Shown in pieces: positions 1 to 64,000 of a stretch of 64,000 nucleotides of DNA. The notes below the pieces were generated by a model, which worked only from the letters and a program-made list of their open reading frames with translations, had not been told where the DNA came from and made no database searches. Position 1 is the stretch's first letter; the number at the start of each line of letters is the position of its first letter. A program made the position numbers and the translations under genes. Source of the DNA: Pontibacterium sinense. GTDB lineage: Bacteria; Pseudomonadota; Gammaproteobacteria; Pseudomonadales; Balneatricaceae. The stretch lies in assembly GCF_015209595.1 (NCBI RefSeq), contig NZ_JADEYS010000019.1:1-64000 (forward strand), given 5' to 3'.

Positions 1-47
1 GCCTACCGCCAGCGTTCAATCTGAGCCATGATCAAACTCTTCAGTTT
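1..47 (-). rRNA. rrs: 16S rRNA gene, 5' end only
   Basis: The minus strand from about position 47 downward reads AAACTGAAGAGTTTGATCAT and continues into the universally conserved start of bacterial 16S rRNA (the 27F primer region). Only the first ~47 nt are in the window; the rest lies beyond position 1. Leader elements and promoters lie just upstream (to the right). The exact mature 5' nucleotide is inferred from comparison with E. coli. Confidence 0.95.
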
Positions 48-185
48 AAATCATTTGTGAATATCCGAAGATATTCGGCTCCAGTTAAAACAACTTTGTA
101 AAAATGAATTCACTAGGTTGCTTGTTCTGGATAAAAGCTTTTGTGCTTCATCCTGACAAGCGCCCACACGAATTATCTGATCAAT

Positions 186-198
186 TTGTTAAAGAGCG
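186..198 (-). promoter_or_regulatory. rrn leader BoxA antitermination site
   Basis: On the minus strand this reads CGCTCTTTAACAA, nearly identical to the rrn BoxA consensus TGCTCTTTAACA bound by NusB/S10. It lies in the expected place, between the promoters and the 16S start. Confidence 0.85.
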
Positions 199-230
199 TT
201 GCTTGATGTTTCGTCTCAAGCGAGGCGCAT

Positions 231-258
231 ATTTTACTGTGCGCCGCGTCGATGTCAA
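231..258 (-). promoter_or_regulatory. rrn promoter P2
   Basis: Minus-strand -35 TTGACA (253-258), 16-nt spacer and -10 TAAAAT (231-236), followed by a GC-rich discriminator (GCGCCTCGC). This is the proximal of two tandem promoters for the rRNA operon. The discriminator is of the kind associated with stringent control. Confidence 0.8.
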
Positions 259-417
259 CCGTTTATTTGCAAGTTTTTCAAAAGTTTTTGAAGACTTGCC
301 GGTGACCCGACCTGTTTAAATGATCCGTTAATTTACGTTGTAAATCAAGGAGTTATTTAAACAGTCTCGCGATCCGTTTGCTGTCCGAAGAAGCTGTTGT
401 CTCAAGCGAGGAGGCGC

Positions 418-445
418 ATTCTACAGACCTCAGAATCAGGGTCAA
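418..445 (-). promoter_or_regulatory. rrn promoter P1
   Basis: Minus-strand -35 TTGACC (440-445), 16-nt spacer and -10 TAGAAT (418-423), followed by a discriminator GCGCCTCCTCGC that resembles that of P2. An A/T-rich stretch lies immediately upstream of the -35 (about 450-500) and could be an UP element. Arrangement is that of a classical rrn P1. Confidence 0.8.
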
Positions 446-624
446 CAGCCTTTGTTAAAAAACTTCAAAAAAACGTAAAATAAATGAAATAAACCATGAA
501 CCTGATTAAATATTGAGCGAAAATCAGTGGTCGCGTTCACTATTTGAACAGAAAATATAAGTAGCTATCAGTTTTTAACTTTCGAACGAAGCGTATTAAT
601 CGTCAATCTATATACAACAGACAC

Positions 625-651
625 AAAAAAGGCAGCCGATGGCTGCCTTTT
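625..651 (-). terminator. Rho-independent terminator of the atp operon
   Basis: Perfect 7-bp stem GGCAGCC/GGCTGCC (631-637, 641-647) with a 3-nt loop. Read on the minus strand it is followed by six Ts (630-625). It lies about 30 nt after the atpC stop and separates the ATP synthase operon from the rRNA promoters. Confidence 0.9.
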
Positions 652-682
652 ATTTGGGTAGAGTCGCTAAGCGACAGCTGAA

Positions 683-1108
683 TTAACGGCTGAGCTTTTT
701 GCGAATCTGCTGCAAAGTACGCAGCTGAGCTGTTGCTTCTGCAAGCTGGGATGCTGCTTTCGAGTATTCGAACTCGGAAGTTTGATCCGCCATCGCCTGC
801 TCAGCATGCTTCTGAGCTTCCATTGCCGCAGCTTCATCCAGATCGCCTGCGTGCAGAGCAGAGTCTGCCAGTACAGTGATCTTGTGAGGCTGAACTTCCA
901 GGAAGCCGCCGGATATATAAAATATATCCTGCTCGCCGCCCTGCTTACGCAGCTCGACAGGGCCTGGTTTCAGTTCCGACAGGAGCGGAGCGTGACCTGG
1001 GTAAACACCCAGATCACCCAGGCTACCTGTTACGGATACGAACTCGATCAGGCCGGAGAATACTTCTTCTTCAGCACTTACGATGTCGCAATGAACAGTC
1101 ATAGCCAT
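683..1108 (-). CDS. atpC: F1Fo ATP synthase epsilon subunit
   Basis: Epsilon subunit of the F1 sector (141 residues, usual size), part of the central rotor stalk and an intrinsic inhibitor of ATP hydrolysis. The N-terminal beta-sandwich starts [19 protein letters not shown] and includes the family motif [14 protein letters not shown] (about residues 31-44). The C-terminal part is the two-helix domain ending in [12 protein letters not shown]. It is the last gene of the operon, 38 nt after atpD, and is followed by a strong terminator. Confidence 0.97.
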
Positions 1109-1146
1109 GTTATTTACCTCTTAAAGGTGTTTCCGCCGGGACCTGA

Positions 1147-3425
<2,279 letters not shown>

Positions 3426-3503
3426 AGTTCCGCCTTCTTAACCTTAACTTAGTGGCTGGTCTGCGCTGCAAAGCAGCCCAGACCACCTACTCAAATTGAG
3501 TAC

Positions 3504-5048
3504 TTACCAAGTTTGGGTAGACTTGAACTTCTCGATACCAGCCTTGAACTGCGCAGCGATTTCATCGTTGTAACCGCCGTTTTCGTTGATCTTGCCCATC
3601 AGGTCAGCGTATTCGCTGTTGAAGAAGGAGATCAGCGCAGATTCAAAGTCCAGAATCTTGTTCAGGTCCACATCGCCCAGGTAACCTTCGTTGGCAGCGA
3701 ACAGGCTCAGACCCATGTCAGCGACTGACATTGGAGAGTACTGTTTCTGTTTCATCAACTCAGTTACTGCCTGGCCATGCTCAAGCTGAGCACGGGTAGC
3801 ATCGTCAAGGTCAGAAGCGAACTGTGCGAACGCTGCCAATTCACGATACTGAGCCAGGGCCAGACGTACACCACCACCCAGTTTCTTGATGATCTTAGTC
3901 TGAGCTGCACCACCTACACGGGATACAGACAGACCAGCGTTGATCGCCGGACGAACACCTGCGTTAAACAGGTCCGCTTCCAGGAAGATCTGACCATCAG
4001 TGATGGAGATAACGTTGGTTGGTACGAATGCAGACACGTCACCACCCTGAGTCTCGATCACTGGCAGTGCAGTCAGGGAACCAGTCTGGCCCTTAACTTC
4101 ACCGTTGGTGAACTTCTCAACGTAGTCAGCGTTAACGCGCGCAGCACGTTCCAGCAGACGGGAGTGCAAGTAGAATACGTCACCAGGGTATGCTTCACGA
4201 CCCGGCGGACGACGCAACAGCAGGGAGATCTGACGGTATGCCCATGCCTGTTTAGTCAGGTCATCGTATACGATCAGTGCATCTTCACCGCGGTCACGGA
4301 AATATTCACCCATGGAGCAACCAGCGTATGGAGCCAGGAACTGCATCGCAGCTGGATCAGCAGCGCCTGCAGCCACGACGATGGTGTGATCCATCGCGCC
4401 GTGTTCTTCCAGCTTACGTACTACGTTAGCGATAGTAGACTGTTTCTGACCTACTGCTACGTAGACACATGTTACGCCAGTGTCTTTCTGGTTGATGATA
4501 GCGTCGATAGCGATCGCAGATTTACCAATCTGACGGTCACCGATGATCAGCTCACGCTGACCACGACCTACCGGTACCATAGCGTCAATCGCTTTCAGAC
4601 CAGTCTGTACTGGCTGATCAACGGACTGACGTTCGATTACACCAGGTGCAACCTTTTCTACAGCGTCAAACAGTTTAGTTTCGATTGGGCCTTTACCGTC
4701 GATCGGGTTGCCCAGGCCGTCTACTACACGACCACGCAATTCCGGACCTACAGGTACTTCCAAGATACGGCCAGTACAACGCGCGGTCATACCTTCAACC
4801 AGATCTTGGTAGTCACCCAGGACTACAGCACCTACAGAGTCACGCTCAAGGTTGAGCGCCATACCGTAGACACCACCAGGGAATTCGATCATTTCCCCGT
4901 ACATTACGTCTGCGAGACCGTGAATCAGGATAATACCGTCGGATACGCTGACGATAGTACCTTCATTACGCGCTTCAGAAGACACATCCAGCTTCTCGAT
5001 GCGTTTCTTCAGAATCTCGCTGATCTCAGATGGATTCAGTTGCTGCAT
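3504..5048 (-). CDS. atpA: F1Fo ATP synthase alpha subunit
   Basis: Non-catalytic, nucleotide-binding alpha subunit of F1 (514 residues, close to E. coli 513). The N-terminal amphipathic segment ([18 protein letters not shown]) that binds delta is present. The P-loop reads [13 protein letters not shown], with Ile and Ser where GDRQTGKT is most common, but Lys is retained. The alpha arginine-finger region ([17 protein letters not shown]) is also present. It is preceded by atpH with 15 nt between. Confidence 0.97.
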
Positions 5049-5063
5049 GTTTATTCCTCACAC

Positions 5064-5600
5064 TCAGGAATTCATAGCTTCGGCCAGTTTCGCGAGTCGA
5101 GCGCGAACGGAGCCATCGATAACCAGGTCTTCGGTACGAACCACAACACCGCCTAAGATAGATTTATCTACCTTAGAGGTCAGATTCACTTCGCGACCTA
5201 GCTTCGTGCCTAATGCCTGAGCTAGTTTCTGTTGCTGCTGCTCATCCAGGTCAAAGGCAGTAGTCACATCGATTTCGACGGACTGCTGCTGACTTGCCTT
5301 CAGCAGCTCGAATTGTGCACTGATCTCTGGTAACAGTGGCAAACGCTGATTTTCAGCCAGCAAAGAAACGTAGTTCTTGCCAGCATCGTCGATCTGTTCT
5401 TTACAAACAGAAATCAACGCATCAGCTTTTTGCTCACTTGTCAGAGCAGGGTTACCCAGAACACGGACCATTAGTGCATCCTGTGTTACCGCAGAAGCGG
5501 TAGCCAGCATGTCAGACCACTGATCCAGAGCCCCTTTGTCCAGCGCATACTCAAAAGCTGCTTTGGTGTATGGGCGAGCGACTGTATTGAGTTCAGCCAT
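5064..5600 (-). CDS. atpH: F1Fo ATP synthase delta subunit
   Basis: Delta subunit (178 residues), which joins the peripheral b stalk to the top of the alpha3beta3 hexamer. The N-terminus AELNTVARPYTKAAFEYA matches the family, and the C-terminus carries the typical motif ILGGVVVRTEDLVIDGSVR. Two adjacent ATG codons occur (5603 and 5600). I prefer the second because it matches the length of E. coli AtpH before the VARPY motif and lies better behind the GCGAGG ribosome site. Confidence 0.95.
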   Translation of the reverse strand: MAELNTVARPYTKAAFEYALDKGALDQWSDMLATASAVTQDALMVRVLGNPALTSEQKADALISVCKEQIDDAGKNYVSLLAENQRLPLLPEISAQFELLKASQQQSVEIDVTTAFDLDEQQQQKLAQALGTKLGREVNLTSKVDKSILGGVVVRTEDLVIDGSVRARLAKLAEAMNS

Positions 5601-5612
5601 CATAAACCTCGC

Positions 5613-6083
5613 TTAAAGCTCAGCTGCCAGTTTCTCAACGAGCTGTGCATGAGCTTGCTCATCAATAGAGGCTTCCAGAATCTTCTCAGCGCCAGCTACA
5701 GCCAGAACCGCTACTTGAGCACGCAGTGCTTCTTTAGCGCGGTTAGCTTCCTGCTCGATCTCAGCCTGAGCAGCGTTTTTCACGCGCTCCGCTTCTTCAC
5801 GAGCCTGCTCTTTCGCTTCGTCAATAATCTGGTTAGCCCGCTTATTGGCTTGTTCAATGATGGCGGCTGCTTCGTCTTTGCTCTGACGCATGTCGGCAGC
5901 GGCTTTTTCTTTAGCCAGTTGCAGATCACGTTCAGCGCGGTCAGCAGCGTCCAGGCCTTCAGCAATTTTAGATTTACGTTCTGCCAGTGCAGCCGTGATT
6001 GGCGGCCACACATACTTCATGCAGAAGATTACAAAAATTGCGAATGCGATGGCCTGACCAATGATGGTTAGATTGATATTCAC
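5613..6083 (-). CDS. atpF: F1Fo ATP synthase b subunit
   Basis: Subunit b of the peripheral stalk (156 residues, same as E. coli). One N-terminal membrane helix ([24 protein letters not shown]) is followed by a long charged helical region rich in Ala, Glu and Lys that forms the dimeric stator coiled coil. Only one b gene is present, so the stator is a homodimer. It lies between atpE and atpH. Confidence 0.96.
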
Positions 6084-6162
6084 GCCATTACCTCTCGCGG
6101 TGTTTAGCTAATTAAAAGTAGGTGTTGTCCCAAGGGACGTTTGTTAACTACTTAAACTAGTC

Positions 6163-6405
<243 letters not shown>

Positions 6406-6462
6406 TTAAGTTTTGAAAGTTTAAAGAGTAGTTTTAAATTGTTTCTATTCAGTTGTTACGCA

Positions 6463-7756
<1,294 letters not shown>

Positions 7757-7833
7757 GTTGTGCCACTGTAATCCTGAATCATTTGTGCTGTTTGATGCCC
7801 TATTTCGGAGCGTAGCCCCCGAAAAGCTTGCAG

Positions 7834-7862
7834 ATTATATGAACAATGGGGGAGTGAAACAA
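7834..7862 (-). promoter_or_regulatory. atp operon promoter
   Basis: Minus-strand -35 TTGTTT (7857-7862), exactly 17-nt spacer, and a perfect -10 TATAAT (7834-7839), about 80 nt upstream of the atpI start. It is the best sigma70-type match between parB and atpI. Confidence 0.8.
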
Positions 7863-7929
7863 CAGGCATTGTAAGTATTTGCACTAATGTATGATCCCCC
7901 CCAAAACCGGTATATGGGGAATATCAGGA

Positions 7930-7956
7930 CTTAAACCGCATATATGGTGGTTTAAG
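7930..7956. repeat. Inverted repeat between parB and atpI
   Basis: An 8-bp perfect inverted repeat CTTAAACC/GGTTTAAG (7930-7937, 7949-7956) lies 18 nt after the parB stop. No T-tract follows on the minus strand, so it is a weak terminator at best. It may also be an operator for the atp promoter 70 nt away. Confidence 0.4.
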
Positions 7957-7973
7957 CCGATATAAACCACTAC

Positions 7974-8861
7974 CTATTGTAGATTTTCGAGGATTGCCTC
8001 AAGTGATTCTTTAGACTCATACGCGATGGTGATTTTGCCCTTACCTTTCGCATTTGCGGAAATACTCACTTTTGTAGCAAGTTTGCGCGAGAGATTGTCC
8101 GCCCAGTTTTCCAGCTGTACATCAGGCTCAGTTTTTTGCTCAGCTTCGTTTGGCGCATCAGATTGTAGTTTACGTACCAGGTCTTCCGTCTGTCTTACTG
8201 ATAAACCTTTACCGGATACTTCCCGCGCAGCGTTGATCTGCATCTCTTCATCTAAAGGCAGCAAGGCACGGGCATGCCCCATTTCCAGATCGCCGTATTC
8301 GAGCATCTTACGAACATCGCCGCATAGATTCATCAGACGTAACAGATTGGTGACTGTCGAACGAGACTTGCCGACCGCATCTGCGACTTCCTGCTGGGTC
8401 AGTTCAAACTCCTGTTGCAGACGTTGCAGAGCGATCGCTTCTTCCATCGGGTTGAGATTTTCACGCTGAATATTTTCGATCAGCGCCATGGCGATGGCCG
8501 CTTCATCCGGCACATCTTTGATAACCACAGGAATTGAATTCAGACCCGCCATCTGACACGCACGCCAGCGACGTTCACCGGCAATGATTTCAAATCGTTC
8601 ACTGTCAATCGGACGCACCACAATCGGCTGCATTACGCCCTGTGCACGAATGGAATTCGCGAGTTCTTCTAGTGCCTGAGGCTCCAGATCCCGACGTGGC
8701 TGATAACGCCCACGTTGAATGAGATGCACTGCCAGCTCTGGGTACATCGGTTTTGCGATTTCACTGTCTGGCGTAGGTGCCAATGCAACGTCTTCCACAT
8801 CGGTTACGCTGGATAGCAACGCATCCAGACCACGACCCAAGCCCCGTTTTTTCGCTGCCAT
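7974..8861 (-). CDS. parB: Chromosome-partitioning protein ParB
   Basis: ParB (295 residues), a CTPase clamp that loads at parS, spreads on DNA and is moved by ParA. The N-terminus (KRGLGRGLDALLSS) is typical. The ParB/Srx CTP-binding region includes LIQRGRYQPRRD, GVMQPIVVRP and AGERRWRACQ, followed by the helix-turn-helix LTQQEVADAVGKSRSTVTNLLRL and a C-terminal dimerisation segment. Its probable targets are the parS sites at 50737 and 54014. One nucleotide separates it from parA. Confidence 0.97.
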   Translation of the reverse strand: MAAKKRGLGRGLDALLSSVTDVEDVALAPTPDSEIAKPMYPELAVHLIQRGRYQPRRDLEPQALEELANSIRAQGVMQPIVVRPIDSERFEIIAGERRWRACQMAGLNSIPVVIKDVPDEAAIAMALIENIQRENLNPMEEAIALQRLQQEFELTQQEVADAVGKSRSTVTNLLRLMNLCGDVRKMLEYGDLEMGHARALLPLDEEMQINAAREVSGKGLSVRQTEDLVRKLQSDAPNEAEQKTEPDVQLENWADNLSRKLATKVSISANAKGKGKITIAYESKESLEAILENLQ

Positions 8862-8862
8862 T

Positions 8863-9654
8863 TTATGCTTCCTGTAACTCTTTATTCTGTTGTTTTATAC
8901 GACGACTTAACTCTCCTGCCAGCGCCAGATATGCGACAGCACCACGGGAATTCTTATCGTATAACAACGCCGGCAGACCATGACTCGGCGCTTCAGCCAA
9001 ACGTACGTTACGCGGGATCACGGTGCGATACACCTTGTCACCAAAGTATTCGACCAAGTGTTCAGAAACGTCTTTCGTTAAACTCATGCGCGGGTCAAAC
9101 ATCGTCCGCAGGATCCCTTCAATCTTAAGATCAGGATTCAGGCGTGCATTAATTTTGTTGATAGTCCCAACCAGAGCGGAAATACCTTCCAGCGCGTAAT
9201 ATTCACACTGCATCGGGATAATGACGCCGCCGGATGCTGACAACGCATTCACGGTGAGAAGGTTCAGCGATGGAGGATTGTCGATCAGAATGTAGTCATA
9301 CTGATCTTCCACCGGCTTCAATGCCATTTTGAGACGGAATTCGCGTCGAGACAGCTGCAACAGCTCAACCTCAGCAGCGGTCAAATCACCATTCGCACCG
9401 ATCAGATCATATCCGGCCGGGCTTTTTTCTATCACTGCGTCCGCCGCACTGCACCCTTCGGTGAGCACGTCATAGACAGACAGTTCAAGCGTGTGCTTGT
9501 CGATCCCTGATCCCATGGTGGCATTGCCCTGAGGATCCATATCGATCATCAGTACACGCTTTTTCGTCGCTGCAAGCGAAGCCGCCAGGTTCACACAGGT
9601 GGTGGTTTTACCCACACCACCTTTCTGGTTGGTGATTGTCAGTATCTTCGCCAC
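8863..9654 (-). CDS. parA: Chromosome-partitioning ATPase ParA (Soj)
   Basis: Deviant Walker-A ATPase (263 residues) that binds nucleoid DNA in the ATP state and is released by ParB. The P-loop KGGVGKTTTCVNLAA with its signature lysine starts near residue 10. The second motif MIDMDPQGNATMGSG and DYILIDNPPSLNLLTVNAL are present. DNPP replaces the more common DCPP, a small change outside the catalytic lysines. It is the third gene of mnmG-rsmG-parA-parB. Confidence 0.97.
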   Translation of the reverse strand: MAKILTITNQKGGVGKTTTCVNLAASLAATKKRVLMIDMDPQGNATMGSGIDKHTLELSVYDVLTEGCSAADAVIEKSPAGYDLIGANGDLTAAEVELLQLSRREFRLKMALKPVEDQYDYILIDNPPSLNLLTVNALSASGGVIIPMQCEYYALEGISALVGTINKINARLNPDLKIEGILRTMFDPRMSLTKDVSEHLVEYFGDKVYRTVIPRNVRLAEAPSHGLPALLYDKNSRGAVAYLALAGELSRRIKQQNKELQEA

Positions 9655-9656
9655 GT

Positions 9657-10283
9657 TCAGGATCTCCCAAGGATCAACAGATGACGTTCTCCGTCCGTGT
9701 CCGGCACCTGCAAACGGTGGCTGTTCTGTAATGTATACCCCGTCGGCAATGTCGCCAGCTCTTCATCAGGATACAGACCTTTCATTGCAAGAAAAACACC
9801 ATCGCTGGCACACAGATGTTCAGTCCACTCGATCATGTCCTGTAATGAGGCAAACGCGCGGGAAATCACCTGTTTAAACGGTTCAACCTGATATTTTTCC
9901 ACACGCTCATGTATAACGGTGAGGTTATCCAGACCCAATTCAGTTTTCACCTGGACCTGGAAACGGGTTTTCTTGCTATTACTGTCCAACGTAGTGACAG
10001 CAATATCCGGTCGACAAATGGCAACCGGAATACCGGGAAGCCCCGGACCGCTACCAACATCAATCAACGCACCCGGCTGTAAGTGTGGTAACACACTGAG
10101 ACTGTCCAATAAATGGCGACTGACCATCTCCTGCGGATTGCGCACGGCAGTCAGGTTGTACGCTTTGTTCCACTTGATCAGCAGCTGAAGATACGCCATC
10201 AGTTTGCTTATCTGCTCACTATCCAGCGACAGATTCATTTTACTCAGGCCATTCTCAAGTGTTTTCTGTAACTGCGGATCCAT
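9657..10283 (-). CDS. rsmG: 16S rRNA (guanine527-N7)-methyltransferase RsmG (GidB)
   Basis: SAM-dependent methyltransferase (208 residues) that makes m7G527 in 16S rRNA, a site linked to streptomycin sensitivity. The SAM-binding glycine-rich motif reads DVGSGPGLPGIPVAI, followed by the acidic residue in TTLDSNSKKTRFQ. The upstream motif NLTAVRNPQEMVSRHLLDSL is characteristic of RsmG. It overlaps the end of mnmG by one base, so the pair is translationally coupled. Confidence 0.96.
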   Translation of the reverse strand: MDPQLQKTLENGLSKMNLSLDSEQISKLMAYLQLLIKWNKAYNLTAVRNPQEMVSRHLLDSLSVLPHLQPGALIDVGSGPGLPGIPVAICRPDIAVTTLDSNSKKTRFQVQVKTELGLDNLTVIHERVEKYQVEPFKQVISRAFASLQDMIEWTEHLCASDGVFLAMKGLYPDEELATLPTGYTLQNSHRLQVPDTDGERHLLILGRS

Positions 10284-12178
10284 TAACTGGCTGCCTTATT
10301 CTGTTTGTTGCTGAGCTGCTGTTTTTTCAAATAAACCAGCAGCAGAGAGATTGCCGCGGGTGTCATACCCTGAATACGGGATGCTTGCGCAATCGTGTCC
10401 GGACGCACTTCTTTTAATTTCAATGTCAGTTCGTTCGACAAACCGCTGATCTGATCGTAATCGAAGCTCGCCGGCAGTTTAGTGTTTTCCTGTCGCCGCA
10501 TCTGCTCAATTTCATCACGCTGACGGTCGATGTAACCTGCGTATTTGAACTGGATCTCTACCTGTTCAGCGACTTGCGGATCTGTCACCGACTCACCTTT
10601 CAGATCTGCTACATCCGCATAACCGATCTCCGGACGTTTAATCAGATCCGCCAGATTGTATTCACGCGACAGTGGAGATTTCAGCTTTTCATTCAGTGTT
10701 TCAGCCTGTTCGGTTTTTGGCTGCACCCATGTGTCTTTAAGACGCTGCTTTTCCTGCTCAATGGCTTCGCGCTTTTCACTGAATTGCGCCCAACGCTCAT
10801 CACCGACCAAGCCAAGCTCGCGACCTTTTTCTGTCAGGCGCAGATCCGCATTGTCTTCACGCAGCACCAGACGGTATTCCGCACGGCTGGTAAACATACG
10901 ATAAGGCTCAGAGGTCCCTAATGTAATCAGGTCATCAACCAACACACCGATATAGGCTTCATCGCGACGTGGGGACCACTGTTCTTTGTCCAAAGCACGG
11001 GCGGCAGCATTACTGCCTGCTAACAACCCCTGAGCCGCGGCTTCTTCATATCCGGTTGTGCCGTTGATCTGCCCGGCAAAATAGAGCCCGTGAATATGTT
11101 TAGTTTCCAGGGTGTGCTTCAGGTCCTGCGGATTGAAGTAATCGTACTCGATGGCATAACCCGGACGGGTGATATGCGCATTTTCAAAACCTTTGATTGA
11201 GCGTACGGCTGCGAGCTGAATATCAAACGGCAAACTGGTTGATACACCATTCGGATACAACTCATGGGTGGTCAGGCCTTCCGGTTCAACAAAGACCTGA
11301 TGGCGGTCTTTATCTGCGAAGCGCATGATCTTGTCTTCAATTGAAGGACAGTAACGTGGGCCCGCCCCTTCAATCACACCGGTATATAACGGAGACCGAT
11401 CCAGTCCCGAGCGTAAAATATCGTGGGTCTGTTCATTGGTATAGGTGATGTAACAGCTCAGCTGCTGCGGATGTTCACTCAGTGATCCCATGTAAGACAT
11501 GATCGGTGTGGGTGTATCACCTGCCTGTTCCTGCATCACAGAAAAGTCGACGCTACGGGCGTCGATTCGTGGAGGCGTGCCTGTTTTCAGACGATCAACA
11601 CGCAACGGCAATTCACGCAAGCGGTGAGCCAGTGCTATCGAAGGTGGATCACCTGCGCGTCCTGCAGAGTGATTTTCCATACCGATATGGATGATGCCTC
11701 CGAGGAAGGTACCTGCTGTCAGTACCACGGAATCGGCGCTGAAACGGATACCGGTGTTGGTCACTACCCCTTTGACGGTTTCACCTTCAACGATCAGGTC
11801 GTCCGCTGATTGCTGAAAGATCTGCAGATTAGGCTGGTTTTCCAGAATCTCACGGACAGCGGCTTTGTAAAGGATACGGTCAGCCTGAGCACGGGTAGCA
11901 CGAACAGCCGGCCCTTTCCGGGAATTCAGAACGCGAAACTGGATACCACCGCGATCCGTGGCCCGTGCCATTGCCCCATCCAGTGCATCAACCTCTTTGA
12001 CAAGGTGACTTTTGCCAATACCCCCGATGGCTGGATTGCAGGACATCTGACCCAAGGTTTCGATGTTATGAGTCAGCAACAATGTTTGTGCGCCCATTCG
12101 AGCAGCAGCCAATGCAGCTTCTGTTCCTGCATGACCTCCACCAATGACAATGACATCAAAACGGCTTGGATAATCCAC
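10283..12178 (-). CDS. mnmG: tRNA uridine-34 carboxymethylaminomethyl-modifying enzyme MnmG (GidA)
   Basis: FAD-binding subunit of the MnmE-MnmG complex that installs cmnm5U at the wobble base of certain tRNAs. The N-terminal dinucleotide-binding motif [19 protein letters not shown], the signatures [17 protein letters not shown] and [17 protein letters not shown], and the helical C-terminal domain ([15 protein letters not shown]) are all present. Length is 631 residues, as expected. Its partner mnmE lies 26 kb away at 38108-39475. Its upstream region holds the probable oriC. Confidence 0.97.
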
Positions 12179-12299
12179 TAGCCAGTACCTCGTATGAACA
12201 ATGAATCAGGAGAACCGGAATCGGCTCTGGAAAAAGGGGGCTAAGTATACCCTTCTCTGTCCAACGAGAAAATGATCAAAATTTAAGCAGTCTCTCCCT

Positions 12300-12935
12300 G
12301 TCTTCTAATAAAGAGAAATATATAAAGAAATATATAAAGAGTTTGTTGTGGTTGTTATATATAGCAAGGCCCTTTTCTGTGGCTAATCTGACTTACCTGT
12401 TGAAAATCATGAAGTTACAGAGCAAGAAACTGTGTACATAAACTGCCTTCAAGGTCTTAGTATCCTGATGGGTAACCTGTGTGTGAAATGGCGGGTTATT
12501 CACATGCCTGATTACCCACAAACATACCCCCGGGTTAGTCCAGTATCCCTCTACATGTTTTCCACAGCCCTGTGTGAGTAAGTAAAAAGCATGGATAGAT
12601 TGTCGGTTAGTTGTTAACAACCCTTGGATTAAATTTTTGGATGTATAAAACACAGACAGATGAGAAAAGATGTTTATAAAAATTTGAATAAAAGTGTTTT
12701 CTAACTATAGCTTATATTTGTGTGGTTAAGTTGATTAATTATATATATAACAATGGGTTGTTTCGATTTGTTGTTGTGGTTATCCCGTGTGAAACTTGAG
12801 GTTTTCCACAGTAATTAACAGGTTTACGCACAGGGTTATTCGTGAATGATCATGGTCTGTTTTACATCAAGTTATACAGAACGAAAAAAAAATTCCGGTG
12901 TGTGGTGGTGACACTAAAAAATGTGGATAAAAACT
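12300..12935. other. oriC: Probable chromosomal replication origin (oriC)
   Basis: The 966-nt stretch 12179-13144 has no credible gene and is AT-rich. On the mnmG side it holds two perfect tandem 12-mers gaaatatataaa (12315-12326 and 12327-12338), a possible unwinding element. It then has many matches to the DnaA box TTATNCACA: TTATTCACA 12496-12504, TTACCCACA 12512-12520, TTTTCCACA 12558-12566 and 12802-12810, TTACGCACA 12824-12832 on plus; TTAACCACA 12721-12729, ATAACCACA 12775-12783 and TTATCCACA 12922-12930 on minus. A second AT-rich run lies at 12733-12752. The position next to mnmG (gidA) is that of E. coli and Vibrio oriC. Confidence 0.8.
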
Positions 12936-13144
12936 CAGGCATCGATACGTAACTGAAAAAAATAGGTCCTGCTGAGTGAGGATATTGGGTTAGAACATGG
13001 GTTGAACGTGTAAGTGCGAGCAGTAAAAGTGTTGTGTCGACGAGGGGATCTGAGATGGAAGCTGTGTATGGCGGTGTGAGTGTTAAATGCAGACCCCAAG
13101 TGCCTGGCGGTTACTCGGGATTCTGCATTTTAAAATGAAGCCGC

Positions 13145-14347
13145 TCAGATCGGACGGGAGGTTACTTCGGTATCAATAGCTGAGGCTTGTGATGAGCGTA
13201 GGCGGATCAACAACCAGCCCAACACGGGTAGCAGTATCATCACCAGCTGGCTGAGGATCGATTGTAGGCTTGGGAATAGGCCAAGCCAGCTAATGGTCGG
13301 CACCGACGCTAGATAGCTGTTGCCTAGCCAGCCTGCCACTTGTAGCTCCAGAACCGCTTTGCCGGTAAAGATAACCGACAATACATAGAGTAATGCTGCC
13401 GTTCCGGTAAAGAAATGCTTCAGTGGCAAGCGTACAGAGAGCTGGAATATCAGCAGATAGACGATCAGCAGTGCGATGACCGCTAAACCAAAACCGGTCG
13501 CGATGGCGTGCCACTGGCCTTCTGCATCACCGACCAGCGCCTGATAGAACAAAATGGTTTCTGCACCTTCCCGGTAAACTGCGAAGAACGCGACTGACAC
13601 GATCGCCCATAGGCTGCCGCCGCTGACCGCTGATCCTAACCGGTCCTGAATAAAGCCCTGCCATTGCTGCATCTCCCGTCGTGCAAAAAGCCACACACTG
13701 ACATAGCTGAGCAGGATTGCGGCGATCAGCATGGTGACCCCTTCCAGAGTTTCACGGGCTGCACCGCTATTCTGAATCAGTTTATGCAGTGCTATGGCGG
13801 TCAGTACGCTGGCACCAAGTGCAGCCAATGAGCCCAACCAGATCAGGTAAACCCGGTCTGCTGCACCGGCCTTGCGCAAATAAGCGATCAAGGCGGCGAT
13901 CACCAGCAGCGCTTCGATCCCTTCGCGCAACAGTATTAGCAAGGATTGTACGACCAACTCAGCAAAGCTTGCGCCACCGGACTCAAGCATCGGGGCTGAC
14001 GATAGCTGTTGTCTCAGTCCCTGCCATTGGGCATCAATTTCAGGTTTTGGCTGACCGGTCATTGCAGTGTTAATCAGACGGCTGAATTGGATCTCAATAG
14101 CCAGCATCGCATCGTTATCCGCCTGCCCGACGGCAAATTCAAGACCTTGTCCTTCAAAATGCCCAAAGTACAACTGCGAATACTGATTGCCGAATACTAA
14201 AGCCTGCCCCGGACTGTAATCCGACGAGAGTTGATCGCCTCGCTGGATCAGGTCCGCCATAATGGCCCGGTAATCAGAGGCTGATTGGGCCTGTAGCGGC
14301 AGCACCAATAACAGAAGAAAAAGGCTGTGTTTGAGGTATGTTTTCAT
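13145..14347 (-). CDS. FTR1-family high-affinity iron permease (EfeU-like)
   Basis: FTR1-type iron permease of the inner membrane (400 residues). A signal peptide (HSLFLLLLVLPLQAQS) is followed by a periplasmic domain of about 100 residues and then seven or so membrane helices. Two RExxE iron-binding motifs are visible, REGIE (141-145) and YREGAE (258-263), the hallmark of the family. No EfeO or EfeB gene is adjacent. The gene starts 3 nt after the TgpA-like gene, so it is probably the last gene of the moxR-DUF58-TgpA operon, an unusual context. A copper oxidase partner is not visible. Confidence 0.88.
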   Translation of the reverse strand: MKTYLKHSLFLLLLVLPLQAQSASDYRAIMADLIQRGDQLSSDYSPGQALVFGNQYSQLYFGHFEGQGLEFAVGQADNDAMLAIEIQFSRLINTAMTGQPKPEIDAQWQGLRQQLSSAPMLESGGASFAELVVQSLLILLREGIEALLVIAALIAYLRKAGAADRVYLIWLGSLAALGASVLTAIALHKLIQNSGAARETLEGVTMLIAAILLSYVSVWLFARREMQQWQGFIQDRLGSAVSGGSLWAIVSVAFFAVYREGAETILFYQALVGDAEGQWHAIATGFGLAVIALLIVYLLIFQLSVRLPLKHFFTGTAALLYVLSVIFTGKAVLELQVAGWLGNSYLASVPTISWLGLFPSLQSILSQLVMILLPVLGWLLIRLRSSQASAIDTEVTSRPI

Positions 14348-14350
14348 GGT

Positions 14351-16447
14351 TTATAACATCGCTATCAGACGTTTAACGTCACGTTGAAACTGTTGAATCC
14401 GTTTGGGGAGAAGTTCTGTACTGGTCGTATACCGTAGTGTCATGTACTGACCTACAATCTGCTCCAGCGCAGGGTAAAAAGGCGGCTGAGAAGTGGCTAT
14501 TCGCTGCAGCCACTGAGAGGGACATTCCTGCGCATGGCAGGCAAGCTGTCGTTTGCGCATCTGCTTGTTTAGCTGCTCGAAACTACGGCGTACGGGGTCC
14601 TGTTTCTGCTGCCCAATCTGCAACAGCAGACCATAGATCAACGCCAATAAGATCAGTCCAAGCACCGCGAGTGCGGCCAGATTTTTCCAGTCTACGTGGC
14701 GTAAACCACCCTTCTTCATCAGTTCGATCTGACGGTCTGGGTTGTAGTTAAGCATCCAAGTTTCGAAGCCCAGATTGAGTCGGCTCAGCCATCCTTTGTC
14801 AGAAGACCTATCTTTAGTTGTCTGAGAATCTGCGGGTTTTTTCGCGTTGGGGTTCGATTGACTGGCTGAAGATGCAGCGCTGCTATTTGGCGTTTGCGCT
14901 TCTTCTTGAGGTTTGGCTTTTACTGCTGCAGCTGATTGGGCCAGACGTTGTTCTGGCTCAGGTGGCGCGACAAAATCCTTGGCATCTACGCGTTGCCAGC
15001 CCTGCTCATCGGTCCAGATCTCAACCCAGACATGGGCATGTTCCTGTTTTACGACGACAAAATTGGTCAGGGCGATCAGACTGCCACCGCGATAACCGCT
15101 GATCAGTCGGGTGGGGATCCCTGCGGCACGCAGCACCAACGCGGTACTGCTGGCAAGATGCTCAATACCGCCAGTCTTGCGCTCAAAGAAGAAGGTATCC
15201 AGGTTGTCACGCGCGCTGTCGATATCTGTAATCTCTGTCAGCTGATATCCGCCCGTCACTAGGGTTTTTCGCCATTGATGCAGAATATCCTGAGGATCTG
15301 GTGAGGATTGCGCGAGTTGTTGACCGAAGGCACGCAGTTTAGGGTTGCTGTTAGCCGGATATTGCAGGTAAGCGGAGCGTTGCTCGGCTGAAAGTGGTAT
15401 TCCGCCGCTGTACTCCAGCCAGGCATCAACATCGTATTTGAATTCGCGGCTGATTTTGCGAATCCCCAGCAGCTGGAAATCGCCGGAGATAAAGGCTTCT
15501 GGTGTTTGTCCGCTGGGCAGATCCAGGCTGTATAGCCAACGTCCAGAGTGAGGAGAAACACGGGCTTCATAATGCACCCGGTCACGCTTGGAGGTCAGCA
15601 CATTGAGTACAGCGTCAGGCCCCCGTAATGAATGTCGTAATAAGCGGCCGCGATTGTTCCAGTTGTCAGGTAAGGTCCAGCTGATACCGTCATAGTCACT
15701 GAACACCGGCCCCCGCCAATACAGACGGCTTTTGTAAGGTACTGCCCCGGAAAATTCAGCGACAAGTACCGGTGCATCACTGCGTTTTAAGCGGCTAACC
15801 TGACCGGCTTTTAACGTCGCTTTAAGGCCAATATCCCGCGCATCCTGGTCGATTGCCAGTTCAATCGGCAAGCCAATTGCCAGACCAATATCCCAAAGCG
15901 GGCCCTGAATGCGCGGTACCGTGACAAATAACAGCACGGTCACGGGCAGTGCCAACACACTAAGATTGAGGGTGGTTTTCAGTAGCTGCCGGTAACTAAG
16001 TTGGTGTTCACTATCGTTGATCGCCAGCAGGCAGAGCAACATTAGAATTCCGCAGCTGACCAGATAGGCCAGCGCCAACAGGCCATACAGATACAGACTA
16101 CTTAATGTCGCCAGCACCAGTGAGGCCATCGCGGATAGCCGTAACTCTCGGGCGGTGCGTGATTCTGCCCATTTCAGCAGTAAAACCAGCGCTAACACGC
16201 TGATAATCGTTTGCGCACTCAGCCAAGGCTGGCCGTTCAGGACGATCCATCCAATCGCGATGAAAAGTACCGTGCCCATCATTGCCCAGCGTACAAAGGG
16301 GCGCTGGCGCATGGTGTGATATAGCGCTATTGGCACAAGGCACAGCAGTAAATGTACCCATGCAAGCTGATGAATGGCCGGTAGCAGGGCCAGAAACCAA
16401 AGCCCAAGACATAATCGCTGGGACCGATCACCAAAATACTGTCGCAT
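14351..16447 (-). CDS. TgpA-like transglutaminase-family membrane protein, catalytic Cys missing
   Basis: A 698-residue protein of the TgpA type: about six N-terminal membrane helices (1-185), a periplasmic transglutaminase-like domain (about 230-495), a Ser/Pro/Lys-rich linker, one membrane helix near 590-610, and a C-terminal DUF4129-like cytoplasmic region. In active relatives the core reads GFCEH; here it is GGIEH, with Ile428 in the place of the catalytic cysteine. I checked this in the nucleotide sequence (codon ATT). The His in HAHVW (470-474) and the Asp in RVDAKDF are kept. It is therefore probably not an active transglutaminase. It overlaps the DUF58 gene by one base. Confidence 0.85.
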   Translation of the reverse strand: MRQYFGDRSQRLCLGLWFLALLPAIHQLAWVHLLLCLVPIALYHTMRQRPFVRWAMMGTVLFIAIGWIVLNGQPWLSAQTIISVLALVLLLKWAESRTARELRLSAMASLVLATLSSLYLYGLLALAYLVSCGILMLLCLLAINDSEHQLSYRQLLKTTLNLSVLALPVTVLLFVTVPRIQGPLWDIGLAIGLPIELAIDQDARDIGLKATLKAGQVSRLKRSDAPVLVAEFSGAVPYKSRLYWRGPVFSDYDGISWTLPDNWNNRGRLLRHSLRGPDAVLNVLTSKRDRVHYEARVSPHSGRWLYSLDLPSGQTPEAFISGDFQLLGIRKISREFKYDVDAWLEYSGGIPLSAEQRSAYLQYPANSNPKLRAFGQQLAQSSPDPQDILHQWRKTLVTGGYQLTEITDIDSARDNLDTFFFERKTGGIEHLASSTALVLRAAGIPTRLISGYRGGSLIALTNFVVVKQEHAHVWVEIWTDEQGWQRVDAKDFVAPPEPEQRLAQSAAAVKAKPQEEAQTPNSSAASSASQSNPNAKKPADSQTTKDRSSDKGWLSRLNLGFETWMLNYNPDRQIELMKKGGLRHVDWKNLAALAVLGLILLALIYGLLLQIGQQKQDPVRRSFEQLNKQMRKRQLACHAQECPSQWLQRIATSQPPFYPALEQIVGQYMTLRYTTSTELLPKRIQQFQRDVKRLIAML

Positions 16448-17334
16448 CAGCGTTCTCCGGGTAGCAGTGCCAGTTGCTTCAGGCAGGTACTGATATGCTG
16501 GCCACCCCGCTTGGGCGGCAGTTCAATACCCGGCAACAGCAGACCAAACTCCTGTCCCCGTTTTTGACACTCCAGAATGTGATGACAGAGGGTACGAATA
16601 CGGGCTTCATAACCGATCGCATGCAGATCTTGCCAGCGTAGCCAGATAGCCGGATCACCAGCGGCACCATCAAACTCTTTGACCTGAAGGTTCTGTCCTT
16701 TACTCAGTGAACGCCAGTTGATTCGACGTGGATTGTCGCCTGGCTGGTATGCTCGAAGGCCAGCCAGTTCCTCTGCTTCAGTATGGGCATGGGCGGCCTG
16801 ACCGCAGGTTGTTTCCGGTATAGATTGTGCTGATTTGGCTTGTGGATAAACCAGTGTTTCCGGCAGCTCAATCAGCGGACGGGATAACTTAAACAGCCCG
16901 AGAGGCCAGACAGTATCAACGTTGAGCCGCTGTGGATTATGCAGGCCACGCTGTTGAGTGGGTTGTTGATAAACCCACTCAAAAGGCTGTCCACTGCGCA
17001 GATGGTAGAAGGGTTGCAGCGTTGTTTTACTGCGCTGCTTATCCTGGCTACTCAACGTCAGATAAAGGTGATGTTGTCCGCTGTGTTCGTTGAGTGCTAT
17101 CTCAAACGCCAGATCCTGACCGGCATGTACAGGACGCACGCGCACGTGTGTTGCGCGGAACCCCCATAAGTTGCGGATGGACAACCACACCGACAGCAGC
17201 ATCGTTGCGGTCATCAGAAAACAGAGCGTAAAGATCAGATTATTGCTGTAGTTGACGGCCACCAGCATCAGGATCAGCAACATCAGCAAATAACCGATTC
17301 CTGCAGCGGTCGGTACAATGCGCCACTGCATCAT
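16447..17334 (-). CDS. DUF58 domain protein of a moxR operon
   Basis: DUF58 protein (295 residues) with two N-terminal membrane helices (about 8-45) and a cytoplasmic C-terminal domain containing the family signature LRAYQPGDNPRRINWRSLSK. The part after that (LQVKEFDGAAGDPAIWLRW) fits the vWA-like fold seen in the family. It overlaps moxR by 4 nt and the TgpA-like gene by 1 nt, so the three are tightly coupled. The molecular role of such proteins is not established; they are thought to work with the MoxR ATPase. Confidence 0.87.
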   Translation of the reverse strand: MMQWRIVPTAAGIGYLLMLLILMLVAVNYSNNLIFTLCFLMTATMLLSVWLSIRNLWGFRATHVRVRPVHAGQDLAFEIALNEHSGQHHLYLTLSSQDKQRSKTTLQPFYHLRSGQPFEWVYQQPTQQRGLHNPQRLNVDTVWPLGLFKLSRPLIELPETLVYPQAKSAQSIPETTCGQAAHAHTEAEELAGLRAYQPGDNPRRINWRSLSKGQNLQVKEFDGAAGDPAIWLRWQDLHAIGYEARIRTLCHHILECQKRGQEFGLLLPGIELPPKRGGQHISTCLKQLALLPGER

Positions 17335-18299
17335 CGTGGCACCTGAACCTGTTCCAGAATCAGCTCACCGTTACGCAACGGTGAATGATTGCCTTCGGTA
17401 TGTTGTAAACGATGACCGGCAACAAAGGGAAACACCGCCTGAATATGGGCGGGTAGTAAGTGGTCACTGCCATCCAGCCAGGCCCAGGCTTTGGCGGCAT
17501 TTAACAAGCCCAGCCCAGCGCGCGTTGATAAGCCGTTTACAAACAGGCTGCTGTGACGGCTGAACTGCAACAGCTCGTACAGATACTCCAGTGCCATGGC
17601 GCTGCACTCCACGTCAGCAACCGAATGCTGGTATGTGATCAGATCGTCGGGACGGATGCTGTGTTGGGTCTGTTGTAGGAGCTGTCGACGGGAGACGCCG
17701 GAGAGAATGGCCAGCTCGGCATCCTTCACCGGATAGCCCATCTCAATACGGATCAGGAAACGGTCCAGTTGGGATTCAGGCAGAGGTGAGGTACCAATCT
17801 GCTCCGCCGGGTTCTGGGTCGCGATGACAAAAAACGGATCGGGCAGTTTACGGGTCTCACCTTCCAGGCTGACCTGCTTCTCCTCCATCGCTTCCAGCAG
17901 TGCGCTCTGAGTTTTAGGTGTTGCACGGTTGATCTCATCGGCAAGCAATAGCTGGGTAAATACCGGACCCGGCATAAAACGGAAGTTTTGCTGATCCGCC
18001 TGATAGATTGATGCACCCAGCAGGTCGGCAGGTAGCAGGTCATTGGTAAACTGTACCCGGTTATAGTCCAGCCCCAGCACTGCAGCCAACGAGTGCGACA
18101 ATACGGTTTTACCCATACCCGGCAGATCTTCCAACAGCAGATGTCCGCCTGCCAGCAAGCAGCTGAGCGAGAGTTTAATCTGCAGTTCTTTTCCCAGAAT
18201 TAGCTGGTTGAGTTGATCAAATACCGGGGCCAGTTCCGGACGCACGTTCAGCGAATGGAGGCTGTTATGGGATGAGGTATGTAACGCGAGTGAAGTCAC
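17331..18299 (-). CDS. MoxR-family AAA+ ATPase
   Basis: MoxR-type AAA+ ATPase (322 residues), a class of chaperone-like ATPases. The P-loop LLLEDLPGMGKTVLSHSLA lies near residue 55-73. Walker B and following elements (LLADEINRATPKTQSALLEAMEE) and the sensor region (FVIATQNPAEQIGTSPLPESQLDRF) are present, with a C-terminal lid domain. It is the first gene of moxR-DUF58-TgpA-FTR1. About 130 nt of upstream sequence could hold the promoter, though I see no clear -35/-10 pair. Confidence 0.93.
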   Translation of the reverse strand: MTSLALHTSSHNSLHSLNVRPELAPVFDQLNQLILGKELQIKLSLSCLLAGGHLLLEDLPGMGKTVLSHSLAAVLGLDYNRVQFTNDLLPADLLGASIYQADQQNFRFMPGPVFTQLLLADEINRATPKTQSALLEAMEEKQVSLEGETRKLPDPFFVIATQNPAEQIGTSPLPESQLDRFLIRIEMGYPVKDAELAILSGVSRRQLLQQTQHSIRPDDLITYQHSVADVECSAMALEYLYELLQFSRHSSLFVNGLSTRAGLGLLNAAKAWAWLDGSDHLLPAHIQAVFPFVAGHRLQHTEGNHSPLRNGELILEQVQVPR

Positions 18300-18433
18300 A
18301 GTATTGTCCTGTTAGATGGTCGCGGGTCTGCGATGAAAATGGATCGGGTCTGTTTGTGAGTTGTTCTCAGAATCATTTCCGTTTCAGCACGCGGTTAAAT
18401 GACCATCTATAGTGAGATGAACTGCCGCAATGA

Positions 18434-18655
18434 ATGGAAACGTTGCCGATGGCCTTTCTGACCACCCTGCCGGGGCTGACACTGATCACTAAGTTCTATT
18501 CCGCCTATGCGTTATCGCTGGCGTTTATTCTGCAAAGCAGCCTGACGCTGTTACTGGCGTTGGCGGCCTGCACGGTGCATGTGCTGCTGCGCCGGCGAAT
18601 ACACCGGCGGCAGACACTGTCGTCATCAAAGGTTATTTACAAAATTCAGCAATAG
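18434..18655 (+). CDS. Small putative membrane protein (doubtful)
   Basis: A 73-residue open reading frame on the plus strand, opposite to its neighbours. It has one or two hydrophobic segments (FLTTLPGLTLITKFYSAYAL and AFILQSSLTLLLALAACTVHV) followed by a basic tail (LLRRRIHRR). Codon choice (many CTG and GCG) is like the surrounding real genes. There is no good ribosome site and the last 30 nt overlap the end of the convergent diheme gene. I do not recognise it; it could be a chance frame. Confidence 0.35.
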   Translation: METLPMAFLTTLPGLTLITKFYSAYALSLAFILQSSLTLLLALAACTVHVLLRRRIHRRQTLSSSKVIYKIQQ

Positions 18656-20170
18656 CTGGCGTTGGTCCCGGGTCAGCTGCATGTAGCTATTTCGCGCCTG
18701 TTGCGCTTCGCCGCCGTGCCACAAAATGGCTTCCTGAACATTGCGTGCACGTCCGTCATGCAGGAAGTTGGTATGGCCGTTCACTGTTTCTGTCACACCT
18801 ATTCCCCACAACGGCGCGGTACGCCATTCGGTTTCCGTCGCCTCAAAGTCACGGCGTCCACTCAGGCCTTCACCCATGTCATGCAATAACAGATCGGAGT
18901 ACGGACGAATCAGCTGATTTTCCAGACGGGAGATCTCGTGCTCACCGGTTTGCACCACCGATTTATGGCAGGATTCACAACCAATACTGTGGAAGAGTTG
19001 TTCGCCCTCCTGCACGGCTGGATCGTCCATGTTGCGGCGGTACACCACACCCAGCAGTTGCAGATAGGTGGTGATGTCTTTGAGCTGATCAGGACGCATC
19101 TCAAAATCGAGGCTGTCATGGGCTGCGAGACACGCGGTTTGCTCAGGCTCACAGTTCTGACGGGCTTTATGATTCGTGGCCTGATCGTCGTGGCGATACA
19201 GGAACAGCTCGTTGTTGATACCCATATCGTTATAGGCGGCGATGGCCGATTGCTGACGGATATCAAAGGCATTGGCCTTCCAGGAGAAGCGCCCCATGAT
19301 CTTGCCGCCGCGCTCCAGATCCCAGACATAGTTCGGACGCCCGGAGATGCCATCGCCATTTTTATCTTCCGGATCAGCCCAGCTTTGTATCGTTGTTTCC
19401 GGAATGGCTTCCAGCAGACCTAAGCCAAACACGGGCGGGGCCATGCGCATTTCATAGACGGTATCTTTTGGTAGCGGGCCGTAGGCCAGTTCGGAGATCA
19501 GGAACTCAGGCTTACGTAACGAATAGGTTTCCCCATCCGGGAACTGACCGACCTCCTCAATCCAGTTCACCCGCACCTTGGCTTCAGGTTTAACACCGTC
19601 GATCGCTCGATCACCTAATTGCGCACCATATCCTGGTGGCGATAGTGGTTCGCCATAAGGTCCGGTGCCCGGGATCGATACACGAACAAAGCCCCCTTCG
19701 AGCACTTCATCAGGGCCTGCGGGTGGTTTTGCGCGTCCGTCAGCCTGATGGCAGGCTTCACAGGCATTGTGGTTAAAGATCGGACCGACGCCATCGGCAT
19801 CGCCACGCCAGCCAGATGCGACACTGGGTGTAAATGCGCGCTCAAATACGCCATCTCCCCGGTCAAAGGCAGCGGATAACCCCCATGACAGGTTCGGGGC
19901 TTCTTGCTCAAACGCCATGCCCTGAGAATGAAAATGGGTCAGGTCACCCCCGGACAGACTTGCTGGCAGTTCCTGCTGCAGATAACTCATATCCGCAGCC
20001 CCGTAGCCATCAAAGGGTAGCCACAAGGTTTGATAGGCTTGATAGGCCAACGCGCCTGATGCCACGACCAGACCCGCAATTCCGGCTTTTAGTACTAGTG
20101 AACTGCCTGTTCTGGATTGAGCTGCGACTGTTTCGGTTGCTGTGAGAGGTGCATGAGGTGTATGGGACAT
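18626..20170 (-). CDS. Diheme c-type oxidoreductase, DUF1111 (thiol oxidoreductase-like)
   Basis: A 514-residue protein of the di-heme oxidoreductase (DHOR/DUF1111) family, related in fold to cytochrome c peroxidases. A membrane anchor or uncleaved signal (about 25-48) directs it to the periplasm. Two c-type heme sites are visible, CEACH (137-141) and CESCH (398-402). The conserved segments DKNGDGISGRPN and NFLHDGRARNVQEAILWHGGEA near the C-terminus are typical. Substrate is unknown. It starts 3 nt after the five-helix membrane protein gene and is likely co-transcribed with it. Confidence 0.88.
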   Translation of the reverse strand: MSHTPHAPLTATETVAAQSRTGSSLVLKAGIAGLVVASGALAYQAYQTLWLPFDGYGAADMSYLQQELPASLSGGDLTHFHSQGMAFEQEAPNLSWGLSAAFDRGDGVFERAFTPSVASGWRGDADGVGPIFNHNACEACHQADGRAKPPAGPDEVLEGGFVRVSIPGTGPYGEPLSPPGYGAQLGDRAIDGVKPEAKVRVNWIEEVGQFPDGETYSLRKPEFLISELAYGPLPKDTVYEMRMAPPVFGLGLLEAIPETTIQSWADPEDKNGDGISGRPNYVWDLERGGKIMGRFSWKANAFDIRQQSAIAAYNDMGINNELFLYRHDDQATNHKARQNCEPEQTACLAAHDSLDFEMRPDQLKDITTYLQLLGVVYRRNMDDPAVQEGEQLFHSIGCESCHKSVVQTGEHEISRLENQLIRPYSDLLLHDMGEGLSGRRDFEATETEWRTAPLWGIGVTETVNGHTNFLHDGRARNVQEAILWHGGEAQQARNSYMQLTRDQRQLLLNFVNNL

Positions 20171-20173
20171 GAC

Positions 20174-20722
20174 TCACGCTCCTGCTGTTTGCAGCTGGGC
20201 GTTGTCACTGGGGGTGGATTTGCGCGTGAGCAATGTGCGTAGAAGCGCGAGGAATAGACCAAAGACGCCGAGCCAACCCAGATAACCGATAAGCAGCGCG
20301 CTGTAAGTGGACTCGGTTTCGACCCAGACGGCAAAGAAGAAATAGGCATACCAGGAACCACCCGCAAAGACCGGGCCCAGCCACATGCTGATTTTGTGGT
20401 ACTGCATCAGCAATGCGTTGATCAGGATGACGGAGAAGATCGTCACACGGATCAGCAATTCAGGGTTGTCCGTCCAGTAAATAAAGTTATGGACGTGATA
20501 GTTGTAAATCAGGATGGTGATTTCAGAACATACCACCAGCACCATACCGATACGCAGCACGTTATAGGCGACATGCAGCAGGCGTTTTTCAGCCGGTTCC
20601 GTATGGCCTTTGGCCACGACAAAATAGTAGAAGGTGAGTACCAGTGTGGAGACGCCCAGACAAAGTCCTACAGTGTAAGTGCGGAAAAGCTGAGACAGAT
20701 AAAACAGTTCGAGTTCAGTCAT
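20174..20722 (-). CDS. Conserved multispan membrane protein of unknown function
   Basis: A 182-residue protein with about five hydrophobic segments (residues 17-36, 50-70, 88-105, 112-130, 138-158) and an N-terminal polar start MTELELFYLSQLFRTY. Three histidines in the region YNYHVHNFIYW and one in LLMQYHKISMW could bind heme or metal, but this is inference. I do not recognise the family. The close spacing to the diheme DUF1111 gene suggests a shared electron-transfer role. Confidence 0.75.
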   Translation of the reverse strand: MTELELFYLSQLFRTYTVGLCLGVSTLVLTFYYFVVAKGHTEPAEKRLLHVAYNVLRIGMVLVVCSEITILIYNYHVHNFIYWTDNPELLIRVTIFSVILINALLMQYHKISMWLGPVFAGGSWYAYFFFAVWVETESTYSALLIGYLGWLGVFGLFLALLRTLLTRKSTPSDNAQLQTAGA

Positions 20723-21214
20723 GAGAGGTATTCAGTTCTTATTGTTCACAGAGATACGCGCAGAGCTAAGACAGGCTCCGGCGATGATCAGAATTCAGCG
20801 GTGTGTGATTGCAAAGGTCGGGTTAAGACGACCGGCAATATGGGGCTCTGTTTGGCAAAGTAACGCTGAGAGAACAACAACGAATATCCGGCACAAAATC
20901 GGCGGATGAGGTATGAAGTTGGGCGGGATTTTGGGTACGAGAACGCAAAGGGGAAGTCATTAACTGCTCCAGATCTTATCTACGATAGATTTAAAACCTG
21001 CGGTACACAGGCCGTAAAAATAAAGCGCGGCTCCTGCCTCCACACCCCTCACAGATGCTGGATTTCAGATCAGGCCTTATACGCAGAAAGTAACCGGTGC
21101 CACATCAGCCTCAGATGCTGGAACAGATACACTTCTAACGGAATAACGAACAATAACCACTGCCGGATAGCGATAAAAAATGGCAGGTAAAAACAGTTCA
21201 AAAAATGTGCGGTT

Positions 21215-21243
21215 AGTTTATTGATAATTATTCGTATTAGCAA
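21215..21243 (-). promoter_or_regulatory. Promoter with overlapping Fur-like site
   Basis: Minus-strand -35 TTGCTA (21238-21243), 17-nt spacer and -10 TAAACT (21215-21220). The plus-strand stretch 21223-21241 (GATAATTATTCGTATTAGC) matches 13 of 19 positions of the Fur box and covers the spacer and -35. Transcription would run toward the membrane protein/diheme genes with a leader of about 490 nt. Confidence 0.4.
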
Positions 21244-21485
21244 TAATGATTTAGTACCAAAGTGTGTCGATGTCGGTATTGGCCAAATCTTCGGTTGGAG
21301 TTGGAAATTGTAGCAGCGCTCTCCGAACGCGACTTTACGTAGTAGGTAATTGTTCTATTTAGGTTTTTTGGATCAGCTGGAGACAAAGAACAGGCGAATT
21401 TTGAATGATCTATAACATTTATGTATAGGGTGGCGCGTTTGGTTTTGAAAATGTTATTCGCGTGAGGGCTATTTGGATATTTTCT

Positions 21486-21568
21486 GGTTCCCACGGTCCT
21501 CCGTGGGAACCCATACGTATGGGTAAATTGGTTGGATATGTATGCATTCCCACGCGGGAGCGTGGGAA
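21486..21568. repeat. REP-type palindromes
   Basis: Three palindromes in a row: an 11-bp stem GGTTCCCACGG/CCGTGGGAACC (21486-21511); CCCATACGTATGGG (21510-21523); and TTCCCACG/CGTGGGAA (21547-21568), followed by CGAGCG. The first and third share the core GTTCCCAC...GTGGGAAC with a copy at 37565-37588. They lie just past the 3' end of the last filament gene and may stop transcription or protect the mRNA end. Confidence 0.7.
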
Positions 21569-21605
21569 CGAGCGAAGTGCGGTAGCACCCGACGACATCA
21601 GCAGG

Positions 21606-22754
21606 CTAATTTATATTACATGTCCAAGAGGTTGGGGATATCAGGGATGTAGTTGAAGAAACGGCGATTGTTAAGTCATCCTCCGCGCATCTGGATACAG
21701 CTTCCATGGTACTGCAATCCGCAATATCTATATTGAAGACACCGTGTGAGATGAATCCTGATTGGTCGGTAATTTCCTGAAGTTCAGAAAACTCCAATAC
21801 TATAGGAGATGTGAGTATTTCTGAGGAGGTATAAGTATTACTTCTGACATTGGAAAAGCCCCTCCAAATACGCGGACAAAGACCTGACTCTAGGTTGTTA
21901 ACAGTTATTTCGATGCTGAAGTCAGATCCGAAGCTGGCTTTGTTAAGTCGATACTCTGATGCTGCAATCAGAGGTACTTCTTTTTTCAATTCATGGGTCA
22001 TTCCGTTCGAAGGTGTAGATAATGGAACATACATAGTTCTCGGAAGATCCTGTTCATATCGGGACTGCTCATGGTAAGCGTTATAGCCAGCGTTATCTGT
22101 CTGCAAACTATAGTTATTATCTTCCGGATCTTGTTGGCCGTTTAAGCCTGCACTGTATAGGTATATATGACCTGAGCTGGTATTTATCTCATATTTCCAT
22201 CCAAAGTTGAGAACATCTTTTATTAGTTTAGTTTGCTCATCGTCTGTTGGTTTAGCCCAGGCTAAGAAGGTGTTCCCCCACGCATCTCTCAATACAGGAT
22301 AACTAATATTCATGTCGTTATATTTCGTTGAGACTAAGTCAAAGCCACTGATGTAGGGGCCATTCCACTTTGGCCCTAATCCTGTTCTCCATTCTTCATC
22401 AGGCTTGCCTGATGCGGTTGCTGCGTCGTTACAATTGGTTTCACTATTTAAAAACTCTGGATTTGGGCAATATCCAGAGGAAGTGAGAAGCTCTCGAAGG
22501 TACATAGGAGGATGACCGATATCGGCAATAAAGCCATCGATATTAGGAACGCCATAGAGTATTTCAGATGGGGTGCCTAGAATTGCCTGCCGAATCATCG
22601 TTTGTCTGGATTTTGTCGCTTCAAAACGTTCTTGGTTGGTATTTTGGGCAACGAATTCGGTAGCTAGATTAGCTATCAAACCGAGTACAGCTACGACAAC
22701 CACCAGCTCAAGTAAAGTAAAGCCTTTTTGAGTTCTAATATTTTTTTGCTTCAT
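21606..22754 (-). CDS. Type IV prepilin-like protein, last gene of the filament locus
   Basis: A 382-residue protein with a type III signal: short basic leader MKQKNIRTQKG, cleavage expected after Gly11, then FTLLELVVVVAVLGL with the conserved Glu at +5. The long C-terminal domain contains a pseudopilin-like stretch (GLGPKWNGPYISG and DAWGNTFLAW) as in GspG-like proteins, and at least five cysteines. It overlaps the next upstream prepilin gene by 4 nt. It is too large for a major subunit and may be a tip or minor pilin. Confidence 0.85.
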   Translation of the reverse strand: MKQKNIRTQKGFTLLELVVVVAVLGLIANLATEFVAQNTNQERFEATKSRQTMIRQAILGTPSEILYGVPNIDGFIADIGHPPMYLRELLTSSGYCPNPEFLNSETNCNDAATASGKPDEEWRTGLGPKWNGPYISGFDLVSTKYNDMNISYPVLRDAWGNTFLAWAKPTDDEQTKLIKDVLNFGWKYEINTSSGHIYLYSAGLNGQQDPEDNNYSLQTDNAGYNAYHEQSRYEQDLPRTMYVPLSTPSNGMTHELKKEVPLIAASEYRLNKASFGSDFSIEITVNNLESGLCPRIWRGFSNVRSNTYTSSEILTSPIVLEFSELQEITDQSGFISHGVFNIDIADCSTMEAVSRCAEDDLTIAVSSTTSLISPTSWTCNIN

Positions 22755-23527
22755 CCGTCAGACCTCAGAACAATGACTATATCGTCGTCAGTAGCAGTCG
22801 CTTCGTTAAATTCACTGTTTTTGCCGGCACTAATTAACGCAATACAACTGGAAGTACATTCGGAAACATTGCTGTCTTTATAGTTTGTGTCATATCTATA
22901 TGGCATGCCCGCAAATTCGCGGGATACCCAATTACCTTCATCCAAGACAAGAAAGCATGAATCACTACCGGAATAGGTTTTCTTACGCTCAAACGGATCA
23001 GCTATCGCATCAAAGCTGTTGTTGGAGCCTGTGACCGACAAATCACAGTCTTGTGTGCTTAGTAACTGCTTGGACTCGATTGTTAGATAGGGGCCATTCC
23101 ATCCGCGGCCCGTACTATGATTCCAAGGTAATCGATTTCTAGGATCACCGTCGGAGCTGTCAGTATCATTATCTCCATTGGTGTCGTAGAGCTCAGGAGC
23201 TGATAAAAGCCAACCCAAATTATTTTGATGTTCATACTTGGATTTTGTGGTGCTGCTATCGCTAGCCCCGAATAGGTTATCTGCTGTAAACATCCCCTCT
23301 TTCGGAAAATACCCCGTATCTTCCTTAAACCGGTAGATCGCATTGGCGATCCGTTTCATCTCGACATGCACTAGCTGTTCCTGCGCATCTTGCTCGTAGC
23401 CGTCCATCGCCACCGCTGCAATACCCGCAAGAGACGCCAGAACAGAGACTACGACCAGCAGTTCAAGCAAGGTAAAACCCTGCTGTCTTTTGTAGGTTGG
23501 ATAAGGCGTTCGTAGTGTGTTCTTCAT
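22751..23527 (-). CDS. Type IV prepilin/GspG-like pseudopilin
   Basis: A 258-residue prepilin with a 17-residue leader ending in Gly17, then FTLLELLVVVSVLASLAGIA, with Glu at +5. The following region AQEQLVHVEMKRIANAIYRFKEDTGYFP resembles the GspG helix and its TG.YP motif. The segment GRGWNGPYLTIES matches the W.GPYL element of GspG. Asp-rich loops (NGDNDTDSSDGDPRN) could bind calcium, as in GspG, but this is inference. It lies between the second GspE-like ATPase and the terminal prepilin. Confidence 0.87.
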   Translation of the reverse strand: MKNTLRTPYPTYKRQQGFTLLELLVVVSVLASLAGIAAVAMDGYEQDAQEQLVHVEMKRIANAIYRFKEDTGYFPKEGMFTADNLFGASDSSTTKSKYEHQNNLGWLLSAPELYDTNGDNDTDSSDGDPRNRLPWNHSTGRGWNGPYLTIESKQLLSTQDCDLSVTGSNNSFDAIADPFERKKTYSGSDSCFLVLDEGNWVSREFAGMPYRYDTNYKDSNVSECTSSCIALISAGKNSEFNEATATDDDIVIVLRSDG

Positions 23528-23537
23528 TGTGCCTCCC

Positions 23538-24827
23538 CTACTCTGCGATCCGGTTTTCAGCCAGACCTAATACGCGCTGGACTTCGTTGATATCGGTGAT
23601 ACCGGCCTTCAGTTTGTCGAGTGCGGATTGGCGTAAGCTGGCGAGCCCCTGTTGCTCGGCATAGATCTCCAGCTGCTGATCGTTGGCGCCGGTTGCAATC
23701 AGACCTTCCAGGTCATGGTTGATCGGCAGAACCTGAAAGATACCGATACGGCCCTTATATCCGGTGCGACTGGTATCGCTGGGTTTAGCACGGTAGAGCT
23801 GTAGCTCTGCGATTTCGTCGTCCTTAAAACCGATCGCTTTGAGACGTTGCGGGGATACTTCGTCCCGCTCGCGGCTATTGGGATCAAGCTTGCGCAGCAA
23901 ACGCTGGCTGATCACCAGGCTTAATGTGGAGCCGATGTTGTGATCGTTCACACCCAGATTTCTCAGGCGTGGAATGGCTTTGGTGGCGCTGGTGGCATGT
24001 AGAGTAGAGAGCACCAAGTGGCCGGTGTGGGAGGCTTTGATCGCGGTATCGATGGTTTCTTCATCGCGCATCTCTCCGAGCATGATCACATCCGGGTCCT
24101 GCCTTAAGATGCTGCGGGCAATGTTTGCGAATGTGATGCTCTGGCGGGCACTGATATTGATCTGATTGACACCGGGCAGGTTGATCTCAACCGGGTCTTC
24201 GACCGTGTAGATATTGCGCTGGTGGTTGTTCAATTGCTTGAGCAATGTATACAAAGTGACGGTCTTGCCACTGCCGGTGGGGCCGGTGACCAGAATCATG
24301 CCCTGCAAACGCTGGCTGACATGCTGGATCAGCTGAATTTGTGGCTGACTCAGCCCCAGCATCGTGAGGTCCAGCAGTTCAGACGGCAGATGCAACAGAC
24401 GCAATACCACGGTTTCACCGTAGAGGGTTGGTGTTATCGAGCAGCGAAAATCGAGTCCGGTTTTATCATCCAGCAACATACGGAAACGGCCACTTTGGGT
24501 GCCATGGTGCTCGGAGATATCCAATCCGGCGATGACTTTCAGGCGAATAATCAGCTGACGACCAAAACCGGTTGGCAGATGGTTAATCTCCTGCATGACA
24601 CCATCGACGCGCAGGCGGATACGCAGACTCTCTTCAAAGGGCTCGAAGTGGATATCTGAGGCCCCCGTTTTCACCGCATCCAACAGCATCCGATTCAGGA
24701 ATAGCGGTGCGGTCTGGTCGTTGTGGGTTAGCTCATCCGGGGTCAGGTTATCGCGGCTGTTTTCCTGCAGGGTAAACACCAGATTGTCAGGGTTTATGTC
24801 CAGCGCATTGAGGTTCAGTTGCATCAA
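23538..24827 (-). CDS. GspE/PilB-like ATPase, short form without zinc cysteines
   Basis: A 429-residue secretion/assembly ATPase lacking the N1 domain; it begins close to the N2 domain (ASDIHFEPFEESLRIRLRVDGVM). The P-loop GPTGSGKTVTLYTLL, Asp box (TVEDPVEI), Walker B-type region (RQDPDVIMLGEMRDEET) and His box (HTGHLVLSTLHA) are intact, so it is probably active. In relatives a zinc site has two CxxC pairs; here those positions read KLDPNSR and KPSDTSR, so all four cysteines are lost. It is the second GspE-like ATPase of the locus, following the GspF gene. Confidence 0.85.
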   Translation of the reverse strand: MMQLNLNALDINPDNLVFTLQENSRDNLTPDELTHNDQTAPLFLNRMLLDAVKTGASDIHFEPFEESLRIRLRVDGVMQEINHLPTGFGRQLIIRLKVIAGLDISEHHGTQSGRFRMLLDDKTGLDFRCSITPTLYGETVVLRLLHLPSELLDLTMLGLSQPQIQLIQHVSQRLQGMILVTGPTGSGKTVTLYTLLKQLNNHQRNIYTVEDPVEINLPGVNQINISARQSITFANIARSILRQDPDVIMLGEMRDEETIDTAIKASHTGHLVLSTLHATSATKAIPRLRNLGVNDHNIGSTLSLVISQRLLRKLDPNSRERDEVSPQRLKAIGFKDDEIAELQLYRAKPSDTSRTGYKGRIGIFQVLPINHDLEGLIATGANDQQLEIYAEQQGLASLRQSALDKLKAGITDINEVQRVLGLAENRIAE

Positions 24828-24842
24828 TCTTCTCCTTACCGG

Positions 24843-26069
24843 TTACCCGGCAGATACCTGCATCATGGCCTTAAAGAAGGCGTAATAAACGAAGCCCACC
24901 TGCCCCGCGACGATCACGGTCATCGCCGGTTCCATGGTGGAGATCATGCGTTTGATCCGGGCCTCGGCCATCTCCTGATAGTACTTACCCAGTTCACGCA
25001 TCACGTGTTCCAGCTCGCCACTGCGCTCGCCGATACCGGCCATATGCTGGACCATGGGTGGAATATTGTTTTGCTTGAGGCCATACGCGAGGCTGCGTCC
25101 GGCAAGAATTTCGTCCCCTGCTTGCTGGAAACAGGTAGAGAGCCGTTTATTAGCCATAATGTCGCTGACCACACGCAGGGATTCGAGGACCGTCAAACCT
25201 GAGCTGAGCAGCAGAGACATGGTCCATCCCATCTGAGACATGGCGGAGGTGCGGATGCTGTGACCCACCATCGGTACATGCAGCAGAATTCGGTCGATTA
25301 CCGATTTTCCGAGCACCGTGGTGTACGAGGCCAGTGTCAGGAAGAGTCCGATACCCAGCACGATGGCCAGATACAGGCCGTAATCCACCAGCCAGGTCGA
25401 GATATTCATCATCGCCTGTGTGGCGCCGGGTAGATCCTGCGAGCGGCCCTCAAGCAGTGTGGCAAATTTGGGGATGATGCTTAGGGTCAGAAACAGCGTG
25501 ACGCCCACCGAGGCGACCAGCAGGAACATCGGATAGGTCATGGCCGAGATAAACTGACGCTTCAGTGCGGCCGAACGTTCAAGGCTTTCTGCCAGTCGTT
25601 CCAGCGTGGCTTGTAACTCACCGGACGCTTCACCGGAGGCAACCAGTTTGGCGACCAGCGGCGGAAAGCGGGTGCCCTGTTTTTGTATAGCTGCGGCGAA
25701 ACTGGAGCCACCCTGAATCGCGACCAGCACGTTGATCAGTGTGTTACGCAGCTGCACTTTCTCCGTCATTTCTGAGCAAAGCTCCAAACCCTGAATCAAC
25801 GTATTACCCGCCCGCAACATCAAGGCAAGCTGACGAAAGGTCATCACCAGATCACCGCTGCTGATACCGGCATACCGTTTGGGTGATAGCGAACGGCGTA
25901 ACATCGCGAGTAGGCGTAGCGGGTTGAAGCTGGAAGCGAGTTCAACTTTCAATACATGCAGGGAGCGAGAACGTAACAGTGCAGTGGCTTCTGCCGGACT
26001 GGCGGCTTCAACATTGCCTTTTTTCTCCTGCCCGCGGGCATCGAGCGCCTTATATCTGTACTTTGCCAT
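24843..26069 (-). CDS. GspF/PilC-like inner-membrane platform protein
   Basis: Platform protein of a type IV filament machine (408 residues from the chosen start MAKYRYKALDARGQEKKG). Two repeated T2SSF domains are visible: the first with LVMTFRQLALMLRAGNTLIQGLEL, the second with SQMGWTMSLLLSSGLTVLESL, each followed by hydrophobic helices. The start is set at 26069 because AGGAGAG lies 6-7 nt upstream; a longer in-frame extension to 26129 would run into the preceding ATPase gene. It is the only platform gene in the locus although two GspE-like ATPases are present. Confidence 0.9.
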   Translation of the reverse strand: MAKYRYKALDARGQEKKGNVEAASPAEATALLRSRSLHVLKVELASSFNPLRLLAMLRRSLSPKRYAGISSGDLVMTFRQLALMLRAGNTLIQGLELCSEMTEKVQLRNTLINVLVAIQGGSSFAAAIQKQGTRFPPLVAKLVASGEASGELQATLERLAESLERSAALKRQFISAMTYPMFLLVASVGVTLFLTLSIIPKFATLLEGRSQDLPGATQAMMNISTWLVDYGLYLAIVLGIGLFLTLASYTTVLGKSVIDRILLHVPMVGHSIRTSAMSQMGWTMSLLLSSGLTVLESLRVVSDIMANKRLSTCFQQAGDEILAGRSLAYGLKQNNIPPMVQHMAGIGERSGELEHVMRELGKYYQEMAEARIKRMISTMEPAMTVIVAGQVGFVYYAFFKAMMQVSAG

Positions 26070-26082
26070 GAGATCTCTCCTG

Positions 26083-27681
26083 CTATTCCTGATGTAGGTG
26101 CATGGCTTCATGCAGGCTGGTGGTGCCATCCAGTACTTTGTGGCGAGCGTCCTGCCATAAAGTGCTCAACAGCTGCTGTTGGTTGGCGTATTTTTTCAGC
26201 GCTTCATCGTCGGCGCCTTCATGAATCAGCACTTCCATTTTTGAATCTATCCACAGGGTTTCGTAGATACCGATACGCCCCCGGAAACCACTACCAAGAC
26301 ATTGTGCACAGCCGCAGGGTTCGTAGAGTGTGACGGTTTTATCCACCTGAAGATGATTCTGTTCGGACGCAGTGGATGGACGGGGTTTTCGACAGGCTGT
26401 GCATAACTTTCGAATCAGTCTCTGGGCCAAAATACCCACGAGTGTGGAAGCGATGAGATAACGCGGACAGCCAATATCCACAAGGCGGTTGATGGAGGCA
26501 ACGGCGCTGTTGGTGTGCAGTGTGGATAACACCATATGACCGGTCATGGCGGCACGCACGGCGGTTTCGGCGGTTTCTTTATCACGGATCTCACCCACCA
26601 GCATCACATCAGGGTCATGACGCAGAAATGAGCGCAGGGCTTTGGCGAAACCGACTTTCTCTGAAACCTGTACCTGTCCGGTACCTTCTACCACCTGCTC
26701 GATGGGATCTTCGACGGTCAGGATATTGAGTTCGCTGGCATCCAGTTCCCGCAGTGCCGCATATAGAGTGGTACTTTTGCCGCTACCGGTGGGCCCCGTC
26801 ACCAATACGATGCCATGGGGTTTACGTACAGCATCCCGCATGGGTTGCAATACAGGGTCCGGCATCCCGAGCTGGGACAGGGTTAGATTACTGGTGTCCT
26901 GACCTAAAATACGCAGGGTAGCCCGCTCTCCCCAACGGGTCGGGATGGTGGCAACACGCATCTCCACCTCATCCGCTTCAGGCCAGTCGCTGATGCGATA
27001 GGCAAAGCCGCCATCCTGCGCCATATTCTGTTCGGCAATATCTAGCCCGGAGAGAACCTTAATACGGCTGATTAGCGCTTCGGCCAGCGCCTGATCGATC
27101 GGGCGTTCGTAGTTATGCATCTTGCCGTCCCGACGCATACGCAGTTGCATGCCCTCTTCCAGCGGTTCGAAGTGCAGATCCGTGGCTTTGCAGACATAGG
27201 CCTCTTTCATGATCGCTTCGAAGATCGAGACCGCGTCCTGATTGTTTTCGTAGAGCTTAAAATGCTGGCGCAGGCAGGTTTCGATCAGCAACGGGTCGGC
27301 CATTGCCATATGGGGACGTTGGCCCAGTGAACGCATGACTGCATCCACCGGCATACGATCATCCGGATCGGTCAGCAGAACAACCAGTTCGTTATTGTGC
27401 TCAACCGGCAGGAACAGACGGCGCAGCAAAATATCGCCGTTAAAGGGTGTCAGTAACTCGGATTTAATCTGAATATCGCCCCGTTCATAAAACGCTAACT
27501 GGCGGCTTTCGGCCAGGGCTCGGTATAGCGCGGTAAGGGGATAACGACCGTGACGGCAGAGCAGTTCCGGTAAGTTGATTCCGGCACGCCGCGCTTGTGT
27601 TTTGAGCTCGGGCAGCTGCTGCGGATCAATCAGCCCAGCAGTGATCCCCGCCTGAATCAGGGTGTTTTCCTGCAACGCCAT
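26083..27681 (-). CDS. GspE/PilB-family assembly ATPase with N-terminal domain
   Basis: A 532-residue assembly ATPase, full-length type. The N-terminal domain (about 1-140) includes LIQAGITAGLIDPQQLPELKT. N2 begins near ATDLHFEPLEEGMQLRMRRDGKM, and the P-loop is GPTGSGKSTTLYAAL. Unlike the second ATPase of the locus it keeps a tetracysteine site (CTACRKP and CGCAQCLGSGFRGRIGIYE). This is the likely main extension motor. It abuts the PilT gene by one base and precedes the GspF gene. Confidence 0.9.
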   Translation of the reverse strand: MALQENTLIQAGITAGLIDPQQLPELKTQARRAGINLPELLCRHGRYPLTALYRALAESRQLAFYERGDIQIKSELLTPFNGDILLRRLFLPVEHNNELVVLLTDPDDRMPVDAVMRSLGQRPHMAMADPLLIETCLRQHFKLYENNQDAVSIFEAIMKEAYVCKATDLHFEPLEEGMQLRMRRDGKMHNYERPIDQALAEALISRIKVLSGLDIAEQNMAQDGGFAYRISDWPEADEVEMRVATIPTRWGERATLRILGQDTSNLTLSQLGMPDPVLQPMRDAVRKPHGIVLVTGPTGSGKSTTLYAALRELDASELNILTVEDPIEQVVEGTGQVQVSEKVGFAKALRSFLRHDPDVMLVGEIRDKETAETAVRAAMTGHMVLSTLHTNSAVASINRLVDIGCPRYLIASTLVGILAQRLIRKLCTACRKPRPSTASEQNHLQVDKTVTLYEPCGCAQCLGSGFRGRIGIYETLWIDSKMEVLIHEGADDEALKKYANQQQLLSTLWQDARHKVLDGTTSLHEAMHLHQE

Positions 27682-28796
27682 CAGCGTGCTCCGCCTTTGG
27701 CACCGAGCAAACGCTCAAAGGTTTGCAGATCGCGGCATAACATCCTGCCAGCGTCAGCCGTGATCTGTTTCGTGCGGACGACGCGAGCCAACGCCTGATC
27801 CAGCGTTTGCATCCCCTCACGGGTACTACTTTCCATCACTGAGTAGATCTGCTTACTCTTGGACGATTCGATCAGATTGGCGACCGCCGTGTTCACCATC
27901 AGAATTTCTGCCACCACGGCGCGACTTTTCCCGTCCATTGTGGGGACAAGGTTTTGTGCGACGACGGCTTTTAGGGCGTGGGCGATACGTTGGCGGGCCA
28001 CGGTTTGTTCGTTGCCGGGGAAACTGCCAATCAGTCGTTCGATCACGCCGACCGCATCATTGGTGTGCAGGGTGGAAAAGACCAGATGGCCGGTTTCAGC
28101 GGCGGTCAGTGCGGTGCGCATGGTTTCCAGATCGCGCATCTCTCCGACCATGATGACATCCGGGTCTTCACGCAGGGCGGCTTTTACTGCGCTGGCGAAG
28201 TTAGGCACATCGGTGTACAGCTCGCGCTGGTGGACGATGGATTTTTTGTTCTGATGAACAAATTCCACCGGGTCTTCCACGGTCAGGATGTGTTTGGCCT
28301 GATGTTCATTGATGTCATTCAGGATGGCGGTCAGGGTGGTACTTTTCCCCGAACCTGTGGCACCGCAGACCAATACCAACCCACTTTTTAACTGTGCCAG
28401 ATATTCCATCTGAGGAGGCAGGCCCAGTTCAGAGGTACTTTTCAGACTGCCGTCCAGATAACGGATCGCCAGCGCGGTATTACCCTGTTCCCGATATACA
28501 TTGACCCTGAAACGATTGCCCAGCTGGGTGCTAAATCCCATATCCAGCGTCATATCCTGCCGGAATTGACCTTGTTGCAGTTCGGACATTAATGCACGGG
28601 CCATCGCATCGACTTCGGCGCCATTGTATTGGTGCTCTCCGGACGAACGGATCTGCCCTCGGATACGGTAAGTTGCTGGTAGTCCATGGGACAGGTGCAG
28701 GTCCGATGCGCCGAGTGTGGCACAAGCGTCCATCAACTCACGAATCTGTTCCGCCTGCTGCATGTCGTGATGTAGGCTCTCAAGGCTCTGGGTCAT
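27681..28796 (-). CDS. PilT-like retraction ATPase
   Basis: A 371-residue ATPase of the PilT subfamily: a short N-terminal PAS-like part with ASDLHLSHGLPATYRIRGQI, P-loop GATGSGKSTTLTAIL, Asp box LTVEDPVEFVHQNKK, and ALREDPDVIMVGEMRD. The PilT-typical AIRNLIRE-like element appears as AVANLIESSKSKQIYSVMESS with the following QTLDQALA. Presence of a PilT suggests a dynamic, retractable filament rather than a plain T2SS. Downstream it overlaps the GspE-type gene. Confidence 0.9.
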   Translation of the reverse strand: MTQSLESLHHDMQQAEQIRELMDACATLGASDLHLSHGLPATYRIRGQIRSSGEHQYNGAEVDAMARALMSELQQGQFRQDMTLDMGFSTQLGNRFRVNVYREQGNTALAIRYLDGSLKSTSELGLPPQMEYLAQLKSGLVLVCGATGSGKSTTLTAILNDINEHQAKHILTVEDPVEFVHQNKKSIVHQRELYTDVPNFASAVKAALREDPDVIMVGEMRDLETMRTALTAAETGHLVFSTLHTNDAVGVIERLIGSFPGNEQTVARQRIAHALKAVVAQNLVPTMDGKSRAVVAEILMVNTAVANLIESSKSKQIYSVMESSTREGMQTLDQALARVVRTKQITADAGRMLCRDLQTFERLLGAKGGAR

Positions 28797-28801
28797 AACA
28801 A

Positions 28802-28837
28802 TTTTTAAGTCCTTAAACTCTTTAAGCTCTTTAAACT
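28802..28837. repeat. Four imperfect 9-bp tandem repeats
   Basis: The gap between the PilO-like and PilT genes contains tandem 9-mers: tttttaagt, ccttaaact, ctttaagct, ctttaaact (28802-28837). They lie just before the PilT start and leave its ribosome site weak. Their role is unknown. Confidence 0.45.
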
Positions 28838-28855
28838 TCGTCCTGAATCTGGACT

Positions 28856-29479
28856 TTAAATCTGCAGGCTGAGCTGAATTTTCAGATAACCTTCGCTGTC
28901 GGGTACGCTTTCCAGTGAGATATCGGTGACATAGATGTGGTAACTCAGTTCGGGCAGCGCATCGAGAAAATCGATCAAGTTGAGATAATGCCCGCCCAGC
29001 GAGAATAGAAACTGCGGTCGGTTGGCAAAGTGCTCGCGCAGTGCCTGCCCGTCGAGTTGCTGATGATTAGAGCGCAGTGTGTTTTTGCTGGTGGTCAGGC
29101 GGCTCACCCGTAACATACTGCTTTGGGCCAGTTGTGTGAGTTCCAGCTTCAGTGCTTCGCGGGCGCCGGCATCGTTCAACGGCAACAGTGTGCTCGCCAG
29201 ATTGCGCAGCTCGCGGGTCTGGCTATCCAGAGTGTTTTTTAGGGTCGCCAGATGCGCTTCGGAGATGCCCTCTTCCAGTTTGGGAATATCTACGTTTCCT
29301 AAGCGCTTTTCGATTCGGTCCGCTTTGCGGTTAGCCATCTTTTGTGTCTCAAACATCTGTGCCCAAGTAGCGGCTGCCCAGAACAGATAGCCAGCCACCA
29401 AGGAACAACTGATGAAGATCCATAGCATCTTACGATCACGTTCGGGCAGGGCCTGATACTTGTCACTGATCAAACTCAT
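28856..29479 (-). CDS. PilO/GspM-like alignment-complex protein
   Basis: A 207-residue protein with a short cytoplasmic start (SLISDKYQALPERDRKML), one membrane helix (about 19-40), a coiled-coil-prone stretch (45-115) and a ferredoxin-like C-terminal domain (FLFSLGGHYLNLIDFLDALPE...DISLES). This layout is that of PilO and GspM/MshJ, which form the inner-membrane ring with PilN. It starts inside the last codons of the PilM/N fusion gene (4-nt overlap). Confidence 0.78.
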   Translation of the reverse strand: MSLISDKYQALPERDRKMLWIFISCSLVAGYLFWAAATWAQMFETQKMANRKADRIEKRLGNVDIPKLEEGISEAHLATLKNTLDSQTRELRNLASTLLPLNDAGAREALKLELTQLAQSSMLRVSRLTTSKNTLRSNHQQLDGQALREHFANRPQFLFSLGGHYLNLIDFLDALPELSYHIYVTDISLESVPDSEGYLKIQLSLQI

Positions 29480-31491
29480 GAGCGTGTTCCTGACTGGGTT
29501 GGGGGCGTTGAAGAGTGGAGAGGTGTCACTGCTGTTTGCAACACAATATCGATGGTGTAAGGCAATGGTGTCAGGTTCTCCGGGTCATGGATGACATCGG
29601 ATGAACGTACTTGCAGATTCATCGGTTTCAACAGTTGGTTCAGGTTATGGGTAAATTCCTGTCCCTGAGAATCTCCGCCTGCTTCAGCGCGAATTTGTAC
29701 CTGCCCCGCAGTGCGCTGCACGGATACCAGCTTTACACCTGTGGGTATGCTGATGCTGATCGCTTTTAACAGGACGGGCACCGTGAGCTGTTGTTGCGGC
29801 AGCTCTCGGCTGAGTTGAGACAACAGTTCAGTATTCTTGCCTACTTCCAATTGCGCATCCGCAATCAGCGCTTTCAACCCTGATTGTTGACTGATAATGG
29901 AGCCAAACTGTTTTTGCTTGGCGGATTCTTTTTCGAACTTTTCGTTCAGCTCGGCAAGGCGCTGTTCCTGTTGCCACATGTTGGCGTGCATCCAGAGCAT
30001 AAAACCGGCTAGTGTGGATATGACAACGATGGCCGCTGACAGCTTCAGTGTTTTGGGTTGCAGAAGCTTTTGCCAGATAGGTGGTTCGATATCACGGGCG
30101 GCAATCCAGCTCAGACGTGCACGGGAAACATGATTTAGGAAGTGATCTGCTGCGCCGGAGAGGCTGAGCAGTGCATCGTCACTGAGTCCATCAGGTGTGA
30201 CCAAATCCGGAGCATCCAGCGTCAGGCTGTGTACGTTGATGCCCAACTCCAGGCTGAGTTGGCGTAACTGCTGATCACCCAGCAGTTCCTGATGGTTGAT
30301 ATAGAGGTTTTTCAGATCGGACGGTAACACACCGGTCAGCGTGTTGATCTGGTGGGCATCAACCGCACCGGGTAAACGTTCGGCGACCTGTATTTCGGTT
30401 ACGCCCCCGGCATGCCCGCTGATGCAGGCCAGTTGTTCCTGATGCAGTTCAATCAGCCATTGTTCCTGATCGGTACAGCGATGGGACAAACTGGCGAAAC
30501 TCGCCCCTACAGACGGATAAAAGGCTTCAATTTTCAGGCCGTTGAGATTAAATGCCCCAACCCAGCGGCGGCGAACCTCTTTGCTCATGCCACTGACCAG
30601 CCATTTATGGGCGCTGTTATTGTCCTCTTCGGCACTGAGCAACACTTCATCACTGAGTGTTTGCTCTGAGAGGTTTTCTTCTGCCTGCCAGCCATATACC
30701 AGATCATCATCCAGTGCGACCAGTTTGCCCTGCAGGGAAAAGCACTCTTCCAGCTGTGCATAGCTGATGTACTTCATCTGTACAGCCAGATCACCAAAGC
30801 GGATCATGGCGCTTTCACCGCCCTGACTCTGGCGTAGCTGCAGTTCTGTGACCAGTTCATCACGCTGCTGCGGACTGAGGTATCCGCGCTCGACCAGCAT
30901 GGAGCCGATCAACCACTGTTTATTCTGTTGAGTCACCGCCCCTTCCAGCTCCCAGCGGATCAGCTCCTGCATCTGTTCATCGGAACGTGGACGCAATGGG
31001 CTGACGGGCAGATCAACTAAGGATGAAACGACGCTGGGGGTGATCAGAATCGCGCGTTTGGGCAGGCGACGCTGATGCTGCTTCAGCTGTTCCATCACTT
31101 CGGCAATGGCACGGGTGAAATCTACGTTGCGGGATTCGGCCACGATGGCCGGAACAGCGTAATGGCGGGAGTTGCGGATCAGTGCTCCGCGCAAGCCAAA
31201 ACTACCCGCTTGAAACGCAATCATGGCGAAGCTTGGCCCGACCGAAAAATATCCAGCCAAGGTATTGAGTTTGAGTAGATTAAAACGTTCTCTGGATGCA
31301 CCTTCTGGCACATCCGGTAGCGTCTCAGCCAGATCCACATCCTGATGGAGATGATCGTCCTGTTGATCAACGGGCTGACCGGTGAACGGATTGATACTGA
31401 CCGTCTCAGGATCCTGGGCGATCTCTGTGACGTGATCATCAATCACCGTTTCGGTTTTACGGCGCAGCAGTTTGTTAATCAGGTTTTTCAA
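29476..31491 (-). CDS. PilM/PilN (GspL-like) fusion with inserted GspE-N-like module
   Basis: A 671-residue protein. Residues 80-480 resemble the actin-like PilM/GspL cytoplasmic domain (FAMIAFQAGSFGLRGALI, LPKRAILITPSVVSSLVDLP, ELIRWELEGAV). Then come a membrane helix (about 484-501), a coiled-coil stretch (505-560) and a PilN-type periplasmic domain (LLKAISISIPTGVKLVSVQ). Inside the actin-like part, residues 195-255 contain two units (IGSMLVERGYLSPQQRDELV and FGDLAVQMKYISYAQLEECF) of the kind found at the N-terminus of GspE/MshE ATPases. That insertion is unexpected for the family. The N-terminal 75 residues are acidic and probably disordered. Confidence 0.78.
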   Translation of the reverse strand: MKNLINKLLRRKTETVIDDHVTEIAQDPETVSINPFTGQPVDQQDDHLHQDVDLAETLPDVPEGASRERFNLLKLNTLAGYFSVGPSFAMIAFQAGSFGLRGALIRNSRHYAVPAIVAESRNVDFTRAIAEVMEQLKQHQRRLPKRAILITPSVVSSLVDLPVSPLRPRSDEQMQELIRWELEGAVTQQNKQWLIGSMLVERGYLSPQQRDELVTELQLRQSQGGESAMIRFGDLAVQMKYISYAQLEECFSLQGKLVALDDDLVYGWQAEENLSEQTLSDEVLLSAEEDNNSAHKWLVSGMSKEVRRRWVGAFNLNGLKIEAFYPSVGASFASLSHRCTDQEQWLIELHQEQLACISGHAGGVTEIQVAERLPGAVDAHQINTLTGVLPSDLKNLYINHQELLGDQQLRQLSLELGINVHSLTLDAPDLVTPDGLSDDALLSLSGAADHFLNHVSRARLSWIAARDIEPPIWQKLLQPKTLKLSAAIVVISTLAGFMLWMHANMWQQEQRLAELNEKFEKESAKQKQFGSIISQQSGLKALIADAQLEVGKNTELLSQLSRELPQQQLTVPVLLKAISISIPTGVKLVSVQRTAGQVQIRAEAGGDSQGQEFTHNLNQLLKPMNLQVRSSDVIHDPENLTPLPYTIDIVLQTAVTPLHSSTPPTQSGTRS

Positions 31492-31597
31492 AACAGATGC
31501 TTCCGGTTGTGTTCTGTCGCAGCCCTCACCGAGGGCGACGTTTTGGATGTGTGTCCGTTTGTTGTGTTACGGAATCATTCGCGATTAATGATGATGC

Positions 31598-32104
31598 TTA
31601 GTGAAGCGTCTCCGCTCCGATCACAACCAAACGCGGGCCTTTGGCGTAGTTGTAGATATGAACGGCATAAAAATGACTGAGTTCGTTTTGAGGTAGTAAC
31701 TTCAATTGCAGGGCGGCTGGTTTACTGACATAAACGGCAATAACACGTCCGTCTTTTGCGCCCACAAAAGCACTGTGACTGATCTCGGGCATATCCCCGT
31801 CACCCCAGAGGTTTAACGCATCGTAAACCAGTGAAAAATGACCCGCTTTTGGAGGAGCCATCAGCGTCGCGTCAAATTGGATGGTCGAAGGAGGCAGCAT
31901 CAGACGCTGCTGCTTTTCGATCATCTGTGCGGAAAGTTGGTTGGCGTCGATAAACTCGTTCAACACAACCGATTCGAATGGCGGTGAAACAGCCGCTGTG
32001 TCCGGTATATCTGCTGCAAAGACTTGGCCGCTAAATGCCAATAACACCAGCGCAAGCAAAATAGACGGGCGTAATGAAAGAGATGCCAAGCTAAACAACT
32101 GCAT
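31598..32104 (-). CDS. Secreted protein of unknown function in the filament locus
   Basis: A 168-residue protein with a clear signal peptide (RPSILLALVLLAFSGQVFA, cut expected near residue 30). The mature part is about 138 residues with no cysteine and no motif I recognise; segments such as GHFSLVYDALNLWGDGDMPE and RVIAVYVSKPAALQL look beta-rich. It lies between the major prepilin and the PilM/N fusion, so a role in the periplasm or outer membrane of the same machine is likely but unproven. Confidence 0.72.
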   Translation of the reverse strand: MQLFSLASLSLRPSILLALVLLAFSGQVFAADIPDTAAVSPPFESVVLNEFIDANQLSAQMIEKQQRLMLPPSTIQFDATLMAPPKAGHFSLVYDALNLWGDGDMPEISHSAFVGAKDGRVIAVYVSKPAALQLKLLPQNELSHFYAVHIYNYAKGPRLVVIGAETLH

Positions 32105-32145
32105 AGTGATGACTCGGGTAAGAAGAAGGGGAGAATCTGAAACGT

Positions 32146-32175
32146 AAAAGGCCGATCAGGTTGCCCTGACCGGCC
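32146..32175 (-). terminator. Terminator after the major prepilin gene
   Basis: An 11-bp stem with one non-Watson-Crick position, GGCCGATCAGG/CCTGACCGGCC (32150-32160, 32165-32175), 4-nt loop, followed on the minus strand by TTTT (32149-32146). It lies 36 nt after the prepilin stop. In such loci a leaky terminator here lets the subunit be made in excess over the machine. Confidence 0.8.
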
Positions 32176-32210
32176 CGGGAGGTATTAACTCCAGCTAACC
32201 GGTCATACGA

Positions 32211-33275
32211 TTAGATGGTGTTACGTGTACCATCCCATTCACCCAGTTCTTCTTCTTTGGTGTCACCAGCGCCATCGACAATCGCGGCCAGAGTAACCTG
32301 TTCGCCGGCAGTGATACCGGTACCACCTGCTCCAACCGTACCGATGTTAAACAGAGCGACAAATCGGTTGTATTGGGTTTCAGATACATGACGGTATACC
32401 GGTACGGAGGTCATACCACCCAGATCATTCGCATTAAACAGAGAAGACGATGGACCTAAGCCTACCGCCATCAATACTGGTGCGTTTGCAACACCTGCAG
32501 TGATTGCAGAACCGTCAGTCGCCAGTGCTGTAGCATCAAAACCAGCCCCCGCCTGTCCCATGACTCGTTCGTAACCACCAGTCCAAAGGGCAACTTTAGG
32601 AGCATCGTTCAGCTGGAAGCCAGCTGTTCCAGCGTCACCATCAATATTATTCCATGTAGCACCACAGCCGTTTGCAGCCGGAGACAGGAAGATGTTACCG
32701 GCAACGACTGCATTCCCACGTGATGCGATCAGTGCATCTACATCAGCACATGTTCCTGCATCGGGTGGATCACCTGCAGCGTTCAGGTATTTCAGGCTGG
32801 TAATACCACCAGCGTTCATGATTTCGGCAATCTCCACTGGTAGGTTGATCAGTGCGATATCTTCAATTGCCAGCAGCTCATTTGAAGGAGAGGTTGCAGT
32901 TCCGGCAACGGCTGCGCCTGCGGCGAAGTCAGTTCCTGCATCAGTGACTTCTACCAGGGAATCAAAGCCGGTCGGCAATGCATTTCTGTTCAGGACACGG
33001 AAGGTACGAATACCTTTGTTCAGCTCATCCATCATAGTGACGTGAGCCGCAGCAGATGCACGTGCGTCAGTGTCCTGCAGTGCCAGAGAGGCGGTACCGG
33101 CGATCGCGGCCAGAATCGCAACAACAACCAGCAATTCAAGCAGGGTGAAACCGCCCTGTTTTGCTTTAAGTGTGCGGAATTTAGAACGCAGCTCTACGTC
33201 CTGAATGTCATTTTCTTTTACGTCAGCGAATTTAGCGGTCAGCGCAGCGCGCTTGTTCATCAGAGAGTTAAACAT
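32211..33275 (-). CDS. Major prepilin candidate with unusually long leader
   Basis: A 354-residue prepilin. The processing site lies at Gly42, followed by FTLLELLVVVAILAAIAG with Glu at +5. The leader is thus 42 residues, far longer than the usual 6-26, and is charged (AKFADVKENDIQDVELR). The mature protein (about 312 residues) is rich in Ala, Gly, Thr and Asp and has four or so cysteines. A terminator directly after it and a structured leader RNA before it suggest separate, high expression. A start at Met6 is possible but has no ribosome site; Met1 has GGAAAA upstream. Confidence 0.85.
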   Translation of the reverse strand: MFNSLMNKRAALTAKFADVKENDIQDVELRSKFRTLKAKQGGFTLLELLVVVAILAAIAGTASLALQDTDARASAAAHVTMMDELNKGIRTFRVLNRNALPTGFDSLVEVTDAGTDFAAGAAVAGTATSPSNELLAIEDIALINLPVEIAEIMNAGGITSLKYLNAAGDPPDAGTCADVDALIASRGNAVVAGNIFLSPAANGCGATWNNIDGDAGTAGFQLNDAPKVALWTGGYERVMGQAGAGFDATALATDGSAITAGVANAPVLMAVGLGPSSSLFNANDLGGMTSVPVYRHVSETQYNRFVALFNIGTVGAGGTGITAGEQVTLAAIVDGAGDTKEEELGEWDGTRNTI

Positions 33276-33515
33276 TGTTTTTCCAGTTCAATCGAAGTTT
33301 GGGTTTGAGACTGTTGACGTAAGAGCAGACTCCCCCCGCGGGAGCTGTGACAACTTACCCAGTCCAATTGAACGCTTCCCTTGGTGTTGTCTGCTGATCA
33401 GACCCGGGCACCCCGCCCGACACCGCTTCAGAACACAATCCGTTGGTTCCTACCATTTTTGTTTATCAGGGTGTGGCCACCCTCACGTATTTACTGCGTC
33501 CGTTCTTTCTGGTGA
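33276..33515 (-). promoter_or_regulatory. Structured leader region of the major prepilin gene
   Basis: No gene. On the minus-strand RNA, 33424-33383 can fold into a compact three-way junction: outer stem GGUGU/ACACC (33420-33424 with 33383-33387), hairpin CGGGC/GCCCG (33405-33419) and hairpin GUCUG/CAGAC (33389-33403). Further upstream lies a hairpin AGGGTG/CACCCT (33468-33483). I see no convincing -35/-10 pair, and no match to a riboswitch class I know. Confidence 0.45.
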
Positions 33516-33782
33516 TTAAGCCAGAATATCCTTCTTCAGCCAGGCTTTGATGACCGATTCATCCGCAAGCGCGTGACTGCAATTGAGTACATAACGGTGT
33601 TGTTTACCGCAATGGATGATGATCTCCTTCTGACCACGGCGAAGGATCTTCATTTCGATCCGCATATCACCATAGCCATCGTGTTCAAACAGTTCAGCGT
33701 AGAGATCAAATAGCGTCTGGAGAACCGCTTTATGCTGGTCAATTTCTTCCAGCTGTTTCGCCTTCACTGTCTGTTCAGTCAT
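33516..33782 (-). CDS. Small cytoplasmic protein with Fur-type promoter
   Basis: An 88-residue soluble protein (MTEQTVKAKQLEEIDQHKAV), predicted helical at the N-terminus and beta in the middle (MRIEMKILRRGQKEIIIHCG). There are two cysteines (IHCG, NCSHA) and several histidines, which could bind metal, but no known motif. I do not recognise the family. Its own promoter overlaps a Fur box (33818-33836). It is co-directional with the filament genes and sits between the lipoprotein and the major prepilin, so iron-dependent control inside the locus is plausible. Confidence 0.72.
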   Translation of the reverse strand: MTEQTVKAKQLEEIDQHKAVLQTLFDLYAELFEHDGYGDMRIEMKILRRGQKEIIIHCGKQHRYVLNCSHALADESVIKAWLKKDILA

Positions 33783-33817
33783 AACACTCCATCCCGGGCT
33801 TTAATAACACTGCTAAT

Positions 33818-33853
33818 GCAAATCATTATCATTACGTTATTGGTATGAGTCAA
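33818..33853 (-). promoter_or_regulatory. Promoter overlapped by a Fur box
   Basis: Minus-strand -35 TTGACT (33848-33853), exactly 17-nt spacer, -10 GATAAT (33825-33830). The plus-strand 19-mer 33818-33836 (GCAAATCATTATCATTACG), read as its complement, matches 14 of 19 positions of the Fur consensus and covers the -10. The box lies 36-54 nt before the 88-residue gene. Confidence 0.7.
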
Positions 33854-33889
33854 GCTTAAAGTTGAACAGTGAATAAAAAAGTACGAAAT

Positions 33890-34165
33890 TTAATCTTTAT
33901 AGATCAGCACAGATCGGGTTTTTTCTGTGTTTTCGGAGATTTTAGGTTCAAATTCGACGATGTATCCAGCCTGCTCTTTTTGTTCACCAGAATAGGCCTT
34001 CTGAAAAACAAACATCTTCAGTGCGGATCCTTTCTCTAAGTCGTGCGTGGCGACCTGAGTTTCAGATGTGATAGAGACGGATTTTTTAACCGGACCCAGT
34101 GTGCAGCCAGTAAGTAATACGATTGCTATCAGGGCTGTGATTCGCTTTATGGGTCTGTGACTCAT
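33890..34165 (-). CDS. Small lipoprotein following the secretin gene
   Basis: A 91-residue lipoprotein with signal and lipobox ITALIAIVLLTGC, lipidated at Cys21. The residue after it is Thr, so it probably goes to the outer membrane. The mature part (about 70 residues) is charged with no motif I recognise. It overlaps the secretin gene by 4 nt and is likely translated with it. By position it could be a pilotin-like or secretin accessory protein, but it is much smaller than PilF and has no TPR. Confidence 0.78.
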   Translation of the reverse strand: MSHRPIKRITALIAIVLLTGCTLGPVKKSVSITSETQVATHDLEKGSALKMFVFQKAYSGEQKEQAGYIVEFEPKISENTEKTRSVLIYKD

Positions 34166-36318
34166 CGGTTCCCAGCCTCCAATGTCTGAATTATGTCTGC
34201 CATCGGTTTATCCGAGAGCAGATAGAGATGGGTACTGTCTTTGCCCTGATTAAACGGGGCCAGACTTTCCTGATCGGTTGTTGCCGCCAGCCACTCGCCC
34301 GGTAGCTCAGGCAGCCGGATTGGTTGAGCTGAATCGGATTGATTGCGGACTTTAACTGTAGTGATATGTAATCCATCTAGTTCGGCTGCCCTGACCGGCC
34401 AGGCGACCAGTGCGGTATTGTCCAGCAACGCCGCTAAAGGTGTTTGTACCACCTCATTCACCTGTAGGCCTGAAAGCGCTGGTAGCGGCTGATCATGAGC
34501 TTGTGCGTAGGCGTATCGACTGAGGGCAACATAATCGGCGACCTCGTAAGATCTGGCTTGTGGCGTAGCGGTGGTGCTGGACGGTTCTTTGTACGTATCG
34601 TAGTCGAACTCACTGATCTCTCGGGATTTGTCCTGTGACTCTTCCGGGCTGAGCAGAATATGCGGTGTCAGCAGCATGACGTACTGTGAGTTGGTGTCGG
34701 CTGTGTTTTTGCTTTTGAACAGGTCTCCAAGGAATGGAAGATCGCCCAATAGCGGCACTTTGGTTTCGGCCTCGGATGAGGAGTTGTCGATCATACCGCC
34801 CAGTGCAATGGTATAGCCGTCTTTAGCCACGACGACTGTTTTGACGTTTTCCTCTTCGACAGAGTCCAGATCCACGGATTTAATCTGATTATCGCTGTTA
34901 TCAAAGTACGGGAAGCGCAAGCCCCCCCGCTTTACGGTGGAGGTTTCCTGCAGAATATCAATTGTCACTGTGCGATCTGCGTTGATGCTCGGCAGCAGTA
35001 TCAGGGTGTTGCCCACTTTGCGCCGTTCGGTTTCGAGCGTTGAGGTGGTGCTGGTTGAGCGATCACCGGATTCGTTAGCGTTAGAAAACAGCGTCGAGGT
35101 ATCCAGGCTGGTGGCGATCACTTTCTCTTCACCGATAAACAGGCGTGCGGGTCGGTTGTTGGACGCCATCACCACCGGTTTGGCGATCGCTTCTGCCTGA
35201 TTGTTTTTCTCCAGTAAAGAGACCTTGGCATTCACGTATTTACTGTAAAGCTGGTAAAAACCACCGGTAACCGAGTCGAAGCCTGCGGCAGTGACATTGT
35301 CTCCGCTGAGTTGCGAGAAGCGCCGCGCTAGCGTCGATATGGTATCGCTACTGGCAGTGTAAGGAGTGTTGGCAAAGTTGGTCGAGGACGGTGTGAAGGT
35401 TCCGGTTGCGGTGATGCCCTCTACGACCTGAGCATCATTAAACGACAGGTTAAAGTCTTGATCATACTCATCTCCCACGCTGATCCGCACGATCTTCATC
35501 TCCAGCAGGACTTGTGGTGTTGGCCGGTCGGTCTCCTGGACGATTTTTTCGATCTCAGCCATGGCATTTTCATCGCTGGTGCGTACAAACAGCAGGTTAT
35601 GAATGGCATTGGTGGTGACGTAGATCGGTGTCGTTGCACCTAGCAAGCGGCTGGCTTTATCCGCGTCGACGTTTTCCGTTTCACCCAGTTGTTTAATCAC
35701 ACCACTGCTGAGCTCCTGATCGGCGAGCTGAACAGTCTTGTCTTTATCGTCTGTGTCGTCGCTACTATCCGTATTGGTATCGTTGTTATTGTTTTCGTCG
35801 TCATTTTCGGAGCGGCGAGCGACAACCGTTGCTTCATCGGCCGTATCAAAATTCAGCCCGTCAAAGCCGTTATTGTCCTCTTCCAAGGTCAGTTCAACGC
35901 GGTCTCCATACAGATTTTTAATGGTTTGAGCTGCGGACTCCGTATTCTGATGGCGTAAGGTGAACGTGCGTACGATATCGTCACGGTAAACCACAATATC
36001 GCCCTGATACTGCTCTTCGGTCATGATCAGATAGCTGTTATTGTTTTTGCTATAGCGATACCAGAGCCCGGATACGCGCGCTAAGGTATCCACCGCGTGC
36101 TTCAGGTTTACATCACGTAGCAGCAGATTAACCTGAGCCCCGCTGGCGGCCTGAGTGACCGCGATGTTACTGCCGGTCATCGCTGCCAGAATACGGGTCG
36201 CATCCTCGATGGCTGCGTCTTTAAATTCAACAAACTCGATCGTTTTGGCGACTGCATTGGCTGTAGGGGCCGCGATGCACAGACAGACCATTAGCGTCTG
36301 GATATATTTTTTCATCAC
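34162..36318 (-). CDS. Secretin (PilQ/GspD/MshL family) with C-terminal extension
   Basis: A 718-residue outer-membrane secretin. After a signal peptide (to about residue 24) come an STN-like N-terminal part (28-95), an N-domain region split by an acidic Asp/Asn linker (about 169-195), and a secretin core (265-556) with VPLLGDLPFLGDLFKS and YVMLLTPHIL near its end. Secretins usually stop soon after; here about 150 residues follow (to 718), including TTVKVRNQSDSAQPIRLPEL and DSTHLYLLSDKP. From memory this resembles the C-terminal part of DUF3438/TraK-like proteins of conjugative elements. It overlaps the PilP-like gene and the lipoprotein gene by 4 nt each. Confidence 0.87.
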   Translation of the reverse strand: MMKKYIQTLMVCLCIAAPTANAVAKTIEFVEFKDAAIEDATRILAAMTGSNIAVTQAASGAQVNLLLRDVNLKHAVDTLARVSGLWYRYSKNNNSYLIMTEEQYQGDIVVYRDDIVRTFTLRHQNTESAAQTIKNLYGDRVELTLEEDNNGFDGLNFDTADEATVVARRSENDDENNNNDTNTDSSDDTDDKDKTVQLADQELSSGVIKQLGETENVDADKASRLLGATTPIYVTTNAIHNLLFVRTSDENAMAEIEKIVQETDRPTPQVLLEMKIVRISVGDEYDQDFNLSFNDAQVVEGITATGTFTPSSTNFANTPYTASSDTISTLARRFSQLSGDNVTAAGFDSVTGGFYQLYSKYVNAKVSLLEKNNQAEAIAKPVVMASNNRPARLFIGEEKVIATSLDTSTLFSNANESGDRSTSTTSTLETERRKVGNTLILLPSINADRTVTIDILQETSTVKRGGLRFPYFDNSDNQIKSVDLDSVEEENVKTVVVAKDGYTIALGGMIDNSSSEAETKVPLLGDLPFLGDLFKSKNTADTNSQYVMLLTPHILLSPEESQDKSREISEFDYDTYKEPSSTTATPQARSYEVADYVALSRYAYAQAHDQPLPALSGLQVNEVVQTPLAALLDNTALVAWPVRAAELDGLHITTVKVRNQSDSAQPIRLPELPGEWLAATTDQESLAPFNQGKDSTHLYLLSDKPMADIIQTLEAGNR

Positions 36319-36890
36319 TGAATCACCACTTTTTCACCAAGGTTGCCGAACTCAATAATCAGGTTAAGCGGGTTGATCTCAACGATCCGTACAACGGTAT
36401 CGCTGGTCATCTGTTGCAGGCCCACTTTGTCTCCTTCCTTCACGACAAAGGTGCCGAGACCGTTGATATTTAAAAGACCGGCCTTTTCACCGTCCATACG
36501 GATAAAGCCGCGAAATTGCATGCGAGGGATACCCTGAGATTCTTCCTGTTGTGCTTGGCTTAGCGAGAATTTACCGCTGCTCTTTGTATCCTCGGTGGTG
36601 TTACCCCCCAGACGTTTAGGGACAAAGAGGTCTTTTTTCTGGCGGCTCGGTGCTGAAGGCTGACGGGTCTGTTCGGTATCGGCAAATGGGTCACGCGCGT
36701 TACGCGATAGACGTTTATCCATCTGCTGATTCACGCGTGCATAGTACTGCTCGAGTTTTTTCAGATTTCCGGCCAGATCGGAAGAGTCTAATGCTTCAAC
36801 TCTAAGGGGGGATGGTGACTCGTTGGCTGTTTCTGCCTGTGCGATCAGGGGTATCCATACAACGAGCGCCAGCAGAAAGCGAACAGCCAC
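36315..36890 (-). CDS. PilP/MshK-like inner-membrane or periplasmic protein
   Basis: A 191-residue protein with an N-terminal signal or anchor (FLLALVVWIPLIAQA), a polar linker containing SRNARDPFADTE, which resembles the R.PF motif of PilP/MshK, and a C-terminal beta domain (MQFRGFIRMDGEKAGLLNINGLGTFVVKEGDKVG), like the PilP/GspC HR domain that docks on the secretin N0. Start is GTG at 36890 with GGAG 6 nt before it. It is the first gene of the filament locus and the next gene is the secretin, the usual order. Confidence 0.78.
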   Translation of the reverse strand: MAVRFLLALVVWIPLIAQAETANESPSPLRVEALDSSDLAGNLKKLEQYYARVNQQMDKRLSRNARDPFADTEQTRQPSAPSRQKKDLFVPKRLGGNTTEDTKSSGKFSLSQAQQEESQGIPRMQFRGFIRMDGEKAGLLNINGLGTFVVKEGDKVGLQQMTSDTVVRIVEINPLNLIIEFGNLGEKVVIQ

Positions 36891-36942
36891 GTGTGTCTCC
36901 AGAGTGTATGAAGTTGAGTACTTCAGGGTTATTTAGCCCTAC

Positions 36943-36986
36943 ATTCTATGCATTTTATAATCGTTTTCAATAATAAAAACGATTAT
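36943..36986. promoter_or_regulatory. Promoter of the filament operon with inverted repeat/Fur-like site
   Basis: Minus-strand -35 TTGAAA (36965-36970), 16-nt spacer, -10 TAGAAT (36943-36948). A perfect 11-bp inverted repeat ATAATCGTTTT/AAAACGATTAT (36957-36967, 36976-36986) covers the -35 and lies between the divergent PilP-like and DoxX-like genes. The minus strand also contains AATGATAATCG, a partial Fur box (about 13 of 19). Confidence 0.6.
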
Positions 36987-37032
36987 CATTTAGATTGTGT
37001 TGTTTGATTTTGCCATAGGAAGGGATGCAATT

Positions 37033-37506
37033 GTGGGAACAGATCTGGCGTTGGTAGGGTTAAGAGTTTGTTTAGGTTCGATTTTTATTGTTCATGGGGC
37101 GGATAAGCTGGGATGGGATAGCGGTGTATTCTGGCGCGAAGATAACCTGCTGGACTATACCCTGATTCAATTGCAGGGATTTACGCAACTAGTAGCGGGT
37201 TTATTTGGTTTTCTTTCTGACGATCAGATTCGCTATCTGGCGCTGTCAGCCGCGTTGATCGAACTGCTGGCTGGTTGGGCGCTGGTGCTGGGTTTTTTCA
37301 CGCGACATGCTGCACTGCTATTGAGTGGATTGATGATCGTTGCGATCTATTTTCATCTGCCGCAGGGGTTTTATGCCCGTGATGGTGGGTTTGAGTGGGC
37401 GATGTTGTGTCTGGCGGGCAGTCAGGTGATGGTGTTTATGGGGGCAGGACGTTTTTCTGTCAGTGGGATATTCCGTGCGGTGAGCACAGCGGAAAGTCAG
37501 GTGTAG
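37033..37506 (+). CDS. DoxX-family membrane protein
   Basis: A DoxX-type protein (157 residues from the chosen start) with four membrane helices: LALVGLRVCLGSIFIVHGADKL, a region around LIQLQGFTQLVAGLFGFL, LALSAALIELLAGWALVLGFF, and HAALLLSGLMIVAIYFHL. GADKL and ELLAGWALVLG are typical of the family. A GTG start at 37033 with AGGAAGGG upstream is preferred; an upstream GTG (36997) without ribosome site would add 12 residues. Function of the family is poorly known. It is divergent from the filament operon and followed by a REP hairpin. Confidence 0.78.
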   Translation: MGTDLALVGLRVCLGSIFIVHGADKLGWDSGVFWREDNLLDYTLIQLQGFTQLVAGLFGFLSDDQIRYLALSAALIELLAGWALVLGFFTRHAALLLSGLMIVAIYFHLPQGFYARDGGFEWAMLCLAGSQVMVFMGAGRFSVSGIFRAVSTAESQV

Positions 37507-37564
37507 TCAGAAGTAGGAGGTCAGAGCGTTCATTACGTTTTGACCCCAATATACAGCTGCCTGA

Positions 37565-37588
37565 GTTCCCATGCGTGGGCATGGGAAC
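37565..37588. repeat. REP-type palindrome
   Basis: Perfect 10-bp stem GTTCCCATGC/GCATGGGAAC (37565-37574, 37579-37588) followed by GAGG. It shares the GTTCCCA...TGGGAACGAG pattern with the copies near 21486-21568. It lies between the convergent DoxX-like and trxC genes and may act as a bidirectional stop. Confidence 0.7.
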
Positions 37589-37615
37589 GAGGTAGGTCTC
37601 TGTATATGGCGGACG

Positions 37616-38053
37616 TTAAACCGAAACACCTTGCTGCTGTAGCCATTGCTTGAGCTGAGGCAGTGGCAATGCACCACTCATACGGGCAACCTCTTTGCCC
37701 TGGCGGAATAGGATCAGGGTGGGAATGGAGCGAATCTGCCATTGGCCAGCGATGCCCTGCTCTGCTTCGGTATTCAGCTTAGCCAGTCGGATGTTGGGTT
37801 CAAACTCTTTTGCTGCTTGCTCGAAGATCGGTGCAAACTGCTGACAAGGGCCACACCAGGTCGCCCAGCAATCAACCAGCACCGGGATATCGTTGCGATT
37901 AAGTACGCTGCTGACGTTGGCGGCAGACAGCTCTTGTGCCTTACCACTGAAGACGGGTTGTTTACACTTGCCACATTTCGGTCCATCGCCAAGACGATCC
38001 GCCGGGATACGGTTGGTGACGTTACAGTGTGGGCAACTAAGATTAAGTGACAT
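37616..38053 (-). CDS. trxC: Thioredoxin 2
   Basis: Thioredoxin TrxC (145 residues), a cytoplasmic disulfide reductase. An N-terminal zinc finger (CPHCN and CGKC, residues 7-33) precedes a thioredoxin fold with the active site WATWCGPCQQF. The cis-proline region SIPTLILFRQG is intact. The zinc finger distinguishes it from TrxA. It follows mnmE in the same direction with about 50 nt between. Confidence 0.94.
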   Translation of the reverse strand: MSLNLSCPHCNVTNRIPADRLGDGPKCGKCKQPVFSGKAQELSAANVSSVLNRNDIPVLVDCWATWCGPCQQFAPIFEQAAKEFEPNIRLAKLNTEAEQGIAGQWQIRSIPTLILFRQGKEVARMSGALPLPQLKQWLQQQGVSV

Positions 38054-38107
38054 CGTTATTTTCCTTGTGAGTCCAACACACGGCTCGGCTCTGCGCTGGG
38101 CTTCAGT

Positions 38108-39475
38108 TTACTTGCCGATACAGAACGAACTGAAAATTCGGCCAAGCAGATCGTCTGAGCTGAATTCACCGGTAATTTCGTTCAGCGCCTGCTGTGCCTG
38201 ACGCAGATCTTCAGCCAGTAACTCACCCGCCCCATTCATCACCAGCTGGTCATGACCCGTTTGCAGCAGTTCATGGGCCTGTTCCAACGCTTCCAGATGA
38301 CGACGACGGGCCAGAAATCCACCTTCGGTGGTGCTGGTGAAACCCATACAAGTCTTCAGGTGATCGCGTAGAGTATCCACACCCAAGTTGCCTTTTGCCG
38401 AGAGTGCAATCAAGGTGTGGCCGTGGGATTCGCGTTGACCGATGGATTCACCGCTCAGATCCGCTTTGTTGCGGATGACGGTAATTTTATCTGCATCGGG
38501 CAGCTGGTGAACAAACTCCGGCCAGATTTGTTCGGGATCGTCCGTATCGGTTGTTGTGCTATCCACCATTAATAGCACCCGATCGGCGTTGCGGATCTCG
38601 TCCCAGGCACGGTTGATACCGATACGTTCCACTTCATCAGGTGCTTCGCGTAAACCGGCTGTATCGATGATATGTAACGGCATACCGTCGATATGGATAT
38701 GTTCGCGCAGGACATCACGGGTGGTCCCGGCAATGTCTGTGACGATGGCCCGTTCCTGCCCTGCCAGAGCATTGAGCAGGCTTGATTTACCGGCGTTCGG
38801 ACGGCCCGCGATTACCACATTCATGCCTTCACGCAGCAAGCTACCCTGCTTGGCTTCGGACTGGACGGCATTTACCCTCTCCAGCACGCTTTCCAGATCG
38901 GACAGTACTTTACCGTCAGCCAGAAAATCGATCTCCTCTTCAGGGAAATCAATGGCCGCTTCGACATAGATACGCAGCTGAATCAGAGATTCAACTAACT
39001 CATGAATACGATTGGAAAACTCGCCCTGCAGTGAGCGTAAGGCGCAACGTGCCGCTTGCTCGGAGGAGCTGTCGATCAGGTCGGCAATGGCCTCTGCTTG
39101 CGCCAGATCCAGCTTATCGTTGAGGAACGCCCGTTCAGAGAACTCACCCGGACGTGCCAGACGCGCACCCAGTTCCAATACCCGACGTAGAATGAAGTCC
39201 ATGATGATCGGACCGCCGTGACCCTGCAGCTCCAGTACGTCTTCTCCGGTAAAGGAGTTTGGTCCGGGAAAGTAGAGAGCGATCCCCTGATCGATCTGGT
39301 TACCGCTGCCATCCATAAACGCACCGTAATGGGCGTAACGGGGTTTGGGTTCCAATCCGAGTATGTCACGGGCGATGGCCTGCGCCTGTTTACCCGAGAC
39401 GCGGATAATGCCCACACCGCCACGTCCCGGAGGGGTGGCCTGAGCTGCAATGGTATCTTGATCAATCAGTGTCAT
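38108..39475 (-). CDS. mnmE: tRNA modification GTPase MnmE (TrmE)
   Basis: GTPase partner of MnmG in making cmnm5U34 in tRNA (455 residues). Order: N-terminal formyl-THF-binding domain ([16 protein letters not shown]), helical domain, inserted G domain with G1 [17 protein letters not shown]2 region DIAGTTRD, G3 DTAGLRE and G4 NKAD, and the C-terminal CIGK with the catalytic cysteine. mnmG, often adjacent in related genomes, is here 26 kb away. Confidence 0.97.
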
Positions 39476-39495
39476 ATTCTTGTACCGTCAAAAGC

Positions 39496-39521
39496 AAAAA
39501 AGGCCCATAAGGGCCTTTTTA
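39496..39521 (-). terminator. Terminator between yidC and mnmE
   Basis: Stem AAAAAGGCCC/GGGCCTTTTT around 39497-39520 with a 4-nt loop ATAA; both strands give a U-tract after the stem. It ends transcription of rpmH-rnpA-yidC, and mnmE begins about 20 nt later. Confidence 0.85.
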
Positions 39522-39534
39522 ATAGGGAGGTGGT

Positions 39535-41205
39535 TTACTTGGCTTTTGCCGGTTCACCACTGCCCTCGATCTGTTTGTTGATCACGTACTGCTGTGCGAT
39601 AGAGAGTACGTTGTTCACTACCCAGTACAGGGTCAGACCTGCCGGGAACCACAGGAAGAAGAAGGTGAAGACAATTGGCAGCATCTTCATGATCTTCGCC
39701 TGCATTGGGTCTGGAGGTGTTGGGTTCAGCGACTGCTGAATAAACATACTCGCGCCCATCAGCAACGGCAGGATGAAATATGGATCTTTGGATGACAAGT
39801 CAATCAGGTACAAGAACTCGGCATGACGCAGTTCCACAGATTCCATCAGTACCCAGTACAGAGCGATGAAGACCGGCATCTGCGCAACAATTGGCAGACA
39901 GCCACCCAGAGGGTTGATCTTCTCTTTCTGATACAGCTTCATCATTTCCTGAGACATCTTCTGGCGATCATCGCCATACATCTCTTTCATACGCTGCATT
40001 TCTGGACCGAACTTACGCATCTTCGCCATGGACTTGAACGCTTTCGCATTCAGGTGGAACAGCGCAGCTTTCACCAGTACGGTAACACCGATGATTGCCA
40101 GACCCCAGTTACCCAGGAAGGCGTAAACCTTGGTCAACAACCAGTACAGAGGAGAGGCAACCCACCACAACCAACCGTAATCAACGGTGAGTTTCAGGTT
40201 TTCGTTGGCTGCTGCCATCTGATCCTGGTCTTTAGGACCGGCGTAGAAGTTTGCAGTAACGGTCTTAGTCTCACCCGGTGCAACAATGAAGTCAGGTGAG
40301 ATGAAACCCATGATGTATGCGTCGTTCAGCTTACGAGATTTGTAGCTGTACTCGGCACCGGCTTCAGGGATCCAGGCACTGACAAAGTAATGCTGAACAA
40401 AGGCAACGTAACCATCCTGAGAAGTCGCTTTAAACGCTTTCTCATCCATGTCGTCGAAATCAACTTTCTGATAGTTGTCTTCAACGGTGGAGAACACTGC
40501 ACCCAGGTAAGACTGCATGCCCATATCGGTGCTGGTGGTTGGGTCTTCGCTGCTATCACGCTTGATCTGGCCGAACAGGTTTGCCTTCCAGTTCTCTGCA
40601 GACTGGTTATCGACAATATAGGACAGACCAACGTTATAGGAACCTTTGGTGAAGGTATAACGTTTGGTGATCTTCACACCTTTAGAATCGGTGAGTTTCA
40701 AATCAACGTTAATGCTTTCCTGTTCACCCAGCTCAAATTGAGCCGCATCAACCTGATAGGTTGGACGACCTGCTTTGCTGGCATCCGGACCGTCGCTACC
40801 AACCAGACCGCTCTGAGAAACGTATGTGCGGTTGGCTGTCTGTTCCATCAATACGAATGGCTGCTCAGAACCCAGAGCTGCTTTATGTGCTGGCAGGGCC
40901 ACCTGAATGATATCGCCACCTTTAGTGTCGATAATGACATTCAGCACATCAGTGTTGATGGTGATCAACTGTGCGGAAGCTGCTTTAACTTTCGTGCCGG
41001 TATTTGGTACGTCTGCGCTTGCTGTTTCTTCGTCAGCCGCAACGGGCAGATCTGTTTCTACAGCAGGAGTACTGTACGCGGAAACCGAAGTCACTACCTG
41101 CTCACCCGCTGTCTGCGACTGGCCGTAGTCTTCGTTCCACTGCAGTACCAGCATGTAAGAGATCAATGCCATTGCGGTGATCAGTATGATTCGCTGTACA
41201 TCCAT
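39535..41205 (-). CDS. yidC: Membrane protein insertase YidC
   Basis: YidC (556 residues) inserts proteins into the inner membrane, alone or with SecYEG. The N-terminal helix is MDVQRIILITAMALISYMLVLQW. A large periplasmic domain (about 60-340) follows, then the conserved hydrophobic core (WGLAIIGVTVLVKAALFHL, NPLGGCLPIVAQMPVFIALYW, GLTLYWVVNNVLSIAQQ). Only 3 nt separate it from rnpA, leaving no room for yidD. Confidence 0.97.
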   Translation of the reverse strand: MDVQRIILITAMALISYMLVLQWNEDYGQSQTAGEQVVTSVSAYSTPAVETDLPVAADEETASADVPNTGTKVKAASAQLITINTDVLNVIIDTKGGDIIQVALPAHKAALGSEQPFVLMEQTANRTYVSQSGLVGSDGPDASKAGRPTYQVDAAQFELGEQESINVDLKLTDSKGVKITKRYTFTKGSYNVGLSYIVDNQSAENWKANLFGQIKRDSSEDPTTSTDMGMQSYLGAVFSTVEDNYQKVDFDDMDEKAFKATSQDGYVAFVQHYFVSAWIPEAGAEYSYKSRKLNDAYIMGFISPDFIVAPGETKTVTANFYAGPKDQDQMAAANENLKLTVDYGWLWWVASPLYWLLTKVYAFLGNWGLAIIGVTVLVKAALFHLNAKAFKSMAKMRKFGPEMQRMKEMYGDDRQKMSQEMMKLYQKEKINPLGGCLPIVAQMPVFIALYWVLMESVELRHAEFLYLIDLSSKDPYFILPLLMGASMFIQQSLNPTPPDPMQAKIMKMLPIVFTFFFLWFPAGLTLYWVVNNVLSIAQQYVINKQIEGSGEPAKAK

Positions 41206-41208
41206 GGG

Positions 41209-41589
41209 TTAACCGTTTTCTTTGTTTGTACGCTGTTTAGCTTTTTTTCTTAGCCGTGACCAACACTTGGAGCTCAATTTGTGAAGATCTTCGGATTCCA
41301 GGTCGCCTAGTCCACGTCGTGCGAGCACGACAATGTCAACCGCAGGTAATTTATGCTGATTGAGGCGAAAAGACTCGCGAATGATACGCCGAACACGGTT
41401 ACGTTGCACCGCTAAGCGTACATTTTTTTTGGATAAGACAAACCCGATACGAGGATGATCGAGTCCGTTGGGACGGGCAAGAATAAGGATCTGTTGGTCT
41501 GGTACTTTCAGAGAAGCATTATCAAATACTCGCTGAAAGCCCCCACCAGTCAGAATTCTTAACTCGCGGGGATATCCGAATGTGGTCAT
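41209..41589 (-). CDS. rnpA: Ribonuclease P protein component
   Basis: Protein subunit of RNase P (126 residues), which helps the RNA subunit cut the 5' leader of pre-tRNAs. The RNR signature is complete (AVQRNRVRRIIRESFR). The N-terminal part LRILTGGGFQRVFDNA is typical. It lies between rpmH and yidC in the universal order. The basic C-terminus (RLRKKAKQRTNKENG) is normal. Confidence 0.95.
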   Translation of the reverse strand: MTTFGYPRELRILTGGGFQRVFDNASLKVPDQQILILARPNGLDHPRIGFVLSKKNVRLAVQRNRVRRIIRESFRLNQHKLPAVDIVVLARRGLGDLESEDLHKLSSKCWSRLRKKAKQRTNKENG

Positions 41590-41618
41590 TCAAATAACCA
41601 GACCTTTTCAGGAAGCCA

Positions 41619-41753
41619 TTACTTAGACAGACGCTTACGGCCTTTAGCACGGCGACGGTTAATCAACTGACGACCATTTTTGGTAGCCATGCGAGCACGG
41701 AAACCGTGAGTACGTTTGCGTTTCAGAACGCTTGGTTGGAATGTTCTTTTCAT
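41619..41753 (-). CDS. rpmH: 50S ribosomal protein L34
   Basis: L34 (44 residues), a basic protein starting [19 protein letters not shown] and ending [10 protein letters not shown], as in E. coli. The longer in-frame extension upstream (to 41804) lies in the 5' untranslated region and is not part of the protein. It is the first gene of rpmH-rnpA-yidC. Confidence 0.97.
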
Positions 41754-41823
41754 CGGAGTAGTCCTACTAACACTCGTTAATTTTGGGTGCCTGAGTATCA
41801 GCACGGTAAAAATTAGACCGCGG

Positions 41824-41852
41824 ATTCTACGTAATCTGTTCTACACCTTCAA
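41824..41852 (-). promoter_or_regulatory. rpmH promoter
   Basis: Minus-strand -35 TTGAAG (41847-41852), 17-nt spacer and -10 TAGAAT (41824-41829), about 70 nt before the L34 start. Confidence 0.75.
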
Positions 41853-42322
41853 CCGTAATTTACCTCTTTTGTATAAATTTTCGGCAAAAAAATGGCAATC
41901 TGGATAACCTACGGATATCTGTCTAAATCTGTTGAAAACTTAGGTATCCAAAAAATAATCAATAAGATAGCTTGTGATTAACGTTGGGGGAATCACGTTG
42001 AAAGGTTGTTGTTTAAATCATCAAAAAATTCTCTAGTCCCCGTAAAACGGGCATCTTCGGCCAGATCGGGTTCTGAATAAGGTATTTTGCAAATAATGGA
42101 ATTGTTTGTGGATAAGTGGGCGGCTTGAGGATAAAATCCTTACCCTTGGATAAATAAAGCCTTCAGTGCCACCGAAGCTGCATAAAAGCAGGCCCGCTGC
42201 GCTGTGTACAAGTCGTGCAACACCCTTGTGTTTGCAGACTGTATATAAGGTGCAATGTGTGTCTAGCAGCGTACGGATCAAGTACAGAACGTACTTAGAA
42301 CGTGGAGAGGATCAGTTAAATT
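41853..42322. promoter_or_regulatory. rpmH-dnaA intergenic region with DnaA box
   Basis: About 470 nt without a gene. It holds one perfect DnaA box (TTATCCACA on the minus strand, 42107-42115), weaker variants ending in GGATAA nearby, a small hairpin CCCGT/ACGGG (42039-42051) and a TATA-like element near 42243, perhaps part of the dnaA promoter. In Pseudomonas the origin lies here; in this window the mnmG side has more boxes. The single strong box fits autoregulation of dnaA. Confidence 0.6.
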
Positions 42323-43924
42323 ATGTCGACGGAATTGTGGGATCGTTGTTTGCAGAGCCTTCAGGAAGAGTTTCCTGCTCAGCAATACAATACCTGGATC
42401 CGACCTCTGAAAGCATCACCCGACTCTCCAGATAAGCTGGTCCTGTTGGCGCCAAACCGTTTTGTTAAGGACTGGGTCAGCGACAAGTTCCTGTCCCGGA
42501 TTCGTCAGGTCGTGTGTGACGTCAGCGGCGATATCAGCGCGAGTGTCTCTCTGGATGTGGCGGGCATGGCTGGTGCCGCACGTGGCATGCGTCAGCGCCC
42601 TGTTATGCCGTCACGTGCACGTCCTGCGGCGGTAGCGCCGATACCGGCTGCGACACCTGCAGCGCAACCTGCGACTGTTCACGCGGCGCCGGCGCCTGTT
42701 GCCGCCGCACCGGTGAGCTTTGGTGTACCTGAATCAGCCGAAATCATCACCCCGCCTACGGTATCTGAAGCACGTGAGTCATTGTTTCAAATGCCTCAAC
42801 CTGAACTGCCTCTGGGTCATGAAGCGACGCTCAGCACCACAAGTATGGTGACTCAAGCGCCGGTCAGTGAGCGCCTGGTTGAAGTTGAAGGTGGTGTCCG
42901 GCATCAATCGAATCTGAACAACTCATTTACGTTCGAATCCTTTGTTCAGGGTAAATCGAACCAACTAGCGTTGGCTGCGGCCCGTCAGGTGGCCGATAAC
43001 CCGGGTAGTTCTTATAACCCTCTCTTTATCTACGGCGGCGTTGGTCTGGGTAAAACCCACTTGATGCATGCGGTGGGTAACGAGATGCGTAAGTACAACC
43101 CGAATGCAAAGATTGTTTATCTGCACTCTGAACGTTTTGTCGCGGATATGGTTAAGGCGTTGCAGCTGAATGCGATCAACGACTTTAAACGTCACTATCG
43201 CTCAGTTGATGCGCTGCTGATTGATGATATTCAGTTCTTTGCGGGTAAAGAGCGTTCACAGGAAGAATTCTTCCATACCTTCAATGCGCTACTTGAAGGG
43301 GGTCAGCAGATGATTCTGACCAGTGACCGCTATCCAAAAGAGATCAAGGGGGTTGAGGAGCGCTTGAAATCCCGTTTCGGTTGGGGTTTAACGGTTGCTA
43401 TCGAACCGCCGGAACTGGAAACCCGTGTTGCTATACTGATGCGTAAAGCGGTGGAAGCGAAAGTATCCCTGCCTGACGACGCAGCCTTCTTCCTGGCGCA
43501 AAAAATTCGCTCCAATGTACGTGAGCTGGAAGGCGCCTTGAAACGGGTTATTGCGAACGCACATTTCACCGGCAATGCGATCACAATTCCTTTTATTAAA
43601 GAATCGCTTAAAGACCTGCTGGCATTGCAGGATAAACAGGTTAGTATTGATAATATTCAGCGTGTTGTGGCTGACTATTACAAGATCAAAGTAGCTGATC
43701 TGTTATCCAAGCGCCGCAGCCGTTCTGTTGCACGTCCTCGTCAGGTTGCTATGAGCCTGGCGAAAGAGCTGACCAACCACAGTTTGCCTGAGATTGGTGA
43801 TGCTTTTGGCGGACGAGATCACACCACCGTGCTCCATGGATGTCGTAAGATTAAGGAGCTGAGGGAAAGTGATACGGACATCAGAGAAGATTATAAGAAT
43901 TTACTGCGTCATCTTACGGCGTAG
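42323..43924 (+). CDS. dnaA: Chromosomal replication initiator protein DnaA
   Basis: DnaA (533 residues) binds DnaA boxes and opens the origin. Domain I (1-85) includes [25 protein letters not shown]. Domain II (about 90-190) is an Ala/Pro-rich linker, longer than in E. coli (467 residues in all). Domain III has P-loop [15 protein letters not shown] and [13 protein letters not shown]. Domain IV ends with the DNA-binding signature [18 protein letters not shown]. It is the first gene of dnaA-dnaN-recF-gyrB. Confidence 0.98.
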
Positions 43925-43955
43925 TGGTACCGTTCGAAATTAAGGTGGAAAACCG

Positions 43956-45059
43956 ATGAGATTTGTTATTTCGCGTGAAGCGTTAATCAAACCTTTGCAG
44001 TTGGTGGCGGGTGTTGTTGAACGTCGTCAGACGCTGCCGGTACTCTCCAACATACTGTTGGTGGCCGAGGGTGATCAGCTGTCCCTGACCGGTACTGACC
44101 TTGAGGTTGAGCTGGTTGGCCGTGTAACACTGGATGAGCCTGCTGAAGCCGGTTCAATTACAGTGCCTGCACGTAAGCTGATGGATATTTGTAAGTCCCT
44201 GCCGGATGAGGCACGCATCGAGTTGGCTCTTTCAGGCCAGAAGATGGTGATTAAGACAGGCCGTAGTCGTTTTACCCTGTCGACCCTGCCAGCGGCAGAG
44301 TTCCCGAATGTGGAAGATGGTCCGGAAACGCTGGATCTGACTATTTCCCAGAATCAATTGCGTAAGCTGATTGATAAAACCGGCTTCTCCATGGCGCAGC
44401 AGGACGTTCGTTACTACCTGAACGGTATGTTGCTGGAGATTGCGAACGGTCAGCTGCGTTCTGTATCAACCGATGGCCACCGTCTGGCGACTTGTGTGTC
44501 CGACGTGGAAGTGGATGAGTCTGTTCAACATCAGATCATCGTACCGCGTAAAGGTATCCTCGAGTTGGCGCGCCTGTTACAGCAAGGTGATGAGCCTCTG
44601 CGTCTGGTGATTGGTGCAACGCATATCCGTGCCCATGTAGGTGATTTTATCTTCACCTCTAAACTGGTCGACGGTAAATTCCCGGACTACCAGCGTGTTA
44701 TTCCGCGTAATGGCGATAAGATTATGTTGGGCGATCGTCAGGAACTGCGTCAGGTCTTCAGCCGTATCGCTATCCTGTCTAACGAAAAGTACCGTGGCGT
44801 GCGTTTATCGCTGAGTGATGGTTACCTTCAGGTGATGGCGAATAACCCAGAGCAGGAAGAAGCGGAAGAAACAGTTGCTGTAGATTATCAGGGCGACTCC
44901 CTGGAGATCGGTTTCAACGTTAACTACCTGCTAGACGTGCTTTCGATCATTAACTCTGATGTGGTGCGTTTTACCGTTGCAGACCCGAATAGCAGTGCGT
45001 TGGTAGAAAGCTTTGACGAAGATGGCAGCGTTTACGTTGTCATGCCAATGCGTATGTAA
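43956..45059 (+). CDS. dnaN: DNA polymerase III beta sliding clamp
   Basis: Beta clamp (367 residues), the ring that tethers Pol III to DNA. The N-terminus MRFVISREALIKPLQLVAG, GVVERRQTLPVLSNILL, the middle element VSTDGHRLATC and the C-terminal YVVMPMRM are all as in E. coli DnaN. It starts 32 nt after dnaA and is followed by a strong hairpin before recF. Confidence 0.98.
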   Translation: MRFVISREALIKPLQLVAGVVERRQTLPVLSNILLVAEGDQLSLTGTDLEVELVGRVTLDEPAEAGSITVPARKLMDICKSLPDEARIELALSGQKMVIKTGRSRFTLSTLPAAEFPNVEDGPETLDLTISQNQLRKLIDKTGFSMAQQDVRYYLNGMLLEIANGQLRSVSTDGHRLATCVSDVEVDESVQHQIIVPRKGILELARLLQQGDEPLRLVIGATHIRAHVGDFIFTSKLVDGKFPDYQRVIPRNGDKIMLGDRQELRQVFSRIAILSNEKYRGVRLSLSDGYLQVMANNPEQEEAEETVAVDYQGDSLEIGFNVNYLLDVLSIINSDVVRFTVADPNSSALVESFDEDGSVYVVMPMRM

Positions 45060-45066
45060 TTGCGTT

Positions 45067-45097
45067 CGGATCAGCAGATTCAACATCTGCTGATCCG
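45067..45097. repeat. Perfect 13-bp hairpin between dnaN and recF
   Basis: Inverted repeat CGGATCAGCAGAT/ATCTGCTGATCCG (45067-45079, 45085-45097) with a 5-nt loop, beginning 8 nt after the dnaN stop and ending 17 nt before recF. There is no T-tract, so it is not an ordinary terminator; it could stall, process or attenuate the message. Confidence 0.75.
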
Positions 45098-45114
45098 CCC
45101 TTCCAGAATCATCA

Positions 45115-46203
45115 ATGACAATTTCCCGCCTGAACATACGTTCCGTACGTAATCTTTCTTCTGTCAGTATTGCACCGTCTGCCCGCATCAACATCTTTTC
45201 TGGCCCCAACGGCAGCGGCAAGACCAGTGTGTTGGAAGCGATCCATCTGCTTGGCTTAGCGCGGTCTTTTCGTACCAGCAAAGTGCGCCACCTGATTGCA
45301 GCAGGTGATCCCGCAGCAACCGTACAGGGAAAAGTTGATTCGCTTGCACAGGGTGTTGAGCAAACATTGGGTGTGGAACGTAATTTAGAAGGTCAGACGC
45401 GGGTTCGTTTTGCAGGTTCGGATATTGATCTTGCGTCCCTCGCTGAGTTGGTGCCGCTCCAGGTAATTGACTCGGCCACCTTTGATTTGCTGGACGGTTC
45501 ACCTTCAATTCGGAGGCAATTTATCGATTGGGGAGTGTTCCATGCAGATAAGGCCTTTATTCAGCTCTGGAGAGGCTTTCGGCGGGTTCTGAAACAGCGC
45601 AATACACTGCTGAAATGTGGTAAGATCGGACATCAGATGCGTGCTGCCTGGGACCATGAATTTGTAGGTTTTGCCGAGCAAATCACCCGCCTGCGACAGG
45701 AGTATCTGCAACTACTGACACCGGAGTTTGAGCAGATTGTTGAGAAGCTGTTGCCGGGTCAAAGTTTAAGCTTGGGGTTCTCGCCGGGCTGGGATTTAAA
45801 GAAGCCACTGGATGAACTGTTGGCGGCTAACTTTGAACGCGATCTGCGTCAGGGTTTTACCAGCGCCGGACCTCAACGCGCAGACCTGCGGGTTAAAGTT
45901 GATGGTCACACTGCCGCTGAACGATTATCGCGCGGGCAGAAGAAACTGGCCGTCAGTGCCCTTAAGCTGGCACAGGGCGCACTCTTTTACCGGATGACCG
46001 GACGCCCCTGTATTTATCTTATTGATGACTTGCCGTCGGAGCTTGATGCGACTCACTGTCAACTGTTCTGTGAGTTTGTGGAGCAGATGGCCAGTCAATG
46101 TTTTATTACCTGTGTAGATTCGCGCGCCCTGTCCTATCAGTGGCAACCGAACACAGATGTGCTGCATTACAGCATAAATGATGGAAGTGTAACGCCCCTA
46201 TAA
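45115..46203 (+). CDS. recF: DNA replication and repair protein RecF
   Basis: RecF (362 residues), an ABC-type ATPase that helps load RecA at gaps. The N-terminus ISRLNIRSVRNLSSV, P-loop GPNGSGKTSVLEAIHLLG, signature (RLSRGQKKLAVSALKLAQ) and Walker B (YLIDDLPSELD) are complete. The start ATG at 45115 lies just after the hairpin, with no clear ribosome site; translation may depend on upstream genes. Confidence 0.96.
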   Translation: MTISRLNIRSVRNLSSVSIAPSARINIFSGPNGSGKTSVLEAIHLLGLARSFRTSKVRHLIAAGDPAATVQGKVDSLAQGVEQTLGVERNLEGQTRVRFAGSDIDLASLAELVPLQVIDSATFDLLDGSPSIRRQFIDWGVFHADKAFIQLWRGFRRVLKQRNTLLKCGKIGHQMRAAWDHEFVGFAEQITRLRQEYLQLLTPEFEQIVEKLLPGQSLSLGFSPGWDLKKPLDELLAANFERDLRQGFTSAGPQRADLRVKVDGHTAAERLSRGQKKLAVSALKLAQGALFYRMTGRPCIYLIDDLPSELDATHCQLFCEFVEQMASQCFITCVDSRALSYQWQPNTDVLHYSINDGSVTPL

Positions 46204-46221
46204 ACGCGTTAGGAGACTTGA

Positions 46222-48642
<2,421 letters not shown>

Positions 48643-48662
48643 TTTCAGGATGCGCCCGATAT

Positions 48663-48692
48663 AAAAAAGCAGCCATTAGGCTGCTTTTTTTT
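48663..48692. terminator. Bidirectional terminator after gyrB
   Basis: 7-bp stem AGCAGCC/GGCTGCT (48668-48674, 48679-48685) with ATTA loop and eight Ts on the plus side, six As before it on the other side. It serves gyrB and the convergent Lrp-type gene. Confidence 0.88.
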
Positions 48693-48749
48693 GTCTTCCA
48701 GTTTGGTAACAAACATTGTGAATGTCTATTACCAGCAACCGTATTTGAG

Positions 48750-49169
48750 CTAAACCATCTGCTCCAGTGCCGTGGATGTAACGATCTTGTCGAGGTGTTC
48801 GAGTTCAGCAAGCTGCTGGCGCACCTGCATCAGGCGCTCCATTGACCGGGCTTCGACATAGACCAGTACGTCCGTTGCGCCGCTGAGTGCGTGTGCCTGA
48901 CGAATCTCGCTGATGGCCTGAATGCTTTTCTTTACCGCTTTCAGGTCGAAGGGTCTGAAGGTCATTTCAAAATAGGCGCAGACTTTTTGCTTCTGTGCCT
49001 GATCCCCTACTTCGATCGTGTAACGCTGAATGACACCCAGATCTTCCAGCTTTCTGATACGTTCATTCACGGCGGTACGGGACAGGCCTATCACCTCTCC
49101 GATAGCCGTCACCGACTGACGCGCATTTTGTGTCAGCAGGTTGAGGATTTCACGATCAAATTTGTCCAT
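48750..49169 (-). CDS. Lrp/AsnC-family transcriptional regulator
   Basis: A 139-residue feast/famine regulator: an HTH domain at the N-terminus (MDKFDREILNLLTQNARQSVTAIGEVIGLSRTAVNERI starts at the chosen Met) and a C-terminal RAM ligand-binding domain (AYFEMTFRPFDLKAVKKSIQ to LVYVEARSMERL). Start is set at 49169 because the upstream extension (to 49208) is not family-like. It is divergent from lysA, so control of lysine or diaminopimelate metabolism is a reasonable guess. Confidence 0.85.
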   Translation of the reverse strand: MDKFDREILNLLTQNARQSVTAIGEVIGLSRTAVNERIRKLEDLGVIQRYTIEVGDQAQKQKVCAYFEMTFRPFDLKAVKKSIQAISEIRQAHALSGATDVLVYVEARSMERLMQVRQQLAELEHLDKIVTSTALEQMV

Positions 49170-49319
49170 TGAGATCTTTATTTTCCTAATGGTGTTTGGG
49201 GCTATCAATCGTTCCGACGATACGTTTGTTTGGCTGTCAGATCGACCAAAGTTCCGTCGCTATGTCGGGTTATACGGTGGATATGGCAGCAGTAGAGAAC
49301 CCCTGAAGTCGGTAAGCTA

Positions 49320-49347
49320 ATTCTGTCGATATGCCATTTATTCTGTC
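49320..49347 (+). promoter_or_regulatory. Direct repeats upstream of lysA
   Basis: Two copies of attctgtc (49320-49327 and 49340-49347) are spaced 20 bp apart, about two helical turns, in the gap between the Lrp-type gene and lysA. They could be sites for the Lrp-type regulator; this is inference. Confidence 0.4.
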
Positions 49348-49374
49348 AATTATACCGCTTCAGAGGGATTGAAA

Positions 49375-50652
49375 ATGACCGCGCCACTCAGTGATCATAT
49401 TCACTATCAAGATCATCAATTACACATCGAATCGCTTCCGCTTTCAATCATCGCTGATCGTATCGGCACGCCTTTCTATTGTTATTCAGAAGCTAAGTTC
49501 CTTCAGAACATTTATCGCTGTCAGGCGGCTTTCCAGCGTTTTGACATTGCGATTTACTATGCGGTGAAGGCCAATAGCAACCTGAGTATTCTGCGGTTGG
49601 TGCAGCAAGCCGGACTGGGTGTTGATCTGGTTTCCGGTGGAGAGATGTTGCGAGCACACGCGGCCGGCATTGCGCCAGAGAGGATGATTTTTTCTGGCGT
49701 CGGAAAAACCAGACAAGAGTTGTGTGCGGCGATCGAGTCAGCTGTGGGTCAGATTAACGTCGAATCTCAGGAAGAGTTAGTGCTGTTAGCTTCACTGTCA
49801 GAGCAGTTTACTCGGCCAGTTTCTGTTGCATTACGTGTTAACCCTGCTGTGTCTGTGGACACCCACAGGCACATTACCACCGGCAGCAAAGGCAATAAAT
49901 TTGGCCTGAGCATGGAGCAGGTTGTGCCACTCTATCAAAGGTATGCAGATCATCCGTACCTGAATATAGCAGGTCTGGCTATGCATATTGGCTCTCAGAT
50001 CTGCACGGTGGAACCGTATACAAATGCGATCCATAAGTTGCTGGAGCTTGTCACTGTGATTGAAGCTGATGGGCATACGGTTGAGGTGCTCGACCTTGGT
50101 GGTGGGTTTGGTATCGATTACGGCGATGAGCAGAGCTTGGATTTTGAGGTCATCGCGCAGACCATTGCATCAAGTGTTGCTGGGTTTGAAGGACGAGTGT
50201 GTGTGGAGCCGGGTCGGTCACTGGTGGGAGATGCGGGTGTTCTGGTGTCAGAGATCAGTTACGTAAAAGCAGCGGATCCCTGCCCTTTTATGATTCTTGA
50301 TGCCGCGATGAATGACCTGATGCGTCCGGCTCTTTATCAGGCCGATCATCCTATAGTTCCCCTACAAACTAATCTGTCGGATTCGGTACGTCGTTATGAT
50401 GTTGTGGGACCGGTCTGTGAATCTACTGATACCTTTGCGCGCGACTATCCGATGGATGCAGAGTTGGTTGCAGGAGACAGGGTCGCTTTTCTCTGTACAG
50501 GGGCGTATTGCGCGGTGATGAGTTCTGCGTATAACAGCCGTAGCATCATTCCCGAGGTGCTGGTGAGCGGGTCAGAAATTCGATTGATCAGAAAGGCAGT
50601 GACACCGTCTATGTTGCTTGAATACGAATCGCAGACAGATGCATTAGACTGA
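49375..50652 (+). CDS. lysA: Diaminopimelate decarboxylase
   Basis: PLP-dependent enzyme that converts meso-diaminopimelate to lysine (425 residues). The PLP-binding lysine lies in FDIAIYYAVKANSNLSILR. Family features HIGSQI, DLGGGFGIDYG, VEPGRSLVGDAG and the C-terminal VCESTDTFARD and TGAYCAVMSSAYN are complete. Start at ATG 49375 with AGAGGG before it; a TTG two codons upstream is less likely. Divergent from the Lrp-type regulator. Other PLP decarboxylases of this fold (ornithine/arginine) are excluded mainly by these motifs. Confidence 0.92.
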   Translation: MTAPLSDHIHYQDHQLHIESLPLSIIADRIGTPFYCYSEAKFLQNIYRCQAAFQRFDIAIYYAVKANSNLSILRLVQQAGLGVDLVSGGEMLRAHAAGIAPERMIFSGVGKTRQELCAAIESAVGQINVESQEELVLLASLSEQFTRPVSVALRVNPAVSVDTHRHITTGSKGNKFGLSMEQVVPLYQRYADHPYLNIAGLAMHIGSQICTVEPYTNAIHKLLELVTVIEADGHTVEVLDLGGGFGIDYGDEQSLDFEVIAQTIASSVAGFEGRVCVEPGRSLVGDAGVLVSEISYVKAADPCPFMILDAAMNDLMRPALYQADHPIVPLQTNLSDSVRRYDVVGPVCESTDTFARDYPMDAELVAGDRVAFLCTGAYCAVMSSAYNSRSIIPEVLVSGSEIRLIRKAVTPSMLLEYESQTDALD

Positions 50653-50736
50653 TTGGGGGATTGGAACGCGGGTGACTTTGGTTCGTCTAGGGAATAGTGA
50701 CTCTTTCTCGGCCTCTTAAACAGTCCGCTTTTAAGA

Positions 50737-50752
50737 TGTTCCACGTGAAACA
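50737..50752 (+). promoter_or_regulatory. parS: parS centromere site 1
   Basis: TGTTCCACGTGAAACA, one mismatch from the perfect palindrome TGTTTCACGTGAAACA recognised by chromosomal ParB. It lies between lysA and the glyS terminator. Confidence 0.93.
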
Positions 50753-50777
50753 TCTTTTTGACCGGGGCGGTACAGGC

Positions 50778-50809
50778 ACAAAAAAGCCGGGTCTATGAAC
50801 CCGGCTTTT
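50778..50809. terminator. Terminator between lysA and glyS
   Basis: 8-bp stem AGCCGGGT/ACCCGGCT (50785-50792, 50799-50806) with A-run before and T-run after, so it works for lysA on the plus strand and glyS on the minus strand. Confidence 0.85.
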
Positions 50810-50835
50810 AGGTATAGATAGGCATTGCAGAATGC

Positions 50836-52914
50836 TTAGCTCAGGACAGAGATATCCGCTACACCCAGGAACAAGCTGCGCAGATTGCTCAGAAGCACGA
50901 GACGGTTCTGACGTACCGCTTCATCATCAGCCATTACCATCACGTCGTCGAAGAACTTATCAACGCTGCCGCGAAGGCTTGCCAGCTGTTCCAGTGCTGC
51001 CTGATAGTCACCCGCGGCAAACAGTGGCTCGATACGACCGGACAGTGCTGCCAGTTCTGAAGCCAGTGCTTTCTCAGCATCGTCCTGAAGCAGTGCTTCA
51101 TCAACCGATCCGGATACCGCACCACCCTGTTTGTTAAGGATGTTGGAAACACGCTTGTTGGCAGCCGCCAGTGCTTCAGCTTCGCTCAGGGAGCGGAAAT
51201 GGTTAACCGCTTTAACGCGGGTGTCGAAGTCCAGTGGTTTGGTCGGCTTAACCGCCAGTACCGCCAGGAATACATCGACGGAGATGCCTTCGTCTTCGTA
51301 CCATGCGCGGAAGCGATCCAGCATGAAATCCAGAACTTTGTCTTCCAGTCCGTCGCGTGCTGGCAGATCATCGTGGCTGTCTGCTGCTACAGAGATCAGT
51401 TCACGCAGGTCCAGATCCAAATTGCGTTCGACCATAATGCGCAGCACACCCAGAGCGGCACGGCGCAGTGCAAACGGATCTTTGGAACCAGTCGGTGGCT
51501 GATTGATGCCGAACAGGCCGGTCAGCGTGTCCAGACGGTCTGCGATAGCTACTGCGATACCCGGTGCAGATTCCGGCAGCTCATCACCTGCGAAACGAGG
51601 CATGTACTGTTCGTTCATTGCCAGCGCAACGTCGTTGTCTTCGCCGTCGTGCAGTGCATAGTGATAACCCATCAGACCTTGTAGGTCGGTGAATTCGTAC
51701 ACCATGTCGGACATCAGATCGGTCTTGGCCAGCATTGCCGCACGGGCTGCCTGCTCAGTGTTATTGCCAAGGTCTGCCGCAATACGCTGTGCGATAGCGG
51801 AGATACGCTCAGCCTTCGCGTGCAAGGTTCCCAGGTCTTTCTGGAAGACGATGGTCTTCAGGTCGTCAATACGTGATTCCAGTGACTTCTTCTTGTCTGT
51901 TTCAAAGAAGAACGCCGCATCGGACAGGCGTGGACGAATAACCTTTTCGTTACCTTCGATCACCTGCTGCGGATCTTTAGACACGATGTTGCAGATGGTG
52001 GTGAAGTTCGGCATCAGGTTGCCGTCTTTGTCTTCATGGTGGAAGTACTTCTGGTGCTCCTTCATGGAGGAGATCAGTGCCTGAGCAGGCACGTCCAGGA
52101 AGCGCTCTTCGAAGCGACCGGTCAAAGCTACAGGCCATTCATTCAGTGCGGTTACTTCGTGCAGCAGGTCTTCATCGATCTGTGCAACACCACCGAGCTT
52201 CTCCCCTTCTTTAATCACTTGGGAGCGAATATCTTCTAGACGGCTGTCATAGTCGGCAACAACTTTGCCGGTTTCTTTCAGCGTGACAGCATACTCTGCC
52301 GCTGTCATCAGCTCGATCTGATTGTTGTAGTGGAAACGGTGACCGCGTGTTTTACGACCGGACTTAACACCCAGCATTTCGCAATCGATCACTTCATCGC
52401 CAAAAATCATCACCAGCCACTGAACCGGACGGACGAACTCAATACGTGATGCACCCCAGCGCATGCGCTTAGGTACTGGCAGTTTGTTGAGCGCGTTTTG
52501 CATAACAGACGCGAGTTCAGTGCGCAGCGGTTTGGCTTCAGTCTGCTGGCGGAAACACATTTTTCCGTCGATCTCTTCCAGGGAAGATACGTCGGTTCCA
52601 CATTTACGCGCGAAGCCTTCCAGTGCTTTGCTTGGATTACCTTCACCATCATATGCAATACGTGACGGTGGGCCCTGCATCAGGAATTCACTGGCAGGCA
52701 CTTCGGTCACGAGGTTTTCGATCAGCAACGCTAAACGTCGTGGTGCGGCATAGCTTTTGATTGTTGCGTCTTTCAGCAGTGCTGCCGCATCTTTGCCCAG
52801 CACGTCTTTGATGCCTGCAAGCGCATCAGCTTCCAGCGCATTAGACAGGTTTTTAAGTGCTTTCGGTGGCAGCTCTTCGGTGCCAAGCTCGAACAGAAAA
52901 TCTTGTGTAGCCAT
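50836..52914 (-). CDS. glyS: Glycyl-tRNA synthetase beta subunit
   Basis: Beta subunit (692 residues) of the alpha2beta2 glycyl-tRNA synthetase, which binds tRNA and is needed for activity. The start [16 protein letters not shown] and the motif [14 protein letters not shown] are typical. The HD-like part and C-terminal anticodon-binding region (to VADISVLS) are complete. It overlaps glyQ by one base (TAATG), so the two subunits are coupled in translation. Confidence 0.97.
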
Positions 52915-53885
52915 TACTTTTTCTCCTCGCTTGCAGCCATTACTTCCTGGCGCAACGCTTCAGTCGCAAGCGGGAAGCCGAGGGCTTTACGGGCATCAAA
53001 ATAAGCGTGTGCAACTTTGCGGGCGAGTGTGCGTACGCGCAGGATATAACGCTGACGCTCGGTCACAGAGATGGCGTGACGTGCATCCAGCAGGTTAAAG
53101 GTATGGGACGCTTTCAGTACCTGCTCGTAAGCAGGCAGTGGCAGAGGGGTTTCCAGTGCCAGTAATTTCTCACACTCAGACTCATAGTGGTCAAAGTTGC
53201 GGAACAGCATCGGGACATCAGCGTGTTCGAAGTTGTAGGTGGACTGCTCTACTTCGCTCTGGTGGAACACATCGCCGTAGGTCACGACAGTGCCGTCGGG
53301 TGCTTTGGTCCAGATCAGATCGTAAACGCTATCAACGTTCTGCAGGTACATCGCAATACGTTCCAGACCGTAGGTGATCTCGCCGGTTACCGGGTAACAT
53401 TCCAGACCACCTGCCTGCTGGAAGTAAGTGAACTGGGTCACTTCCATACCGTTCAGCCACACTTCCCAGCCAAGACCCCAGGCACCCAATGTTGGGGATT
53501 CCCAGTTGTCTTCTACGAAGCGAACGTCGTGAACATTCAGGTCAACACCCATACGCTCTAAAGAGCCCAGGTAAAGTTCCTGCAGGTTCGGCGGTGACGG
53601 CTTCATTACAACCTGGAACTGGTAGTAGTGTTGCAGGCGGTTAGGGTTCTCGCCGTAACGGCCATCGGTTGGACGACGGCTTGGCTGCACGTAGGCAGAG
53701 TTCCAGCTTTCTGGTCCGATAGAGCGCAGGAAGGTAGCAGGATGGAATGTCCCTGCGCCTACTTCCATGTCCAGCGGCTGAACGATTACACAGCCGTGTT
53801 CTGCCCAATATTCTTGCAGGGCGAGAATCAACCCCTGAAATGTACTTACGTCTGAGGTAACCTGGTCAGTCACGTAATTCACCAT
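52914..53885 (-). CDS. glyQ: Glycyl-tRNA synthetase alpha subunit
   Basis: Catalytic alpha subunit (323 residues). Motifs [57 protein letters not shown] and [21 protein letters not shown] are almost identical to E. coli GlyQ. About ten extra N-terminal residues ([10 protein letters not shown]) may be real or may mean a later start. It is read from a promoter with a perfect TATAAT about 35 nt upstream. Confidence 0.97.
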
Positions 53886-53917
53886 AACTATAAATTTGGC
53901 CCGAAAATAAGGCGGAA

Positions 53918-53939
53918 ATTATACACCAAAATAGGTGTA
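53918..53939 (-). promoter_or_regulatory. glyQS promoter -10 with inverted repeat
   Basis: Minus-strand -10 TATAAT (53918-53923); the -35 is weak. A 6-bp inverted repeat TACACC/GGTGTA (53922-53927, 53934-53939) overlaps the spacer and could be an operator. Confidence 0.55.
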
Positions 53940-54013
53940 CGCAGTGTAGTCAGGTACAGGTGTGACTGGGCGAAAGGTAGAAGTTGTGCATTAATTTAAA
54001 GGTAAATGTGAAA

Positions 54014-54029
54014 TGTTTCACGTGGAACA
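54014..54029 (-). promoter_or_regulatory. parS: parS centromere site 2
   Basis: TGTTTCACGTGGAACA on the plus strand, the exact reverse complement of the site at 50737, between glyQ and the outer-membrane-barrel gene terminator. Confidence 0.93.
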
Positions 54030-54031
54030 TT

Positions 54032-54059
54032 AAAAAAGCCGCCCGAATTGGGGCGGCTT
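54032..54059 (-). terminator. Terminator of the RND exporter operon
   Basis: 9-bp stem AAGCCGCCC/GGGCGGCTT (54036-54044, 54051-54059) with a loop of six; on the minus strand it runs into six Ts. It closes the RND-LolA-barrel operon about 20 nt after the last stop codon. Confidence 0.85.
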
Positions 54060-54078
54060 CCTCAGTACGATTGGAAAC

Positions 54079-55287
54079 TTAAAAGTAACGTTCGATTGTG
54101 AATTGCAGGTGATCGTCCTTGTCCAAAGCTGAAGCAAGGTCTCTAGGGTCGTCGGCACTGAAGAACCGTCCGTCGATACTAACCTTCCAATTGTCGCCGT
54201 AGCGACGGCTGGCTTCAACGATCAGGCTCTGGCCATCAAAATCCAGATCATGGCCAATACCGGCCAAGAGTTCAGTACTGGATGCATCGTTGAGGGTGAT
54301 TCGGCCACCAAAGAACAGATCGTTCTGAACGTTGGAACTGGCATCCTCTCCCCTTTCATCCCAGCCATATTCAAGCAGAACACCGAGATCAGCGTTACTG
54401 TCCTGAATGCCATAGAAGGTATATTCGAAACCAGCTTGAGCCGCGAAGTACTCCTCTTTCTCGGTATCGCGCCAGATGGTTTCGACCTTCCACAACCAGC
54501 TGTCGAGGGTCGCTTGCAGATCAAAACCCAACTGATCCATCTGCACATAGCGCGGTACCAGAACGGTGTTGCCTGACTGGGTTCGAACGCTCAACTCAGG
54601 GTCACGATTGGTACCGTGAAACCAATACGCACCCAGATCGAAATCGCCGAGGGTATGGCTCCAGCGGATAGCGGTATCCAGATGTTTCTCCTCGGCGCTG
54701 GATTCATATTCAGCACTGTCGGTATCAACAACCAGTCCCCCGCGTAAACGCCCCTCTGTACCCGTAAAGGTACGCTCACGGAAACCCGGTAGCAGGAACA
54801 GGTCAACGATACCCCAGTCTCTTACCAGAGATAGGTTGACCATGGGCTGCCCCAGCTTGTCCTCACCGTCAAAGTCATCAACACCGTCGGTCTGATTGAT
54901 CACATCGACCAGATGTTGAAACTCAGTGACACCCCAGAATACCTTGCGGATTCCGGTGCGCAGTTCCCAGTCCTCGCCCACATGAACCCAACTCAGTTCA
55001 CGAATATCCGCATGAGTCCGTTCGCTGTCGTTCTCGTCCACACGTAAATACGGAGTAAAGGTCAGGCTATCGTCACCGTCATTCCACTCCCAGAAAAACT
55101 CTGGTTCCACGTAGAAGGATAGATTCGAGTCATGGTCCTGGCCTGAAAACTGAGCATCCTGAGTAAAACCACGCAGCTCTGCTGCGACCTTGCCGGATGC
55201 CTCAAAGTAGGTTTCGGCCTGCACCGGCAGAGCTGCGAGCAGCCCTGCAGTGAGTCCTGTTTTGAAAAGCGTTGAGGGTTTACGCAT
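54079..55287 (-). CDS. Putative outer-membrane beta-barrel protein of the RND operon
   Basis: A 402-residue protein with a signal peptide (TGLTAGLLAALPVQAE, cut near residue 24) and many alternating polar/aromatic strands through to a C-terminal Phe (TIERYF), the BAM recognition signature of barrels. Conserved-looking segments include WELRTGIRKVFWGVTEFQHLV and DKLGQPMVNLSLVRDWG. I know similar marine proteins only as hypothetical outer-membrane proteins. Being last in an operon with an RND exporter and a LolA-like protein, it may pass or accept lipid at the outer membrane. Confidence 0.7.
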   Translation of the reverse strand: MRKPSTLFKTGLTAGLLAALPVQAETYFEASGKVAAELRGFTQDAQFSGQDHDSNLSFYVEPEFFWEWNDGDDSLTFTPYLRVDENDSERTHADIRELSWVHVGEDWELRTGIRKVFWGVTEFQHLVDVINQTDGVDDFDGEDKLGQPMVNLSLVRDWGIVDLFLLPGFRERTFTGTEGRLRGGLVVDTDSAEYESSAEEKHLDTAIRWSHTLGDFDLGAYWFHGTNRDPELSVRTQSGNTVLVPRYVQMDQLGFDLQATLDSWLWKVETIWRDTEKEEYFAAQAGFEYTFYGIQDSNADLGVLLEYGWDERGEDASSNVQNDLFFGGRITLNDASSTELLAGIGHDLDFDGQSLIVEASRRYGDNWKVSIDGRFFSADDPRDLASALDKDDHLQFTIERYF

Positions 55288-55290
55288 GAC

Positions 55291-56088
55291 TTAACGTGCT
55301 CGTTTCAGTGAGTTCTTGTTGAAGTCTTTGTCGGATAAACCGGTTTTGAACTGGTAGCTTTTCCAGCTCAGATCGGTGCTTTTACCCGTCTGGTGGTTCA
55401 CCATTTTCATCAGATCAGAACGCCAGTGTTTACCCAGATATTGCTGGTAGTCATGGTAGGTCAGTGTCTTCAGGGGTGAGTTTTTACGATCGAAGAAATC
55501 AATTTTCCAGATGCGATATTCACTCTGATCCAGCCAAACCAGACGTCGTGTATAGCCGGAGTTTTTATCGACCGGGTACTGTTCAACAACAAAACAGGTG
55601 CCGCCTTCACAGGCGTCGTCACGTAGGTATTTGTAGGTGTACTTCTCTACCTCAAACGAAGACAGATCTTCATAGGCAAATTCAGAGCCCATAAACGGGC
55701 CTGATTTGTTGCGTGACGCAATACGCTTTACACGTTTCAATGCTGGCAGGTACAGCCACTGGTCATCCGCTCCAACCGGGTGAGAAAAGCTCAGGAATGC
55801 TGTCCCTTTTACGTCGCGAGGCTTGTCGAAGACTGACAGGCTTTTATCTCCGTCACCGTTGATCTCCAATGATTTCATCCGGATCTCGCGGATGCTTTCC
55901 TGACCCTGCTTATTACGCAGGACCATGTTCATTTCGGCCTGCATATCCTGCCAGCCCAGATCACGTTTCTTCGATTCAACTGAGATCGCCATGCCCTTCT
56001 CTTCCGGCGTTTCGGCCAGCGCCACCATCGGGGCAGAGACCAGCGCCGCGATCAATACTGACTTAAGCGGGTTGATTAGCAGGTTCAT
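55291..56088 (-). CDS. LolA-like periplasmic lipid/lipoprotein-carrier protein
   Basis: A 265-residue protein with a signal peptide (KSVLIAALVSAPMVALAE) and a LolA-like fold typical of outer membrane lipoprotein-sorting family proteins; segments LYLPALKRVKRIASRNKSGPFMGSEFAYEDLS and YTRRLVWLDQSEYRIWKIDFFD fit. Start is set at 56088, since AAAGGAG lies 7 nt before and a longer frame would overlap the RND gene by 91 nt. As chosen it overlaps by 26 nt. In such operons it is thought to shuttle the exporter's lipid substrate. Confidence 0.8.
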   Translation of the reverse strand: MNLLINPLKSVLIAALVSAPMVALAETPEEKGMAISVESKKRDLGWQDMQAEMNMVLRNKQGQESIREIRMKSLEINGDGDKSLSVFDKPRDVKGTAFLSFSHPVGADDQWLYLPALKRVKRIASRNKSGPFMGSEFAYEDLSSFEVEKYTYKYLRDDACEGGTCFVVEQYPVDKNSGYTRRLVWLDQSEYRIWKIDFFDRKNSPLKTLTYHDYQQYLGKHWRSDLMKMVNHQTGKSTDLSWKSYQFKTGLSDKDFNKNSLKRAR

Positions 56089-58441
56089 GGGTATCTCCTT
56101 TGTTTTCAAGATTGTTGCTGGAGTCAGCATCGTTGTCTTCAGTGGTGTCGGCAACTTTGTCGCCGTTATCCAAATTCATCAGCAGCGGTGGTAGGAACAG
56201 GAAGTCGACGATCAGTGCGATCAGAATCGTGAGTGCTGTCAGCAGACCCATATCCGCGTTGAGCTTGAAGCTGGATTGCGCCAGCACCATAAAGCCTGCG
56301 ACCAACACCAGTGTGGTAACCCACAGAGCGCGTCCAACGCTCGCGAATGCATAACGGACAGCTTGTTGACTGTCCTTGCCGCGTTCACGGCGTGCGTACA
56401 GGTACTTGCTGAGGAAGTGAACGGTGTCATCCACCACAATACCCAGTGTCATACCCGCCACAACAGACAGTGCCAGACCGACCTGACCGTCGATCAGGAA
56501 CCAGAGACCAAAACCCATCACGGCGGGTGCCAGGTTTGGAATCAGGCTGATAAAACCATAACGTACCGAGCGTAACGCCAGACCGAGCATGACAGAAATC
56601 AGCAGTAAGGCCACAGAGGTACCGATCAACATACTGCTGATATTACGCTGGCCGATATGGGCAAACATCAGACTGGTACTGGCGACTTCAGCTTTATACT
56701 GAGGTGCGTTCTCTGCAAACCAGTTGTAGATTTTTGCTTCCAGATCGATCTGCTCAGTACTGGTCATGTTCTTAAACGTACCGATCAAACGCGTGGATGA
56801 TTTATCGACGTTCAGCTGGTTGTTCAGGTCCAGACCGTACGGTAATGACATCTCATACAACAGCAGGTACTGAGCAGACAGCTCGCGCTCTTGGGGCAGC
56901 GTGTAGTAGCTGTCGTCATCACTGTGCATGTTTTTGTTGAGACGTTTAATCGTATCGGTAATGGAGTTTACGTGGTCTGTTTCCGGCTGAGCCCGTAACC
57001 AATCGGTGAGATCGCCAACCGCTTTCAGGAACTCCGGTTTATTGATCCCACTCGCTTCCCCACTCTCGATCGAGATCTCCATCGTGGTCATACCGGACAG
57101 ATTGTCCTGCATGTAGTCAGTTGCCTGACGGAATGGAACGCTGGTATCAAAATACTTCACAAAGTCATCGTTCAGTTCGTTCTGCGGGGTAAACAGAACC
57201 AGGCTTGCCATGACAACGGCCATACCCGGCAACAGTACTTTGCGCTTGCTGATGACTACTTTACCCAGCTTGTGCATCAGGTCGTTACGGTCTTCATCAC
57301 TGATCGCTGCCACTTTAATCGGTAGCAGTTTCAGCATTGCCGGGAAGATCGTGACGGAGAACACGAACGCCAGCATGACACCCATTGCGACCATGTTACC
57401 CAGATCACGGAACGGTGGTGAGTCGGAGAAGTTGAGGCTGAGGAAGCCAACGGCAGTGGTGACACTGGTCAGGAAGATAGGCTGGAAGTTGATCTTCAGG
57501 CTGTCCTGAATAGCCTTCTTCTTCTCCACGCCCTGACGCATCTCATAGAACATGGTCGTCAGAATATGTACGCAGTCAGCGACCGCCAATGTCAGGACCA
57601 TGATCGGTGTGCTTGCCGATGGACCGGTGAGGAAGAACCCCGTCCAGCCTGCCAGCCCCATCGTACCGGCAATGGAGAACATGATGACGATCACGGTGGC
57701 GAACGTACCACTGAAGGTACGCAGCAGGAAGATCATGCCCAGCAGAACAACACCAAACATGATAGGCACCAACGTGGCGTTGTCATTCAGGGAAGACTCG
57801 GCGAAGGTGTTGTTCATCATCACCATGCCGGATAAACGCACTTCCATATCCGGGTATTTTTCCAGGAACTGAGCGCGCATATCGCGTGCCTTCGCAACGA
57901 CCTCCGGCACTTCCACAACCGGGTTTATTCCCGGCAGCTGAACGGTGACATTAAGCACGGTGACATGGGCTTGAGGAGAGATCAGCTTGTTGAGCAGCAT
58001 CGGCTCGTTCAGTGCAATCTCTTGCAGACGAGGCATGTCCGCATCGGTCAGCGTGGTGGAATCCAGTACCAGATCCTCCACGATCATATCGTCCTCTTCC
58101 GACCAGGTGTGCTGGAAGTTAGTAATGGAGTCTACGCGTGTGGAATAGGGAACCTGCCAGGCTTCTTCGGTCAGCTCTTGAATTGCACCCAGTGTACGCG
58201 GGGTGAATACTTTGCCTTCCGGCGGAGAAATAATAAAAGCGACGTTATCACTTTTACTGTAGATCCTTTGCATCGACTCGAAAGCCGTGAGCTGAGGGTT
58301 CTCATCACTGAAGAACACTCGGTAATCACTTTTGAATACCAGGTTCTTTGCGCCTGAGGCAGCGCCAAAAACCAGCACAATCGTGAGCAGAATCACCCAT
58401 ATCGGATGATTCAGTACAAAACGGAAAAGTCGGTCTCTCAT
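56063..58441 (-). CDS. RND/MMPL-family exporter
   Basis: A 792-residue RND exporter with two groups of membrane helices: the first helix (FVLNHPIWVILLTIVLVFGA), a periplasmic loop of about 180 residues, helices around residues 210-400, a second loop, and helices 615-760 with GIVVDDTVHFLSKY, a conserved motif of helix 4. The shape is that of MMPL/HpnN-type lipid or hydrophobic-compound exporters rather than a trimeric drug efflux AcrB (which is about 1,040 residues). Start at 58441 with GAGAAGGA before it. A palindromic site at 58525-58549 lies upstream, likely bound by the TetR protein. Confidence 0.85.
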   Translation of the reverse strand: MRDRLFRFVLNHPIWVILLTIVLVFGAASGAKNLVFKSDYRVFFSDENPQLTAFESMQRIYSKSDNVAFIISPPEGKVFTPRTLGAIQELTEEAWQVPYSTRVDSITNFQHTWSEEDDMIVEDLVLDSTTLTDADMPRLQEIALNEPMLLNKLISPQAHVTVLNVTVQLPGINPVVEVPEVVAKARDMRAQFLEKYPDMEVRLSGMVMMNNTFAESSLNDNATLVPIMFGVVLLGMIFLLRTFSGTFATVIVIMFSIAGTMGLAGWTGFFLTGPSASTPIMVLTLAVADCVHILTTMFYEMRQGVEKKKAIQDSLKINFQPIFLTSVTTAVGFLSLNFSDSPPFRDLGNMVAMGVMLAFVFSVTIFPAMLKLLPIKVAAISDEDRNDLMHKLGKVVISKRKVLLPGMAVVMASLVLFTPQNELNDDFVKYFDTSVPFRQATDYMQDNLSGMTTMEISIESGEASGINKPEFLKAVGDLTDWLRAQPETDHVNSITDTIKRLNKNMHSDDDSYYTLPQERELSAQYLLLYEMSLPYGLDLNNQLNVDKSSTRLIGTFKNMTSTEQIDLEAKIYNWFAENAPQYKAEVASTSLMFAHIGQRNISSMLIGTSVALLLISVMLGLALRSVRYGFISLIPNLAPAVMGFGLWFLIDGQVGLALSVVAGMTLGIVVDDTVHFLSKYLYARRERGKDSQQAVRYAFASVGRALWVTTLVLVAGFMVLAQSSFKLNADMGLLTALTILIALIVDFLFLPPLLMNLDNGDKVADTTEDNDADSSNNLENKGDTHEPANQPA

Positions 58442-58524
58442 AGTCCTTCTCCAGTTCCCCGATTCCATTGAGGAGTTGTTGGGTTGGATGCTCTAATGGC
58501 AACTTAGGTTATAAATTTATGTCT

Positions 58525-58549
58525 GTTTAATGACGAAGCGTCATTAAAC
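58525..58549. promoter_or_regulatory. Palindromic operator upstream of the RND operon
   Basis: Perfect 11-bp inverted repeat GTTTAATGACG/CGTCATTAAAC with a 3-nt spacer. Its core TGACG-N3-CGTCA recurs before the tetR gene at 59377-59389, so both are likely bound by that regulator. Confidence 0.8.
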
Positions 58550-58553
58550 ATTA

Positions 58554-58578
58554 TTAAAAAAACGGCGTTTCCGCCGTT
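58554..58578 (-). terminator. Terminator of the tetR gene
   Basis: 7-bp stem AACGGCG/CGCCGTT (58561-58567, 58572-58578) with a 4-nt loop, followed on the minus strand by seven or more Ts. Confidence 0.85.
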
Positions 58579-58596
58579 TTCCGTCGTACAAATCTG

Positions 58597-59352
58597 TTAT
58601 CCCTGCAGGTTCAGGTTCCGGCGAGTTCTCAGTGCTTCAACTTCCGGTGCAAACACGGTTGCTTTCATGCGCTGTACTGATTCATGCCAGTCATGATCGG
58701 GTGTATAGGGTGTCCAGTTCAGGCCATCCAGCACCAGATTGGCGTGGTTGGTCAGCTCCCGCTCCAGTGTCATTTCCTGACGCACGCCGCAGCGCTCAAC
58801 ATTGTCCTGCAGAAGAGCAATAGTGCCAAAGCTCATTGCCCAGAGGGAAAAAGCTACTTGGGCCGGGCTCAGGTGTGGGGCAAGTGTTAGCTCACCATTG
58901 GCCAAACCTTCAGAGATGATCTGAAGAATGGTCCCCAGCAGTTTTGTTTCCAGCTCCTGATGCTCTTCCTGACGTTTCTGCGAGCTTTTCTCCGTGACCG
59001 ATGGGGTTTTAGCGGAGATAACCAGCATAAACTCGGTTGGATCGAACTGAGAATGCAGCATGTAGCCAATACCGATCGCCAGCATCTTTTCCCGACTGTT
59101 GCCATCAAACGAGGCTGCGCGGAAGAATATATCTGCAAGGCGGCGCACGCAGTTGTTACACAGGGCCGTCAGTAAGTCTTCTTTACAGCTAACGTGGTTG
59201 TATACGGTGCCTTTTGAGTAGGGCACCTTGGAAACAACCTTGTCGATTGTCAGACCGGAGACGCCATCCCGGGCAATTACATCCAACGCGGTCTGTAGAA
59301 TTTCAGCTTCACGCGCTTCCCGCGTGGCATCGTCAATAAATTTAGGACTCAT
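58597..59352 (-). CDS. TetR-family transcriptional regulator
   Basis: A 251-residue TetR-type regulator starting MSPKFIDDATREAREAEIL. The N-terminal HTH contains DGVSGLTIDKVVSKVPYSKGTVYNHV followed by CKEDLLTALCNN; the variable C-terminal part senses an unknown ligand. Start is set at 59352; the extension to 59433 is Cys-rich and not family-like. It precedes the RND exporter operon in the same direction, separated by its own terminator and a palindromic operator, and a matching site lies 25 nt before its start, indicating autoregulation. Confidence 0.9.
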   Translation of the reverse strand: MSPKFIDDATREAREAEILQTALDVIARDGVSGLTIDKVVSKVPYSKGTVYNHVSCKEDLLTALCNNCVRRLADIFFRAASFDGNSREKMLAIGIGYMLHSQFDPTEFMLVISAKTPSVTEKSSQKRQEEHQELETKLLGTILQIISEGLANGELTLAPHLSPAQVAFSLWAMSFGTIALLQDNVERCGVRQEMTLERELTNHANLVLDGLNWTPYTPDHDWHESVQRMKATVFAPEVEALRTRRNLNLQG

Positions 59353-59376
59353 ATACCCGGCTTGTTGAGTTTTAAG

Positions 59377-59389
59377 TGACGTTACGTCA
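59377..59389. promoter_or_regulatory. Palindromic operator upstream of tetR
   Basis: TGACGTTACGTCA, a palindrome sharing TGACG-N3-CGTCA with the site before the RND gene, positioned 25-37 nt before the tetR start codon. Confidence 0.75.
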
Positions 59390-59444
59390 AAAATAAATGA
59401 ATTTGGACAAAAAGGGCAGCAGTATATTCGCAACAGTCACTGGC

Positions 59445-59508
59445 ACGATGTGCAACAATCGCACGAATCCCTGAGACCGACTCGTATTTCGGTGGATTGT
59501 TGCATCGT
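59445..59508. repeat. Large inverted repeat between tetR and ytoQ
   Basis: Arms ACGATGTGCAACAATC (59445-59460) and GATTGTTGCATCGT (59495-59508) pair over 14 bp with a 2-nt bulge, enclosing 34 nt. No T-tract follows on either strand. Function unknown. Confidence 0.6.
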
Positions 59509-59570
59509 ACTGCCGCGACCGCAGGGGGAGTATGCCCTGCCCTTCTTTCCCTAAGAACCAAGGGAGCTGG

Positions 59571-60017
59571 TTAGTAATCCAGACAGAGGTATTTCAGTAC
59601 TTCGATTACCTGATCGGTGTTCTCTGCCACGGCATGTGCCGCTGCATCGATCTCTTTCAGGGGATGGGTCAATTCAGGTGCGTGCTCCACGATCAGGGAT
59701 TTGCCCAGCGCGATAGCGATACCCGCGTCGAAAGCAGCATTCCACTGACGGTACTTATCACCAAAGCGAACTACGACAATATCGGCACGTTTCAGCGCCG
59801 TCATATGACGCATGGTGTTAATTTTGGCGGCTTTGTGATCTTTCCAGAACGCTTTGTCTTCAGCGCCCAGCAGCTCATCACCGCAGTCGTCGCTGGATGC
59901 GTGATCGGTGTTTGGAGTCAGAATGTCGACCGGCAGGCCGTTCATCTCAACGGCCCGTTTGATCTGGTCACGCCAGTCGGTGTGAATTTCACCGGATAGG
60001 TAAAGTGTATAACGCAT
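59571..60017 (-). CDS. YtoQ-family protein
   Basis: A 148-residue protein of the YtoQ family, related in fold to nucleoside 2-deoxyribosyltransferases. Typical segments: YTLYLSGEIHTDWRDQIKRA, DILTPNTDHASSDDCGDELLG, ADIVVVRFGDKYRQWNAAFDAG. Catalytic activity and substrate are unknown. It lies 28 nt after trkH and is co-directional with trkH-trkA. Confidence 0.85.
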   Translation of the reverse strand: MRYTLYLSGEIHTDWRDQIKRAVEMNGLPVDILTPNTDHASSDDCGDELLGAEDKAFWKDHKAAKINTMRHMTALKRADIVVVRFGDKYRQWNAAFDAGIAIALGKSLIVEHAPELTHPLKEIDAAAHAVAENTDQVIEVLKYLCLDY

Positions 60018-60044
60018 GGTTACCTCCTCTTCAGAAGGTTCCTA

Positions 60045-61493
60045 TTATCTGCGCCAGAAGATCGGTGTAAACAGGACCAACAAAGTAAATACTTCCAACC
60101 GGCCCAATAACATCGCAAAACAGAGCACCCACTTAGCCGTATCGTTGATATCGCCGTAGTGAGCGGAGACATCACCCAGACCCGGTCCTAAGTTGTTTAG
60201 CGTGGCACCGACAGCAGACCAGGCGGTCACCTGATCCAGACCCGTTGCCAACAAGGTAATCAGCATGACTACAAATACAATCATGTAGACGGAGAAGAAG
60301 CCCCAGACCGCTTCTAGTACCCGATCGGAGATGGGGGTGTTGCCCAGTTTTACAGGAATGACAGCGTTGGGGTGCACCAGGCGCTGAATCTCACGATAGC
60401 CCTGCTTCAGGATCAGCAGGATGCGGATTACTTTCATGCCACCGCCGGTGGAGCCGGCACAACCCCCGGCAAAGGCCGCGACAAAGAGTAAGAACGGCAA
60501 CATCGTGGGCCAGTGGGCAAAATCAGCGGTCGCAAAGCCTGTTGTGGTCGCAATTGAGACCACCATAAAGGCTGACTTACGCAGTGAGTCACCGGGTTCG
60601 TACGTGTTTGTTATCGTGAGAGCCACAAACGACAACGCAATAATGGCCGTCAGAACCGTCAGGTAAAAGCGGAATTCCGGGTCCAAAAAGTAGTGCTTCA
60701 GGCTGCGGTGTTTCCACGCAAAGAAGTGCAGGCTGAAGTTGATGCCTGAGATCACCATAAAGAAGATGGCGATGCCCTCGATCAGCTCAGAATCAAAGTA
60801 GCCGATACTGGCATCATGGGTGGAAAAACCACCGATGGCGACGGTCGAAAAGCTGTGCCCAACGGCATCAAACAGTGTCATTCCTGCGGCCCAGTAGCCC
60901 AGGGCGCAGAGCACGGTCAGGGACAGATAGATGTACCACAAGGCTTTTGCGGTTTCGGTAATACGCGGGGTCAGCTTGGAATCTTTGACCGGTCCCGGAG
61001 TTTCTGCACGGTAGAGCTGCATTCCCCCGATACCGAGCATCGGCAGAATGGCCACCGCCAATACGATAATACCCATACCGCCCAGCCATTGAAGCTGCTG
61101 GCGATACCAGAGGATCGACTCAGGCAGCTGATCGATACCGGTCATCACCGTTGCTCCGGTTGTCGTCAGGCCTGACAGGGACTCAAACAGCGCGTCAACA
61201 AAGGATAGATGGGGGTTGTCTGCCAGCATTAGAGGCAATGCACCAAACAGCCCCAGTACGGCCCAGAAAAGCACCGTAACCAGGAAACCGTCACGTGTTC
61301 GCAGGTCCTGCCGGACCCGGTGAACCGGAATCCAGAGCATGAAGCCGGTGACGAGCGTGATTGCAAAACCCGCTGCAAACGCCATCAACGTGTTGTCTTC
61401 ATAGTGCATGGAGATCAGCATGGGTGGCAGCATGGTGATGCTGAAGATCATCAGCAGAATGCCAAGAATGCGGAGGATCACCTTGTAGTGCAT
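60045..61493 (-). CDS. trkH: Trk-type potassium transporter membrane subunit TrkH
   Basis: Potassium-translocating subunit (482 residues, E. coli TrkH 483). Selectivity-filter loops are visible in FESLSGLTTTGATVM, TVAIGGFSTHDASIGY, ATTTGFATADFAHW and ATLNNLGPGLGDVSA, around ten membrane helices. It works with TrkA, whose gene ends 13 nt before. The final residues TLLVLFTPIFWRR match the family. Confidence 0.96.
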   Translation of the reverse strand: MHYKVILRILGILLMIFSITMLPPMLISMHYEDNTLMAFAAGFAITLVTGFMLWIPVHRVRQDLRTRDGFLVTVLFWAVLGLFGALPLMLADNPHLSFVDALFESLSGLTTTGATVMTGIDQLPESILWYRQQLQWLGGMGIIVLAVAILPMLGIGGMQLYRAETPGPVKDSKLTPRITETAKALWYIYLSLTVLCALGYWAAGMTLFDAVGHSFSTVAIGGFSTHDASIGYFDSELIEGIAIFFMVISGINFSLHFFAWKHRSLKHYFLDPEFRFYLTVLTAIIALSFVALTITNTYEPGDSLRKSAFMVVSIATTTGFATADFAHWPTMLPFLLFVAAFAGGCAGSTGGGMKVIRILLILKQGYREIQRLVHPNAVIPVKLGNTPISDRVLEAVWGFFSVYMIVFVVMLITLLATGLDQVTAWSAVGATLNNLGPGLGDVSAHYGDINDTAKWVLCFAMLLGRLEVFTLLVLFTPIFWRR

Positions 61494-61506
61494 CAGTATG
61501 TCCTGA

Positions 61507-62883
61507 TCAGAAGAATGCTAAGCCAACCTGGAAGAGTCGTTCGACTTCGCCAATGCGTTTTTTGTCGACCAGGAAAAGAATGACATGGTCGCCGTTTTCG
61601 ACCATGACATCGTCGTGCGCAATCAATACTTCCTCATCCCGCACGATGGCACCGATCGTGGTACCCGGTGGGAGATTAATCTCTTCGATGGTGCGTCCCA
61701 CCACTTTGGATGAGCGCTTATCTCCGTGCGCGACCGCTTCCAATGCCTCGGCTGCACCGCGGCGCAATGAGTGCACGGCGGCTACATCACCACGGCGTAC
61801 GTGGGTCAGCAATGCACCGATGGTGGTTTGCTGCGGCGAGATGGCAATATCAATTGCCCCGCCCTGCACCAGATCGACATAGGCCGGATTGTTAATCAGC
61901 GTCATCACAGTACGTGCGCCTAAGCGCTTGGCGAGCATCGAGGCCATGATGTTGGCTTCGTCGTCGTTGGTCAGGGCGCAGAATACGTCGGTATCTTCGA
62001 TGTTCTCTTCCATCAACAGATCGCGGTCAGATGCGCTGCCGTGCAATACGATGGTGTTGTTCAGGTTGCGGGCCAGATGGTTACAGCGCTGCATGCCTCG
62101 CTCGATGATTTTTACCTGGAAACTGTCTTCGATACTTTCTGCCAGACGGGCACCGATGTTGCCGCCGCCGGCAATCATGATGCGTTTGTATGGTCGATCA
62201 AGACGACGCAGCTCGCTCATCACGGCGCGAATATCGCGTTTTGCCGCAATGAAGAACACCTCATCATCGGCTTCGATCACCGTATCCCCTTTCGGGATGA
62301 TCGGACTACCACGACGGAAGATCGCGGCTACACGGGTATCGATAGAGGGCATGTGGGCGCGCAAGAAGGATATTTCGCGTCCGACCAGTGGACCGCCGTA
62401 GTAAGCTTTTACCGCCACCAACTGGGCTTTGCCGTCGGCAAAATCCAATACCTGCAACGCACCCGGATGCTGGATCAAACGCTTGATATGGCGTGTAACC
62501 AGCTGCTCTGGACTGATCAGGACATCCACCGGAATGCCTTTGGGTCCAAAGATGGAGTGGTTCTTCTTCAGGTAATCATGCTCGCGGACACGGGCAATCT
62601 TGGTGGGGGTGTTAAACAAGGTCTGACTGAGCTGGCAGGCGACCATGTTCACTTCGTCGGAGTTAGTGACCGCAATCAGCATGTCTGCATCCTGCGCACC
62701 GGACTGATCCAGAACGGTGGGGTAAGAGGCCTTACCCTCGACCGTGCGGATGTCGAGACGGTCCTGCAACTCGCGCAAGCGGGCGGTATCCGTATCCACA
62801 ATCGTGATGTCATTGGCTTCACTGGCAAGGTTCTCTGCCAGTGTGCCACCTACCTGCCCTGCTCCGAGGATAATGATCTTCAT
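61507..62883 (-). CDS. trkA: Trk system potassium regulatory subunit TrkA
   Basis: NAD(H)-binding gating ring protein of the Trk system (458 residues, as in E. coli). Two RCK repeats: the first begins [18 protein letters not shown], the second at about residue 230 with [17 protein letters not shown]. Each is followed by a TrkA-C domain. It lies between rsmB and trkH, the same neighbourhood as in E. coli (rsmB-trkA). Confidence 0.97.
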
Positions 62884-62908
62884 GATCTGGTCTTATCTAC
62901 CCACTGCC

Positions 62909-64000
62909 CTAATCAACTGCTTTGGTCAGCAGAGCGTAATAGAACCCGTCGTGGCTGTTGGGTATTGCGAAAAGCTGACGACCGTACGGTCGGCTAACGC
63001 CCCAATCTGCGCTTAACGGGATATGCTCCGCATCGTTCTGTTGCGTAACGAATCGTTTGATAAGCCTTTCATTTTCCTGCGGAAAGATGGAACAGGTGGC
63101 GTAAAGAAGCTTACCGCCGGGTGCTAACATCTGCCAAAGGTTCTGCAGGATACTTAACTGTATATCGGCGAGCGCCGCAATGTCCTCACCTTTACGCAGG
63201 TATTTTATATCCGGGTGACGGCGAATGACACCGGTAGCGGAGCATGGTGCGTCCAGCAGAATACGGTCGTAAGCATGTTTGTCCCACCAATCGTCTTTGC
63301 TGGCATCGGCGATGTACAGGTTGGCTTCGAGCTTCAGACGGGCGAGATTATCGTAGACCCGATCGGTACGACGTTTTTCCAGCTCGACGGCGTCAACGTG
63401 TGATAGCTCAGCTTCCTGTTCCAGAATGTGACCCAGCTTTCCGCCGGGGGCCGCGCAGGCATCAAGCACCCGTTGTCCCGGTTGCAGATCCAGCAGTTCA
63501 GCGGATAGCTGAGCGGCTTCATCCTGCACGCTGAACCAGCCGTCGTCGTATCCCGGCAGGATAGTGACATCACAAGCTTCTTCCAGCGTGACACCCTGCG
63601 GACTTAATGGCGTCGCAGTGGCATCAATCTCTTCATCCGCCAGCGCCTGCAAAAAGTCTTCACGGCTGATCTGCTGCTTATTTACACGTAACGTTAGCGG
63701 TGCATCGCTGTCGTTGTTGCCGTCGATGATTTTCTGCCAGTGATCGGGCCAGTTGTTCTGAACCTTGCGAATAAACCACTCAGGGTGATTTTGGCGTCCC
63801 AGCTCGCTTTCCAGGACCTTCTCTTCAATCGCTTCGGTCTCGCGCTGATAGCGACGCAGAACGCCGTTAATCAGGCTTGCGGCCCAGGATTTTTTCAGCC
63901 CGTGCGCCGCTTCAACGGTTTCGTTAATGGCGGCATGAGCCGGAACGCGAAGGCTACGAAGTTGGTAAATGCCCACTAACAGCAATGCGCGAATATCAAA
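62909..64000 (-). CDS. rsmB: 16S rRNA (cytosine967-C5)-methyltransferase RsmB, N-terminus beyond the window
   Basis: C-terminal ~363 residues of RsmB (Sun/Fmu, usually about 430). The NusB-like N-terminal domain is cut by the window edge; the frame stays open to 64000. The methyltransferase part has DACAAPGGKLGHILE (SAM site), DAPCSATGVIRRHPDIKYLR and YATCSIFPQENE with the two catalytic cysteines. Followed by trkA, as in E. coli. Confidence 0.96.
   Translation of the reverse strand, partial: FDIRALLLVGIYQLRSLRVPAHAAINETVEAAHGLKKSWAASLINGVLRRYQRETEAIEEKVLESELGRQNHPEWFIRKVQNNWPDHWQKIIDGNNDSDAPLTLRVNKQQISREDFLQALADEEIDATATPLSPQGVTLEEACDVTILPGYDDGWFSVQDEAAQLSAELLDLQPGQRVLDACAAPGGKLGHILEQEAELSHVDAVELEKRRTDRVYDNLARLKLEANLYIADASKDDWWDKHAYDRILLDAPCSATGVIRRHPDIKYLRKGEDIAALADIQLSILQNLWQMLAPGGKLLYATCSIFPQENERLIKRFVTQQNDAEHIPLSADWGVSRPYGRQLFAIPNSHDGFYYALLTKAVD

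Follow-up and report, generated by a model that had tools for sequence, protein, structure and literature searches.

A type IV filament locus of Pontibacterium sinense, probably a class of its own, with an MshEN-like insert in its PilM-PilN anchor

Gene content and genomic setting of the locus

The window, a 64,000-nucleotide stretch of the genome of Pontibacterium sinense, a relative of marine Oceanospirillaceae, carries at 21606-36890 fourteen minus-strand genes, all long open frames. Their order is PilP-like protein, secretin, small lipoprotein, ORF88, major prepilin, ORF168, PilM/N, PilO-like protein, PilT, GspE1, GspF, GspE2 and two further prepilins. The features are as follows.

12630-37628, no strand: genomic island holding the locus, limits approximate, roughly 25 kb, from congener synteny
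36315-36890, minus: PilP/GspC-like periplasmic protein, 191 aa; beside the secretin in relatives
34162-36318, minus: secretin, 718 aa
34195-34593, minus: DUF3438 domain at the secretin C terminus, aa 576-708 (39 bits, cut-off 25)
33890-34165, minus: small predicted lipoprotein, 91 aa, with a signal and a cysteine that we take to be lipobox-like
33516-33782, minus: ORF88, conserved 88-aa protein just upstream of the major prepilin
32211-33275, minus: major prepilin, 354 aa (N_methyl, 32 bits)
33150-33275, minus: 42-residue leader peptide of the major prepilin
31598-32104, minus: ORF168, exported protein, recurrent accessory, 168 aa
29476-31491, minus: PilM/N anchor protein, 671 aa (AlphaFold2 model, mean pLDDT 82)
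30130-31239, minus: PilM-like actin-fold part, aa 85-454
30721-30915, minus: MshEN-like insert inside the PilM-like part, about aa 193-257 (hhalign, NF053729, PDB 5htl)
29533-30057, minus: long helix and PilN-like part, aa 479-653 (hhalign, 94% to PilN; PDB PilN 3jc8, E 2.5e-6)
28856-29479, minus: PilO/GspM-like protein, 207 aa, position conserved
27681-28796, minus: PilT-family ATPase, 371 aa
26083-27681, minus: extension ATPase GspE1, 532 aa (PF00437, 396 bits)
24843-26129, minus: platform protein of GspF/PilC type, 428 aa (PF00482)
23538-24827, minus: second ATPase GspE2, 429 aa, T4aP PilB-derived
22751-23527, minus: second prepilin, 258 aa, GspG-like N terminus (N_methyl, 33 bits)
21606-22754, minus: third prepilin, 382 aa, GspG-like N terminus (N_methyl, 27 bits)

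Profile matches are clear for the ATPases, platform, PilT, secretin and prepilins but weak for PilO and PilP. Every gene that the first-pass annotation had claimed on the minus strand of this interval was found, including two ATPases of the T2SSE/PilB type (387 and 396 bits), one GspF platform (T2SSF profile, 156 bits), a PilT (NCBIfam pilT_fam, 402 bits, cut-off 319), a secretin (Pfam Secretin, 118 bits) and three prepilins with an N-methylation motif (27 to 33 bits). Its PilO-like and PilP-like labels fall under the Pfam cut-off as single sequences (E 0.08 and 0.45, respectively) but are favored by position and by conservation in relatives; "GspG-like" suits the first ~60 residues of the second and third prepilins, but both stay under the GspG cut-off. 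ORF88, ORF168, the MshEN-like insert, the DUF3438 tail of the secretin and the island were absent from that annotation.

The best NCBIfam models for the secretin and the platform are GspD and GspF, both under cut-off. DUF3438 was found on 8 of 12 secretins scanned; the same stretch (34195-34593) also has a below-cut-off match to TIGR03749, a family of integrating conjugative element proteins. The secretin model of the Akkermansia pilus, Amuc_1098 (cut-off 750), gave only 59.5 bits for the window and 57.5 for an Opitutales member. The small lipoprotein was detected in 3 of the 44 related loci described below (two-row HMM).

GspE1 has a Walker A motif and two CxxC pairs, and PF05157 (MshEN family) matches its residues 62-142 with 33 bits (cut-off 23), meaning that the MshEN-type domain is not confined to the anchor. 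Judged from sequence, this motor keeps an MshEN-family N-domain without c-di-GMP motifs. GspE2 lacks the N1 domain and the tetracysteine, with only one cysteine, and appears to be a recruited T4aP PilB; none of the 44 loci outside the window's lineage has it. The locus PilT would be a retraction motor.

The 354-aa prepilin is probably the major subunit, as its position and conservation suggest. The description of it as "leader-controlled" finds no support at the RNA level, with no Rfam match at the gathering score and a fold z of -1.0; the long leader is a conserved peptide. The leader survey comprised 40 rows (39 loci and the window), or 38 after one without a prepilin start and one duplicate were removed. 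A conserved charged leader, 38 to 46 residues long by called start (51 and 69 in two), occurs in 21 of the 38, all 21 with ORF88; ORF88 without the leader is seen in 8 and neither in 9 (Fisher 1.5e-4), a co-occurrence that is suggestive only, because the pattern was picked after viewing the sequences and kinship is uncorrected. ORF88 has 10 invariant columns among 25 aligned members (H34, G36, Q51-K52-E53, G59-K60-Q61, R63, V65) and a predicted a-b-b-b-a fold (pLDDT 79). Long leaders are also described for T4bP and for the T4aP of S. sanguinis in the available part of PMC10191384. ORF168 recurs in 18 of the 44 loci and has no Pfam or NCBIfam match. O-antigen-ligase family (Wzy_C) proteins, possibly pilin oligosaccharyltransferases, lie near the locus in two relatives (L033:14888-16648 and L031:3888-5744), and a Wzy_C-related gene cluster, profiled in part, occurs in 9 loci.

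No prepilin peptidase was found within the filament locus. By our own reading of the sequence, a PilD-like frame adjoins pilB and pilC on contig C23 of the same genome, which elsewhere encodes GspE, PilB, PilQ and PilT genes over NCBIfam cut-offs and, again by our reading of the frames, MSHA- and Tad-like clusters. Hence, the filament locus is a further system in a genome that has T2SS, T4aP and PilT genes elsewhere. The genome also contains a 750-aa secretion-type ATPase (L021:8285-10537) with no other component match nearby, which forms a long branch beside the genome's own T2SS ATPase.

Island absence was compared in two congeners, the contigs of two others (G003 and G004) ending near this site. 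In G002, window stretches 614-12629 (aligning at 86%) and 37629-40923 (80%) are separated by 647 bp; the corresponding gap in G001, between the counterparts of 12385 and 37628, is 2.1 kb. Insertion in the window's lineage, rather than loss in the congeners, would be the simpler reading. The island cargo at 13145-20722 encodes an FTR1 permease, a TgpA-type transglutaminase, a MoxR ATPase, a di-haem oxidoreductase, a 182-aa protein and a 295-aa protein without Pfam match. Relatives of several cargo genes are seen near the locus in other genera (L034-L038 and L063), and DoxX in L034 and L039. Where the island begins on the left, mnmG and the FTR1 gene flank four sites that we take to be DnaA-box-like, all within 435 bp (12496-12930); the whole window has 10, compared to a shuffled mean of 4.8. 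The cluster is possibly oriC, and the earlier placement of the locus "beside oriC" is plausible insofar as our assumed consensus holds.

The PilM/N anchor and its MshEN-like insert

PilM/N has no meaningful Pfam match, and none at E 0.01. The claimed PilM-PilN fusion is nevertheless borne out, since the C-terminal part matches PilN by profile and the N-terminal part is predicted to fold as PilM. As a distinguishing mark, the fusion exists but is not new alone, because GspL of the T2SS shares the PilM-PilN plan, and it is split in three loci. The GspL model matches 1 of 42 PilM/N members.

What is the insert within the actin fold? Against the N terminus of MshE, hhalign gave 96.4%, and against PilB 63%, with five other controls below 1% (GspE, PilM, MshG, PilT and the N terminus of the class's own GspE1); the insert also matches PDB 5htl (E 8e-4). 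The NCBIfam model NF053729 (c-di-GMP motif) matches 35 of the 42 members at E up to 0.01, the window insert scoring 25.5 bits, under the cut-off of 38, and Pfam MshEN matches none of the 42. By profile comparison, the insert is thus a homolog of the MshEN domain. With the MshEN c-di-GMP receptor domain, as described in the available part of PMC5013675, it shares the two-motif helical region; in contrast to that domain, it is set in an actin-fold anchor protein and its motif I is degenerate.

It is an even question whether the insert binds no c-di-GMP and acts solely as the interface at which PilM and the ATPase dock. Motif I is altered among the 42 members, with mostly Ser, Thr or other residues at position 1 and mostly Arg or Ala at position 17, and none of the 42 has the two 24-residue c-di-GMP motifs of the MshEN domain. 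A relaxed motif, taken from the available text of PMC5013675, occurs once in 18 of the 42 members, twice in none and in 0 of 8400 shuffled segments. Within the first 160 residues, it is found in 10 of 11 MshE but in 0 of 11 GspE, 0 of 9 PilB and 0 of 39 class ATPases. Only 2 of the 11 MshE have two copies, indicating that the relaxed pattern also misses true sites. Against a non-binding insert, motif II is well kept among the 42 (R231 in 37, F/Y232 in 40, G233 in 40, Q246 in 37 and Q254 in 37), and the GSPII-B domain of PilF tolerates Lys or Leu as the first motif residue without losing binding, according to the accessible part of PMC11731258. In the window copy, a lysine replaces the motif-II glycine.

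Distribution, gene order and phylogenetic separation

With the own genome counted each time, PilM/N turned up in 5 of 57 relatives (one protein as query, E up to 1e-3), in 5 of 369 genomes of the taxonomic class (5-row profile, E up to 1e-10), in 11 of 116 genomes and 6 of 16 genera of the family (42-row profile) and in 3 of 398 genomes of the phylum, where G614 matches the PilN part only (E 9e-12). None of four congeners has it, one of them (G004) being 86% complete in 500 contigs. A genome-collection scan with an 8-row profile and a single peptide pattern yielded 58 stretches with at least 44 relatives, many of them MAG contigs, and 44 is a lower bound because a single pattern misses members. 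The relatives belong to Gamma-, Beta- and Alphaproteobacteria, Nitrospinota, Nitrospirota, Planctomycetota and one Opitutales. The locus recurs patchily across several phyla, and the restriction to marine gammaproteobacteria proposed earlier does not hold. The locus-bearing contigs L060 and L061, placed in two different MAGs (Ectothiorhodospiraceae and Chromatiaceae), have identical gene calls.

HMMs for the components, trained on up to eight loci, were applied to the whole set of 44, which includes seven of the seeds. The usual arrangement runs ORF88, major prepilin, prepilin 2, ORF168, prepilin 3, PilM/N, PilO, PilT, GspE1, GspF, PilP and secretin, although some loci lack ORF88, ORF168 or PilT. 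As a search for the same arrangement in other genomes had been proposed, we note that the genes seen keep this order in 36 of 44 loci, and in 25 of the 32 with all nine core genes; 12 loci are shorter than 20 kb because of contig ends. The exceptions are L034-L039, of the window's lineage, which, like the window, start with PilP and secretin and end with prepilins 2 and 3; L057 (secretin first); and L077 (GspE1 last). GspE2 is present in five of L034-L039 and the window. PilT is found in 25 of the 38 loci where PilO and GspE1 are both seen. The 13 without it (L050, L053-L059, L062, L068, L071, L074 and L075), mostly methylotrophs and one Planctomycetota MAG, mean that a dedicated PilT is not universal. 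A LuxR-type response regulator and a histidine kinase with a LapD/MoxY-type sensor lie near one locus (L033:917-2894), with related genes in 7 loci, several of Methylophaga.

For the trees, class rows were chosen subsets of the 44 loci, the window and L032, and references comprised 11 T2SS, 11 MSHA and 9 PilB, all Pseudomonadota apart from 24 ATPases and without T4bP or Com rows; platform and secretin references were Pseudomonadota only. Single-gene trees were quick searches without bootstrap. In the ATPase tree (103 rows), a single branch sets off 29 GspE1 (SH-aLRT 95), 17 locus PilTs cluster together, distinct from the PilT and PilU of T4aP (SH-aLRT 99), and six GspE2 group with PilB (SH-aLRT 100). 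One branch likewise separates 28 class rows in the platform tree (59 rows; SH-aLRT 99, with only 54 for the T2SS group) and 27 in the secretin tree (55 rows; SH-aLRT 100). A careful concatenated tree of ATPase, platform and secretin (44 rows, 1404 columns, midpoint root, eight rows with odd letter make-up) recovered the class (20 rows) at 100/100, MSHA (10 rows) at 100/100, T2SS (9) at 99/98 and T4aP (5) at 100/100.

As a guard against reference bias, ATPases were collected from eight class host genomes, seven of other phyla and one of Hyphomicrobiales: of 47 matches, 30 were fetched and 28 usable, four being class ATPases already included. The other 24, from the seven non-proteobacterial genomes, fell outside the class (SH-aLRT 100, PilT-rooted quick tree). 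The own T2SS ATPase lies outside the T2SS group in both ATPase trees; the own TadA-like ATPase (one row) and the Tad secretin are far outgroups. Placement of all core genes inside the MSHA or T4aP clade had been set as the refuting outcome, and the trees did not show it: ATPase, platform and secretin stand apart singly and concatenated, outside the T4aP, T2SS and MSHA branches, and only the accessory GspE2 falls with PilB.

Placement among known systems and proposed mechanism

The locus shares with the T4aP (PilB/C/M/N/O/P/Q with PilT/PilU) the extension ATPase, platform, secretin, PilM fold, PilN part and PilT, but differs in its separate branches, its fused PilM and PilN with the MshEN-like insert, its single locus, its three prepilins and its PilTs, which are not of the T4aP type. 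With the MSHA pilus (MshE/G/L) it has in common a single locus, no peptidase found therein and a Pfam MshEN-family domain on the ATPase, whereas the c-di-GMP motif region is in PilM/N, the motifs being absent from the ATPase, the branches are separate and the PilT is its own. The T2SS (GspC-M) shares GspG-like prepilin starts, a single locus and the GspL-type fusion plan; in contrast to that system, the class lies on separate branches, has three prepilins rather than five and carries a PilT in the window locus and 25 of 38 loci. A secretin is present, unlike in Com of monoderms, which have no outer membrane. Tad pili share a single locus on an island (for Tad, from the available part of PMC10191384), but the own TadA and Tad secretin are far from the class. 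In T4bP, the same source states, PilMNOP is replaced by fewer proteins.

Could the locus be a T2SS variant, in which a short periplasmic pseudopilus pushes proteins through the secretin and PilT is an add-on? The GspL-like plan of PilM/N (with the GspL model matching a single member), the under-cut-off GspD and GspF matches, the GspG-like starts of the second and third prepilins and the 13 loci without PilT point that way. We nevertheless consider this quite improbable, since no tree places the class with the T2SS rows, the PilTs encoded in the loci form a separate clade and three prepilins stand against the five T2SS pseudopilins given in the available part of PMC10191384.

Also unlikely is a divergent offshoot of T4aP or MSHA, to be drawn into either clade once more systems are sampled. 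In the accessible portion of PMC6668835, the superfamily tree has a polyphyletic T4aP and the final models left 884 systems as generic, and our secretin tree puts MSHA beside the class (SH-aLRT 91), with long-branch warnings. Against this stand the 100/100 separation in the concatenated tree, an ATPase clade unbroken by the 24 outside rows and, in scans of the locus with Pfam models only, no extra AAA (MshM-like) or TPR (MshN-like) protein.

The locus is therefore probably a complete envelope-spanning type IV filament machine in a class of its own, a reading based on gene content and order, phylogenetic separation from the references used, the predicted fold, domain homology and island absence in two congeners. 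The first-pass view that it matches none of the named systems is supported to the extent that it stands apart from the T4aP, T2SS, MSHA and Tad references used. The available text of a 2023 review (PMC10191384) counts six kinds of bacterial type 4 filaments and asks for the next letters to be given to new pilus subtypes. Class members may sit among the generic systems of PMC6668835, as far as its accessible part tells; no description of the locus was found in titles and abstract starts among the literature matches listed (subscription papers and preprints outside the scope).

From these components, we infer that a filament is formed and retracted, that the ATPase docks and a ligand is bound, and which roles ORF88 and the long leader play. 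Three prepilins would be processed by a prepilin peptidase encoded elsewhere in the genome and polymerized by GspE1 and the GspF platform, the PilM/N-PilO-PilP assembly and secretin would lead the filament outward, and the locus's own PilT would retract it. We expect the PilM-like domain to be the docking site of the ATPase; its MshEN-like insert may make this docking adjustable by c-di-GMP, by a related ligand or through contact with a protein. In the window's lineage, a shortened T4aP PilB would be the second ATPase. The fullest version of this reading is put forward tentatively, as possible but somewhat doubtful: a further type IV filament class beside the six named, in five phyla and island-borne, with a c-di-GMP motif region in the PilM anchor, a motif-less motor N-domain and a ~40-residue major-prepilin leader handled by a dedicated ORF88. 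Combining its own PilT with an MshEN-like insert in a fused PilM-PilN anchor, the class would offer a natural test of second-messenger gating of pilus motors and, because part of it is without PilT, of how retraction is lost.
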